A stretch of 64,000 bases of DNA from positions 10,672,001 through 10,736,000 of the forward strand of contig AP031358.1 in assembly GCA_037833965.1 (NCBI GenBank), written 5' to 3'. Each line of letters begins with the position of its first letter. Position 1 is the first letter of the stretch. Under the pieces are notes generated by a model. The model saw only the letters and a program-made list of their open reading frames with translations, searched no databases and was not told where the DNA came from. The stretch comes from Marchantia polymorpha subsp. ruderalis. Lineage: Eukaryota > Streptophyta > Marchantiopsida > Marchantiales > Marchantiaceae. The position numbers and the translations under genes were made by a program. Positions 1-64,000 of this stretch are shown here, in pieces.

Positions 1-1
1 A

Positions 2-484
2 ACTCTAGAGGTGAAAATGAAGTCCTATGCTGAAGCTACCAAGTCTGCTCATATCTCTTTCTGTCAAGAGCAAGAGATTGAAAAGGCTAATCAATTTGCT
101 CGTATGAAGAATGTAAGGATTTCGGGTCTACCTGAATCTGAGAAGGAAGAGGTGAAGACTGTGGTCACCAAGTTTTTGACTCAAACACTTGATGTTCCTA
201 ATCCGGATTTGGCTCATGCTTATCGTATTGGCAACAAAGGCACACAACCTCGTGCCATTATTGTCAAGTTTGTAGATCAAGCTCAACGTGATATGGCTTT
301 AGCTAACAAGGCCATTCTCAAGGGACGGAGGATTTGGTTAGATCCAGATCTTACACCTCTTCAAGTTGAAGCAAGGAGGAAGGAGCTTGCAAAAGTCAAA
401 GAAGCTCAAGATGCAGGTTTTGTTGCTTATCTACGTGATAGTCAAGCTATTATCACCAAGAGAAGGAGACAATCATCAACCTAG
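2..484 (+). CDS. LINE ORF1 protein, C-terminal two thirds (copy A1)
   Basis: The frame is already open at the window edge and ends with TAG at 482-484. It matches residues from about 86 onward of the 245-residue ORF1 of copies A3 and A4. It shows the NVRISGLPESEKEEV stretch that resembles the RRM start of L1 ORF1p (Transposase_22-like), then RAIIVKF and a basic C-terminal region (RRIWLDPDLTPLQVEARRKEL) like the L1 C-terminal domain. Such proteins are RNA-binding chaperones that coat the element RNA. No CCHC zinc knuckle is visible, unlike many seed-plant L1 ORF1 proteins. ORF2 starts 24 bp after the stop. The true start is outside the window. Confidence 0.88.
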   Translation, partial: TLEVKMKSYAEATKSAHISFCQEQEIEKANQFARMKNVRISGLPESEKEEVKTVVTKFLTQTLDVPNPDLAHAYRIGNKGTQPRAIIVKFVDQAQRDMALANKAILKGRRIWLDPDLTPLQVEARRKELAKVKEAQDAGFVAYLRDSQAIITKRRRQSST

Positions 485-508
485 CAATCCAAGAGATTGA
501 GGGTGTTG

Positions 509-3500
509 ATGTGGAACATAAGAGGCCTATCTACAACTAAGTATGTGAGTGCACATCCGATTTGGAAGATGGCGGACATCCTCAACATTGTTGAGACTTG
601 GGAGCATGAAAGCAATGTTATTGGAGAGATACAAGGGTTTACTCTGGTGGGATCTACTTGGAACCATAGAAATCGACGAGCAGGAAGAGGCTTTGGAGGC
701 ATTGCTACTTTCATCAGATCTGAACTTCTTCCTATGATACATTTGGAAAGCCAAGATATTGGGAAACAATATCATTGGCTTCGTCTTGCATTGATTGGAG
801 GATCTTACAGTTATTTGGCAGTTTGCTACTTTGCACCATTATCCATGCAGATCTATTCCACAAGCACTTGCAATCGAAGTCAACCATTCCATCGGCTCAT
901 AGGAGATGTTCTCAAATATCAAGACAAAGGTGAAGTTTTTCTTGTTGGAGACTTCAATGCCCGCATACGTTCCGCTCAATTTGGACAATTTGATAGTTCC
1001 TTGTCTTCTCACTCTTTTGAAGAAAGTAGAGATAGTTTGTGGTCTAGAGTCTCTTGTGATCCTTGTACAAATGATTTGACTGAGCATTTCTTGACTTTTG
1101 GAGCCACTTGTAATCTGAAAGTTCTCAATGGTGTTTCTTTCTTTCCCAACTCTCACTCCAATACATGTTTTTCCTCTACTGGTGTTAGCACTATAGATTA
1201 TCTTTTGTCCTCTGCCACTAATAGTTCATTTATCTCAGCGTTTGATATTCTAGAGCCTCAACCAGAATCAGATCATACACCTCTTTTATTTACTCTTTTG
1301 TTGTCAACGTCAATCCCTCTCCCTACATGTCACTATGTTTCTACTTCCCCCAAGTTTTGTTTAGATGCTAGTAAGAAGCAACTTTATAGTGAACATTTCC
1401 AAGACCTCTTGACTTGTACTACTTGGAGCCTTGATCCACATACATCTAGTTTGCAACTAACTGAGTTGCTCCAAAACTCTGCTTCTAAGTTCTTTTTGAG
1501 ACATAAGACCAGGAGAGCTAGAGGTCTTCCTTGCAATGGATGGTTTGACTTTGATTGCAAGCAAGCGAGGGCAAGATCACTTGATAAATCCTTGGATCTT
1601 CACAATCGATTGATTATGACAAGACTTTACAAAGACTTGGTGAAGTCCAAGAAACGAGCATTTTTGAGGCAGAAGCAAGAGTGCTTGACAAAGGAGCTCT
1701 TGGAGAATCCCAAATCCTTTTGGAGGCGGTTGGCAGTACGATCTTCTAAACCTACTCTTCATCCCAAGTCTTTGATTTCTTTTGCTGAAAAGCTTTATTT
1801 CTTTCCCAATGTTGCATCTATGCCACATTGTGAAGGAAATCCAAGCTTATTTTCAGAAGTTGAAGTGATGACTCAACTCAGACAATTGGCAAATGGTAAA
1901 TGTGAGGATTTGGATGGGCTTTCCATTGAACTTCTCAAGTGGGGAGGAGATGCTATTGGACCTATACTCACGAAAGTGTTAGAGGATGCTGCTATTCATG
2001 GCTTTCCTTCATCTTGGTCTCTACGGAAGATTGTTCCTATTCACAAATCTGGGAGCAAGGCCTTGGTGACAAACTATCGCACTATCATGGTGGGTAGTAT
2101 TTTTGCCAAGTTATTTGGCAAATTGGTGGAGTCAAAGTTGAGCACATGGGCTGAATCTTGTCAGAAGAGAGCGCGGTTCCAAGCTGGTTTTCGTCCTACA
2201 TTCAACACTATAGACCATATCTTGGTTTTACGTGTTTTATGGGAGAAATCCAAGGGTAATGGAAAAGCTTTGTTTTGTGCCTTCATTGATTTCAAGAAAG
2301 CTTTTGACACAGTACCTCGTGAGCTTTTATGGCAAAGATTGCAAACCATTGGAGTACCATCAGATCTCTTGGCAGCGGTGGCTGCATTATACCACTCAGT
2401 TCGGGCCAAGATCAACACTTCTCAAACCGAAGAGATTATGAGCACCATTGGAGTCATTCAAGGTTGTCCTCTCTCTCCCACTCTCTTTGGAGTTTTCATA
2501 GATGATATAGAAAGGTGGTTGGAGGATTGTGATAGCGAAGGTGTTAAACTTGGAGGCTTTGTCATCAAAGCTCTTTTGTATGCAGATGATGTCATATTAC
2601 TAGCACGTGATGCCACTAGTTTACAGAAACACCTCGACACTTTGGCTAGCTTTTGTACTCAAAATCAGATGGAAGTCAATTTGGAGAAGTCCAAAGTCAT
2701 TCTTGTGGGCACTAGATCCAAGCTCTCTTTCTGTTACAAAGGATTAGAGTTGGAACAAGTGAAAAGTTACAAATATTTGGGCATTGATTTCTCATCTGAT
2801 TATAGTTGGGCACTTTGTGTGCAAAAGAGGGTAGAAGCTGGTTTCAAAGCTCTATATTCATTGCTAAATAGATGTAGAGGAGCTCATCTAGTGTCTTGGA
2901 GTCTTAGGAAATTCTTATTCAGGAGCTTAGTGTTTCCCGTTATCTTATATGGAACACAAGTGTGGGGTCCTGGTTGTAAGAAGACAGGTTGGCAGCGTTT
3001 GGAGAGGGTGCAAAAGATCTTCTTACAAGAAGAATTGGGTGTGAGGACCCAAACTTCTTATGCAATTCTTCTTGCGGAAACAGGTTGTCTACCTCTTGAG
3101 GCTGAAGCTCTCTTTTTGACTATCACTTACGTCAAAAGAGTGAGATCTCTTGATGGTAAATGGTAAATGGTAAATGGTAAATAGATCAAGCCCGTGGGAC
3201 CCAAAGGGTCAAAAGGCTAAAAAACACAATACAAACAATCCAACTCCAAACTAGGAGAGAACCAAAAGAATCCCCTAGCTAGTGCCCAAAGCACTAGAAC
3301 GGTAACTAATAATATCTCTAATGTAACAACCTAAATCATAAGGCTCGAGTTGAAGCAGAGAAAAGAAATTCTCGACATCAACTTTATGCGCCACTCGAAT
3401 CTCTATATATCTAGTACAAGTAATAAACACATGCTCTTCATCCTCAACATTTCTCCCATCACATAGCCTACAAATCCGTTCACTCCTATCAATATTCAAC

Positions 3501-5886
3501 CAACGTCCTTCCTCAATTCCAAGCCTATGAGATCCTGTTCTATGCCTCGCAATAATATGACGTAAAGATGTAGCAATCTCTGCAACAAGGTACCCTTGCT
3601 CACAATAAATAAGCATAGGATTCACATGAAGTTGATAAAACTGCATTTTAGTGCCTCCTCTCCTCCAAATGATGTTGAGAAACTCCTCCTTAATACGCTC
3701 GCGAAGGGCCATAGGTTGCAGATCCCAATCCAATTCCGTCACATTCCACCTCAAAGACCAAGTCATCACATCTGCAAACCATCCCTTGGAACGTGTGGCA
3801 CGCAAAGCATGAAGAGGAAGTCGAGAAGCATCAAGAGATCTCACCCTTCTAATATAAGTGATGGTCAAGTAGAGAGCTTCAGCCTCAAGAGGTAGACAAC
3901 CGGTTTCCGCAAGAAGAATAGCATAAGGAGTTTGGTTCCTTACACCTAACTCTTCTTGTAAGAAGATCTTTTGCACCCTCTCCACACGCTCCCAACTTGT
4001 CTTCTTACTGCCAGGACCCCACACTTGTGTCCCATATAGAACCACCGGCAACACTAAACTCCTAAATAAAAATTTCCTAAGACTCCAAGATACTAGATGG
4101 GCTCTTCTACATCGATTTAACAATGAATATAGAGCTTTGTAACCAGCTTCTACTCTCTTTTGTACACAAAGTGCCCAACTATAATTCTGAGAAAAATCAA
4201 TGCCTAAATATTTGTAACTCTTCACTTGTTCCAATTCTAGTCCCTTGTAAAAGAAAGAGAACTTGGATCTAGTGCCCACAAGAATGATCTTTGATTTTTC
4301 CAGATTGACCTCCATCTGATTTCGAGTACAAAAGCTAGCCAAAGTATCAAGGTGTTTCTGTAAACTAATTGCATCACGTGCTAGTAATATGATATCATCT
4401 GCGTACAAAAGAGCTTTGATCACAAAGTCTCCAAGTTTGACTCCTTCACTCTCACAATCATCCAACCACCTTTCTATATCATCTATGAATATTCCGAATA
4501 GAGTAGGAGAGAGAGGACAACCTTGAATAACTCCAATGGTGCTCGAGATCTCTTGAGGCTGAGAGGCATTAATCTTAGCTCGAACTGAAGTGTATAAAGT
4601 GGCCACAGCTCCGAGTAGATTAGCCGGTACTCCAATGTCTTGTAGTCTTTCCCATAAAAGCTTTCGAGGAACAGTATCAAAAGCTTTCTTCAAATCGATG
4701 AAGGCACAAAATAAAGCTTTCCCATTGCCCTTGGATTTCTCCCATAAAACACGTAAGGCCAAAATATGGTCAATAGTGTTGTATGTAGGACGAAAACCGG
4801 CTTGGGCCTTTGCTCTCTTCTGAAAATCCTCTGTCCATGTGCTCAACTTCGATTCTACCAACTTCCCAAACAACTTGGCAAAAACACTACCAACCATGAT
4901 GGTGCGATAGTTTGTCACCACGTTCTTCCTTCCTGATTTATGAATAGGAACAATCTTCCGCATGGACCAAGTTGATGGAAAACCGTGAACCATAGCATCT
5001 TCCAAAAGCTTAGTGAGAACCGGTCCAATACAATCTCCTCCCCACTTGATAAGTTCAATGGACAAGCCATCTAAATCCTCACATTTGCCATTTGCTAATT
5101 TTCGGAGAATAGTCATCACCTCTCCTTCCGAAAATAATCCAGGTGTTGCTTCGCAATATGGCATAGATGTGGCTTCTGGAAAGAAATAGAGCTTTTCGGC
5201 AAAAGCTACCAAAGACTCGGAATCAAGAGAAGGTTTTGACGATGGTGTAGCTAATCGTCTCCAAAAGGACTTGGGATCCTTCATCAGGTCCTTTGTCAAG
5301 GATTCTTGCTTTCGTCTTACTCTTGAAGGATGCTTCTCGACTTCCTCTTGAAGCTCTGCATGCCACACGTCCCAAGGGTTGGTTTGCAGATGTGGTGACT
5401 TGGTCTTTGAGGTGGAATGTGACGGAACTTGATTGGAATTTGCAACCTATTGCCCTACGCGAGCGTATTAGGGAGGAATTTCTCAGCATTATGTGGAGCA
5501 CACGAGGCACAAAGATGCAGTTTTATCAACTTCATGTGAATCCTATGCTTGTTTATTGTGAGCAAGGATACTTACTTGCAGAGATATCTACTTCTTTACG
5601 TCATATTATTGCTAGACATAGAACTGGATCTCATAGTCTTGGGATTGAAGAAGGGCGTTGGTTGAACATTGATAGGAGTGAACGTATTTGTAGGCTATGT
5701 GATGGAAGAAAAGTTGAGGATGAAGAGCATGTATTTCTTACTTGTTCTAGGTATGTAGAGATTCGAGTGGCGCATAAAGTTGATGTCGAGAATTTCTTTT
5801 CTCTGCTTCAACTCGAGCCTTATGATTTAGGTTGTTACATTAGAGATATTATTAGTTACCGTTCTAGTGCTTTGGGCACTAGCTAG
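509..5886 (+). pseudogene. LINE ORF2 (endonuclease-reverse transcriptase) of copy A1, split by a nested B insertion
   Basis: ORF2 encodes the enzyme that nicks the target and copies element RNA. I start it at ATG 509; the open frame extends 12 bp further upstream. The endonuclease part shows WNIRGL, ETW, VGDFNAR, STIDYLLSS and SDHTPL. The reverse transcriptase part shows QAGFRP, FIDFKKAFDT (motif A), QGCPLSPTLF (motif B), YADD (motif C) and KYLGIDF. The C-terminus (5333-5886) has C-X2-C-X9-H-X4-C (ICRLC...EEHVFLTC). The nested B element from 3156 to 5328 interrupts it near residue 882. Apart from that insertion the frame is open, so A1 may have been intact when B landed. Confidence 0.92.
3156..5328 (-). 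mobile_element. 5'-truncated LINE of subfamily B nested in A1
   Basis: On the minus strand this is the 3' two thirds of a B element: the tail (GGTAAAT repeats on plus at 3156-3181), the 3' UTR, and ORF2 from about 5319 down to 3275. The ORF2 fragment holds the reverse transcriptase (FIDLKKAFDT, QGCPLSPTLF, YADD) and the C-terminal finger. Subfamily B is recognised by SLDSESLVAFAEK and FPEATSMPYCEA where A has FPNVASMPHCEG. The flanks share GATG. About nine further bases at 5320-5328 (CTCTTGAAG) resemble the left flank CTCTTGATG, so the duplication may be longer with a small change, or this may be copied filler. The endonuclease part and ORF1 are missing. Confidence 0.92.
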
Positions 5887-5999
5887 GGGGTTCTTTTGGT
5901 TCTCTCCTAGTTTGGAGTTGAATTGTTTGTATTGTGTTTTTTAGCCTTTTGACCCTTTGGGTCCCACGGGCTTGATCTATTTACCATTTACCATTTACC

Positions 6000-6532
6000 G
6001 TCACATTCCACCTCAAAGACCAAGTTATCACATCCGCTAACCATCCTTTGGCACGTGTGGCACTCAAAGCCTGAGGAGGAAGGCGAGAAGCATCAAGAGA
6101 TCTCACCCTTGTGATGTAAGTGATGGTCAAGTATAGAGCTTCAGCCTCTAGAGGTAAACAACTTGTTTCCGCAAGAAGAATAGCATATGAGGTTTGGTTT
6201 CTCACACCCAATTCTTCTTGTAGAAATATCTTCTGCACCCTCTCCACACGCTCCCATCCTGTCTTCTTACAACCAGGACCCCACACTTGGGTTCCATACA
6301 ATACTACCGGCAACACTAAGCTTCTGAATAAAAATTTCCTAAGACTCCAAGACACAAGATGAACCCTTCTACACCGATTTAGCAATGAATATAGAGCTTT
6401 GTAACCACCTTCTACTCTCTTTTGCACACAAAGTGCCCAACTATAATCATTAGAAAAATCAATGCCTAGATATTTATAACTCTTCACCTCTTCTAATTGT
6501 AGATCCTGGTAATAGAAGGAAAACTTGGATCT
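6000..6532 (-). pseudogene. LINE ORF2 of copy C1, thumb and connection region
   Basis: This minus-strand piece continues the C1 ORF2 after the A2 insertion. It encodes FSFYYQDLQLEEVKSYKYLG, the SLLNRCRR and LPVVLYGTQVWGPG stretches, ILLAETSCLPLEAEALYL, and ends in WSLRWNVT where the tail of A1 begins. The C-terminal finger and 3' UTR of this copy are not found in the window to the left of A1. Confidence 0.88.
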
Positions 6533-6548
6533 CTTGGAAAAAAACTTG

Positions 6549-6679
6549 GACCTCTTCAAGTTGAAGCAAGGAGGAAGGAGCTTGCAAAAGTCAAAGAAGC
6601 TCAAGATGCAGGTTTTGTAGCTTATCTACGTGATAGTCAAGCTATTATCACCAAGAGGAGGAGACAATCATCAACCTAG
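6549..6679 (+). pseudogene. LINE ORF1 C-terminal remnant (copy A2)
   Basis: The last 44 codons of ORF1 from PLQVEARRKEL to the stop. The residues match copies A1 and A3. The fragment lacks the coiled coil and RRM region and starts at the truncation point of the insertion, so it would not be functional. Confidence 0.85.
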
Positions 6680-6703
6680 CAATCCAAGAGATTGAGGGTG
6701 TTG

Positions 6704-9700
6704 ATGTGGAACATAAGAGGCCTATCTACAACTAAGTATGTGAGTGCACATCCGATTTGGAAGATGGCGGACATCCTCAACATTGTTGAGACTTGGGAGC
6801 ATGAAAGTAATGTTATTGGAGAGATACAAGGGTTTACTCTGGTGGGATCTACTTGGAACCATAGAAATCGATGAGCAGGAAGAGGCTTTGGAGGCATTGC
6901 TACTTTCATCAGATCTGAACTTCTTCCTATGATACATTTGGAAAGCCAAGATATTGGGAAACAATATCATTGGCTTCGTCTTGGATCAATTGGAGGATCT
7001 TACAGTTATTTGGCAGTTTGTTACTTTGCACCATTATCCATGCAGATCTACTCCACAAGCACTTGCAATCGAAGTCAACCATTCCATCGGCTCATAGGAG
7101 ATGTTCTCAAATATCAAGACATAGGTGAAGTTTTTCTTGTTGGAGACTTCAATGCCCGCATACGTTCCGCTCAATTTACACAATTTGATAGTTCCTTGTC
7201 TTCCCACTCTTTTGAAGAAAGTAGAGATAGTTTGTGGTCTAGAGTCTCTTGTGATCCTTGTACAAATGATTTGACTGAGCATTTCTTGACTTTTGGAGCC
7301 ACTTGTAATCTGAAAGTTCTCAATGGTGTTTCTTTCTTTCCCAACTCTCACTCCAATACATGTTTTTCCTCTACTGGTGTTAGCACTATAGATTATCTTT
7401 TGTCCTCTGCCACTAATAGTTCATTTATCTCAGCGTTTGATATTCTAGAGCCTCAACCAGAATCAGATCATACACCTCTTTTATTTACTCTTTTGTTGTC
7501 AACGTCAATCCCTCTCCCTACATGTCACTATGTTTCTACTTCCCCCAAGTTTTGTTTAGATGCTAGTAAGAAGCAACTTTATAGTGAACATTTCCAAGAC
7601 CTCTTGACTTGTACTACTTGGAGCCTTGATCCACATACATCTAGTTTGCAACTAACTGAGTTGCTCCAAAACTCTGCTTCTAAGTTCTTTTTGAGACATA
7701 AGACCAGGAGAGCTAGAGGTCTTCCTTGCAATGGATGGTTTGACTTTGATTGCAAGCAAGCGAGGGCAAGATCACTTGATAAATCCTTGGATCTTCACAA
7801 TCGGTTGATTATGACAAGACTTTACAAAGACTTGGTGAAGTCCAAGAAACGAGCATTTTTGAGGCAGAAGCAAGAGTGCTTGACAAAGGAGCTCTTGGAG
7901 AATCCCAAATCCTTTTGGAGGCGGTTGGCAGTACGATCTTCTAAACCTACTCTTCATCCCAAGTCTTTGATTTCTTTTGCTGAAAAGCTTTATTTCTTTC
8001 CCAATGTTGCATCTATGCCACATTGTGAAGGAAATCCAGGCTTATTTTCAGAAGTTGAAGTGATGACTCAACTCAGACAATTGGCAAATGGTAAATGTGA
8101 GGATTTGGATGGGCTTTCCATTGAACTTCTCAAGTGGGGAGGAGATGCTATTGGGCCTATACTCACGAAAGTGTTAGAGGATGCTGCTATTCATGGCTTT
8201 CCTTCATCTTGGTCTCTACGGAAGATTGTTCCTATTCACAAATCTGGGAGCAAGGCCTTGGTGACAAACTATCGCACTATCATGGTGGGTAGTATTTTTG
8301 CCAAGTTATTTGGCAAATTGGTGGAGTCAAAGTTGAGCACATGGGCTGAATCTTGTCAGAAGAGAGCGCGGTTCCAAGCTGGTTTTCGTCCTACATTCAA
8401 CACTATAGACCATATCTTGGTTTTACGTGTTCTATGGGAGAAATCCAAGGGCAATGGAAAAGCTTTGTTTTGTACCTTCATTGATTTCAGGAAAGCTTTT
8501 GACACAGTACCCCGTGAGCTTTTATGGCAAAGATTGCAAACCATTGGAGTACCATCAGATCTCTTGGCAGCGGTGGCTGCATTATACCACTCAGTTCGGG
8601 CCAAGATCAACACTTCTCAAACCGAAGAGATTATCAGCACCATTGGAGTCATTCAGGGTTGTCCTCTCTCTCCCACTCTCTTTGGAGTTTTCATAGATGA
8701 TATAGAAAGGTGGTTGGAGGATTGTGATAGCGAAGGTGTTAAACTTGGAGGCTTTGTCATCAAAGCTCTTTTGTATGCAGATGATGTCATATTACTAGCA
8801 CGTGATGCCACTAGTTTACAGAAACACCTCGACACTTTGGCTAGCTTTTGTACTCAAAATCAGATGGAAGTCAATTTGGAGAAGTCCAAAGTCATTCTTG
8901 TGGGCACTAGATCCAAGCTCTCTTTCTGTTACAAAGGATTAGAGTTGGAACAAGTGAAAAGTTACAAATATTTGGGCATTGATTTCTCATCTGATTATAG
9001 TTGGGCACTTTGTGTGCAAAAGAGGGTAGAAGCTGGTTTCAAAGCTCTATATTCATTGCTAAACAGATGTAGAGGAGCTCATCTTGTGTCTTGGAGTCTT
9101 AGGAAATTCTTATTCAGGAGCTTAGTGTTTCCCGTTATTTTATATGGAACACAAGTGTGGGGTCCTGGTTGTAAGAAGACAGGTTGGCAGCGTTTGGAGA
9201 GGGTGCAAAAGATCTTCTTACAAGAAGAATTGGGTGTGAGGACCCAAACTTCTTATGCAATTCTTCTTGCGGAAACAGGTTGTCTACCTCTTGAGGCTGA
9301 AGCTCTCTTTTTGACTATCACTTACGTCAAAAGAGTGAGATCTCTTGATGCTTCTCGACTTCCTCTTGAAGCTTTGCGTGCCACACGTCCCAAGGGTTGG
9401 TTTGCAGATGTGGTGACTTGGTCTTTGAGGTGGAATGTGACGGAACTCGATTGGAATTTGCAACCTATTGCCCTACGCGAGCGTATTAGGGAGGAATTTC
9501 TCAGCATTATGTGGAGCAGACGAGGCACCAAGATGCAGTTTTATCAACTTCATGTGAATCCTATGCTTGTTTATTGTGAGCAAGGATATTTACTTGCAGA
9601 GATATCTACTTCTTTACGTCATATTATTGCTAGACATAGAACTGGATCTCATAGTCTTGGGATTGAAGAAGGGCGTTGGTTAAACATTGATAGGAGTGAA

Positions 9701-9904
9701 CGTATTTGTAGGCTATGTGATGGAAGAAAAGTTGAGGATGAAGAGCATGTATTTCTTACTTGTTCTAGGTATGTAGAGATTCGAGTGGCGCACAAAGTTG
9801 ATGTCGAGAATTTCTTTTCTCTGCTTCAACTCGAGCCTTATGATTTAGGTTGTTACATTAGGGATATTATTTGTTACCGTTCTAGTGCTTTGGGCACTAG
9901 CTAG
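6704..9904 (+). pseudogene. LINE ORF2 of copy A2, full length with one premature stop
   Basis: Full-length ORF2 (3201 bp from ATG 6704), identical in length to A3. All endonuclease, reverse transcriptase and finger motifs are present. A single in-frame TGA at 6872-6874 replaces the arginine codon after NHRNR (codon 57). The rest of the frame is open from 6929 or earlier to 9904. Copy A4 has a stop at exactly the same codon, TAA instead of TGA. The motif A region reads CTFIDFRKAFDT, two changes from A1, both conservative. Confidence 0.93.
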
Positions 9905-10012
9905 GGGGTTCTTTTGGTTCTCTCCTAGTTTGGAGTTGGATTGTTTGTATTGTGTTTTTTAGCCTTTTGACCCTTTGGGTCCCACGGGCTTGATCTATTT
10001 ACCATTTACCAT

Positions 10013-12221
10013 ATCTAGTGCCCACTATCATGACTTTGGACTTCTCTATATTTACCTCCATCTGATTCTGGGTACAAAAGCTAGCCAAAGTGTATAGGTG
10101 TTTCTGTAAACTAATTGCATCACGTGCTAGTAATATGATATCATCTGCATACAAGAGAGCTTTGATAACAAAGTTTCCAAGCTTGACACCTTCACTATCA
10201 CATGCCTCCAACCACTCTTCGATATCATCTATAAAAACTCCAAAAAGAGTAGGAGAGAGAGGACAACCTTGAATCATTCCAATGGTACTCAAAACCTCTG
10301 CAGTTTGAGAAGTGTTGATCTTGGCTCGAACAGATTGGTAAAGCGTGGCCACAGCTGCTAGAAGATCTGATGGTACTCCAATGACTTGCAGCCTTTCCCA
10401 TAATAGCTCACGAGGTACGGTGTCAAAAGCTTTCTTAAAATCAATGAAGGCGCAAAACAAAGCTTTGCCATTGCCCTTCGATTTCTCCCATAAAACACGC
10501 AAAGCCAAGATATGGTCAATGGTGTTGTATGTGGGGCGAAAGCCTGCTTGAAACCGCGCTCTCTTTTGATGAGATTCAGTCCATATGCTCAACTTTGACT
10601 CCACCAATTTGCCAAACAACTTGGCAAAAACACTACCCACCATGATAGTGCGATAGTTTGTCACCAAGTCCTTCCTTCCTGACTTGTGAATAGGCACAAT
10701 CTTCCGTAATGACCAAGCTGAAGGAAAACCATACATAGCTGCATTCTCTAACGCTTTGGTGAGTCTCGGTCCAATAAGATCTCCTCCCCACTTCAAAAGT
10801 TCAATAGAGAGACCATCCAAATCCTCCGATTTACCATTTGCTAATTTTCTAACTTGAGTCATCACCTCTGATTCAGAAAATAAGCCTGATGTTCCTTCAC
10901 AACAAGGCATTGATGCAGCGTTGGGAAAGAAATAAAGCTTTTCAGCAAAGTCAATCAAACTCTTGGGATCAAGAGTAGGTTTTGAAGACCTTACAGCTAA
11001 CCGTCTCCAAAAGTATTTGGGATTCTCCATCAACTCCTTTGTCAAGGATTCCTGCTTCGTCCTCAAAAAAGCTCTTTTTTTAGACTTCACCAAGTCTTTG
11101 TAAAGCCTTGTCAAGGTAAGCCGACTTTGGAAATCCAAAGACTTGTCAACTGATCTCATCCTCGCTTGCTTACAATCCAAGTCAAACCATCCATTGCAAG
11201 GAAGCCCCCTAGCTCTTCGATCCTTGTGCCGCAAAAAGAACTTAGAAGCAGTGTCTTTGAGCAACTCTATTAATTGCCCACTCGCTGTATGTGGATCAAG
11301 GCTCCATGAAGTGTGAGTCAATAGGTTTTGAAAATGTAACATGTACAACTCTTTCTTACTAGGATCTAAACGAAACTTGGGAGAAGCTAAAACAGAATGG
11401 CATGGAGAGAGAGGGATTGTTTTTGATAATAAGAGAGTAAATAAGAGAGGTGCATGATCTAACTCTGGCTGAGGTTCTAGAATATCAAATTTCGAAATAA
11501 AAGAGCTATGAGTGGCTGAAGATAGAAGATAATCAATGGTGCTAACACCTGTAGGAGAAAAGCACGTATTGGAAAGGGAGTTGGGAAAGAGAGAGATACC
11601 GTTGAGAACTTTCAAATTACATGTGGCTCCAAAGGTTAGAAAGTGTTCTGTCAAAGGATTTGTACAAATATCAGAAGACTTTTTACACCACATACTATCT
11701 TCAAGTTCTTCAAAGGAGGGAGAACTCAAGAGATCACCAACTTGAGTAAATTGTGCACAACCTATTCGAGCATTGAAATCTCCAACCAGAAAAACTTCAC
11801 CTTTGCTCTGATAATTGAGAACATCTCCTATAAGTCGATGGAATGGTTGACTCCGATTGCAAGTGCGTGTGGAGTAGATAGGCATGGACAATGGTGCAAA
11901 GTAACAAACAGCCAAATAACTATAAGATCCTCCAACCAAACCAAGACGAAGCCAATGATATTGACCTCCAATATCCTGACCTTCTAAATGTATCAAAGGT
12001 AGAAATTGAGATCTGATGAAAGTAGCAATACCGCCATAGCCTCTTCCAGCTCGTTGACTTCTCTGATTCCAAGTGGATCCCACCAAAGTAAACCCTGGTA
12101 TCTCTCCAATAGTGTTGCTCTCATGTTCCCACGTCTCCACAATGTTGATGATGTCCGCCATCTTCCAAATCGGATTAGCACTCACATACTTGGTTGTAGA
12201 AAGACCTCTAATATTCCACAT
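10013..12221 (-). pseudogene. LINE ORF2 of copy C1, N-terminal two thirds
   Basis: I start at ATG 12221 (minus), which opens MWNIRGL. The frame stays open for about 735 residues. It holds the whole endonuclease part (ETWEHE, VGDFNAR, STIDYLLSS, DHAPLLFTL) and the reverse transcriptase motifs FIDFKKAFDT, QGCPLSPTLF and YADD. It is cut at the VGTRS codons by the A2 insertion and continues at 6532-6000 with SFYYQDLQLEEVKSYKYLG and the thumb region. One small variant is visible: SDH of the endonuclease reads LDH here, which would replace the serine before the catalytic-type D-H pair. Confidence 0.9.
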
Positions 12222-12230
12222 TAACACCCT

Positions 12231-13181
12231 GCTTGAAATTTTGCAGGCTGATGCACCTTGCCCTACTCCAGCGTTCCATCAAATTTCAGCTCCAGATCAC
12301 TCCGAACGTAGAAGATACAGCTCCCGTAAGAATCTCTTGCCCTCAAATCTTGAAACTCAAAGCTCGAAACTCAAAATTGGACTCACTGTGACTCAGAAAC
12401 TCCGTTCGATCTGAAAATTGACAGGCTCGAGCGCTCTACCCAACGTCACAACGCCACAAAATTTCAGCCTCCGTTCACACTCGAGCCCAAAGTTACGGCC
12501 CCTGCAAGATTCGGCCCTCCCCTCTCTAAAAGCTGAGACCTCCAAATCACGTCAACTTCTCGCTCCGAATGGCGTTTTGCTTGAAATTTTGCAGGCTGAT
12601 GCGCCCTGCCCTACTCTAGCGTTCCACCAAATTTCAGCTCCCGATCACTCCGAACGTAGAAGATACAGCTCCCGTAAGAATCTATTGCCCTCAAATCTTG
12701 AAACTCAAAGCTCGAAACTCAAAATTGGACGCACTGTGACTTTGAAACTCCGTTCGACCTGAAAATTGACAGGCTTAAGCGCTCTACCCAACGTCACAAC
12801 GCCACAAAATTTCAGCCCCCGTATACACTCGAGCCCAAAGTTACGGCCCCTGCAAGATTCAGCTCTCCCCTCTCAAAAAGCTGAGACCTCCAAGTCACGT
12901 CAACTTCTCGCTCCGAATGGCGTTCTGCTTGAAATTTTGCAGGCTTATGCGCCCTGCCCTACTCCAGCGTTCCACCAAATTTCAGCTCCAGATCACTCCG
13001 AACGTAGAAGATACAGCTCCCGTAAGAATCTCTTGCCCTCAAATCTTGAAACTCAAAGCTCGAAACTCAAAATTGGACGCACTGTGACTCTGAAACTCCG
13101 TTCGACCTGAAAATTGACAGGCTTGAGCGCTCTACCCAACGTCACAACGCCACAAAATTTCAGCCCCCGTTCACACTCGAG
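12231..13181 (-). repeat. C-type 348-bp LINE 5' monomers, about 2.7 units
   Basis: Tandem copies of a 348-bp unit begin exactly where C1 ORF2 ends at 12230. Landmarks such as TTGAAATTTTGCAGG and CACAAAATTTCAGC recur every 348 bp. The orientation relative to the element is the same as in C2 (22161-28420). I therefore read them as the promoter-side monomers of C1 rather than independent satellite. The right end is cut by the A fragment at 13182. Confidence 0.88.
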
Positions 13182-15716
13182 AACGGGAAACACTAAGCTC
13201 TTGAATAAGAATTTACTAAGACTCCAAGACACTAGATGAGCTCTACATCTATTTAGCAATGAATATAGAGCTTTGAAACCAGCTTCTACCCTCTTTTGCA
13301 CACAAAGTGCCCAACTATAATCAGATGAGAAATCAATGCCCAAATATTTGTAACTTTTCACTTGTTCCAACTCTAATCCTTTGTAACAGAAAGAGAGCTT
13401 CGATCTAGTGCCCACAAGAATGACTTTGGACTTCTCCAAATTGACTTCCATCTGATTTTGAGTACAAAAGCTAGCCAAAGTGTCGAGGTGTTTCTGTAAA
13501 CTAGTGGCATCACGTGCTAGTAATATGACATCATCTGCATACAAAAGAGCTTTGATGACAAAGCCTCCAAGTTTAACACCTTCGCTATCACAATCCTCCA
13601 ACCACCTCTCTATATCATCTATGAAAACTCCAAAGAGAGTGGGAGAGAGAGGACAACCTTGAATGACTTCAATGGTGCTGATAATCTCTTCGGTTTGAGA
13701 AGGGTTGATCTTGGCCCGAACTGAGTGGTATAATGCAGCCACCGCTGCCAAGAGATCTGATGGTACTCCAATGGTTTGCAATCTTTGCCATAAAAGCTCA
13801 AGAGGTACTGTGTCAAAAGCTTTCTTGAAATCAATGAAGGCACAAAACAAAGCTTTTCCATTGCCCTTGGATTTCTCCCATAGAACACGTAAAACCAAGA
13901 TATGGTCTATAGTGTTGAATGTAGGACGAAAACCAGCTTGGAATCGCGCTCTCTTCTGACAAGATTCAGCCCATGTGCTCAACTTTGACTCCACCAATTT
14001 GCCAAATAACTTGGCAAAAATACTACCCACCATGATAGTGCGATAGTTTGTCACCAAGGCCTTGCTCCCAAATTTGTGAATAGGAACAATCTTCCGTAGA
14101 GACCAAGATGAAGGAAAGCCATGAATAGCAGCATCCTCTAACACTTTCGTGAGTATAGGCCCAATAGCATCTCCTCCCCACTTGAGAAGTTCAATGGAAA
14201 GCCCATCCAAATCCTCACATTTACCATTTGCCAATTGTCTGAGTTGAGTCATCACTTCAACTTCTGAAAATAAGCCTGCATTTCCTTCACAATGTGGCAT
14301 AGATGCAACATTGGGAAAGAAATAAAGCTTTTCAGCAAAAGAAATCAAAGACTTGGGATCAAGAGTAGGTTTAGAAGATCGTACTGCCAACCGCCTCCAA
14401 AAGGATTTGGGATTCTCCAAGAGCTCCTTTGTCAAGCACTCTTGCTTCAGCCTCAAAAATGCTCGTTTCTTGGACTTCACCAAGTCTTTGTAAAGTCTTG
14501 TCATAATCAACCGATTGTGAAGATCCAAGGATTTATCAAGTGATCTCGCCCTTGCTTGCTTGCAATCAAAGTCAAACCATCCATTGCAAGGAAGACCTCT
14601 AGCTCTCCTGGTCTTATGTCTCAAAAAGAACTTAGAAGCAGAGTTTTGGAGCAACTCTGTTAGTTGCAAACTAGATGTATGTGGATCAAGGCTCCAAGTA
14701 GTACAAGTCAAGAGGTCTTGGAAATGTTCACTATAAAGTTGCTTCTTACTAGCATCTAAACAAAACTTGGGGGAAGTAGAAACATAGTGACATGTAGGGA
14801 GAGGGATTGACGTTGGCAACAAAAGAGTAAATAAAAGAGGTGTATGATCTGATTCTGGTTGAGGCTCTAGAATATCAAACGCTGAGATAAATGAACTATT
14901 AGTGATAGAGGACAAAAGATAATCTATAGTGCTAACACCAGTAGAGGAAAAACATGTATTGGAGTGAGAGTTGGGAAAAAAAGAAACACCATTCAGAACT
15001 TTCAGATTACAAGTGGCTCCAAAAGTCAAGAAATGCTCAGTCAAATGGTAAATGGTAAATGGTAAATAGATCAAGCCCGTGGGACCCAAAGGGTCAAAAG
15101 GCTAAAAAACACAATACAAACAATCCAACTCCAAACTAGGAGAGAACCAAAAGAACCCCCTAGCTAGTGCCCAAAGCACTAGAACGGTAACTAATAATAT
15201 CTCTAATGTAACAACCTAAATCATAAGGCTCGAGTTGAAGCAGAGAAAAGAAATTCTTGACATCAACTTTATGCGCCCCTCGAATCTCTACATACCTAGA
15301 ACAAGTAAGAAATACATGCTCTTCATCCTCAACTTTTCTTCCATCACATAGCCTACAAATACGTTCACTCCTATCAATGTTCAACCAACGCCCTTCTTCA
15401 ATCCCAAGACTATGAGATCCAGTTCTATGTCTAGCAATAATATGACGTAAAGAAGTAGATATCCCTGCAAGTAAGTATCCTTGCTCACAATAAACAAGCA
15501 TAGGATTCACATGAAGTTGATAAAACTGCATCTTGGTGCCTCGTGTGCTCCACATAATGCTGAGAAATTCCTCCCTAATACGCTCGCGTAGGGCAATAGG
15601 TTGCAAATTCCAATCGAGTTCCGTCACATTCCACCTCAAAGACCAAGTCACCACATCTGCAAATAGGGAGAGGGATTGACGTTGACAACAAAAGAGTAAA
15701 TAAATCATTTGTACAA
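13182..15716 (-). mobile_element. Subfamily A LINE fragment with a small A insertion inside
   Basis: Minus-strand A ORF2 from the endonuclease part (LTEHFLTFGATCNLK, STIDYLLSS, SDHTPL) through YADD to the thumb (VSWSLSKFLFKSLVFPV). It ends at 13182 against C monomers. A second A piece is inserted at 15047-15701, with AAAT at both junctions (15043-15046 and 15702-15705). The host resumes for 12 bases (to about 15716) before the GC-rich element. The ORF is open from 15044 to about 13182 with scattered substitutions, for example CPLE for CPRE-type codons near motif A. Confidence 0.88.
15047..15701 (-). mobile_element. Short A insertion: 3' end plus a 36-bp internal piece
   Basis: On the minus strand this has three ATTTACC units, the 3' UTR, and the ORF2 C-terminus from about WFAD to the stop at 15160. 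It is joined at about 15665 to a 36-bp piece of the endonuclease region (FTLLLSTSIPL codons). Everything between is missing. AAAT flanks both sides. This looks like one insertion event with a template jump or an internal deletion. The C-terminal finger is intact. Confidence 0.85.
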
Positions 15717-15717
15717 G

Positions 15718-18700
15718 TGTCTCTACTCACGCGCTTCCAGCGTATAAGGAAGCTACGCTTCCGGCGCAGACCCCTCAGGAGGAGGTTTTTGCTAAAGACG
15801 TCAGGAGAAGGGCCCGGACCTCTGAAGGCGTCCGACCATGAGTGCGCCTTCGGCGATGCGCCGCTGGCGCGGAAAGGGAAACCCTTCATAACGATCGGAA
15901 TACACGGTAGATCCAGTTGGTTGAAGTCGCATTAGAAAGAGCTCGGGACGCTCGTTCTAACGAGCCCAAGAGCGTCGGAGATGGATCAGGGACGGAGAAG
16001 TTATGAGCGTCGGAAAACTTGTAGCCGGACATGCACCGTTCGCGCTAGGGTTCACAGCCGGAAAGGATTCCCGTACGCCCTCGGCGATGCGCCTTCGGCG
16101 GAATCACGCGCTCATAGGAGGAAACCAACTTAGAGTCGGAAGCGCCTTTGGCGGCTGCTCATGGAAGGAAAGCGCCGGTCGGATGTACGCCTCCGACGTG
16201 GCGCTGACGGCCGGATGCGCTGGCATGATTTGCGCTGGCGGATATGCGCCGTCAGCAATGGACGAGGCATAAAGGACAAAATAAGCGGTACGACTGCGCG
16301 CCGGCGTAATTCGCTCCGACTAGATGTGCGCCTCCAGCAAGGCGCCGACGGATAAGGAACGCACCAACGGCGACACGCCTCCGGTGACGGACGGGTTAGG
16401 GAAAGACAACATAGCCGACGTATACCCTGCGGCGGACTCGAGTCCGGAAGGTGGTGGCGGCGGGAGAATTCAACATTCACGCATGCGAATGCGCGCAGTG
16501 TGGAGACGTGAATTCGCGCATGCAAAGGGCGAACCGTTAGGCCGTATAGCCGGCTGGACATGTCCGGAGATGGTGCGCGAGTATCTGCAGGAGAGACACA
16601 AGCCCTCTCGCGGATTCCGTCCACATCCAGAAAGATGGGACATTTGTAACTGGGCGCAGGTGTTGGGCAGGTGTGCCGGCGAGGAAGGGGATCTCCTCTT
16701 CGAGGCCGATAGCGTGAAGGTGTCCCAGGAGGAAGAAATCTCCTACAATGAGCTCTTCAAAGTTGCCAGGCATCCCAAGAACGGTTTCCGGACACGGGAT
16801 TACAAAGATCGATTGCGGAGAAATGTCGCGACTGCATTGCTGCAGATATTGCAGCCGACCAAGACCGCTTACATGCATGGTTGGCAGGTAGAATTTGTGG
16901 AGCTAGTGTTGTCAGGAGCTCCAGTGCATTGGGCACGGCTCCTGTGGAAGGTGACGCGCCAACATGCGCAAGAAGAGAGAGGAGGAACTCTCAATCATCT
17001 TTCGCCTTACTTGATTGTGTTTTATCGGGCGATGGGATGTTTGACAAATTCTGAGAAAACACGGTTTCCGCTGCTGACCCGGAGCTATCCAGGTAGATAC
17101 TCGAGGGAGGCCGAAGTAGACACGGATCCGGACGAGGAACCTGCCAGTCCGCCTCCGGCTCCAGCAAGAGCAGCAGAAGAACGTCGAAGTGAGCGCATTC
17201 CGCGAAAGCGGAAGTGGGATGAGAGACCTGAGGACAGGCAGCCGGAAGTGCCAGCTGCGCCGACTCGTGGTCGGCCCACCCCCGAGCCTCACAATTCTAG
17301 GGAAGACGACAAATACCTCTGCACAGAAGGCACCAATGCCTTCGGGAGGAGATGGACGGACTGACAGTCGGCCGACTACGAGTCGGGCGACTGAAGGTCG
17401 ACAAGCGGAAGGAAGGCCAACTGAACGGCGCGTTGAACCGAACAGCAGGCCGGAAGCAGAAGAGAGTTTGGCTGACGAGCCAACAACCCTCAGAAGGTCG
17501 TCTTCGGCGGAAGGCACTCCTGGGAAAACGCCACCAGCAAGCAGGCCAAGTGGAGTCAAGACGCGCAGGGTGTATCCGACTCCCAGTCGGACAACTGCTG
17601 GTCGGCCGACTGCGAGTCGGTCAACAGAGAGTCGGCCGGATTCGCCGACTGCGAAACGGACAGGGCCGACGACCAGTGTGCGGACGCCTTCGGCGGACGC
17701 ACCTTCAGCGAAGACACCTTCCGCGCAGATTGCGCCGGAAGGGCAGGCAGCAGAAGCGGGCGGTGCAAAAGTGACAAGAGTCACTGCGGCGTCGACCCCT
17801 TCGGAGACCGAAGATCGAGCCGGAACAGGGGCTCGAGCAGTGGGATCTCCCACTGCCGTGGATATTTTAGCAGGCAGTGGAGCAGCAGTCGCAGCGGAAG
17901 CTGCTGCGCGCCACAGTTCCAGGGAGTCGCCAAGGGATTCGGTGGCGACTGAAATCCTCGAGACTCAGGATGAGACGAGCTCGGAAGAGCAGGAAGCGGA
18001 TTCGGTGCAGAAAACGCCAACAGGGGTATTGTGCGAGCAGATAGTCCCACTCCTACGATACCTGGATCGCAAGACATCCAAGTACGCGGGTACTGGAAAA
18101 CCGCAGTCTTATGTGGAGACTATCAGGCGAAGGACGAGGAGCAAGGTGGCCATTTGGGCCTCTAGGTGCCAAGTATATGTGGATAGGAACACCGCCCTCC
18201 GACAACACCTGGCGGTCACACAGAAGCTATACCAAGCCTTGCAGCAGCAAAGGGAGGATGCGGCGACGAAAAGTCAGGCGGATGCCGAGCTAATGCGGGC
18301 AAAGATCGAGTCGGATTGTAGGAAGAGCGGAGACAAAACCACGTCCTAGCAGCCGAGCTTGCGCGGCAGACGCGCGCCTTAGAAGAAAGTCAAAGAGCCC
18401 GCAAGGAGGATGAGGAGTTGTTGCGCAACTTGCAATCCGAGTGCTCGGATTTGAGGGCACAGCGTGCGGAAGCGGAAATGCAGCTAGCAGAGGTGGAAGG
18501 CAGCTGCAGGGCGCGAGAAGAGTTGGCGACGCGGGTGACTCATTGTCTAAAAGGATACGCCCATTGGGAGGTGGCAGCTCAAGAGAGGATCACACTCAGG
18601 GAGTTCGAGCTTCGGGCGGCGGCATTGACGGAGGGTGACAGTCGGAGTCGGCGGCGAGTGGCGAGGAAATTAGAAACCTTCTTGTCGGGTGCGCGCGACA

Positions 18701-19848
18701 CTATGGCGCACTTAGAGTCGGAAGTCACTGCAGCGCTCCGACGCCTGGGGTTGCGCAGCCGGTCGGAAGACTGGCAAGGTAGAGGCAGCGAGCGGAGCAG
18801 TCCGGCGCGCAGGAGGCGCAGCACCGGATCCGCCGAGTGCAGTAGAATAGTTTGGTTTCGCGCAGATGTTGCGAGTAGTAGATAGGATAGCGTAGTGCTA
18901 GTTAGGACCTTTGAGGGTATAAAGTAGATCAAGGCGTTTTGCCTTGGGACTCTTCCAGTTTCGGAAGTGCAGATCAGGAACTCACTTTCTTGGCGTGTTT
19001 GTGCATTTGGTCCTGGCACCACGTAGAGAAGCTGCAGCATAGCGAAGTTACCGTATGTTGTAGTTGAAGGCCTTCGGCCGAATGTTCAGAGCTAGTACCC
19101 GGTTAGAGACTTGAGTAGTGCGGATCTGCACCTGCGGGTGACTTCTGATGCTCAGAGCCGGCTGCGAGTTAGATACTTGAACAGTTCCCCCTTACTCCTT
19201 CGAGTGACATATCCTGATTGTACTCCTACGGGAAGTTTCCCCTGAATGCCAATGTGAAGTTTTATTACTTCGTGTAAACCTTGGTTTGTAATTCAGGTAG
19301 TGTGTGTGTTACTGGATCGTGTCTCAGTTAAGTTCTCAGTCGGGTCTGCACTCCCTGCGTTTGGTGTGATAGTCGAGGGTGACGTCCACGGCGTATGAAG
19401 AGGCTTCGTTCCGAAGTGGGAAGTCCAGTCCGGGTACCCTACGCTAGTTCCTGGCGGGAGGGCAGTAAAAGCCGGAGTGGGAGGCACTACCTGCAGAACC
19501 TCTGAGTGAACTTTTGAGACACTTTCCTCCTGAAATCCGAAGCGGAGGTCCTACCCGACCTCCGAGTTGTGCTTTTGCCAGTTTTAGGTGTGTGTGTGTG
19601 TGTGTGTGTGTGTTGAGTGACCACGCTGTACCGTGCATCCTCCGAGCATCCTCCGAGTCGAGATCCTCCTCCGAGTCGAGCCTCCGAGTCGAGCACTGCA
19701 GTATTTCTGGGAGTGACAGTCGCCTAGAATTCACACTCTACAAAAGTCTGTTAAACGTGACACTTTTACTCTGTGTGTTGCCTGTGTCCCTGTGGGTTCG
19801 ATCTTTTTACCACCATACTGCAGTTTTAGCCTTTGGTGGGTTATTACA
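15718..19848 (+). mobile_element. GC-rich fossil mobile element, possibly LTR-related, no polymerase seen
   Basis: A 4.1-kb block of clearly higher GC content than its surroundings, sitting between two A LINE fragments. Its ends read TGTCTC... and ...TTACA, the TG...CA pattern of LTR-type elements, but I see no long terminal repeats and no reverse transcriptase or integrase. The parts on the plus strand are a gag-like or unknown protein region (about 16.3-17.3 kb, with VEFVELVLSGAPVHWARLLW and HLSPYLIVFYRAMGC), a low-complexity Ser/Thr/Pro/Arg region (about 17.2-18.3 kb), and an alpha-helical Glu/Arg/Ala-rich coiled-coil-like region (about 18.4-18.9 kb). About 1 kb of non-coding sequence with a GT microsatellite follows. 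It looks broken, with about two breaks. It could be a non-autonomous element or the remaining part of a larger one. Confidence 0.5.
19589..19612. repeat. GT dinucleotide microsatellite
   Basis: About eleven uninterrupted TG/GT units inside the non-coding 3' part of the GC-rich element. Confidence 0.9.
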
Positions 19849-19956
19849 TGGCATCACGTGCTAGTAATATGACATCATCTGCATACAAAAGAGCTTTGAT
19901 GACAAAGCCTCCAAGTTTAACACCTTCGCTATCACAATCCTCCAACCACCTTTCTA
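19849..19956 (-). mobile_element. Small A LINE fragment (reverse transcriptase motif C region)
   Basis: 108 bp of minus-strand ORF2 covering VKLGGFVIKALLYADD and the next residues. It follows the GC-rich element directly and is cut on its right by the tail of a C element. It does not continue the A fragment left of the GC-rich element: that one stops in the endonuclease region, so the intervening ORF2 sequence is missing. Confidence 0.85.
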
Positions 19957-20445
19957 AATGGTAAATGGTAAATGGTAATAGATCAAGCCCGGGGGACCCA
20001 AAGGGTCAAAAGGCTGAAAAACACAATACAAGCGACAGCCACAAACAAGGGAAAAGACCCCAAAGGCCAAACCCTAGCTAGTGCCAAGAGCACTAGAACG
20101 ATAACTAATAATGTCCCTAATATAACAACCTAAATCAAAAGGAACTAACTGTAACAAAGAATAAAAATTCTCTACATCTATATTATGGGTCACTCTAATC
20201 TCTGCATATCTAGTACAAGTAAGAAATACATGGTAAATGGTAAATGGTAATAGATCAAGCCCGGGGGACCCAAAGGGTCAAAAGGTTGAAAAACACAATA
20301 CAAGCGACAGCCACAAACAAGGGAAAAGACCCCAAAGGCCAAACCCTAGCTAGTGCCAAGAGCACTAGAACGATAACTAATAATGTCCCTAATATAACAA
20401 CCTAAATCAAAAGGAACTAACTGTAACAAAGAATGAAAATTCTCA

Positions 20446-20963
20446 AGAATGTACAAATGTCTCCCTCCTTTGAAGAACTTGAAGATAGTATGTGGTGTAG
20501 AAAGTCTTCTGATATTTGTACAAATCCTTTGACAGAACACTTTCTAACCTTTGGAGCCACATGTAATTTGAAAGTTCTCAACGGTATCTCTCTCTTTCCC
20601 AACTCCCTTTCCAATACGTGCTTTTCTCCTACAGGTGTTAGCACCATTGATTATCTTCTATCTTCAGCCACTCATAGCTCTTTTATTTCAAAATTTGATA
20701 TTCTAGAACCTCAGCCAGAGTCAGATCATGCACCTCTCTTATTTACTCTCTTGTTATCAAAAACAATCTCTCTCTCCCCATGCCATTCTGTTTTAGCTTC
20801 TCCCAAGTTTCGTTTAGATCCTAGTAAGAAAGAGTTGTACATGTTACATTTTCAAAACCTTTTGACTCACACTTCATGGAGCCTTGATCCACATACAGCG
20901 AGTGAGCAATTAATAGAGTTGCTCAAAGACACTGCTTCTAAGTTCTTTTTGCGGCACAAGGAT
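20446..20963 (+). pseudogene. Inverted ORF2 endonuclease fragment inside C2
   Basis: This piece reads in plus orientation although C2 is on minus. It encodes SPSFEELEDSMWCRKSSD through STIDYLLSS and SDHAPLLFTL to FFLRHKD. It is the stretch of ORF2 that would come shortly after the codons at 20966 (KGEVF), turned around. The inversion together with the loss of the following ORF2 sequence resembles twin priming or a template switch during insertion. Confidence 0.85.
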
Positions 20964-20965
20964 CA

Positions 20966-21396
20966 AAAACTTCACCTTTGCTCTGATAATTGAGAACATC
21001 TCCTATAAGTCGATGGAATGGTTGACTCCGATTGCAAGTGCGTGTGGAGTAGATAGGCATGGACAATGGTGCAAAGTAACAAACAGCCAAATAACTATAA
21101 GATCCTCCAACCAAACCAAGACGAAGCCAATGATATTGACCTCCAATATCTTGACCTTCTAAATGTATCAAAGGTAGAAATTGAGATCTGATGAAAGTAG
21201 CAATACCGCCATAGCCTCTTCCCGCTCGTTGACTTCTCTGATTCCAAGTGGATCCCACCAAAGTAAACCCTGGTATCTCTCCAATAGTGTTGCTCTCATG
21301 TTCCCACGTCTCCACAATGTTGATGATGTCCGCCATCTTCCAAATCGGATTAGCACTCACATACTTGGTTGTAGAAAGACCTCTAATATTCCACAT
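20966..21396 (-). pseudogene. LINE ORF2 N-terminal fragment (copy C2)
   Basis: ORF2 starts at ATG 21396 (RGLSTTKYVSANP follows) and runs to GDVLNYQSKGEVF, where the inverted piece begins. It covers the first part of the endonuclease (WNIRGL, ETWEHE, YHWLRL, VCYFAPLS) but lacks GDFNAR and later motifs, so it cannot be active. Confidence 0.88.
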
Positions 21397-21420
21397 TAAC
21401 ACCCTCAAGCTCTTGGATTG

Positions 21421-22158
21421 CTATGTGGATGATTGTCTCTTCCTTTGAGTGACAATTGCTTGTCCATCACGAAGATAAGCAAAAAATCCAGCATCTTGAG
21501 CTTCTTTGACTTTTGCAAGCTCCTTTCTCCTTGCCTCTACTTGTAGAGGTGTGAGATCGGGATCTAACCAAATCCTACGTCCTTTGAGTACAGCTTTGTT
21601 GGCTAAAGCTGTATCACGTTGAGTTTGGTCATTGAACTTAACTATGATGGCTCGAGGTTGAGTTCCTATGGTTCCAATGCGAAAAGCTTGAGCCACATCC
21701 GCATTAGGAACATCAAGTGTTTCAGCTAAAAACTTGGTGACAACACTCTTCACCTCTTCCTTCTCAGATTCAGGTAGACCAGAAATTCTCACATTCTTTC
21801 TACGAGCAAATTGATTAGTCTTTTCAATCTCTTGCTCTTGACAGAAAGAGATATGAGCAGACTTAGTGGCTTCTGCATAAGATTTCATCTTCACCTCTAG
21901 ACTTTCAACCACTTCATGCAATCTAGGAGTAGCAGCAGTGGAAGCTTGAGAACCAACTTTCTCCTGGATATCGTCTACGTGTTCTGAAATATCAACCATA
22001 ATCTTCTCGAAACTCTTTTGAGAGAGCTTCAACTCTCTAATTTCATATTGAGCTGCAATTAAAGTAGAGCTCTGTACCTTGAACTCTGCACGTAGTACTT
22101 TCAACTCTTCCAAAACCGTTTGCAACAGATTGAGTATGAAATTGTCTTGAGACACCAT
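21421..22158 (-). CDS. LINE ORF1 protein, complete (copy C2)
   Basis: 245 codons from ATG 22158, the same length as A-subfamily ORF1. I prefer this start because the frame upstream runs into monomer sequence and because A3 and A4 start at the equivalent place. Residues about 1-85 have the heptad-like pattern of a coiled coil (NLLQTVLEELKVLRAEFK, then KSFEKIMVDISEHVDDIQEK). The RRM-like part begins at KNVRISGLPESEKEEV and contains RAIIVKF. The C-terminal part has the basic RRIWLDPDLTPLQVEARRKEL. The likely role is a trimeric RNA-binding chaperone of the element RNA. Homology to L1 ORF1p is inferred from motif order, not from a search. It is transcribed, if at all, from the adjoining monomers 3 bp upstream. 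Confidence 0.88.
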   Translation of the reverse strand: MVSQDNFILNLLQTVLEELKVLRAEFKVQSSTLIAAQYEIRELKLSQKSFEKIMVDISEHVDDIQEKVGSQASTAATPRLHEVVESLEVKMKSYAEATKSAHISFCQEQEIEKTNQFARRKNVRISGLPESEKEEVKSVVTKFLAETLDVPNADVAQAFRIGTIGTQPRAIIVKFNDQTQRDTALANKAVLKGRRIWLDPDLTPLQVEARRKELAKVKEAQDAGFFAYLRDGQAIVTQRKRQSST

Positions 22159-22160
22159 CG

Positions 22161-25100
22161 AAAAGCTCAGAACTCCAAGGCACGTCAACTTCTCGCTCCG
22201 AATGGCGTTCTGCTTGAAATTTTGCAGGCTGATGCGCCCTGCCCTACTCCAGCGTTCCACCAAATTTTAGCTCCAGATCATTCCGAACGTAGAGGATACA
22301 GCTCCCGTAAGAATCTCTTGCCCTCAAATCTTGAAACTCAAAGCTCGAAACTCAAAATTGGACGCACTGTGACTCAAAAACTCCGTTCGATCTGAAAATT
22401 GACAGGCTTGAGCGCTCTACCCAACGTCACAACGCCACAAAATTTCAGCCCCCGTTCACACTCGAGCCCAAAGTAAAGGCCCCTGCAAGATTCGGCCCCC
22501 CCCTCTCAAAAAGCTCAGACCTCCAAGACACGTCAACTTCTCGCTCCGAATGGCGTTCTGCTTGAAATTTTGCAGGCTGATGCGCCCTGCCCTACTCCAG
22601 TGTTCCACCAAATTTCAGCTCCAGATCTCTCCGAACGTAGAGGATACAGCTCCCGTAAGAATCTCTTGCCCTCAAATCTTGAAACTCAAAGCTCGAAACT
22701 CAAAATTGGACGCACTGTGACTCAGAAACTCCGTTTGATCTGAAAATTGACACGCTTGAGCGCTATACCCAACGTCACAACGCCACAAAATTTCAGCCCC
22801 CGTTCACACTCGCGCCCAAAGCTACGGCCCCTGCAAGCTTCGGCCCTCCCCTCTCAAAAAGCTCAGACCTCCAAGACACGTCAACTTCTCGCTCCGAATG
22901 GCGTTCTGCTTGAAATTTTGCAGGCTAGTGCGCCCTGCCCTACTCCAGCGTTCCACCAAATTTCAGCTCCAGATCACTCCGAACGTAGAAGATACAGCTC
23001 CCGTAAGAATCTCTTGCCCTCAAATCTTGAAACTCAAAGCTCGAAACTCAAAATTGGACGCACTGTGACTCAGAAACTCCGTTCGATCTGAAAATTGACA
23101 GGCTTGAGCGCTCTACCCAACGTCACAACGCCACAAAATTTCAGCCCCCGTTCACACTCGAGCCCAAAGTAACGGCCCCTGCAAGATTCGGCCCTCCCCT
23201 CTCAAAAAGCTCAGACCTCCAAGACACATCAACTTCTCGCTCCGAATGGCGTTCTGCTTGAAATTTTGCAGGCTGATGCGCCCTGCCCTACTCCAGCGTG
23301 CCACCAAATTTCAGCTCCATATCACTCCGAACGTAGAGGATACAGCTCCCGTAAGAATCTCTTGCCCTCAAATCTTGAAACTCAAAGCTCGAAACTCAAA
23401 ATTGGACGCACTGTGACTCAGAAACTCCGTTCGATCTGAAAATCAACAGGCTTGAGCGCTCTACCCAACGTCACAACGCCACAAAATTTCAGCCCCCGTT
23501 CACACTCGCGCCCAAAGCTACGGCCCCTGCAAGCTTCGGCCCTCCCCTCTCAAAAAGCTCAGACCTCCAAGACACGTCAACTTCTCGCTCCGAATGGCGT
23601 TTTGCTTGAAATTTTGCAGGCTGATGCGCCCTGCCCTACTCCAGCGTTCTACCAAATTTCAGCTCCATATCACTCCGAACGTAGAGGATACATCTCCCGT
23701 AAGAATCTCTTGCCCTCAAATCTTGAAACTCAAAGCTCGAAACTCAAAATTGGACGCACTGTGACTCTGAAACTCCGTTCGATCTGAAAATTGACAGGCT
23801 TGAGCGCTCTACCCAACGTCACAACGCCACAAAATTCAGCCCCCGTTCACACTCGAGCCCAAAGTAACGGCCCCTGCAAGATTCGGCCCTCCCCTCTCAA
23901 AAAGCTCAGACCTCCAAGACACATCAACTTCTCGCTCCGAATGGCGTTCTGCTTGAAATTTTGCAGGCTGATGCGCCCTGCCCTACTCCAGCGTGCCACC
24001 AAATTTCAGCTCCATATCACTCCGAACGTAGAGGATACAGCTCCCGTAAGAATCTCTTGCCCTCAAATCTTGAAACTCAAAGCTCGAAACTCAAAATTGG
24101 ACGCACTGTGACTCAGAAACTCCGTTCAATCTGAAAATTGACAGGCTTGAGCGCTCTACCCAACGTCACAACGCCACAAAATTTCAGCCCCCGTTCACAC
24201 TCAAGCCCAAAGTTACGGCCCCTACAAGATTCGGCCCTCCCCTCTCAAAAAGCTAAGACCTCCAAGACACGTCAACTTCTCGCTCCGAATGGCGTTCTGC
24301 TTGAAATTTTGCAGGTTGATGCGCCCTGCCCTACTTCAGCGTTCCACCAAATTTCAGCTCCAGATCACTCCGAACGTAGAGGATACAGCTCCCGTAAGAA
24401 TCTCTTGCCCTCAAATCTTGAAACTCAAAGCTCGAAACTCAAAATTGGACGCACTGTGACTCAGAAACTCCGTTCGATCTGAAAATTGACAGGCTTGAGC
24501 GCTATACCCAACGTCACAACGCCACAAAATTTCAGCCCCCGTTCACACTCGAGCCCAAAGCTACGGCCCCTGCAAGCTTCGGCCCTCCCCTCTCAAAAAG
24601 CTCAGACCTCCAAGACACGTCAACTTCTCGCTCCGAATGGCGTTCTGCTTGAAATTTTGCAGGCTAGTGCGCCCTGCCCTACTCCAGCGTTCCACCAAAT
24701 TTTCAGCTCCAGATCACTCCGAACGTAGAGGATACAGCTGATGCGCCCTGCCCTACTCCAGCGTTCCACCAAATTTCAGCTCCAGATCACTCCGAACGTA
24801 GAAGATACATCTCCCGTAAGAATCTCTTGCCCTCAAATCTTGAAACTCAAAGCTCGAAACTCAAAATTGGACGCACTGTGACTCAGAAACTCCGTTCGAT
24901 CTGAAAATTGACAGGCTTGAGCGCTCTACCCAACATCACAACGCCACAAAATTTCAGCCCCCGTTCACACTCAAGCCCCAAAGTTACGGCCCCTGCAAGA
25001 TTTGGCCCTCCCCTCTCAAAAAGCTCAGACCTCCAAGACACGTCAACTTCTCGCTCCGAATGGCGTTCTGCTTGAAATTTTGCAGGCTGGTGCGCCCTGC

Positions 25101-28100
25101 CCTACTTCAGCGTTCCACCAAAGTTCAGCTCCAAATCACTCCGAACGTAGAAGATACAGCTCCCGTAAGAATCTCTTGCTCTCAAATCTTGAAACTCAAA
25201 GCTCGAAACTCAAAATTGGACGCACTGTGATTCAGAAACTCCGTTCGATCTGAAAATTGACAGGCTTGAGCGCTCTACCCAACGTCACAACGCCACAAAA
25301 TTTCAGCCCCCGATCACACTCGAGCCCAAAGTTACGGCCCCTGCAAGATTCGGCCCTCACCTCTCAAAAAGCTCAGACCTCCAAGACACATCAACTTCTC
25401 GCTCCGAATGGCGTTCTGCTTGAAATTTTGCAGGCTGATGCGCCCTGCCCTACTCTAGCGTTCCACCAAATTTCAGCTCCAGATCACTCCGATTGTAGAA
25501 GATACAGCTCCCGTAAGAATCTCTTGCCCTCAAATCTTGAAACTCAAAGCTCGAAACTCAAAATTGGACGCACTGTGACTCTGAAACTCCGTTCGATCTG
25601 AAAATTGACAGGCTTGAGCGCTCTACCCAATGTCACAACGCCACAAAATTTCAGCCCCCGTTCACACTCGAGCCCAAAGTTACGGCCCCTGCAAGATTCG
25701 GCCCACCCCTCTCAAAAAGCTCAGACCTCCAAGACACGTCAACTTCTCGCTCCGAATGGCGTTCTGCTTGAAATTTTGCAGGCTGATGCGCCCTGCCCTA
25801 CTCCAGCGTTCCACCAAATTTCAGCTCCATATCACTCCGAACGTAGAGGATACAGCTCCCGTAAGAATCTCTTGCCCTCAAATCTTGAAACTCAAAGCTC
25901 GAAACTCAAAATTGGACGCACTGTGACTCTGAAACTCCGTTCGATCTGAAAATTGACAGGCTTGAGCGCTCTACCCAACGTCACAACGCCACAAAATTTC
26001 AGCCCCCGTGCACACTCGAGCCCAAAGTTACGGCCCCTGCAAGATTCGGCCCTCCCCTCTCAAAAAGCTCAGACCTCCAAGACACATCAACTTCTCGCTC
26101 CGAATGGCGTTCTGCTTGAAATTTTGCAGGCTGATGCGCCCTGCCCTACTCTAGCGTGCCACCAAATTTCAGCTCCATATCACTCCGAACGTAGAGGATA
26201 CAGCTCCCGTAAGAATCTCTTGCCCTCAAATCTTGAAACTCAAAGCTCGAAACTCAAAATTGGACGCACTGTGACTCAGAAACTCCGTTCAATCTGAAAA
26301 TTGACAGGCTTGAGCGCTCTACCCAACGTCACAACGCCACAAAATTTCAGCCCCCGTTCACACTCAAGCCCAAAGTTACGGCCCCTACAAGATTCGGCCC
26401 TCCCCTCTCAAAAAGCTAAGACCTCCAAGACACGTCAACTTCTCGCTCCGAATGGCGTTCTGCTTGAAATTTTGCAGGTTGATGCGCCCTGCCCTACTTC
26501 AGCGTTCCACCAAATTTCAGCTCCAGATCACTCCGAACGTAGAGGATACAGCTCCCGTAAGAATCTCTTGCCCTCAAATCTTGAAACTCAAAGCTCGAAA
26601 CTCAAAATTGGACGCACTGTGACTCAGAAACTCCGTTCGATCTGAAAATTGACAGGCTTGAGCGCTATACCCAACGTCACAACGCCACAAAATTTCAGCC
26701 CCCGTTCACACTCGAGCCCAAAGCTACGGCCCCTGCAAGCTTCGGCCCTCCCCTCTCAAAAAGCTCAGACCTCCAAGACACGTCAACTTCTCGCTCCGAA
26801 TGGCGTTCTGCTTGAAATTTTGCAGGCTAGTGCGCCCTGCCCTACTCCAGCGTTCCACCAAATTTTCAGCTCCAGATCACTCCGAACGTAGAGGATACAG
26901 CTGATGCGCCCTGCCCTACTCCAGCGTTCCACCAAATTTTAGCTCCAGATCACTCCGAACGTAGAAGATACATCTCCCGTAAGAATCTCTTGCCCTCAAA
27001 TCTTGAAACTCAAAGCTCGAAACTCAAAATTGGACGCACTGTGATTCAGAAACTCCGTTCGATCTGAAAATTGACAGGCTTGAGCGCTCTACCCAACGTC
27101 ACAACGCCACAAAATTTCAGCCCCCGTTCACAGTCAAGCCCAAAGTTACGGCCCCTGCAAGATTTGGCCCTCCCCTCTCAAAAAGCTCAGACCTCCAAGA
27201 CACGTCAACTTCTCGCTCCGAATGGCGTTCTGCTTGAAATTTTGCAGGCTGGTGCGCCCTGCCCTACTTCAGCGTTCCACCAAATTTCAGCTCCAAATCA
27301 CTCCGAACGTAGAAGATACAGCTCCCGTAAAAATCTCTTGCTCTCAAATCTTGAAACTCAAAGCTCGAAACTCAAAATTGGACGCACTGTGATTCAGAAA
27401 CTCCGTTCGATCTGAAAATTGACAGGCTTGAGCGCTCTACCCAACGTCACAACGCCACAAAATTTCAGCCCCCGATCACACTCGAGCCCAAAGTTACGGC
27501 CCCTGCAAGATTCGGCCCTCACCTCTCAAAAAGCTCTGACCTCCAAGACACGTCAACTTCTCGCTCCGAATGGCGTTCTGCTTGAAATTTTGCAGGCTGA
27601 TGCGCCCTGCCCTACTCCAGCGTTTCACCAAATTTCAGCTCCAGATCACTCCGATTGTAGAAGATACAGCTCCCGTAAGAATCTCTTGCCCTCAAATCTT
27701 GAAACTCAAAGCTCGAAACTCAAAATTGGACGCACTGTGACTCTGAAACTCCGTTCGATCTGAAAATTGACAGGCTTGAGCGCTCTACCCAATGTCACAA
27801 CGCCACAAAATTTCAGCCCCCGTTCACACTCGAGCCCAAAGTTACGGCCCCTGCAAGATTCGGCCCACCCCTCTCAAAAAGCTCAGACCTCCAAGACACG
27901 TCAACTTCTCGCTCCGAATGGCGTTCTGCTTGAAATTTTGCAGGCTGATGCGCCCTGCCCTACTCCAGCGTTCCACCAAATTTCAGCTCCATATCACTCC
28001 GAACGTAGAAGATACAGCTCCCGTAAGAATCTCTTGCCCTCAAATCTTGAAACTCAAAGCTCAAAACTCAAAATTGGACGCACTGTGACTCAGAAACTCC

Positions 28101-28420
28101 GTTCGATCTGAAAATTGACAGGCTTGAGCGCTCTACCCAACGTCACAACGCCACAAAATTTCAGCCCCCGTGCACACTCGAGCCCAAAGTTACGGCCCCT
28201 GCAAGATTCGGCCCTCCCCTCTCAAAAAGCTCAGACCTCCAAGACACGTCAACTTCTCGCTCCGAATGGCGTTCTGCTTGAAATTTTGCAGGCTGATGCG
28301 CCCTGCCCTACTCTAGCGTTCCACTAAATTTCAGCTCCAGATCACTCCGAACGTAGAGGATACAGCTCCCGTAAGAATCTCTTGCCCTCAAATCTTGAAA
28401 CTCAAAGCTCGAAACTCAAA
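22161..28420 (-). repeat. 348-bp tandem monomers forming the 5' region of C2, about 18 units
   Basis: The 348-bp unit repeats from 3 bp upstream of the ORF1 ATG to the 5' end of the insertion. Recurring landmarks are GAAATTTTGCAGGC, CCAAATTTCAGCTCC, AAAATTGACAGGC and CACAAAATTTCAGCCCC. The two half-units each contain a GAAA(A)TTT/TTGCAGG-like then AAATTTCAGC core, so 348 bp looks like an old dimer of about 174 bp. Units differ by few substitutions. Two units contain a roughly 75-bp internal duplication (24664-24740 area and 26827-26903 area). By position these monomers are the probable promoter, as are the 5' monomers of rodent L1 elements. Confidence 0.92.
24138..28420 (-). repeat. Higher-order repeat, about 2163-bp period, two copies
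   Basis: The block 24138-26300 recurs from 26301 to the end of the array. Variant units repeat in the same order: the unit at 24138 equals that at 26301, the 75-bp duplicated unit at 24486 recurs at 26649, and units at 25257, 25605 and 25953 recur at 27419, 27767 and 28115. The period is six 348-bp monomers plus 75 bp. This shows a recent block duplication within the LINE 5' region, probably by unequal exchange. Confidence 0.88.
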
Positions 28421-28975
28421 CATGCTCTTCATCCTCAACTTCTCTTCCATCACATAGCCTACAAATACGTTGACTCCTATCAATATTAAGCCAACGTCCT
28501 TCCTCAATTCCTAGCCTATGAGATCCAGTTCTATGCCTAGCAATAAGATGACGTAAGGACGTAGAGATTCCTGCAAGTAGGTAATCCTGTTCACAATAAA
28601 CAAGCATAGGATTCACATGAAGTTGATAAAACTGCATCTTGGTGCCGCGCTTGCTCCAAATAATGTTCAGAAACTCCTCCTTTAGACGTTCACGTAGTGC
28701 TATAGGTTGTAGGTCCCAATCGCGTTCCGTCACATTCCACCTCAAAGACCAAGTTATCACATCCGCTAACCATCCTTTGGCACGTGTGGCACTCAAAGCC
28801 TGAGGAGGAAGGCGAGAAGCATCAAGAGATCTCACCCTTGTGATGTAAGTGATGGTCAAGTATAGAGCTTCAGCCTCTAGAGGTAAACAACATGTTTCCG
28901 CAAGAAGAATAGCATATGAGGTTTGGTTTCTCACACCCAATTCTTCTTGTAGAAATATCTTCTACACCTTCTCAA

Positions 28976-29242
28976 AAGAGGTTCTAGACCACAAACTATC
29001 GTAAATTTCTTCAAACATAGAAGAAGCCAAGGGATCACTAAATTGAGTAAATTGAGCACAACGTATACGAGCATTGAAATCTCCAGCAAGAAAGACATCC
29101 CCTTTACTTTGGAATCTAAGAACATCTTCAATAAGCTGATGGAATGGTTCACTTTGGTTGCAAAAGCGTGTTGAGTAGATACCCATGGACAATGGTGCAA
29201 AATAACAAATTGCCAAATAGCAATAAGATCCTCCAACCACCC
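28976..29242 (-). mobile_element. Small inverted B LINE fragment (endonuclease region)
   Basis: Minus-strand B ORF2 codons from GVVGGSYCYLAICYFAP through LAGDFNAR to DSLWSRTSF. It lies between the C host and the start of a plus-strand B element that contains the same region, so it may be the inverted 5' part of that B insertion. Confidence 0.82.
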
Positions 29243-29276
29243 CGAGGAAGGCGAGAAGCATCAAGAGATCTCACCA
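29243..29276 (-). mobile_element. 34-bp C LINE scrap
   Basis: This short stretch matches the C ORF2 codons VRSLDASRLPP and duplicates 28803-28837. It is either target sequence left of the B insertion or filler copied during its integration. Confidence 0.6.
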
Positions 29277-32200
29277 GAGAAGACAACATGCGGGAAGGGG
29301 TCAAGGAGGTATTGCTACTTTCATCAGGTCTCATCTTCTACCTCTCATACATCTAGAAGCTCAAGATGTTGGTGGACAGTATCATTGGCTACATCTCGGG
29401 GTGGTTGGAAGATCTTATTGCTATTTGGCAATTTGTTATTTTGCACCATTGTCCATGGGTATCTACTCAACACGCTTTTGCAACCGAAGTGAACCATTCC
29501 ATCAGCTTATTGAAGATGTTCTTAGATTCCAAAGTAAAGGGGATGTCTTTCTTGCTGGAGATTTCAATGCTCGTATACGTTGTGCTCAATTTACTCAATT
29601 TAGTGATCCCTTGGCTTCTTCTATGTTTGAAGAAATTTACGATAGTTTGTGGTCTAGAACCTCTTTTGATCCTTCCACAAACTCTTTGACAGAGCACTTT
29701 TTGACATTTGGAGCCACTTGTAACTTGAAGGTTCTCAATGGAACCTCTCGCTTTCCCAACTCTCAGTCCAATACTTGTTTTTCCCCTACCGGTGCTAGCA
29801 CAATAGATTTTCTCTTGTCTTCCTTGGTTAGTACCTCTCTGATCTCCAATTTTGATGTTTTGGATCCTCAACCTGAATCAGATCATGCACCTCTTTTGTT
29901 CACACTTTCAATGTCAAAATCAATCTCTACTTCACCTTGCCAATCTCTTTTACCTTCTCCCAAGTTTCGCTTAGATCCTTGTAAAAGAGACCTTTATGCA
30001 GAACATCTACAAGATCTTTTGACTCACACCATATGGAGTCCAGATTCGCATACCGCTAGTTTACAGCTCATAGAATTGCTCAAAACTTCTGCATCGAAGT
30101 TCTTTTTGAGGCATAGTACTAGGATTGCTAAGGGGCTACCTTGCAATGGATGGTTTGACTCCGAATGCAAGCTAGCAAGGGCAAGGTCTGTTGATAGGTC
30201 TTTGGATATTCAAAATCGGCTTCTTTTGACAAGGATATACAAAGACTTGGTGAAATCTAAGAAACGAGCTTTCTTAAGACGAAAGCAAGAATCCTTGACA
30301 AAGGACCTGATGAAGGATCCCAAGTCCTTTTGGAGACGATTAGCTACACCATCGTCAAAACCTTCTCTTGATTCCGAGTCTTTGGTAGCTTTTGCCGAAA
30401 AGCTCTATTTCTTTCCAGAAGCCACATCTATGCCATATTGCGAAGCAACACCTGGATTATTTTCGGAAGGAGAGGTGATGACTATTCTCCGAAAATTAGC
30501 AAATGGCAAATGTGAGGATTTAGATGGCTTGTCCATTGAACTTATCAAGTGGGGAGGAGATTGTATTGGACCGGTTCTCACTAAGCTTTTGGAAGATGCT
30601 ATGGTTCATGGTTTTCCATCAACTTGGTCCATGCGGAAGATTGTTCCTATTCATAAATCAGGAAGGAAGGACGTGGTGACAAACTATCGCACCATCATGG
30701 TTGGTAGTGTTTTTGCCAAGTTGTTTGGGAAGTTGGTAGAATCGAAGTTGAGCACATGGACAGAGGATTTTCAGAAGAGAGCAAAGGCCCAAGCCGGTTT
30801 TCGTCCTACATACAACACTATTGACCATATTTTGGCCTTACGTGTTTTATGGGAGAAATCCAAGGGCAATGGGAAAGCTTTATTTTGTGCCTTCATCGAT
30901 TTGAAGAAAGCTTTTGATACTGTTCCTCGAAAGCTTTTATGGGAAAGACTACAAGATATTGGAGTACCGGGTAATCTACTCGGAGCTGTGGCCACTTTAT
31001 ACACTTCAGTTCGAGCTAAGATTGATGCCTCTCAGCCTCAAGAGATCTCGAGCACCATTGGAGTTATTCAAGGTTGTCCTCTCTCTCCTACTCTATTCGG
31101 AATATTCATAGATGATATAGAAAGGTGGTTGGATGATTGTGAGAGTGAAGGTGTCAAACTTGGAGACTTTGTGATCAAAGCTCTTTTGTATGCAGATGAT
31201 ATCATATTACTAGCACGTGATGCAATTAGTTTACAGAAACACCTTGATACTTTGGCTAGCTTTTGTACTCAAAATCAGATGGAGGTCAATCTAGAAAAAT
31301 CAAAGATCATTCTTGTGGGCACTAGATCCAAGTTCTCTCTCTTTTACAAGGGATTAGAATTGGAACAAGTGAAGAGTTACAAATATTTAGGTAGAGTAGA
31401 AGCTGGTTACAAAGCTCTATATTCATTGTTAAATCGATGTAGAAGAGCTCATCTAGTATCTTGGAGTCTTAGGAAATTTTTATTTAGGAGTTTAGTGTTG
31501 CCGGTGGTTCTATATGGGACACAAGTGTGGGGTCCTGGCAGTAAAAAGACAAGTTGGGAGCGGGTGGAGAGGGTGCAAAAGATCTTCTTACAAGAAGAGT
31601 TAGGTGTAAGGAACCAAACTCCTTATGCTATTCTTCTTGCGGAAACCGGTTGTCTACCTCTTGAGGCTGAAGCTCTCTACTTGACCATCACTTATATTAG
31701 AAGGGTGAGATCTCTTGATGCTTCTCGACTTCCTCTTCATGTTTTGCGTGCCACACGTTCCAAGGGATGGTTTGCAGATGTGATGACTTGGTCTTTGAGG
31801 TGGAATGTGACGGAATTGGATTGGGATCTGCAACCTATGGCCCTTCGCGAGCGTATTAAGGAGGAGTTTCTCAACATCATTTGGAGGAGAGGAGGCACTA
31901 AAATGCAGTTTTATCAACTTCATGTGAATCCTTTGCTTATTTATTGTGAGCAAGGGTACCTTGTTGCAGAGATTGCTACATCTTTACGTCATATTATTGC
32001 CAGGCATAGAACAGGATCTCATAGGCTTGGAATTGAGGAAGGACGTTGGTTGAATATTGATAGGAGTGAAGGGATTTGTAGGCTATGTGATGGGAGAAAT
32101 GTTGAGGATGAAGAGCATGTGTTTATAACTTGTACTAGATATATAGAGATTCGAGTAGCGCATAAAGTTGATGTCGAGAATTTCTTTTCTCTGCTTCAAC

Positions 32201-32385
32201 TCGAGCCTTATGATTTAGGTTGTTACATTAGAGATATTATTAGTTACCGTTCTAGTGCTTTGGGCACTAGCTAGGAGGTTCTTTTGGTTCTCTCCTAGTT
32301 TGGAGTTGGTTTGTTTGTATTGTGTTTTTTAGCCTTTTGACCCTTTGGGTCCCACGGGCTTGATCTATTTACCATTTACCATTTA
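29277..32385 (+). mobile_element. LINE of subfamily B, nearly full ORF2, 5' truncated
   Basis: The plus-strand B element starts in the endonuclease part of ORF2 (RQHAGRGQGGIATFIRS) and continues without a stop to 32274, followed by the 3' UTR and two to three tail units. The 5' end, ORF1 and the first codons of ORF2 are missing. It is the longest B copy in the window and lies between two C fragments (29243-29276 and 32389-32580) that would be nearly adjacent in an intact C ORF2, so it probably landed there with a loss of about 20 bp of target. Confidence 0.9.
29279..32274 (+). pseudogene. LINE ORF2 of the long B copy
   Basis: About 998 codons are open. The endonuclease motifs LAGDFNAR, STIDFLLSS and SDHAPLLFTL are present, as are QAGFRP, FIDLKKAFDT, QGCPLSPTLF, YADD and the C-terminal ICRLC...EEHVFITC finger. 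Compared with the B copy at 3275-5319, fifteen codons after KYLG (IDFSQNYSWALCVQK) are deleted in frame, removing part of the reverse transcriptase just after motif E. The N-terminal endonuclease residues (WNIRGL, ETW) are absent by truncation. Confidence 0.9.
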
Positions 32386-32388
32386 CTT

Positions 32389-32580
32389 AAAGTATAGAGC
32401 TTCAGCCTCTAGAGGTAAATAACCTGTTTCCGCAAGAAGAATAGCATATGAGGTTTGGTTTCTCACACCCAGTTCTTCTTGTAGAAATATCTTCAGCACC
32501 CTCTCCACACGCTCCCATCCTGTCTTCTTACAACCAGGACACCACACTTGGGTTCCATACAATACTACCGGCAACACTAA
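32389..32580 (-). mobile_element. C LINE fragment between B and A3
   Basis: Minus-strand C ORF2 codons LPVVLYGTQVW through ILLAETGYLPLEAEALY. It is the flank on which the A3 tail sits. One change is notable: CPGCKK here for GPGCKK in other C copies. Confidence 0.85.
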
Positions 32581-32693
32581 GGTAAATGGTAAATGGTAAA
32601 TAGATCAAGCCCGTGGGACCCAAAGGGTCAAAAGGCTAAAAAACACAATACAAACAATCCAACTCCAAACTAGGAGAGAACCAAAAGAACCCC

Positions 32694-35600
32694 CTAGCTA
32701 GTGCCCAAAGCACTAGAACGGTAACTAATAATATCTCTAATGTAACAACCTAAATCATAAGGCTCGAGTTGAAGCAGAGAAAAGAAATTCTCGACATCAA
32801 CTTTATGCGCCACTAGAATCTCTACATACCTAGAACAAGTAAGAAATACATGCTCTTCATCCTCAACTTTTCTTCCATCACATAGCCTACAAATACGTTC
32901 ACTCCTATCAATGTTCAACCAACGCCCTTCTTCAATCCCAAGACTATGAGATCCAGTTCTATGTCTCGCAATAATATGACGTAAAGAAGTAGATATCTCT
33001 GCAAGTAAATACCCTTGCTCACAATAAACAAGCATAGGATTCACATGAAGTACATAAAACTGCATCTTGGTGCCTAGTGTGCTCCACATAATGCTGAGAA
33101 ATTCCTCCTTAATACGCTCGCGTAGGGCAATAGGTTGCAAATTCCAATCGAGTTCCGTCACATTCCACCTCAAAGACCAAGTCACCACATCTGCAAACCA
33201 ACCCTTGGGACGTGTGGCACGCAAAGCTTCAAGAGGAAGTCGAGAAGCATCAAGAGATCTCACTCTTTTGACGTAAGTGATAGTCAAAAAGAGAGCTTCA
33301 GCCTCAAGAGGTAGACAACCTGTTTCCGCAAGAAGAATTGCATAAGAAGTTTGGGTCCTCACACCCAATTCTTCTTGTAAGAAGATCTTTTGCACCCTCT
33401 CCAAACGCTGCCAACCTGTCTTCTTACAACCAGGACCCCACACTTGTGTTCCATATAAGATAACGGGAAACACTAAGCTCCTGAATAAGAATTTCCTAAG
33501 ACTCCAAGACACTAGATGAGCTCCTCTACATCTATTTAGCAATGAATATAGAGCTTTGAAACCAGCTTCTACCCTCTTTTGCACACAAAGTGCCCAACTA
33601 TAATCAGATGAGAAATCAATGCCCAAATATTTGTAACTTTTCACTTGTTCCAACTCTAATCCTTTGTAACAGAAAGAGAGCTTGGATCTAGTGCCCACAA
33701 GAATGACTTTGGACTTCTCCAAATTGACTTCCATCTGATTTTGAGTACAAAAGCTAGCCAAAGTGTCGAGGTGTTTCTGTAAACTAGTGGCATCACGTGC
33801 TAGTAATATGACATCATCTGCATACAAAAGAGCTTTGATGACAAAGCCTCCAAGTTTAACACCTTCACTATCACAATCCTCCAACCACCTTTCTATATCA
33901 TCTATGAAAACTCCAAAGAGAGTGGGAGAGAGAGGACAACCTTGAATGACTCCAATGGTGCTGATAATCTCTTCGGTTTGAGAAGTGTTGATCTTGGCCC
34001 GAACTGAGTGGTATAATGCAGCCACCGCTGCCAAGAGATCTGATGGTACTCCAATGGTTTGCAATCTTTGCCATAAAAGCTCACGAGGTACTGTGTCAAA
34101 AGCTTTCTTGAAATCAATGAAGGCACAAAACAAAGCTTTTCCATTGCCTTTGGATTTCTCCCATAGAACACGTAAAACCAAGATATGGTCTATAGTGTTG
34201 AATGTAGGACGAAAACCAGCTTGGAACCGCGCTCTCTTCTGACAAGATTCAGCCCATGTGCTCAACTTTGACTCCACCAATTTGCCAAATAACTTGGCAA
34301 AAATACTACCCACCATGATAGTGCGATAGTTTGTCACCAAGGCCTTGCTCCCAGATTTGTGAATAGGAACAATCTTCCGTAGAGACCAAGATGAAGGAAA
34401 GCCATGAATAGCAGCATCCTCTAACACTTTCGTGAGTATAGGTCCAATAGCATCTCCTCCCCACTTGAGAAGTTCAATGGAAAGCCCATCCAAATCCTCA
34501 CATTTACCATTTGCCAATTGTCTGAGTTGAGTCATCACTTCAACTTCTGAAAATAAGCCTGGATTTCCTTCACAATGTGGCATAGATGCAACATTGGGAA
34601 AGAAATAAAGCTTTTCAGCAAAAGAAATCAAAGACTTGGCATCAAGAGTAGGTTTAGAAGATCGTACTGCCAACCGCCTCCAAAAGGATTTGGGATTCTC
34701 CAAGAGCTCCTTTGTCAAGCACTCTTGCTTCTGCCTCAAAAATGCTCGTTTCTTGGACTTCACCAAGTCTTTGTAAAGTCTTGTCATAATCAATCGATTG
34801 TGAAGATCCAAGGATTTATCAAGTGATCTCGCCCTCGCTTGCTTGCAATCAAAGTCAAACCATCCATTGCAAGGAAGACCTCTAGCTCTCCTGGTCTTAT
34901 GTCTCAAAAAGAACTTAGAAGCAGAGTTTTGGAGCAACTCAGTTAGTTGCAAACTAGATGTATGTGGATCAAGGCTCCAAGTAGTACAAGTCAAGAGGTC
35001 TTGGAAATGTTCACTATAAAGTTGCTTCTTACTAGCATCTAAACAAAACTTGGGGGAAGTAGAAACATAGTGACATGTAGGGAGAGGGATTGACGTTGAC
35101 AACAAAAGAGTAAATAAAAGAGGTGTATGATCTGATTCTGGTTGAGGCTCTAGAATATCAAACGCTGAGATAAATGAACTATTAGTGGCAGAGGACAAAA
35201 GATAATCTATAGTGCTAACACCAGTAGAGGAAAAACATGTATTGGAGTGAGAGTTGGGAAAGAAAGAAACACCATTGAGAACTTTGAGATTACAAGTGGC
35301 TCCAAAAGTCAAGAAATGCTCAGTCAAATCATTTGTACAGGGATCACAAGAGACTCTAGACCACAAACTATCTCTACTTTCTTCAAAAGAGTGAGAAGAC
35401 AAGGAACTATCAAATTGTGTAAATTGAGCGGAACGTATGCGGGCATTGAAGTCTCCAACAAGAAAAACTTCACCTTTGTCTTGATATTTGAGAACATCTC
35501 CTATGAGCCGATGGAATGGTTGACTTCGATTGCAAGTGCTTGTGGAGTAGATCTGCATGGATAATGGTGCAAAGTAGCAAACTGCCAAATAACTGTAAGA

Positions 35601-35894
35601 TCCTCCAATTGATCCAAGACGAAGCCAATGATATTGTTTCCCACTATCTTGGCTTTCCAAATGTATCATAGGAAGAAGTTCAGATCTGATGAAAGTAGCA
35701 ATGCCTCCAAAGCCTCTTCCTGCTCGTCGATTTCTATGGTTCCAAGTAGATCCCACCAGAGTAAACCCTTGTATCTCTCCAATAACATTGCTTTCATGCT
35801 CCCAAGTCTCAACAATGTTGAGGATGTCCGCCATCTTCCAAATCGGATGTGCACTCACATACTTAGTTGTAGATAGGCCTCTTATGTTCCACAT
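32694..35894 (-). CDS. LINE ORF2 endonuclease-reverse transcriptase, intact (copy A3)
   Basis: 1066 codons from ATG 35894; the frame is open 12 bp further upstream but has no ATG there. Domain order: endonuclease at about residues 1-245 (WNIRGL, ETWEHE, YHWLRL, VGDFNAR, STIDYLLSS, SDHTPL); a linker with NGWFDFDCKQARAR; reverse transcriptase at about 455-745 (KSGS...NYR, QAGFRP, FIDFKKAFDT, QGCPLSPTLF, YADD, LEKSKVI, KYLGIDF); thumb region (SWSLRKFLFRSLVFPV); and a C-terminal finger C-X2-C-X9-H-X4-C near residue 1000. All visible catalytic residues are present. No RNase H domain is seen. The clade is not settled: the APE endonuclease and ORF1 type suggest the L1-like group, the 3' microsatellite tail does not resemble plant L1. 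Confidence 0.93.
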   Translation of the reverse strand: MWNIRGLSTTKYVSAHPIWKMADILNIVETWEHESNVIGEIQGFTLVGSTWNHRNRRAGRGFGGIATFIRSELLPMIHLESQDSGKQYHWLRLGSIGGSYSYLAVCYFAPLSMQIYSTSTCNRSQPFHRLIGDVLKYQDKGEVFLVGDFNARIRSAQFTQFDSSLSSHSFEESRDSLWSRVSCDPCTNDLTEHFLTFGATCNLKVLNGVSFFPNSHSNTCFSSTGVSTIDYLLSSATNSSFISAFDILEPQPESDHTPLLFTLLLSTSIPLPTCHYVSTSPKFCLDASKKQLYSEHFQDLLTCTTWSLDPHTSSLQLTELLQNSASKFFLRHKTRRARGLPCNGWFDFDCKQARARSLDKSLDLHNRLIMTRLYKDLVKSKKRAFLRQKQECLTKELLENPKSFWRRLAVRSSKPTLDAKSLISFAEKLYFFPNVASMPHCEGNPGLFSEVEVMTQLRQLANGKCEDLDGLSIELLKWGGDAIGPILTKVLEDAAIHGFPSSWSLRKIVPIHKSGSKALVTNYRTIMVGSIFAKLFGKLVESKLSTWAESCQKRARFQAGFRPTFNTIDHILVLRVLWEKSKGNGKALFCAFIDFKKAFDTVPRELLWQRLQTIGVPSDLLAAVAALYHSVRAKINTSQTEEIISTIGVIQGCPLSPTLFGVFIDDIERWLEDCDSEGVKLGGFVIKALLYADDVILLARDATSLQKHLDTLASFCTQNQMEVNLEKSKVILVGTRSKLSFCYKGLELEQVKSYKYLGIDFSSDYSWALCVQKRVEAGFKALYSLLNRCRGAHLVSWSLRKFLFRSLVFPVILYGTQVWGPGCKKTGWQRLERVQKIFLQEELGVRTQTSYAILLAETGCLPLEAEALFLTITYVKRVRSLDASRLPLEALRATRPKGWFADVVTWSLRWNVTELDWNLQPIALRERIKEEFLSIMWSTLGTKMQFYVLHVNPMLVYCEQGYLLAEISTSLRHIIARHRTGSHSLGIEEGRWLNIDRSERICRLCDGRKVEDEEHVFLTCSRYVEILVAHKVDVENFFSLLQLEPYDLGCYIRDIISYRSSALGTS

Positions 35895-35918
35895 CAACAC
35901 CCTCAATCTCTTGGATTG

Positions 35919-36656
35919 CTAGGTTGATGATTGTCTCCTTCTCTTGGTGATAATAGCTTGACTATCACGTAGATAAGCTACAAAACCTGCATCTTGAGCT
36001 TCTTTAACTTTTGCAAGCTCCTTCCTCCTTGCTTCAACTTGAAGAGGTGTAAGATCTGGATCTAACCAAATCCTCCGTCCCTTGAGAATGGCCTTGTTAG
36101 CTAAAGCCATATCACGTTGAGCTTGATCTACAAACTTGACAATAATGGCACGAGGTTGTGTGCCTTTGTTGCCAATACGATAAGCATGAGCCAAATCCGG
36201 ATTAGGAACATCAAGTGTTTCAGTCAAAAACTTGGTGACCACACTCTTCACCTCTTCCTTCTCAGATTCAGGTAGACCCGAAATCCTTACATTCTTCATA
36301 CGAGCAAATTGATTAGCCTTTTCAATCTCTTGTTCTTGACAGAAAGAGATATGAGCAGACTTGGTAGCTTCAGCATAGGACTTCATTTTCACCTCTAGAG
36401 TTTCAACCACTTCATGCAAAGCAGGAGTAGTAACAGTAGAAGCTTGAGAACCAACCTTGTCTTGAATGTCCTCAACAGATCCAGAGATTTGGAGCATGAT
36501 CTTCTCAAAACTTTTGTGAGAAGTCTTCAACTCCCTGATTTCATTCTTTGCAGCAGCCAAGGCAACATTTTGTGTCTTGAATTCTTGGCGTAGCACTTTC
36601 AATTCCTCCAAAACCGATTGCACAAGATTGAGAAGTTTGTTTTCAGAATCCATCAT
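35919..36656 (-). CDS. LINE ORF1 protein, intact (copy A3)
   Basis: 245 codons starting MMDSENKLLNLVQSVLEELK. The first 85 residues have coiled-coil periodicity (LLNLVQSVLEELKVLRQEF, KSFEKIMLQISGSVEDIQDK). An RRM-like part follows from KNVRISGLPESEKEEV to RAIIVKFVDQ, and then a basic C-terminal part (ILKGRRIWLDPDLTPLQVEA). This is the architecture of L1 ORF1p, an RNA-binding trimer. No zinc knuckle is present. Two ATGs stand at the start (36656 and 36653); A4 has the same pair. Confidence 0.9.
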   Translation of the reverse strand: MMDSENKLLNLVQSVLEELKVLRQEFKTQNVALAAAKNEIRELKTSHKSFEKIMLQISGSVEDIQDKVGSQASTVTTPALHEVVETLEVKMKSYAEATKSAHISFCQEQEIEKANQFARMKNVRISGLPESEKEEVKSVVTKFLTETLDVPNPDLAHAYRIGNKGTQPRAIIVKFVDQAQRDMALANKAILKGRRIWLDPDLTPLQVEARRKELAKVKEAQDAGFVAYLRDSQAIITKRRRQSST

Positions 36657-36690
36657 GAACCCAACTTTGCAAGATGTTACACAAGCTCAA

Positions 36691-38037
36691 AGTTTTGAAA
36701 GTACAACTTCTTGAAAGCAGCTCTGTCAGCAAGAAGATATGGCCCCCACAAGATTCATGCTCAAATCCCTAAAATCAAAGTTTCGAAATGACAACTTCTT
36801 GACAGCAGCTCCGTTGGGGCTGAAAATTTGCAGGTATGTGCGTCCGTCCGTTGTGAACAAGCCCACCAAATCTCAGCTCCTGTTGAAACTCCAGCAAGAA
36901 GATATGGCCTCCGCAAGATTCATGCTCAAATCCCTAAACTCAAAGTTTTGAAATGACAACTTCTTGAAAGCAGCTCCGTTGGGGCTGAAAATTTGCAGGT
37001 ATGTGCGTCCGTCCGTTGTGAACAAGCCCACCAAATCTCAGCTCCTGTTGACACTCCAGCAAGAAGATATGGCCCCCGCAAGATTCATGCTCAAATCCCT
37101 AAACTCAAAGTTTCGAAATGACAACTTCTTGAAAGCAGCTCCGTTGGGGCTGAAAATTTGCAGGTATGTGCGTCCGTCCGTTGTGAACAAGCTCACCAAA
37201 TCTTAGCTCCTGTTGAAACTCCAGCAAGAAGATATGGCCCCCGCAAGATTCATGCTCAAATCCCTAAACTCAAAGTTTCGAAATGACAACTTCTTGAAAG
37301 CAGCTCCGTTGGGGCTGAAAATTTGCAGGTATGTGCGTCCGTCCGTTGTGAACAAGCTCACCAAATCTCAGCTCCTGTTGAAACTCCAGCAAGAAGATAT
37401 GGCCCCCGCAAGATTCATGCTCAAATCCCTAAACTCAAAGTTTCGAAATGACAACTTCTTGAAAGCAGCTCCGTTGGCGCTGAAAATTTGCAGGTATGTG
37501 CGTCCGTCCGTTGTAAACAAGCTCAAGCTCAAAGTTTCAAAATGAAAACTTCTTGACAGCAGCTTCGTTGGGGCTGACAATTCGCAGGTATGTGCGCCCG
37601 GCCGTCGTGAACAAGCCCACCAAATCTCAGCTCCTGTTGACACTCCAGCAAGAAGATATGGCCCCCGCAAGATTCATGCTCAAATCCCTAAACTCAAAGA
37701 TTCGAAATGACAACTTCTTGACAGCAGCTCCGTTGGGGCTGAAAATTCGCAGGTATGTACGCCCGGCCGTCGTGAACAAGCCTACCAAATCTCAACTCCT
37801 GTTGACACTCCAGCAAGAAGATATGGCCCCCGCAAGATTCATGCTCAAATCCCTAAACTCAAAGATTCGAAATGACAACTTCTTGACAGCAGCTCTGTTG
37901 GGGTTGAAAATTCGCAGGTATGTGCGTCCAGCCGTCGTGAACAAGCTCACCAAATCTCAGCTCCTGTTGACACTCTAGCAAGAAGATATGGCCCCCGCAA
38001 GATTCATGCTCAAATCCCTAAACTCAAAGATTCGAAA
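36691..38037 (-). repeat. 165-bp tandem monomers forming the 5' region of A3, about eight units
   Basis: The landmark CTGAAAATTTGCAGGTATG (or its CGCAGG variant) recurs at 36821, 36986, 37151, 37316 and 37481, then at 37575 after a shortened unit, and at 37740 and 37905. The period is exactly 165 bp. A linker of about 34 bp separates the array from the ORF1 ATG, and the same linker is present in A4. The units distal to ORF1 (37553-38037) carry shared variants (GATTCGAAATG, CGCAGG), so the array has two blocks. The unit resembles one half of the 348-bp C monomer. The probable function is promoter. Confidence 0.92.
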
Positions 38038-38140
38038 GAGAGAGGACAACCTTGAATCACTCCAATGGTACTCAAAACCTCTTCAGTTTGAGAAGTGTTG
38101 ATCTTGGCTCGAACAGATTGGTAAAGCGTGGCCACAGCTG
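38038..38140 (-). mobile_element. C LINE fragment right of A3
   Basis: Minus-strand C ORF2 codons AAVATLYQSVRAKINTSQTEEVL to QGCPLS. It repeats, inverted, a stretch that also occurs in the adjoining plus-strand C element at about 38252-38357. Confidence 0.85.
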
Positions 38141-39700
38141 CAAAGCTTTGTTTTGCGCCTTCATTGATTTTAAGAAAGCTTTTGACACCGTACCTCGTGA
38201 GCTATTATGGGAAAGGCTGCAAGTCATTGGAGTACCATCAGATCTTCTAGCAGCTGTGGCCACGCTTTACCAATCTGTTCGAGCCAAGATCAACACTTCT
38301 CAAACTGAAGAGGTTTTGAGTACCATTGGAGTGATTCAAGGTTGTCCTCTCTCTCCTACTCTTTTTGGAGTTTTTATAGATGATATCGAAGAGTGGTTGG
38401 AGGCATGTGATAGTGAAGGTGTCAAGCTTGGAAACTTTGTTATCAAAGCTCTCTTGTATGCAGATGATATCATATTACTAGCACGTGATGCAATGAATAC
38501 AGAAACACCTATACACTTTGGCTAGCTTTTGTACCCAGAATCAGATGGAGGTAAATATAGAGAAGTCCAAAGTCATGACAGTGGGCACTAGATCCAAGTT
38601 TTCCTTCTATTACCAGGATCTACAATTAGAAGAGGTGAAGAGTTATAAATATCTAGGCATTGATTTTTCTAATGATTATAGTTGGGCACTTTGTGTGCAA
38701 AAGAGAGGAGAAGGTGGTTACAAAGCTCTATATTCATTGCTAAATCGGTGTAGAAGAGCTCATCTTGTGTCTTGGAGTCTTAGGAAATTTTTATTCAGAA
38801 GCTTAGTGTTGCCGGTAGTATTGTATGGAACCCAAGTGTGGGGTCCTGGTTGTAAGAAGACAGGATGGGAGCGTGTGGAGAGGGTGCAGAAGATATTTCT
38901 ACAAGAAGAATTGGGTGTGAGAAACCAAACCTCATATGCTATTCTTCTTGCGGAAACAGGTTGTTTACCTCTAGAGGCTGAAGCTCTATACTTGACCATC
39001 ACTTACATCACAAGGGTGAGATCTCTTGATGCTTCTCGCCTTCCTCCTCAGGCTTTGAGTGCCACACGTGCCAAAGGATGATTAGCGGATGTGATAACTT
39101 GGTCTTTGAGGTGGAATGTGACGGAACGCGATTGGGACCTACAACCTATAGCACTACGTGAACGTCTAAAGGAGGAGTTTTTGAACATTATTTGGAGCAA
39201 GCGCGGCACCAAGATGCAGTTTTATCAACTTCATGTGAATCCTATGCTTGTTTATTGTGAACAAGATTACCTACTTGCAGGAATCTCTACGTCCTTACGT
39301 CATATTATTGCTAGGCATAGCACTGGATCTCATAGGCTAGGAATTGAGGAAGGACGTTGGCTTAATATTGATAGGAGTGAACGTATTTGTAGGCTATGTG
39401 ATGGAAGAGAAGTTGAGGATGAAGAGCATGTATTTCTTACTTGTACTAGATATGCAGAGATTAGAGTGACTCATAATATAGATGTAGAGAATTTTTATTC
39501 TTTGTTACAGTTAGTTCCATTTGATTTAGGTTGTTATATTAGGGACATTATTAGTTATCGATCTAGTGCTCTTGGCACTAGCTAGGGTTTGGCCTTTGGG
39601 GTCTTTTCCCTTGTTTGTGGCTGTTGCTTGTATTGTGTTTTTCAGCCTTTTGACCCTTTGGGTCCCCCGGGCTTGATCTATTACCATTTACCATTTACCA
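38141..39700 (+). mobile_element. LINE of subfamily C, 3' half, broken
   Basis: The plus-strand C element begins at the motif A codons (KALFCAFIDFKKAFDT) and ends with the C-type 3' UTR and tail. The C 3' UTR is distinct: GGTTTGGCCTTTGGGGTC after the stop and CCCCCGGGCTTGATCTATTACC at its end. ORF2 has a frame change near 38493, in the codons after LARDA, and an in-frame TGA at 39079-39081 (WLAD codons). QGCPLSPTLF, YADD and the finger ICRLCDGREVEDEEHVFLTC are all recognisable. Confidence 0.9.
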
Positions 39701-39984
39701 TTTGCCATTGCCCTTCGATTTCTCCCATAAAACACGCAAAGCCAAGATATGGTCAATGGTGTTGTATGTGGGGCGAAAGCCTGCTTGAAACCGCGCTCTC
39801 TTTCGATGAGATTCAGTCCATGTGCTCAACTTTGACTCCACCAATTTGCCAAACAACTTGGCAAAAACACTACCCACCATGATAGTGCGATAGTTTGTCA
39901 CCAAGTCCTTCCTTCCTGACTTGTGAATAGGCACAATCTTCCGTAATGACCAAGCTGAAGGAAAACCATACATAGCTGCATTCT
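39701..39984 (-). mobile_element. C LINE fragment (fingers of the reverse transcriptase)
   Basis: Minus-strand C ORF2 codons MYGFPSAWSLRKIVPIHKSG through NYRTIMVGSVFAKLFGK and QAGFRP to LWEKSKGN. With 38038-38140 it flanks the plus-strand C element. About 114 bp of ORF2 is missing between the two flanks, and the plus-strand element starts with that same stretch. Confidence 0.85.
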
Positions 39985-40454
39985 CATGTGAATCCTATGC
40001 TTATTTATTGTGAGCAAGGGTACCTTGTTGCAGAGATTGCTACATCTTTACGTCATATTATTGCCAGGCATAGAACAGGATCTCATAGGCTTGGAATTGA
40101 GGAAGGACGTTGGTTGAATATTGATAGGAGTGAACGGATTTGTAGGCTATGTGATGGGAGAAATGTTGAGGATGAAGAGCATGTGTTTATTACTTGTACT
40201 AGATATATAGAGATTCGAGTTGCGCATAAAGTTGATGTCGAGAATTTCTTTTCTCTGCTTCAACTCGAGCCTTATGATTTAGGTTGTTACATTAGAGATA
40301 TTATTAGTTACCGTTCTAGTGCTTTGGGCACTAGCTAGGGGGTTCTTTTGGTTCTCTTCTAGTTTGGAGTTGGATTGTTTGTATTGTGTTTTTTAGCCTT
40401 TTGACCCTTTGGGTCCCATGGGCTTGATCTATTTACCATTTACCATTTACCATT
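39985..40454 (+). mobile_element. B LINE 3' end, about 470 bp
   Basis: The last 116 codons of B ORF2 from HVNPMLIYCEQGYL, including the intact C-terminal finger, with the stop at 40336-40338, the 3' UTR and three tail units. A near-identical piece with the same 5' truncation point is at 42684-43155. The left flank is C and the right flank is A4. Confidence 0.9.
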
Positions 40455-41567
40455 TGTCATAATCAACCGATTGTGAAGATCCAAGGATTTATCAATTGAT
40501 CTCGCCCTCGCTTGCTTGCAATCAAAGTCAAACCATCCATTGCAAGCAAGACCTCTAGCTCTCCTGGTCTTATGTCTCAAAAAGAACTTAGAAGCAGAGT
40601 TTTGGAGCAACTCAGTTAGTTGCAAACTAGATGTATGTGGATCAAGGCTCCAAGTAGTACAAGTCAAGAGGTCTTGGAAATGTTCACTATAAAGTTGCTT
40701 CTTACTAGCATCTAAACAAAACTTAGGGGAATTGGAAACATAGTGACATGTAGGGAGAGGGATTGACGTTGACAACAAAAGAGTAAATAAAAGAGGTGTA
40801 TGATCTGATTCTGGTTGAGGCTCTAGAATATCAAACGCTGAGATAAATGAACTATTAGTGGCAGAGGACAAAATATAATCTATAGTGCTAACACCAGTAG
40901 AGGAAAAACATGTATTGGAGTGAGAGTTGGGAAAGAAAGAAACACCATTGAGAACTTTCAGATTACAAGTGGCTCCAAAAGTCAAGAAATGCTCAGTCAA
41001 ATCATTTGTACAAGAATCACAAGAGACTCTAGACCATAAACTATCTCTACTTTCTTCAAAAGAGTGAGAAGACAAGGAACTATCAAATTGTGTAAATTGA
41101 GCGGAACGTATGCGGGCATTGAAGTCTCCAACAAGAAAAACTTCACCTTTGTCTTGATATTTGAGAACATCTCCTATGAGCCGATGGAATGGTTGACTTC
41201 GATTGCAAGTGCTTGTGGAGTAGATCTGCATGGATAATGGTGCAAAGTAACAAACTGCCATATAACTGTAAGATCCTCCAATTGATCCAAGACGAAGCCA
41301 ATGATATTGTTTCCCAATATCTTGGCTTTCCAAATTTATCATAGGAAGAAGTTCAGATCTGATGAAAGTAGCAATGCCTCCAAAGCCTCTTCCTGCTTAT
41401 CGATTTCTATGGTTCCAAGTAGATCCCACCAGAGTAAACCCTTGTATCTCTCCAATAACATTACTTTCATGCTCCCAAGTCTCAACAATGTTGAGGATGT
41501 CCGCCATCTTCCAAATCGGATGTGCACTCACATACTTAGTTGTAGATAGGCCTCTTATGTTCCACAT
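40455..41567 (-). pseudogene. LINE ORF2 N-terminal third of A4, with a premature stop
   Basis: From ATG 41567. All endonuclease motifs are recognisable (WNIRGL, ETWEHE, VGDFNAR, STIDYILSS, SDHTPL). TAA at 41397-41399 replaces the arginine codon 57 that is TGA in A2. The frame then stays open to the junction at 40455 (NRLIMT). Confidence 0.9.
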
Positions 41568-41591
41568 CAACACCCTCAATCTCTTGGATTG

Positions 41592-42329
41592 CTAGGTTGA
41601 TGATTGTCTCCTCCTCTTGGTGATAATAGCTTGACTATCACGTAGATAAGCTACAAAACCTGCATCTTGAGCTTCTTTGACTTTTGCAAGCTCCTTCCTC
41701 CTTGCTTCAACTTGAAGAGGTGTAAGATCTGGATCCAACCAAATCCTCCGTCCCTTGAGAATGGCCTTGTTAGCTAAAGCCATATCACGTTGAGCTTGAT
41801 CCACAAACTTAACAATAATGGCACGAGGTTGTGCGCCTTTGTTGCCAATACGATAAGCATGAGCCAAATCCGGATTAGGAACATCAAGTGTTTCAGTCAA
41901 AAACTTGATGACCACACTCTTCACCTCTTCCTTCTCAGATTCAGGTAGACCCGAAATCCTCACATTCTTCATACGAGCAAATTGATTAGCCTTTTCAATC
42001 TCTTGCTCTTGACAGAAAGAGATATGAGCAGACTTGGTAGCTTCAGCATAGGACTTCATTTTCACCTCTAGAGTTTCAACCACTTCATGCAAAGCAGGAG
42101 TAGTACCAGTAGAAGCTTGAGAACCAACCTTGTCTTGAATGTCCTCAACAGATCCAGAGATTTGGAGCATGATCTTCTCAAAACTTTTGTGAGAAATCTT
42201 TAACTCCCTGATTTCATTCTTTGCAGCAGCCAAGGCAACATTTTGTGCCTTGAATTCTTGGCGTAGCACTTTCAATTCCTCCAAAACCGTTTGCACAAGA
42301 TTGAGAAATTTGTTTTCAGAATCCATCAT
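41592..42329 (-). CDS. LINE ORF1 protein, intact (copy A4)
   Basis: 245 codons, starting MMDSENKFLNLVQTVLEELK. It differs from A3 ORF1 at only a handful of residues (for example KFL for KLL, QTV for QSV, KISH for KTSH, VIKF for VTKF). Coiled coil, NVRISGLPE RRM-like part and basic C-terminal part are as in A3. Confidence 0.9.
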   Translation of the reverse strand: MMDSENKFLNLVQTVLEELKVLRQEFKAQNVALAAAKNEIRELKISHKSFEKIMLQISGSVEDIQDKVGSQASTGTTPALHEVVETLEVKMKSYAEATKSAHISFCQEQEIEKANQFARMKNVRISGLPESEKEEVKSVVIKFLTETLDVPNPDLAHAYRIGNKGAQPRAIIVKFVDQAQRDMALANKAILKGRRIWLDPDLTPLQVEARRKELAKVKEAQDAGFVAYLRDSQAIITKRRRQSST

Positions 42330-42359
42330 GAACCCAACTTTGCAAGATGTTACACAAGC

Positions 42360-42590
42360 TCAAAGTTTCGAAATGAAAACTTCTTGACAGCAGCTCCGTT
42401 GGGGCTGAAAATTTGCAGGTATGTGCGTCCGGCCGTCGTAAACAAGCCCACCAAATCTCAGCTCCTGTTGACACTCCAACAAGAAGATATGGCCCCCGCA
42501 AGATTCATGCTCAAATCCCTAAACTCAAAGTTTCGAAATGACAATTTCTTGACAGCAGCTCCGTTGGGGCTGAAACTTTGTAGGTATGTG
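42360..42590 (-). repeat. A-type 165-bp monomers of A4, about 1.5 units
   Basis: Two copies of the GGGGCTGAAAATTTGCAGG-type landmark (about 42400 and 42565, 165 bp apart), joined to ORF1 by the same linker as in A3. An independent copy with the same arrangement confirms that monomers belong to the element. Confidence 0.9.
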
Positions 42591-42603
42591 CCGATAATCT
42601 CAA

Positions 42604-42682
42604 ACAATGGTGCTGATAATCTCTTCGGTTTGAGAAGTGTTGATCTTGGCCCGAACTGAGTGGTATAATGCAGCCACCGCTG
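42604..42682 (-). mobile_element. 79-bp A LINE scrap
   Basis: Minus-strand A ORF2 codons around AALYHSVRAKINTSQTEEI. Thirteen bases at 42591-42603 between A4 and this scrap repeat its own GATAATCTC and look like filler. Confidence 0.75.
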
Positions 42683-42683
42683 A

Positions 42684-43155
42684 ATGTGAATCCTATGCTT
42701 ATTTATTGTGAGCAAGGGTACCTTGTTGCAGAGATTGCTACATCTTTACGTCATATTATTGCCAGGCATAGAACAGGATCTCATAGGCTTGGAATTGAGG
42801 AAGGACGTTGGTTGAATATTGATAGGAGTGAACGGATTTGTAGGCTATGTGATGGGAGAAATGTTGAGGATGAAGAGCATGTGTTTATTACTTGTACTAG
42901 ATATATAGAGATTCGAGTTGCGCATAAAGTTGATGTCGAGAATTTCTTTTCTCTGCTTCAACTCGAGCCTTATGATTTAGGTTGTTACATTAGAGATATT
43001 ATTAGTTACCGTTCTAGTGCTTTGGGCACTAGCTAGGGGGTTCTTTTGGTTCTCTTCTAGTTTGGAGTTGGATTGTTTGTATTGTGTTTTTTAGCCTTTT
43101 GACCCTTTGGGTCCCACGGGCTTGATCTATTTACCATTTATCATTTACCATTTAC
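42684..43155 (+). mobile_element. B LINE 3' end, about 470 bp (second copy)
   Basis: The same B 3' end as 39985-40454, starting at the same codon, with the stop at 43034-43036 and the 3' UTR. One tail unit is ATTTATC instead of ATTTACC. The right flank is a different B element. Confidence 0.9.
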
Positions 43156-43996
43156 TTCACCTTGCCAATCTCTTTTAGCTTCTCCCAAGTTTCGCTTAGA
43201 TCCTTGTAAAAGAGACCTTTATGCAGAACATCTACAAGATCTTTTGACTCACACCATATGGAGTCCAGATTCGCATACCGCTAGTTTACAGTTCATAGAA
43301 TTGCTCAAAACTTCTACATCGAAGTTCTTTTTGAGGCATAGTACTAGGATTGCTAAGGGGCTACCTTGCAATGGATGGTTTGACTCCGAATGCAAGCTAG
43401 CAAGGGCAAGGTCTGTTGATAGGTAAATGGTAAATGGTAAATAGATCAAGCCCGTGGTACCCAAGGGGTCAAAAGGCTAAAAAACACAATACAAACAATC
43501 CAACTCCAAACTAGGAGAGAACCAAAAGAACTCCCTAGCTAGTGCCCAAAGCACTAGAACGGTAACTAAAAATCTCTCTAATGTAACAACCTAAATCATA
43601 AGGCTCGAGGTATTTGGATATTCAAAGTCGGCTTCTTTTGACAAGGATATACAAAGACTTGGTGAAGTCTAAGAAACGAGCTTTCTTAAGACGAAAGCAA
43701 GAATCCTTGACAAAGGACCTGATGAAGGATCCCAAGTCCTTTTGGATACGATTAGCTACACCATCGTCAAAACCTTCTCTTGATTCCGAGTCTTTGGTAG
43801 CTTTTTCCGAAAAGCTCTATTTCTTTCCAGAAGCCACATCTATGCCATATTGCGAAGCAACAGCTCGATTATTTCGGAAAGAGAGGTGATGACTATTCTC
43901 CGAAAATTAGCAAATGGCAAATGTGAAGATTTAGATGGCTTGTCCATTGAACTTATCAAGTGGGGAGGAGATTGTATTGGACCGGTTCTCACTCAA
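43156..43996 (+). mobile_element. B LINE internal fragment with a nested 3' end
   Basis: Plus-strand B ORF2 from SPCQSLLASPKFRLD to CNGWFDSECKLARARSVDR, then a minus-strand 3' end insertion (43425-43606), then SLDIQSRLLLTRIYKDLVK to GGDCIGPVLT. AGGT is found at both junctions (43421-43424 and about 43607-43610). A one-base loss near 43872 (CTRLFRKER region) shifts the frame. Confidence 0.85.
43425..43606 (-). mobile_element. Minimal LINE 3' end insertion (A/B type 3' UTR)
   Basis: About 180 bp: tail, 3' UTR and the last codons of ORF2. It is a severely 5'-truncated copy inside a B fragment, flanked by AGGT. It shows that the 3' UTR and tail are sufficient for insertion. Confidence 0.85.
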
Positions 43997-43997
43997 G

Positions 43998-44193
43998 AGT
44001 GCGTCCAATTTTGAGTTTCGAGCTTTGAGTTTCAAGATTTGATGGCAAATACTCCAGCGTTCCACCAAATTTCAGCTCCATATCACTTCCAACGTAGAAG
44101 ATACAGCTCCCGTAAGAATCTCTTGCCCTCAAATCTTGAAACTCAAAGCTCGAAAGTCAAAATTGGACGCACTCTGACTCTGAAACTCCGTTC
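43998..44193. repeat. Inverted pair of C monomer pieces
   Basis: A 50-bp piece of C monomer in one orientation (43998-44047) is followed by about 145 bp in the other (44050-44193). The inner parts (about 43999-44041 and 44130-44175) are reverse complements, so this could fold back as a hairpin with a loop of about 90 bases. Confidence 0.8.
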
Positions 44194-44271
44194 TGTTTGG
44201 GTTGGAGTTGGAGTTGGATTGGTCGTATTGTGTTTTTTAGCCACGGGCTTGATCTATTTACCATTTACCAT
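44193..44271 (+). mobile_element. Tiny LINE 3' UTR relic at the right edge of the cluster
   Basis: A piece of the A/B-type 3' UTR (GTATTGTGTTTTTTAGCC, then CCACGGGCTTGATC) with two tail units ending at about 44271. The GACCCTTTGGGTC stretch is deleted. A run of T and unrelated sequence follow. Confidence 0.8.
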
Positions 44272-44369
44272 AGTTTTTTTTCATGTGGCTACTAGATGGC
44301 ATAAGGGTACTGACAGATTATGTCCACTCTCAATATTTTTGAGGTGCCTTGTACGTTGAACTACTAAAA
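44272..44369. other. Short unassigned stretch
   Basis: Starts with a run of T and shows no match to the LINE parts around it. I see no gene here. Confidence 0.5.
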
Positions 44370-44590
44370 TTAGAAACTCAAAATTTAAAATTTGCACAAC
44401 TTCATTTATGTGCCTGAAAGTTTGCAATACTTTGCACTTTTTCTAATTCCATGATACTACAAAATTTGAGCTTCATTTGACACTCCACTTTGAAGATATG
44501 GTGTCCGCGAGATTGAGACTTCAGTTCTTGAAACTTGAAACTCAAATGGTAAATGATAAATGAAACTCAAAACTCAAAATTCACACTTCG
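44370..44590. repeat. Strongly diverged LINE monomer relic
   Basis: Landmarks of the A monomer survive in order: ACAAAATTTGAGCTTC for ACCAAATCTCAGCTCC, then TTGACACTCCA, GAAGATATGG, TCCGCGAGATTGAGACT, then CTTGAAACTCAAA. Substitutions are far denser than in the arrays at 36.7-38.0 kb, so this copy is old or belongs to another subfamily. Short GGTAAATG and ATAAATG words follow at about 44546. Confidence 0.65.
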
Positions 44591-44950
44591 TCTATGGATA
44601 GTTCTAGTTAGCTCTAGTTTGAAGGAAAGCTTTTGTTAGTTATACTTTTAGTTTTTCTTGCATAATGATTTTATAGGTTATGGAGTAAAATGTTTCTTTG
44701 ACATGAATTAAATGGAAGACTATTAGGTTGTAAATCACAATCAAATGACGGATTACAATTTGATATACTCATTGCTTAGGATTTTGTCGGTAAATAGTTA
44801 CCGACGGTTGTGATTTCAAAGGTGACAAAAACTTGCTCGTTCCTCCAAACACTACATAAGTGTTGTTTTCATGATGTTTTCTTAATTCTTGTGTTTATCA
44901 ATTCTTAGAATTTGATTTTATATAATTTTTCAAGACTATTGATTAAAATA
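44591..44950. other. Unassigned AT-rich stretch
   Basis: 360 bp between LINE relics with no open frame of note and no repeat I recognise. Confidence 0.5.
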
Positions 44951-45493
44951 TGGTAAATGGTAAATAGATCAAGCCCGTGGGACCCAAAGGGTCAAAAGGC
45001 TGAATCCAACTCCAACCTAGGAGAGAATCAAAAGAACCCCCTAGCTAGTGCCAAAAGCACTAGAACGGTAACTAATAACATCCCTAATGTAACAATCGAA
45101 ATCATAAGGCTCAAGCTGAAGCAAAGAATAAAAATTCTCAACAACTTCATGAGCCACTCTTATCTCTACATATCTAGTACAAGTAAGAAATCCATGCTTT
45201 TCATTCTCAACTTTTCTTCCATCACATAGCCTACAAATTGGTTCACTCCTATCAATGTTTAATCAACGCCTTTCTTCAGTCCCAAGACTATAAGATCTTG
45301 TTCTATGCCTAGCAATAATATGATGTAAAGAAGTAAAGATGTCCGCAAGTAAATATCCTTGCTCACAATAAACAAGTATAGGATTCACATGATATTGATA
45401 AAACTCCATTCTAGTGCCTCATCTACTCCAAATAATGCTAAAAATCCTCCTTGATACTCTCGCGTAGGGCAATAGGTTGCAAATCCCAATAAA
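44951..45493 (-). mobile_element. Older, diverged LINE 3' end
   Basis: Minus-strand tail (two GGTAAAT units on plus), 3' UTR and ORF2 C-terminal sequence. The 3' UTR lacks the stretch AAAAACACAATACAAAC, and many substitutions and small indels have destroyed the frame. The residues ICRLC-like to DIGCY-like can still be traced. It is clearly older than copies A1 to A4 and ends at about 45493. Confidence 0.8.
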
Positions 45494-46540
45494 TTAAGGT
45501 TTAAAAAACTTCTCAAAAATTCTAAACAAACATTAAACTGGTAGATCAGAATTTTCATATAATAAATAAAATCAAAGTTTCATGATATCAATAAGAATAT
45601 TTCATGTATTTTATTTTTTAATTTACATATTTAGAACTTCCAATCTTGCATATATTATTTTTACAAAAAATATGATCAAGATTTTAATATAAATTATTTA
45701 TAATACTTTATACTAATTTTGAATATCAATTAAATATTCAAAATCTCACATGAGCAATATATATAATCTAAAATTTATAGATATTGATAATAGGATTTTT
45801 AAAAACCAGGATTCAATCTAAGTTCCCTTTGTTTTAAAATGTAAATCAAAACTTATATTTTTTGACATATTATTTACCTTAAATTGATAAATAAAGTTAT
45901 TGTAGTGAGAGTTCAAAATTGCTTTTATTGAAATTTTATTTATAATAATGTTATCTAAATCCAATTTTCTATTTATTAGCTTTATATAGAAATTGATAAA
46001 CCTTCTCATTGATAGCTACCACATAATATACATAATCCTCATACACTACTCATACAAAAACTACATTGGAAATTGATCTAATGATGGAATTAGAGTGTTG
46101 TGTTTATGTTGTATCAATAAGAATATCATGTATTTTGTTTTGTTTCTTCTCATCAATTTTGTTGATTTAGAATGTTCAACTTCAATTAAGGGAATTTCAA
46201 GTTTTATATATTTTTATTTTTATTTTTATTTATTTATTTAGTGACATATGTTATGACTTTTGTTCTTTAAGACAGATGTTCACGAGTTACATTGTGCATC
46301 AGATACATCATTTTATGTGAATACTATAAATTTAAATTTGACTATTTAATTGAATATTCGATGCTATCTCTTCACCATTAATTCATTTTTGTGTGTTAAG
46401 AGTTTGGTTTTAGATATTTGTCTTCTCTCGCCTCAACACCAAGATAGTTTCATGTTGCGGAATCAATACAAATATAGAGTTTTTATTTTCGTAGTATAAT
46501 TCAAGACAATATTTTAAATTCCTTTTGCGTGCTGCCTGGT
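45494..46540. other. AT-rich spacer
   Basis: Very AT-rich sequence with T/A runs, including a TTTAT-type low-complexity run near 46205-46242. No gene, RNA gene or repeat family recognised. Confidence 0.6.
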
Positions 46541-48285
46541 GAAGTTTGGATCAAACACATAGTAAGGCGCGTACACAGCACATCTGATTCAGATATTGAA
46601 TCGCTGGACTCGTCTCTACACTCGTCTCCTTCAAATTATAGTTTTCCTTGCAGCGTCACTGCAAGTTGAGATACTTTCAGTAAGATAGACTAGGCAGAGA
46701 CCGGTAACTTGTACTAAGCATGTCAGAGGAGAGCGACTATATCGTTTGTGACGTGGTTATCTACCCGCGCTGAGTTGACCATTATTCGATCCAATCACCC
46801 ACATCTGGAGAAGGTTCGTCTGACAAACCGATACGGTATGGATCAAATTGTATTCCTACAGCTGGTGTCCATCAAATCACGGAGAACAACCTGCCGCGAA
46901 CGTTCATCTACCAACCTTGAAGAGAACAAGGAGAGAGATCCAGACCTTACATCTTCACACAATCCCTAACCTAACGTAGCAGGGACTTTGCTGTCCATAC
47001 ATGTCTCAGTCACTTGTATACAGTAGTTTCAACGGATGCTGGATAGCAAACCTCTACTGTCAAGGTCTGCCTGGCAACACATGGACGAAGGGGATACACC
47101 GTATCCTACTTTTGATAAAGCTATAAAAAGTTACAGTGGTCGCTCTGTAAAGACTTCGCAGACAACATTACACGATCGAGAAGCCGGAGCTGAACAATTC
47201 ATATGCGGTCAAGCCTTCTGAGTAGAGAGCGAGAAAGTCGAATTCGTCTACAAAAACAAAGATTTTTCTATTCATCGGGCAACTAAGACTACTCATTTCA
47301 ATTCTAGTCCCAGGTTTACTGCAATACAATTCCACCATGTGGTAGATATGGCGTGTAACTGGACGGAGTCGTTATACCGTGTGGGATCATTCAATACGCG
47401 CGGATAGGGGAGAGTGTGATGTTCAACAAACTAATAATGTAATCCTGGCATTTTGGCGACGATTGACAATAGCATTTAAACAGTACTCTGCTGGCCAGTA
47501 TTTCTTCAGAAGAAGACAAGGCCTCTATCGAGAGGCCGGAAGTCGTTAACGTCAACCAATAGCAAATACCCCCTTCCCCTATACACTCCCATCATGAGAG
47601 TCGCCAAGAGACCAAATGTGTGAGGAGTAAACTTGCGCATAGCAATTTGAATCCCCACCAGAAGATAAGAAAACATCTGTTACTGTAGAAAGGAAATGGA
47701 AAACTCGGATAAGGTAGGAAAATATACAAAGTGGACGTTAAAACCAGCGGAATATGGTGAGATCAGATGCTACTGGTCGTTGAAGCGCAGTTCCAAAACA
47801 ACCAAAAAACCACCTTCTACTGCAGGCATCGGTGGATGTCGAAACACGAGTTAAGCCTCAGCAGACTAAAGTGAAAAACAGGTTGAAACTCCTTTCCTCG
47901 GTCGTAGATACATGCATGACTGGACAGTGCGTCAGGGATCCTCAAAGTGAACAGATAAACTGCATCACTGACGGCGATACTGAACAAATTCGAACGACGT
48001 TATCAGAGGCTTCGGGTGCAATTCCCTCCTAAAACCGTAGGAGTTCCGACTCTGTCGAACGTTGGTGCGTGCTGGCTCTTATATGCATGAATGGGGGATG
48101 CCGGCTTGCTGGTTCACTCTAGGTTATAGATAGATGATAACATGGGCAACATTAGTTCACAACAAGTGATCACCTTTCAAGCTGTCAAAATGCAGCCAGC
48201 AGGTTTCAGAACTTCACAATGGCCTACACAATGACAGACGGCCTAATCTACCGATCATAACAGAAGCGTAGCAACATATATAGAT
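46541..48285. other. Unassigned mixed-composition stretch downstream of the ZF-HD gene
   Basis: Composition is richer in GC than the flanking spacer, but the only open frames are short (up to 73 codons) and none resembles a known protein. A purine run followed by TG (about 47404-47420) is a weak hint of an old retroelement end; I found no paired repeat, so I do not call one. It may be decayed mobile DNA or unannotated transcript. Confidence 0.4.
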
Positions 48286-48291
48286 TTTATT
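48286..48291 (-). promoter_or_regulatory. Candidate polyadenylation signal of the ZF-HD gene
   Basis: AATAAA on the minus strand about 100 bp after the stop codon at 48387. It is the nearest canonical hexamer downstream of the gene. Confidence 0.5.
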
Positions 48292-48386
48292 AGCTGTAAC
48301 TTACAAGGCCTCCCGGTGAGCACATTGCCTGCGGGGCATTAGAGAAATGACTTAGGGCCCTGCAATCCTATAAGGGGCAAAAGGAA

Positions 48387-49097
48387 CTATATCTTCTTGC
48401 CCAATGTGTGCTTATTATTATGCATCCAGACTTTGAGGACGTGCCGCTTCACGCCAATATCAGCACAGAATGCCTGCACTGCCGCCTCATCGTGCTTTTG
48501 TATCTTCCATCCCAACTTGTCTGCAAAGGAACACATCTTCTCCTTTTGCTCTGCTGAAAACTTGGTACGAAATCGCTTCTTCATCGCCGATGCCGGTCCT
48601 CCCACACCTCCATCCTGATCATCTGAGTCCGTTGGTACGGTATTCAGCGCCATTATCATCGGTGCAGGAGGCCGAGCGATGACAGTAGTTGCTGGAAGTG
48701 CCAAAGGAGTGTGCGGCATTGCTCCGGGTGTCCCTCTCTTCCTTTCCTTTCGAACATGATGACAATCACAGGAGGGTTCACCCTCCACTTCTCTTCTGTG
48801 AAAGTTCCGATGGCATTCACATGCCGCACACTTGAGCGCGTCCAAAGTTCCTTCTTCCCCGCTGGGCATAAATTCCCCGCATCCATCAATGGCGTGGCCC
48901 CCAATGCTGGCAGCATGGTTTTTGAGGCATTCTCTGTATTTGATAATCTTCTTAGCCTTACTTTCCAGAGGTCGGATATCCTCCATGCCGGTGCCGTTGC
49001 CGCTGGTCAGCAACTTCATCTTCGAAGACTCGTGATGGCCAGCGTAGCCACCTGACATCGGCATCTGAAGATCTCCTTCATGTGCTCCCAAATCCAT
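48387..49097 (-). CDS. Zinc finger-homeodomain (ZF-HD) transcription factor
   Basis: An intronless frame of 236 codons from ATG 49097 to a stop at 48387-48389. Residues 53-103 form the ZF-HD dimerisation finger: YRECLKNH, then [18 protein letters not shown] and [15 protein letters not shown], with the conserved Cys57, His61, His68, Cys73, Cys90, Cys93, Cys95, His96 and His100. Residues 173-232 form the homeodomain, starting KKRFRTKF and ending [15 protein letters not shown]; Trp224, Asn227 and Asn228 match the family. Between them is a basic patch (VRKERKRG) and a Pro/Ala-rich linker. ZF-HD proteins are nuclear, plant specific, dimerise through the finger and bind ATTA-type sites. Intronless structure is usual for the family. 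I know of no reason to pick one orthologue name, so I give no symbol. Confidence 0.97.
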
Positions 49098-51750
49098 GTT
49101 GCAAACCTCTCCCTACTCTTTAACCTTCCTGCTACATATCAATACTCTGCCTGGGTCGAAACGGCAGCCTACCATCTGCCCTATACTGCCGCTTTCTCTT
49201 TCTTAAGTCTACCAAACGAGCCTTCAAAGTCTCTCACGTACCACCTCGAGCTCGCTCACGAGTTCACACTCTACTAGTGAGCGTGCTCGAGCCTCCAAGG
49301 GCCTGAGCCTCTCAAATGTGTGGATCCATGGATACCCCCATGTTCGAGTTCACCGTAGAAACCCCCATCAAGTGACCCTGAGCAATCTGGTCAACACATG
49401 CACAACACCAGAGCGCTCGTTGTCAATTAAATTTCCAAACAGAAGGGCAGAGCTACGAACTGGGCCTCCAGGCAATGAGCTGTTCTAAATCGAGAAATGG
49501 GTTCATACAAGAAGATGCACATTGGTTACAGACGGTTTACAAGGTCTGAACTTCAACATTGATACAAAGACCTGCATAGCGCTATTGAGCTAAACCGACT
49601 CCTTCCAGTAGAAACTAGAAGTTTAGAACAACCACAAGCAGTTACAGATACACCCTCATAATTCACAAGTTTTCAGCCACAAAAGTGATTTCAAAACATG
49701 TCTCACTCTGTAAGATCGGGAAAGCAGTAAATGCTGAGGTAACAGCACTATCTGTGGACGTACGAAGCAGCGGATGGAGGTCATGACTGTGAACTTGAGA
49801 CAACCAGGTGCAGGGAACAGCGAGGACAATGCAGTTGGCATGTTGCACAACAGCGACCTCCCAACTCTCGTACATTACAGAGAGTTTCCATCAACGGAGG
49901 GAGGGCAGGGAAACCTAGACAAACTAAAACAAAGAGGGAATCGGCATTGCCTTTGCAGTGGAATGCCGCGCACTTTCACGGAAAAGTTTGCGTGGACAAC
50001 ATACCCAAACCAGATTAAGAACACCGAAGTCGGATAAAAACCTATTCAAACCTATAAATATTTGTGTTGACAGAGTTATCACAGACTTGGACTAGAAGAA
50101 CTCGGGGAAGAAGACATGGCAAGAAGTAAGAGAGACGCGTGATCAGATGAAACTCGAACCACAAGCATAGTATAAGTGAAGAGAGTCACCAGAAGAAAGT
50201 GGCGAACCTGTGGTTCGAGTGTGAGAAAAATATATTCTCGATGTTGTGAGTCGCCAAATTCAATACTATCATGAGATAGAAACAGGCGGCTGATGCGAGC
50301 AAGGAAGTCCGCAGGTTGGGGATGCGGAGAGATTACGCACTGTGATGTAATACGGTAACCGCGAAACTGACAGGGAAAGACAGGAGGTGTGAAGAGAAAT
50401 GCGCGCCTTGAGGACTGTGGAGGGTTTGAAGTGGACGCTCGCCGCAGGGTTGAGCCAGGAGACAAGGCTTTCTTCAGATGCCGAGGGGAACGCTGTCCAA
50501 CTTTGTCTAATGGAGCGAGAGAATAGAAGATGAATAGGAGGGTTACTTGTGACCCCTGGGTGTCCGGCACACAACACTCTCACTCTCCTTTGGGCCGACA
50601 CGGAAAGCTCCGGAGGAGCGAAATGGTATCGCTGAAAGTACCAGGCCGGCGGGGTGCCCACGCGACGATTGCGAGAGGCAAATTTCGACGGTCAGGATTT
50701 GTATCTCCTTAAGATATCAAGCGCACACAATGAGATAAGGCGACTTGCAAACACAAACTAACGAAGGGTCTGCAAAGGACGAAGGGCAAGTGAGCAACGC
50801 AACTCGCAGGTGCTAAGCTCTCTCGCTCCTCGACCGACTTGACTATCTTCTGCTGACAGTGAAAGGAACTGAACAAGCTGCCAAAAGACAAACTTGAAAT
50901 CCGCTTGAGAGGATTAGATGGGTGAATACTCGTCTGAACCGAACAAACCAAACCCAAGCCTGCCGCTGGCTTGACAAGATGAAGCAGCAAGCAACAGCAG
51001 CAGCAGCAGCAGGACTCGGATTCTAAGAGTCAGGGAACGACGACTTGGAGTCGAGGACCTGGGTTCCTTTCGAGATCTCGATTGCTCGAGCACCGGCAGC
51101 TCGGTAGGAAAAGTAAGAAGAAGAAGAGAGATGATGCCCGGCCCCGGGGGGCTCGGGGCTTGCTCAGATGGGGTGGAGTTTGTAAGTAGTGAAAAGAGAA
51201 GTGAAGGAGGAAGCTTGGGAGCTGCCTAGCCTTGAAGAAGAAGAAGGAAGAAGGAGGGACACACTACTACAAGGCCGGACGGACCAGTTCAGAACAGACA
51301 CCACAGCCCACCACTCCACACAAGCCTCCGCTTTGCTTGGTAACAGGAGAGACAAAAAGGCAAGAATAGGCTTGGCTCACTCACCTCTGAGGGAGAAGGT
51401 AGAGGATGAAATGTGGATTGTAGTAGTATCAGAAGTTCACGAAAAAAAGCGAAAGTGAAAGCGAAACAATCAGGACTCAAAATCTCCCTCCCTCTCTCTC
51501 CGAAAACCAACAGCACTGAATCTCGCTCTCTCGCTCTTTTTCTTCGGAAAAACACACACTCCTCACACCCACACAGCAATCTACACTCTCCCCTCCTCTC
51601 TCGCTCACTCACTCAGTTGGTCGGCGGGGGCGCCGTTCTTCTTCCACTTTGCCTATTCGCACGAGCGAGAGAAGGAAGGGATGGGGAGAGGGAGGGAGAG
51701 AGCAGCAGCAGCAGAGCAAGAGGAGAGAGTAGACCCTAGGGGAAAAAAAG
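49098..51750 (-). promoter_or_regulatory. Probable long 5' leader and promoter region of the ZF-HD gene
   Basis: This 2.6-kb stretch upstream of the ATG has no convincing coding frame but is compositionally unlike the spacer: CT-rich on the minus strand at 51470-51730 (CTCTCTC and CTC/CTG runs), a CAG run at 50994-51011, and intermediate GC content. Pyrimidine-rich leaders at transcription starts are common in plants. A start near 51730 is a guess. An intron within the leader is possible but I cannot place its ends. Confidence 0.4.
50994..51011. repeat. CAG trinucleotide run
   Basis: About six CAG units in the leader region of the ZF-HD gene. Confidence 0.85.
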
Positions 51751-53640
51751 AAAAGCGGGATAGCTAACCCGAGGGTGCAAAATAATAAGTTAAGGTATCA
51801 GCCCCTCCGGGGGCCCTGCCGCCCGCCTCGGTGCCCGGTCTCCGTAATTATTGCCAGGAGGTAGGAATTACCGCCCCGGTCAGACTAGTCGGTCTCCTGA
51901 CACATACACTCTTCCTCCCCCATCCGCTTGTTCTCTCTCCTTTGCCCGCCTGTCGCCTGCTGTCACACATTACCGGGAAACCTCTGTCTTCCGGTCGCCT
52001 CCTCGACGTGGGCCTTTGTTCGCCTTCCCTGGCAAGACGACCGAGTATGGAGTGTTTGTTTGGTCTCCGACGACGAGTCCAGTCCTTCCATGGAAGGGGG
52101 AGCACCATCACATTTCCCACACCATTTTGGACCTTCATTAATGAACAAAGAATGGGTACTTGCTCCCATCTCTCTCGCATCCCATTTCCCGGGGAGGAAG
52201 GATTGGCACGGGATGGGATGGAATAGGGTCCAATCACATGAGAGATGGATGGAAACACCATTGTTTTCAGGTCCTAGGAAGTAAAAAGTGAGATTTATGA
52301 TAATGATGATGAACGTTCTAGATGGAAACTTGTCTTCTGTGCCCCCGTCCCAGCAAATCCGATCCCAGCAAATGATTAGCTTGGTAATCCCGTGTATGAT
52401 TAATGTCTCGACGTCATTACGTTTCAGTTCTATGTTATTAAGCGGAAAGTGTACCAAGTAATAATCCACATGTCCAACTAGTTGTCATTACGGTGTCTTC
52501 CATCGATTTACTCTATCCAGTTGGCCCTCTTGCGCTGTAAACAAGATTACCTCGTAAATTTGCTGCAATTGTGTCAGCCCCAACCTGCGTCGTTTACTGT
52601 GATCCTCTCGAGTGTTGGATTTTGAGATTTCGTAGAAGCTGTTTGAGCGCCGTTCGTGTAGCTCATTTTCTCCTCTCTCCGGAGATAAATAATCCACCAT
52701 TCCACACATGAGCGGATGATGCTACGGAATAGAAAAGAGAAATATGAAGTTTGACTACCGCCCTGAAGTGAGGACAGGACATAAATAAATTACTTCAGCA
52801 CGATTCAAATACTACGACACTGTTCTAGGAATTAAGAGAGAATATCATGTAAGGAGACGGAAATCCCATTACTGTGTGTATAAGATAACCGATGAGAGAT
52901 GGGGCATGTCAGTTGATGGGGATTATGACAACGGATGGGAGATATGGCATCATCGAGATCATGGGTATGGATGGGGATGGAAGTAAGTGGTGACAAATCA
53001 AACTCGTGATCAAATGAAAGCAGGTGGAGTGAGTGGCTGAGAGCGACCATGCATGCAGATATTTGTGGTGCTGGAACATTATATTAACCTTGGGTATGAA
53101 ATAATAATACTTTTATATATCTCCCTTTCCTATCGCCAATGTGGGGTAAAAGGGTTATGATGTTGCTCTCACTACTACTACTAGATCATCATCCCCTCGT
53201 CTCCTTCCAAGCGCCACAACACCCCCACCCCCCACACCCCCGGTTCTCCCTCCCAGCGCCGCTCCCTATACCCGATCAACTCGACTCTGCCACACCCGTG
53301 ATTTCTTCCCAGCGTCAACCCCAACTCGATACGGCCACCAACCCCAACTTGCCCAGACCCAAGGATGGTCACCTGTCTACGTCCCTTTCTTTTGGCCAGC
53401 TGTTGCCCTTGCATACCGCGATTCGCTTCAAACAAAGCCCTAAACATCAGTTTCGTGACGAAATTCATCTTCTCTGCTTTGATGCAATCTAGAATATGTA
53501 CACAGTACGTTAAAATGGGTGCGGCTTTGAAACTGATTTCTCAACTTGGTACGATATACCATGGTTTGAAAGACGTAACGATAATCTGGTAAGATACGTA
53601 TTTCCCTCAATTCGATGCATATCCCTAAACACTGTCCCTT
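51751..53640. other. Intergenic stretch upstream of the ZF-HD gene
   Basis: Mixed composition with C-rich patches (for example 53215-53245). Several short open frames exist, the longest 131 and 137 codons on opposite strands of the same bases at 51831-52261, which suggests low stop density in GC-rich DNA and not genes. No product recognised. Confidence 0.5.
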
Positions 53641-56600
53641 AATTATTTATGAGTGACAAATACAGTACACTCTTTACACATTTGTGTGTAAATTGGAAAT
53701 AGTATAAAATTATTCCGAATGTTTGTAATATTACATAATGCTTGAATGTAATATATTGTGAGTTCCGGAACTCACACGCTCTCCATCACTGAAGCACTAG
53801 AGTCGTCGTTCTTAAGCATCATTTGCAAAGTACATGTCATCATAGGTAACAGATTGTCGTCGGAATGTTTTGAATCTTACATTCTTCGATTTGAGAGTGT
53901 ATTTGTTTTTTAGTGGCATTTACTTTGGATTTTTCTGTCATATTTTTGCAATTGAGCATTAGTTCAACATATTAGTCATTGGAATAGAGTAAAATTTCAA
54001 TTTCAAAACTGGCACTGATCCACTAGTCACACTTATGTATAAATTCAGAACATATTTGAAATCTTTCTGGTATTTTCTTAAAATCTTAATATTAGTTCTA
54101 ATTTTTTTTAAAAAGCATATTCTGAATTCTCTGATGAATTTGAGTTAAGCCAAAATCTAGCGTCTCAAAGGTTATTCTAAATTTTTCTTTAAATTTCTTA
54201 TATTGATATGGTCATTACTTAATTTGTAATGATCAACATAATGTTAAATTAATGATTAAGAATTGATTCCGTGATGAAAATTCTGTTTAGCATTTAGTAA
54301 ATTTTGAATCATTTAAGAACTTAATATTAATATTTGATTATGTTGGAGACCTTTTTTTTCAACTGAAAACTTAGTAAAAACTTCAGCAGATAATCAACGG
54401 CCACGGGCAGATACTACCAAGGTTGGTTTTGTATATTTAATAATGATCAGAAACTTGAATCAATCAACTTTCAAACTATTTTACAACTATCAACATTTTT
54501 TATGATTTCATAGAAAATAAATCCAAAAATTAACACATGCATTAGAACAATTCTTTCTACAACAAGATTGAAGAAAAGACTAGAGTTGTACTGTTTATCT
54601 TTTTTACCTAATAAGTTATTCCAAAAAACGTGAAATTATATTATTTCTAAAAATTTGCTAAAAATTTCAAAGAAAATTTCCTATAATGATAGAAAAATTA
54701 AAATTAACATAAAGTGTTTTATTGTAATTTATTTAATTTACAATAAATTGATATAAATATAAATTAAATTTATACAAATATATGTATTTTTTCTAATAGT
54801 CGATCTTGACATTAAAATTAGTTATAAAATGAATTAATTTTTTTACATAATGCTAAATATGATTTGATTTTTTTGTAAATTATCATAATAGAAAAAATTC
54901 ACATTAAAGACTCATTATTCTAATAGAGCCAGAAAGATTTTCATTTAATACTTATTTTCTTATCTATATGTATTATCTCGTAGCAACTTGGATTTATATT
55001 GTATTGTCTCTGTATGTTTTGTGTAGTTTGTTCAAATAGGATTTTTCATTATACTTTTAAATTAATCAAGAAAAAATTGTATCTATTTTAAGCTATTCGG
55101 TGAAATTATTTAAAATTATCGTAATTAAAATTTTACACACATTCAATTATGGAAAAATACAAGATATTATAATGATAAATGTAAACAAAAATATCTAAGA
55201 ACGTAATGATATGCTTATTAAATTAATTCTTCAAGTATTTTCAAGATAATTAGAAATTGATATTTATATATTATCATGTTCTTATTTATAAATGATTATT
55301 AAGGATGCAATTTTGAAACAAATATAGCATACCTTGCAATAAAGCAGTGAAATAATTGCTAATAATTCTTATATATCTAGTCAGTTTAGACTTGCATACC
55401 GATGCAGTATTCATTTGCTATTGTTACAAGTCAACAAAAAAAAACAAATTCATTGATATGAAAACCCGAAAGGTGCTATGTGCAGCAAGATGTAAGATAT
55501 TATCTTAAACAGTTTCAAGATTGAGAAAAAAATTTTATTAAGACTTGCCCAAATAAAAGTAATGTATTCTTGTATAATTTCATTTAATTCGTAAAATAAT
55601 TGAAATTTTTATGGTTTTATCATGTTTCGAATTATTCAGAAAATCACAGATATACAAGCTATAAATAAGATGATTTTATGTCAATAAAAAATGTGATATT
55701 AAAAATAAATTGGAAATCATTGAATTTTACATTTTATAAAGTATAAATTTATTTTCTATTTTTTTCTAAATTTATGTATGAATAAATTTTTAATATTAAA
55801 AATTAAAAATTCATACTTTAAAAATTATTTAATATATAATCTACAATCTATAATCTATAAATCTTTGACAGTCTACCTTAAATTTTATTTCTGAATCATA
55901 TTGATAATAACATGATGTAAAACTTACTTGTAGGAAATCTTAAAATAAAATATATGATTTTTTAGAAAATATTTGAAAATATCGAACAGATATTTACATC
56001 AATCGATAATTTTAACTTTTTATTTTATTTAGTCATCAAAATTAAAAAAATTTAATTTTTTCCTCATTTTTTTGTTATATGTGGTGAATTTCAGAATAAA
56101 AAATCCAAATTATTGAAATTATTCATGCTCACACATGTATATATATACGCATTCAAGACTAATGAAGGTAGAGTAATGATAATATGAGGAATTAAGACAC
56201 TTTTTAAAATAAAAATTATCCGTTTATTTCCAAGTGATAATACAACTTGTTTCATCTTGATATTAAAAACTATTTCAACGTGTTATAGATCAAATTACAT
56301 ATTTCTTTTATTCAGATTAGTCTATTAATGCAGATTTTTATTTATTGCATCATTAACAATCTGACTTATATTTTATAGATCAGGAAAATCGACTTTCAGC
56401 ATTCATAGGACAACAAGAAACTTACACCATTTTGATCAAGACAGGTTGGATCAAATTTATTTAGAGATCAAATTGCATGTCCTTTACTTTGAAACTGAAT
56501 TACTATGTTTTTATTTCAAAATAATAAGTAATATTCAAAATTTTAAAGAAAAGGCTTTATATTTATCATGTCAGGATCAATTGAATTTATTTTTATCTAG

Positions 56601-57110
56601 AATAAAATATTTTTTTCTACGTTAAATTGTAAAAAAAAATATTGAGAATACACTATTAGTTTATACACAATAGTTTATTTAAATAAAAACTATTGTACAG
56701 ATTCAATTTTTTACGATAAGTTTTAGATTCAAAGGGGATCTATGACATTGATCACAATCTTGAATTCATTTAAAAAATTTTATCAATAGTCAAATTATAT
56801 TGAAATATATAGAATGTATCAAATTGAAATATAATTGACTTTAATTATATAATATCTTTTAAAAAAGTAATTTTTTGGGGCATCTTTAGTTTCCCTTCTA
56901 TTGCTTCATTTTCACGTTTTTATTCCCAGTACAAATGGTAATATGGAAACTTATCTTCAAAGTATTTCATTTCACAAGACATTTTGTCAAGAAGACTTGG
57001 AATAGATAAAATCTTGTATCCATTGCTATATATATATATATATGTAAAATATATAGTATTGAATAGACATAATTCTCAATATATGCTTATGAAAAAGAAC
57101 TTCGTTAAGT
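53641..57110. other. Very AT-rich spacer
   Basis: 3.5 kb of strongly AT-rich DNA with no open frame above 60 codons. I see a TA run at 57027-57043 and no gene or recognised repeat. Confidence 0.7.
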
Positions 57111-57119
57111 TATTGTTTT

Positions 57120-57159
57120 TTAAGAAACAAACTTACTGATCAGTAAGTTTGTTTCTTAA
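57120..57159. repeat. Perfect 40-bp palindrome
   Basis: The arm TTAAGAAACAAACTTACTGA is followed immediately by its reverse complement, with no loop. It would extrude as a hairpin. It could be the remains of a miniature inverted-repeat element. Confidence 0.9.
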
Positions 57160-57199
57160 GATCCAATCGTTCGATGAGGAAAAAAAGGTTAAACGTGTT

Positions 57200-58370
57200 T
57201 ACTTGACATTCCACGTCACTTACATCAAGATATCGAGGACTGAAGAAGGACACTTCCTTCTTTTTTCTCATTTGTTACTAGTTGTCATTAGATTTGTTAG
57301 TTGTAAGTCGACGCAGGAATAACGCGATACGTTTTGGGTAAAAAGGTTGGCATACACAGAAAACATACACACTGGCCCATAAGATTAGAATGTAGTCCAG
57401 TATGGAGTGGCATCCAGTGGGCGGATACTAAGGTAATGAAACCCACTGGATAAATTTACGCAAAATTAGAGATGCAACATATATTCCAGAGCTGTTGTTT
57501 TCTGAAGAAATGGTCAACGAAGTAGACAGTAATATGTTTATATTGCTGTATCGACTGTAAGACCTGATAAAAAATTTGAACATTAAGTCTTCCATGAGAA
57601 ATGGTATGAAGAAATGTGAAACCCCCTTCTGGGAAATCTTTCAATTAGTATATCGCTTGTCCTCAGGTTTATAATAGATTTTAAAAGTAGGAAATGGTAC
57701 ACTATGGACAGAGATCAAGCTACAACGGTTTTACTTGAGTATAGACACGAAAATAATATGCAGGTTATGAGTGCAAGACATGAGAACATCAGTTGAACGA
57801 TTTCAAATAACATGGTGGATGTGGGCTTTTACTCGATACAGTATTCAGTGTGACTGTATGATGTGATTTGAAAAATAATGTGTAAAGTGTTAAAATGGCA
57901 TGTGGCACGTGGTGATGGTATTGGACTTAAAATCGCAACCCGATTACTATTACGTGCCATCCATGGAATCTGTAAAGGTCTGCAAACAAACTGGAGTAGG
58001 AAAGGACGTGTCATTATAGACCTTACCGCGCCCGCAGTTTCTGATGAGCTCTCGTCATGTATTATGGTACCGATATTGCCCGATCACTCTGTGAGACCAT
58101 GACATTCGTTACCATCCACTCCCATCTATGACTTGCGTTCTCCATTCACCTGCAGTTTCAACACATCCATGCACATCTTTTGTCCAACTATCGCCATCAC
58201 TACAAACCTGCCTGACCTGTTCTGATCTCGACTTCTCTCAAGCTCTGCATGCACTGCAGAAAAAGAAATAGTCTGCTTCTTCCATGTTTCCTGGACAGTT
58301 TTAAAAACAACAAAGTACTGTTTTTTTACTGTTTTGTTTTATTCTTTCTTAACTACACTTTATAATTAAT
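57200..58370. other. Unassigned spacer
   Basis: No supportable gene; short frames up to 74 codons only. Confidence 0.5.
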
Positions 58371-58375
58371 GTTTC

Positions 58376-58404
58376 TGACCTCCCCCAATATGGGAGAGGT
58401 CAGA
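58376..58404. repeat. Short imperfect inverted repeat
   Basis: CTGACCTCCCCCA and TGGGAGAGGTCAG face each other around a few bases, with one mismatch. It could form a small stem-loop. Confidence 0.7.
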
Positions 58405-58569
58405 GGTACTAAAGAAGTACTAATGCAGTCTAGGAAGTTAGCTTCGTCTTCTATTTCTTTCCTTAGCCTGACCGGATTTATCTGAAGTTCATCTGATCTG
58501 ATCGAAACGTGTGATATCGTCTATTCCTCTTCGTCTTCTGATCTAATTCTAAATTTGCTGTGACGATTC

Positions 58570-61250
58570 AAAAGAAGAAGGAGGAAAAGCTCATCTTCTT
58601 CCTCTTTTTTGTGTCATCCTCTTCTTCAGGTGGGACGGTATGATGGTTCCTGATTTCTTTACATGACCGATGAAGGCGGCCCAACAAAGAACAATACGTC
58701 ACACTGGCTCCAGGGAAGGGGAAAACATTTGTCTTGTGATAGCACTGGATTAGTCCATCAATGGTATGCCCACGCCTCGTGGAACGGGCAATTATAAACT
58801 TCACGGACACCGCCCACCTTAATTTGGCGACACGATATCGCCCAGACCCCGTTTTCAACTCCCGAGGATCCTGGGGTGGTCTCTTAATACTCTTTTTCTC
58901 CTCTCTCACACTCATAGTCAGACAACATAACATTGCACACCATGACAGATAGACCTGGCGACAACTTTTCGACCTCTTCCTACGGGTATCGTAGCCTACT
59001 CCGTTTCTTCTTCTCGTCCCTCTTTTTCCAACCCTACGCAACCGGCCGGAGGCGGTGCCCGCTGTGGTACCAACCTAACAGTACCCACGAATGCCGGTCG
59101 CCTTGGGCTCACATGTCGGGCAGCTTGCTCATTAGTGATCCCTATCATCGGACCTTCTTGTCTAGTATGCCTGTCGGAAATTTAATTATATTCACGCCGG
59201 GCCTTTCAACCCGGAGTCCGCTTTGGCTCCGAACCAGAAAGTTCGCTTAAAAGTCTTCCATTTCTAAAAATTCCATTTTTGAGTTTGATTTTTCGACTAC
59301 CGTCCGGGAAAACAGCCGCGACGTCGGAAACATGCAGTATAACTCTCAACTGTCGGCCGCAGACTGCACGAGCGACTATGGGAGCCTAGATCGGCGGCGG
59401 AAGAAGTAGACACATTGACGTGGAAGATCTTGATTGTACAACCGAAAAGACAAAACGAGAGCTTCGGCTCTTCCATTCGTTTGCGCTCTCTCATCCGCAT
59501 CCCGCCCAAACCCCGTGACTCGGGACGACACTGGTCTGACTCACTACCCTCTCGTCTACGTCGGATCCAAAGTCTTGTCGCCTAGTGAAAGAAGAGTAGT
59601 GGCGGGCGGGAGATGGAAATTATGAGGAGCCGGGTCACGAGGCGACAGCAGCGCCTGCCACGAACAACCCGCTCTTAGCAGGGATAGCAGGGACAGCCTG
59701 GCGCGGACAGCAGTGCGACCTGGGTGAGCCAGAGCACGCGCACGCCCGGCCCGAAAGCTCACCTCTGACAGTCTCTGATGAAAGAGTAGAGGGCAGGTCA
59801 GGACCCCCCATGGATCAGCTCTGTGATCTCCATCCTCCATCACCTGCCGTCTTAAGGGAAACCCGCACGGACATCCATCCATCCATTGAAATTTCACATC
59901 TCCATTGTCGCAGGGCAACACGCCCTGCTCCATGGCCATCTCTGACTTTACTCCCGTTACCCGCTCCAGCACCGCCGGTTGCACGCCTCTAAAGGACATA
60001 TTTATGCGCGCGCGCCGCGTGGGAACGCGGGCTGGGCTCGGATGCGATGGGAAGAGGGTCTCTTCCTAGGTCTGGTCTGATCATCGGTCCGTCTCAGTCC
60101 ACCACCACCAGAGCCGGCCACAAAGTTCCCCTTAAACGGCCAACGTTCACTCTCGACCTACTTGGAGAGGAGTTGGCGGGATGGATTGCGATGCCAGTTG
60201 ATCAGCAAGCTGTCGTCGTTCAAGAACACCCGACTCTTCCCGTGATTCTGTTGTGAATAAGTCGGGGTCGTCGTCGTGAACGTTCAAAGGTTCATTCATC
60301 GCAGTTCGTTCGCTCGAAAGTCAGTCAGGCAGGCAGGCAGGCAGGCGGGCAGGCAGTCAGTAGAGTTCAAAGCCCTCTCTCTCGCGTCTGTCTGGTGGTC
60401 TGTCTGCGGCTCCAAAGTTTCACTTCACCTCACTGCTTCACTGCGCTGTACTCAACAACTGTGAATATTGCAAGACGGCACGTCTTGGCTGATGGTCGTC
60501 GTCGTCGTCGTGGTGAAAGTTCCGAGTTGATTCAAAACTCATTTTGTCTGTCTGCCTGTCTGTTTGTCTGCGTCTTGAAGCGACTGAACTCATTTCTTTC
60601 GCACAGGTTTTCAATTTGATGGTACCACTCACCCAGCTCCTCCCGCCTCCGGGCACCTCTCTATTATTATTTGCTGGGACATTAAAAGGAGGGTGCACCT
60701 ACTAGCCTGTACTTTCTTTCTCGCCATGCCGCTAGCCGTGGCAGCTTCAACAGCAGCAGCCAGCCAGCAGCTAAGCAGCCATCTATTTTATCCTTGCTGC
60801 TGCTCCATCGCCATCCACCCCTCCCTGATGTTGATGTGATGGGTCTTTCGCCTGCACCCTTTCCTTTGTTCCTGCTCTCTGCTATGGCCCGCTACAGATC
60901 CTTTTCCGCTTTCGTTCAGGACCCTTGGCCGGAGCGGGCATGGCATCTATGGATTCGTCCTGCCTGCCCGCCCGCCCCTCCCGCCTGGTTTGGAAATGGA
61001 TTCGAAGATGGAGAAAGAGTGGAAAAGGAGAGGAGGCTATGTTTTGTTGGATGCATCTTCTTTAGGATGGACCTGAAAGAATCCCCTCTAGACTCCTCGC
61101 AGCCTCTGCTCTGCTCGCCTCTCGCTCTCGTCTCTTCTTTGTTCTTAGCTGCCTGCTGCTGCAGCTCATACCCAGATTTTGTACATTGTTGTACAATAGT
61201 AAAGTGAAAAGGCAAAGCAACTAGAGGAGAGGTCCTCTTTGAAAGCTTAT
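58570..61250. other. GC-richer stretch with CT/GA tracts, no gene recognised
   Basis: This 2.7-kb stretch resembles the leader region of the ZF-HD gene in composition: C/T-rich tracts, GTC runs (about 60497-60511), CAGCAG-like words near 60752-60778, and a GCGCGCGC run at 60007-60015. Open frames reach 157 codons but overlap one another on both strands and look like chance frames. It may hold an untranslated leader, a promoter or a non-coding transcript. Confidence 0.35.
60327..60360. repeat. GGCA tetranucleotide run
   Basis: About seven units of GGCA with one G substitution, between GTCA words. Confidence 0.85.
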
Positions 61251-62420
61251 CTGCTTGGATGGCGAGACATTACACCGTTTTCCAGCAATTCTGCTGCGCT
61301 GTAAAAAGTAATTATCAAACCCAACCAGCCCAACCAATCGTATCCGCTTCTTCTTCATCTCGCTCCGTCATTTGAATTATTTCCGGTGCCGCCACCATAA
61401 GATCCTTTTCTTTTCTATTTCCGTATTTATTTATATACATGGTTGGTTTGGTTTGAGCTAGCGTAGGATGAGACGTCGAACTGAGCCAGCTCAAAGCCAA
61501 GGGCAGGCAACGCGAAAGAACGGAACTACACAGCTATAATGAATCATGAGAGAGTTGAGGTCCTTTGTGATTCCCCTGAGCGGCCGTTGTGCGCAACTAC
61601 CACGCCAAATGCCTTATCAATTATCCCTCGCCTGTATCATATCCTCTCCTTTCCTCCTCTGTTTGATTGATCAGGCTTTTATGATCAATGGATCCACTAC
61701 ACTCCTGGTATCATCCACTTCTGTAAACCTCATGGAGCCCTTGACTTCACCCACCCGTATTTTATGACCCTCCTGCAGAACTTCTGCCATTGGAGTGCAC
61801 ATGATTTTGTGACATATTGCATTCACGGAATTTTTTCCCAATAGGCAATCATAAATACCTGATTATCTAAATGCTTGATTGTTCTTTAAGTCAGTGTCAC
61901 CCATAAACCAGCCATCATTTGTTCAAATGACGACTCTCCTGGTCTACTCCCCTCCGCTAACGACTCGATTTCGTGGTGATAATCATTTAGCATTTTAGAC
62001 GAACGTTGACGGGCGAGAGCTTTTTTCTGGTACAATGACGAACAGACCCTCATTCCAGATTCAGAGCATGTGGATCTCAATCAAAACTGCCGTGCTTTAT
62101 TATGATGCTTAAACATTGCTATCTATATTTCTAATTTGAAAATTGATAGTAACAATGTGAGTTTGATGGGAACGACTTCCCTGTAGAATTCAGAGGCTTA
62201 CTTTGATGGCGTGATGGGATTTCAAGTTGTAAAGTGGATTACTTCCACTAAAATATATATCTATTACTTCTACCAAGATTTCTATGTTGCGATATTTTCG
62301 GGTTTTATTTCATTTGACGGTCTACGATCAGACGCATTTTTTCCTCCTAATCCTTTACAACTCAATATTTGAGAATGGAATAAAGACGGGAATAAAAAAG
62401 TTTTATTTCATAATTTTCGG
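61251..62420. other. Unassigned spacer
   Basis: Mixed then AT-rich sequence. No gene supported. Confidence 0.5.
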
Positions 62421-62421
62421 T

Positions 62422-62458
62422 AAACTTACATTGATCTTTCGAAGATCAATGTAAGTTT
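62422..62458. repeat. Perfect hairpin, 17-bp stem and 3-base loop
   Basis: The arm AAACTTACATTGATCTT (62422-62438) is followed by TCG and its exact reverse complement (62442-62458). It shares the word AAACTTAC and a following TGATC with the palindrome at 57120-57159. Confidence 0.9.
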
Positions 62459-64000
62459 CATGGAGTGGTTATTTCCTCAAAGATCAAGACCACATATGTT
62501 TGAGGGAATGTCAAGGTAATATTCGTAGATAGAAAAGTATACCAAATGAAATTTAACTGAAATCCATGATGCAATACAATAGACTCAACTGACTCAACTG
62601 ACTTTAAGATTAAATAATTCATGAACAAACACGTTGTAAACATATCAAATTTTATACATAAAAATTCAAAACTAAATTATCAAAAGTTTTGATCAAATTT
62701 TTTTATAGCGATAATCTAACATGTTAAATTTACTTTAAAATTGAGCCAAATTGGATTAAATCAAAACTTGAGTGAACTTACTTATAACCTCTGTCTAAAT
62801 TTATATCTTGGAAACCTTAACCTCAAAAATTTATACGATTACCTTGTGTAAAATTTGTGAAGAAAATCTAACATAAGCAATTTTGTAATATAGAGTTTAC
62901 TAGATTTCACTTGTAGCCCAAACATAATATTGTAGAATATATACAGAGAAAAACAATTACTAGTGAAGTTGAGTTATTCTCTTAATGTGCTCTTCAAAGT
63001 AGCATAATGTATACAAAATTTTTTCATAGAAACAACCTTCATTCGTGCATTACCTAGATTGAATTTATCATCAATCTTGACTAGCTCATTTTTCTAATCA
63101 AAGATTTTATCTTTTATGAATAATACACCATATTAATGTGATTCAATTTGCTATTCATCAAATGATGTAGCAAAATGTAACACATTTTGAATATCATAGA
63201 ACTTTCAACAATCTTTTGTTTCAATCAAATCTCAATCATATTTCTATCAAATAGATCATATTGTTTTTTTTGCTATTATCATAGTCTGCTTTTGTTGTTG
63301 AATAAGGTATGCACTTCTGTATAATAAATTTTCAACAAATGCATACACCATCAAGTGAAAACACATACATAGTAGTTTATTTTTCCTTGATCATAGTAAG
63401 TTTCAACATGGACTTCTAAAACTTTAGCATTGTTTAATAAAAATAAAAAATAAAATCATAATTATTAGTATTTTTGAGAAACTTTAAATTTCATTTTATA
63501 ACTTCTTGATACATCATCCATAGATGTAACATATATATATATATATATATATATTTATTTATTTATTTATTTATTCTCCTTGCCCATAGCTAAAGCAGTC
63601 AAGATTTTGTGCATATCATAAGTTTATTCATTGCTTTTTCATATGAAATTGATGATAACTTTTCATTTTCAATGACATTGATTTGATATTAAACTATTTA
63701 GAAGGTTTGAAATGTGTCGTCAAAGGATTTCAAAGTTTTATCACAATCTAACATGTTAAACTTGTCAATCACACGTTGAATGCACTTGTCTTAACTTAAT
63801 TATATTCAATTTTTTAATTTCATATAAACTATCAATTTTAATATCCTAATATATTCTTGAAATTATTCAATTTTTTTGCTAATAAAAAAAATTTTTAATT
63901 GATTCTTGTATTTGTCAATATTGAATTGATTTTTGGTCAACTTGAGCATAACATACAAGTAAAGAATTAGAATAATAGAATTACAGCTCCCTTATTTTTT
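62459..64000. other. AT-rich spacer to the window end
   Basis: No open frame above about 60 codons. An AT run followed by TTTA units lies at about 63531-63575. Confidence 0.65.
63531..63575. repeat. AT dinucleotide and TTTA tetranucleotide microsatellite
   Basis: An uninterrupted AT run of about twelve units passes directly into five to six TTTA units. Confidence 0.9.

Follow-up and report, generated by a model that had tools for sequence, protein, structure and literature searches.

The window analysed here (the whole stretch of 64,000 nucleotides from Marchantia polymorpha subsp. ruderalis) is occupied over its left 45 kb by LINE copies nested in copies, a crowded nest that includes chimeric elements as well as deletions and inversions; the nested insertions were parsed in part, and several of them are chimeric. 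A single ZF-HD plant gene was recognised in the window with Pfam, ten ORFs (nine from the right part) gave no Pfam family, and Rfam and tRNA scans of the window found nothing. Within the nest, a copy of subfamily B, called insertion D, interrupts another element, host C, and has the following parts:

20233..28420, minus strand: insertion D, with monomers, ORF1, rearranged ORF2 and 3' tail as one block in host C (ORF2 of the host cut, duplication of 4-5 bp, five other copies uncut)
19960..20232, minus strand: host C, 3' part
28421..28977, minus strand: host C, continuation of ORF2, subfamily B
20229..20232, no strand: target duplication CATG, left copy (ACATG with 20228)
28421..28424, no strand: target duplication CATG, right copy (ACATG with 28420)
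22161..28420, minus strand: 348-bp array of D, about 18 units in the sense of ORF1 (6.26 kb; TRF)
21421..22158, minus strand: ORF1 of D, 245 aa, its ATG 0-2 nt past the last partial monomer
20965..21408, minus strand: 5' part of the ORF2 of D (endonuclease region)
20460..20960, plus strand: inverted internal ORF2 segment of D (reference 2805-3305 on the opposite strand; 98.4% to the copy E5)
20233..20444, minus strand: 3' end of D with the (ATTTACC)n tail

The left half of host C stops at ...AAGAAATACATG at 20232 and its right half restarts with CATGCTCTTCATCC at 28421. When both halves are aligned to an intact copy they overlap by five positions (reference 5349-5353), and the uncut sequence is present in five other copies, at 15303 and 32837 on the plus strand and at 39442, 9761 and 5743 on the minus strand. 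The length of the duplication is ambiguous (CATG or ACATG) because the tail of D itself ends in CAT. That D moved with its array attached is thus well supported. Inside the array, an anchor taken from the unit has 18 matches, with spacings of 347-350 bp in 15 of 17 cases and of 421 bp in the other two, and an internal duplication of about 2.16 kb (24257-26257 vs 26420-28420) is 99.15% identical. The inversion in the ORF2 of D had not been described in the earlier note.

Monomers are also found at other places of the window, joined to further copies of subfamilies A and B:

12229..13181, minus strand: 348-bp array of E5, 2.7 units, joined directly to the ORF2 start, ORF1 absent
10013..12230, minus strand: ORF2 of E5 (subfamily B), into which E4 inserted later
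36683..38037, minus strand: 165-bp array of E11 (subfamily A), about 8 units (TRF 36727-38037; similarity extends to 36683)
35919..36656, minus strand: ORF1 of E11, 245 aa
32694..35906, minus strand: open ORF2 of E11, 1070 aa, endonuclease and reverse transcriptase
32582..32693, minus strand: 3' UTR and (ATTTACC)n tail of E11
42356..42591, minus strand: 165-bp array of E14 (subfamily A), about 1.4 units, array/leader junction as in E11
41592..42329, minus strand: ORF1 of E14, 245 aa
43998..44276, plus strand: 348-type monomer fragments in both orientations (monomer part 43998-44193), which run into the tailed 3' end of a LINE; the insertion is chimeric or has been heavily rearranged

All four arrays, which vary from about 1.4 through 2.7 and 8 to 18 units, have a LINE body downstream in sense orientation, and in each of them the monomer type goes with the subfamily: A has the 165-bp unit and B the 348-bp unit. 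Monomers are present in the three copies of the window that extend beyond the ORF1 start (3/3), and no free array came to light when the window was searched for monomers. In A a leader of about 26-29 nt separates array and ORF1; in B it measures 0-2 nt. E11 and E14, which lie at different sites, have the array/leader/ORF1 junction in common, over 48 nt through the ATG with two mismatches. The claims of the earlier note that monomers, ORF1, part of ORF2 and tail moved as one unit, and that the array is part of this unit and not an adjacent satellite, are borne out by the single cut in host C, the CATG/ACATG duplication and the five uncut copies, and by the constant place and orientation of the monomers 5' of ORF1 together with the lack of free arrays in that search. 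The E5 array and the monomer fragments at 43998-44193 are additions to what was then described. Splicing was considered as the cause of the ORF1 loss in E5; the monomer after the break reads AACGCC and not GT, which makes simple loss by deletion the more likely cause.

The two monomer types are related. Each 348-bp unit consists of two diverged halves of about 174 bp, both homologous to the 165-bp unit: the three sequences have 55-64% identity, and their alignment scores (63, 102 and 67) exceed the highest values reached in 500 base shuffles per comparison (22, 22 and 41), which rules out that A and B monomers are unrelated. The earlier note was therefore right in placing the 165-bp monomer before ORF1, but not in taking it for a different one. 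The mean difference among monomers is 3.6% in B (17 units) and 4.8% in A (6 units). These averages are over complete units, to which E14 does not contribute, and do not count the two units of 421 bp in D or the one of 259 bp in E11. Since bodies within one subfamily are mostly 97-99.5% identical, the variant monomers are probably older than the recent jumps.

With regard to the bodies, ORF2 matches Exo_endo_phos (2.9e-9) and RVT_1 (6.5e-33), as expected of an APE-type LINE. Its reverse transcriptase scores almost equally with R2 (82.1 bits) and L1 (81.5 bits), the only solved relatives listed, and ORF1 has a weak match to human LINE-1 ORF1p (E 0.013). Plant L1 elements have an ORF1 with DUF4283 and zf-CCHC, an ORF2 with zf-RVT, and a poly(A) tail. 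None of these three domains appears among the Pfam matches of two ORF1 and one ORF2 with E up to 5, and the tail differs as well: among the 40 motif matches listed, (ATTTACC)n tails account for 14 (7 per strand), and the heptamer, not poly(A), is present at all 14 3' ends. RTE-X LINEs combine an endonuclease/reverse transcriptase, a short-repeat tail and an ORF1, a description that also suits the elements studied here. Searches of viral and prokaryotic collections gave 1 and 16 stretches that fit a pattern, none of which passed tblastn, as expected for a plant element. The AlphaFold2 model of ORF1, built from 3 sequences, has a mean pLDDT of 59, too poor for a fold search. Between the subfamilies synonymous divergence is 0.54-0.76 and dN/dS is 0.16-0.21 in four comparisons of ORF1 and ORF2, from which both reading frames look to be under purifying selection.

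The family bears the marks of target-primed insertion, namely a 3' tail, 5' truncation and target duplication. Among seven junction pairs, 4-bp duplications are present in D (CATG), E2 (GATG) and E4 (ATCT), and none is present in E17. E11 sits over a target deletion, the host pieces on its two sides being about 450 positions apart; a 41-bp filler at the 5' side of E7 makes its duplication unreadable; and the 5' side alone of the E5 junction lies inside the window. Consequently, D is the sole array-bearing insertion with a clean duplication, given the deletion at E11 and the fact that neither E5 nor E14 can be resolved on both sides.

The explanation that best accounts for these observations, to which we give a probability of about 0.7, is an APE-type LINE lineage that has the monomers as its 5' region, in a putative promoter role, and whose transcription starts inside the array. 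The monomers would then carry both promoter and transcription start, and a start within the array would bring some monomers 5' of ORF1 into the RNA and into the new DNA copy. The array would be shortened by 5' truncation and by internal starts, and might be lengthened by unequal exchange or template slippage; each subfamily would have homogenised its own version (165 bp in A, the 348-bp dimer in B) from a common ancestor of about 170 bp. Two properties of the arrays bear on the promoter role. The observed/expected CpG ratio is 0.95 and 1.01 in the B arrays of D and E5 and 0.71 in the A array of E11, against 0.36-0.46 in four LINE bodies; nevertheless, the window outside the LINEs gives values close to those of the arrays (0.84 and 1.03), and a shortage of CpG in the bodies, rather than enrichment in the arrays, may underlie the contrast. 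A common start phase, which a monomer promoter would be expected to leave, is not seen among the four array 5' ends: the nearest two are about 6 bp apart by eye, and with four ends a random closest pair falls within 5 or 8 bp with P 0.31 or 0.47, so that a shared phase was rejected as clustering no better than random.

It is rather unlikely, though the likeliest of the alternatives, that the monomers move along as an untranslated 5' repeat without being the promoter, serving as a platform for ORF1 protein or translation, or being passive repeats transcribed from the most distal unit or from upstream. All the evidence concerns cargo and position, the phases of the array 5' ends differ, and in B the repeats are essentially the whole leader, with the ATG 0-2 nt after the array, all of which would suit such a repeat. 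A LINE must, however, carry its promoter inside the transcript. A promoter lying upstream would be lost at each jump, and besides the short leader the array alone precedes ORF1, both of which speak against this reading.

The remaining two alternatives concern the link between array and LINE itself. The unit length is satellite-like and the 2.16-kb duplication in D indicates that local duplication does enlarge arrays, as would be expected of an independent satellite beside LINE insertions, or of a satellite gained by one LINE via read-through and then amplified locally. This reading is highly improbable, and is largely refuted for this window: the break in host C lies outside the array and not between array and LINE, which rules out a satellite that simply adjoins a LINE; order and orientation are equal in four arrays of two subfamilies at different places; E11 and E14 share their junction; and the monomer types are homologous across subfamilies despite their synonymous divergence. 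Mis-assembly of a region so rich in repeats, or rearrangement of copies with one another at the DNA level, might also be invoked, given that long near-identical repeats are prone to such errors and that the nest abounds in chimeric elements, deletions and inversions. However, LINE insertions are usually marked in just this way, by a duplication of 4-5 bp and a tail at the opposite end, two more nested insertions bear the same mark, and the array/ORF1 junction recurs in independent copies, leaving such artefacts extremely improbable.

Rodents provide the best-known monomeric LINE promoters, and rat LINE-1 also has a monomeric 5' UTR. The layout found here, with tandem monomers 5' of ORF1 in the same orientation, in variable number and carried in the insertion, is that of rodent L1. 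In mouse LINE-1 (A, TF and GF types), a variable number of tandem CpG-rich monomers of about 200 bp precedes ORF1, with types by subfamily; according to the available text, the monomers form CpG islands, contain the start sites and add to one another in promoter activity (PMC10620060). Promoter activity has been demonstrated in mouse; for the monomers described here it is putative. Further differences are the plant host, the near-equal affinity of the reverse transcriptase to R2 and L1, the (ATTTACC)n tail instead of poly(A), the little or no non-monomeric stretch before ORF1, and the diverged dimer that forms the B unit.

Another LINE with a modular 5' end is TRE5-A of Dictyostelium, whose A-modules can occur in tandem. 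The A-module is a plus-strand promoter, according to the portion available (PMC4559204); TRE5-A targets tRNA genes (as listed in PMC5391098) and is set apart by description through its C-module, an antisense promoter at the 3' end. Zepp and ZeppL of green algae belong to L1 in the case of Zepp, form LINE clusters of often 5'-truncated copies nested in copies, and are thought in the former case to mark centromeres; the available parts of these papers contain no mention of 5' monomers (PMC3446292, PMC8226300). Self-nesting of the Zepp kind is found in the window; a Zepp-like centromeric cluster would in addition be present once per chromosome, at the centromere. In Chlorella, RTE-X elements are present in centromeres, as stated in the accessible text (PMC11005252). 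In M. polymorpha itself, a LINE family is described, in the part available, as flanking centromeres made of a 162-bp satellite (PMC12885004); this is possibly the same kind of locus, the satellite being near the 165-bp monomer in length. It is very unlikely that a land-plant LINE evolved a tandem monomer promoter independently of rodent L1 and that, in addition, its monomers of about 165-174 bp share ancestry with a host centromeric satellite (e.g., the 162-bp Marchantia repeat), each feeding the other.

A plant LINE with a tandem monomer 5' region was not found in full-text searches aimed at LINE 5' monomers or tandem repeats, whose coverage excludes most subscription papers. If the monomers do act as a promoter, this would be a second case, in a plant LINE unlike typical plant L1, and tandem promoter arrays would be a recurrent way to keep a promoter despite 5' loss. 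The family would then provide a comparative test of array growth, shrinkage and replacement, and LINEs would thereby be offered a route to making satellite-like DNA.

The earlier note's proposal that a tandem array and a LINE moved as one unit is borne out by D, an insertion that interrupts ORF2 of the host LINE C and carries CATG (or ACATG) at both ends; the uncut C target sequence is present in five other copies. The monomers, tandem units before ORF1, measure 165 bp in subfamily A and 348 bp in subfamily B. The D block comprises some 18 copies of the 348-bp monomer, ORF1, the ORF2 start, an inverted ORF2 piece (20460-20960) with ORF2 sequence absent on either side, and the 3' end. This inversion with its gaps resembles a rearrangement of LINE reverse transcription, and may reflect twin priming or template switching. 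The insertion and the arrays (E numbers denote other LINE copies) are as follows.

D insertion and monomer arrays in the window
20233-28420, minus strand, D, subfamily B, inside ORF2 of C
12229-13181, E5 array, sense, upstream of LINE body
22161-28420, D array, sense, upstream of LINE body
36683-38037, E11 array, sense, upstream of LINE body
42356-42591, E14 array, sense, upstream of LINE body

All four arrays in the window thus precede a LINE body in sense orientation, and monomers are present in the three of three copies that extend past the ORF1 start (D, E11, and E14). A fourth copy with ORF1 (E1) runs off the window edge within that ORF, and all remaining copies have breaks or truncations in ORF2. 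When the window was searched for monomers, no free arrays were found; outside the four, monomer sequence occurs solely at 43998-44193, where it is joined to the 3' end of a LINE. The array/leader junction is common to E11 and E14, which occupy different sites, with 2 mismatches in the 48 nt ending with ATG. E5, a naturally occurring derivative without ORF1, has its array abutting the start of ORF2 at 12229/12230. Just upstream of the E11 and E14 arrays, 38037-38145 and 42592-42683 look like ORF2 pieces in the same orientation, from nearly one place in ORF2 (the latter judged by eye), a match due either to chance or to an insertion hot spot. Seven junction pairs were inspected (D, E2, E4, E17, E11, E7, and E5): 4-bp target duplications were seen at D (CATG), E2 (GATG), and E4 (ATCT), and none at E17; about 450 bp of target is deleted at E11, the E7 5' junction is blurred by a 41-bp filler (15664-15704) copied from elsewhere in ORF2, and E5 has one side within the window.

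The two monomers, previously described as different, have proved to be homologous. The 348-bp unit consists of two diverged halves (Ba, 172 bp, and Bb, 176 bp), and pairwise identity among these and the 165-bp unit is 55-64%: 105/165 for A-Bb (alignment score 102 vs. a shuffle maximum of 22), 96/161 for A-Ba (63 vs. 22), and 93/170 for Ba-Bb (67 vs. 41), with 500 base shuffles per pair. The 165-bp unit is slightly nearer Bb, a hint, from only about 165 sites, that monomers were already arranged in tandem (two or more) in the ancestor. In raw terms the monomers differ by 36-45%, comparable in magnitude to the A/B synonymous divergence of the ORFs (dS 0.54 in ORF2 and 0.76 in ORF1; dN/dS 0.19 and 0.16), which fits joint inheritance rather than separate capture. 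Arrays hold about 1.4, 2.7, 8, and 18 units. With odd-length and partial units left out, mean difference is 3.6% among B units (17 units, two arrays) and 4.8% among A units (6 units of E11), exceeding that of most bodies within one subfamily; arrays of mixed units therefore probably predate the recent jumps. Within the D array lies a duplication of ~2.16 kb (99.15% identical over 2 kb), and some units have internal duplications of 73-74 bp (B) or 94 bp (A).

On the preferred reading, the array would form the 5' region of the LINE transcript and carry its promoter. The model for this is mouse L1: its monomers are reported to be CpG islands with additive promoter activity that contain start sites (PMC10620060). 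This reading is supported by the short gap between array and ORF1 (0-2 nt in B, about 26-29 nt in A) and by CpG observed/expected, which is high in the arrays (0.71-1.01 in three) and low in the bodies (0.36-0.46 in four). Against it, non-LINE window sequence is likewise not CpG-poor (0.84 and 1.03), and the four array 5' ends have no common start phase beyond chance.

All parts are present in E11 (38037-32582, minus strand, subfamily A): 165-bp monomers, a 245-aa ORF1, and an open 1070-aa ORF2 that encodes an endonuclease and a reverse transcriptase domain. The ORF1 model has long N-terminal helices at low confidence (pLDDT 59), suggesting a putative coiled coil, and ORF1 matches human LINE-1 ORF1p weakly (E 0.013). 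Plant L1 elements typically have zf-CCHC/DUF4283 in ORF1, zf-RVT in ORF2, and a poly(A) tail. Because domain searches found neither zf-CCHC nor DUF4283 in ORF1 and no zf-RVT in ORF2, and the tail is a heptamer, this family differs from typical plant L1 elements; in sequence it is as close to R2 as to L1, and RTE-X is our guess at its clade. Searches of open-licence full texts, directed at 5' monomers or tandem repeats of LINEs and at LINEs, centromeres, and tandem repeats in bryophytes, turned up no plant LINE that carries tandem monomers at its 5' end. One lead is that Marchantia centromeres reportedly consist of a 162-bp satellite with a single LINE family on its flanks (PMC12885004, citing another paper); this satellite may be a relative of the 165-bp monomer.

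LINE copies nested in LINE copies make up most of the window's left 45 kb, except about 15.7-19.8 kb, and this dense self-nesting (1-45500) can be likened to the Zepp clusters of green algal centromeres. The region has 14 (ATTTACC)n-tailed 3' ends, 7 per strand, picked by eye from 40 listed motif matches. By nucleotide identity, subfamilies A, B, and G cover most of 28 compared segments, a few (e.g., 43421-43609 and 44950-45490) being left unassigned; identity is mostly 97-99.5% between copies of one subfamily and about 84% between A and B bodies. Two G 3' fragments (39984-40451 and 42684-43149) are 99.6% identical, have differing flanks, and are truncated 5' at almost equal positions (ref 5153/5155); they may represent a short, non-autonomous derivative. 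Two elements are chimeric, a B piece joined to a G piece (28421-29236) and G ORF2 joined to a 3' end and to monomers of either orientation (43614-44276), as expected from template switching in reverse transcription. A G+C-rich (57%) stretch within LINE sequence (15705-19848) has three long ORFs, with no match in a Pfam search, and no terminal repeats were found in it. Finally, one gene for a transcription factor of the plant-specific ZF-HD homeodomain type, the basis in the sequence for taking the host as a plant, lies at 48387-49097 (ZF-HD_dimer, 1.1e-31).
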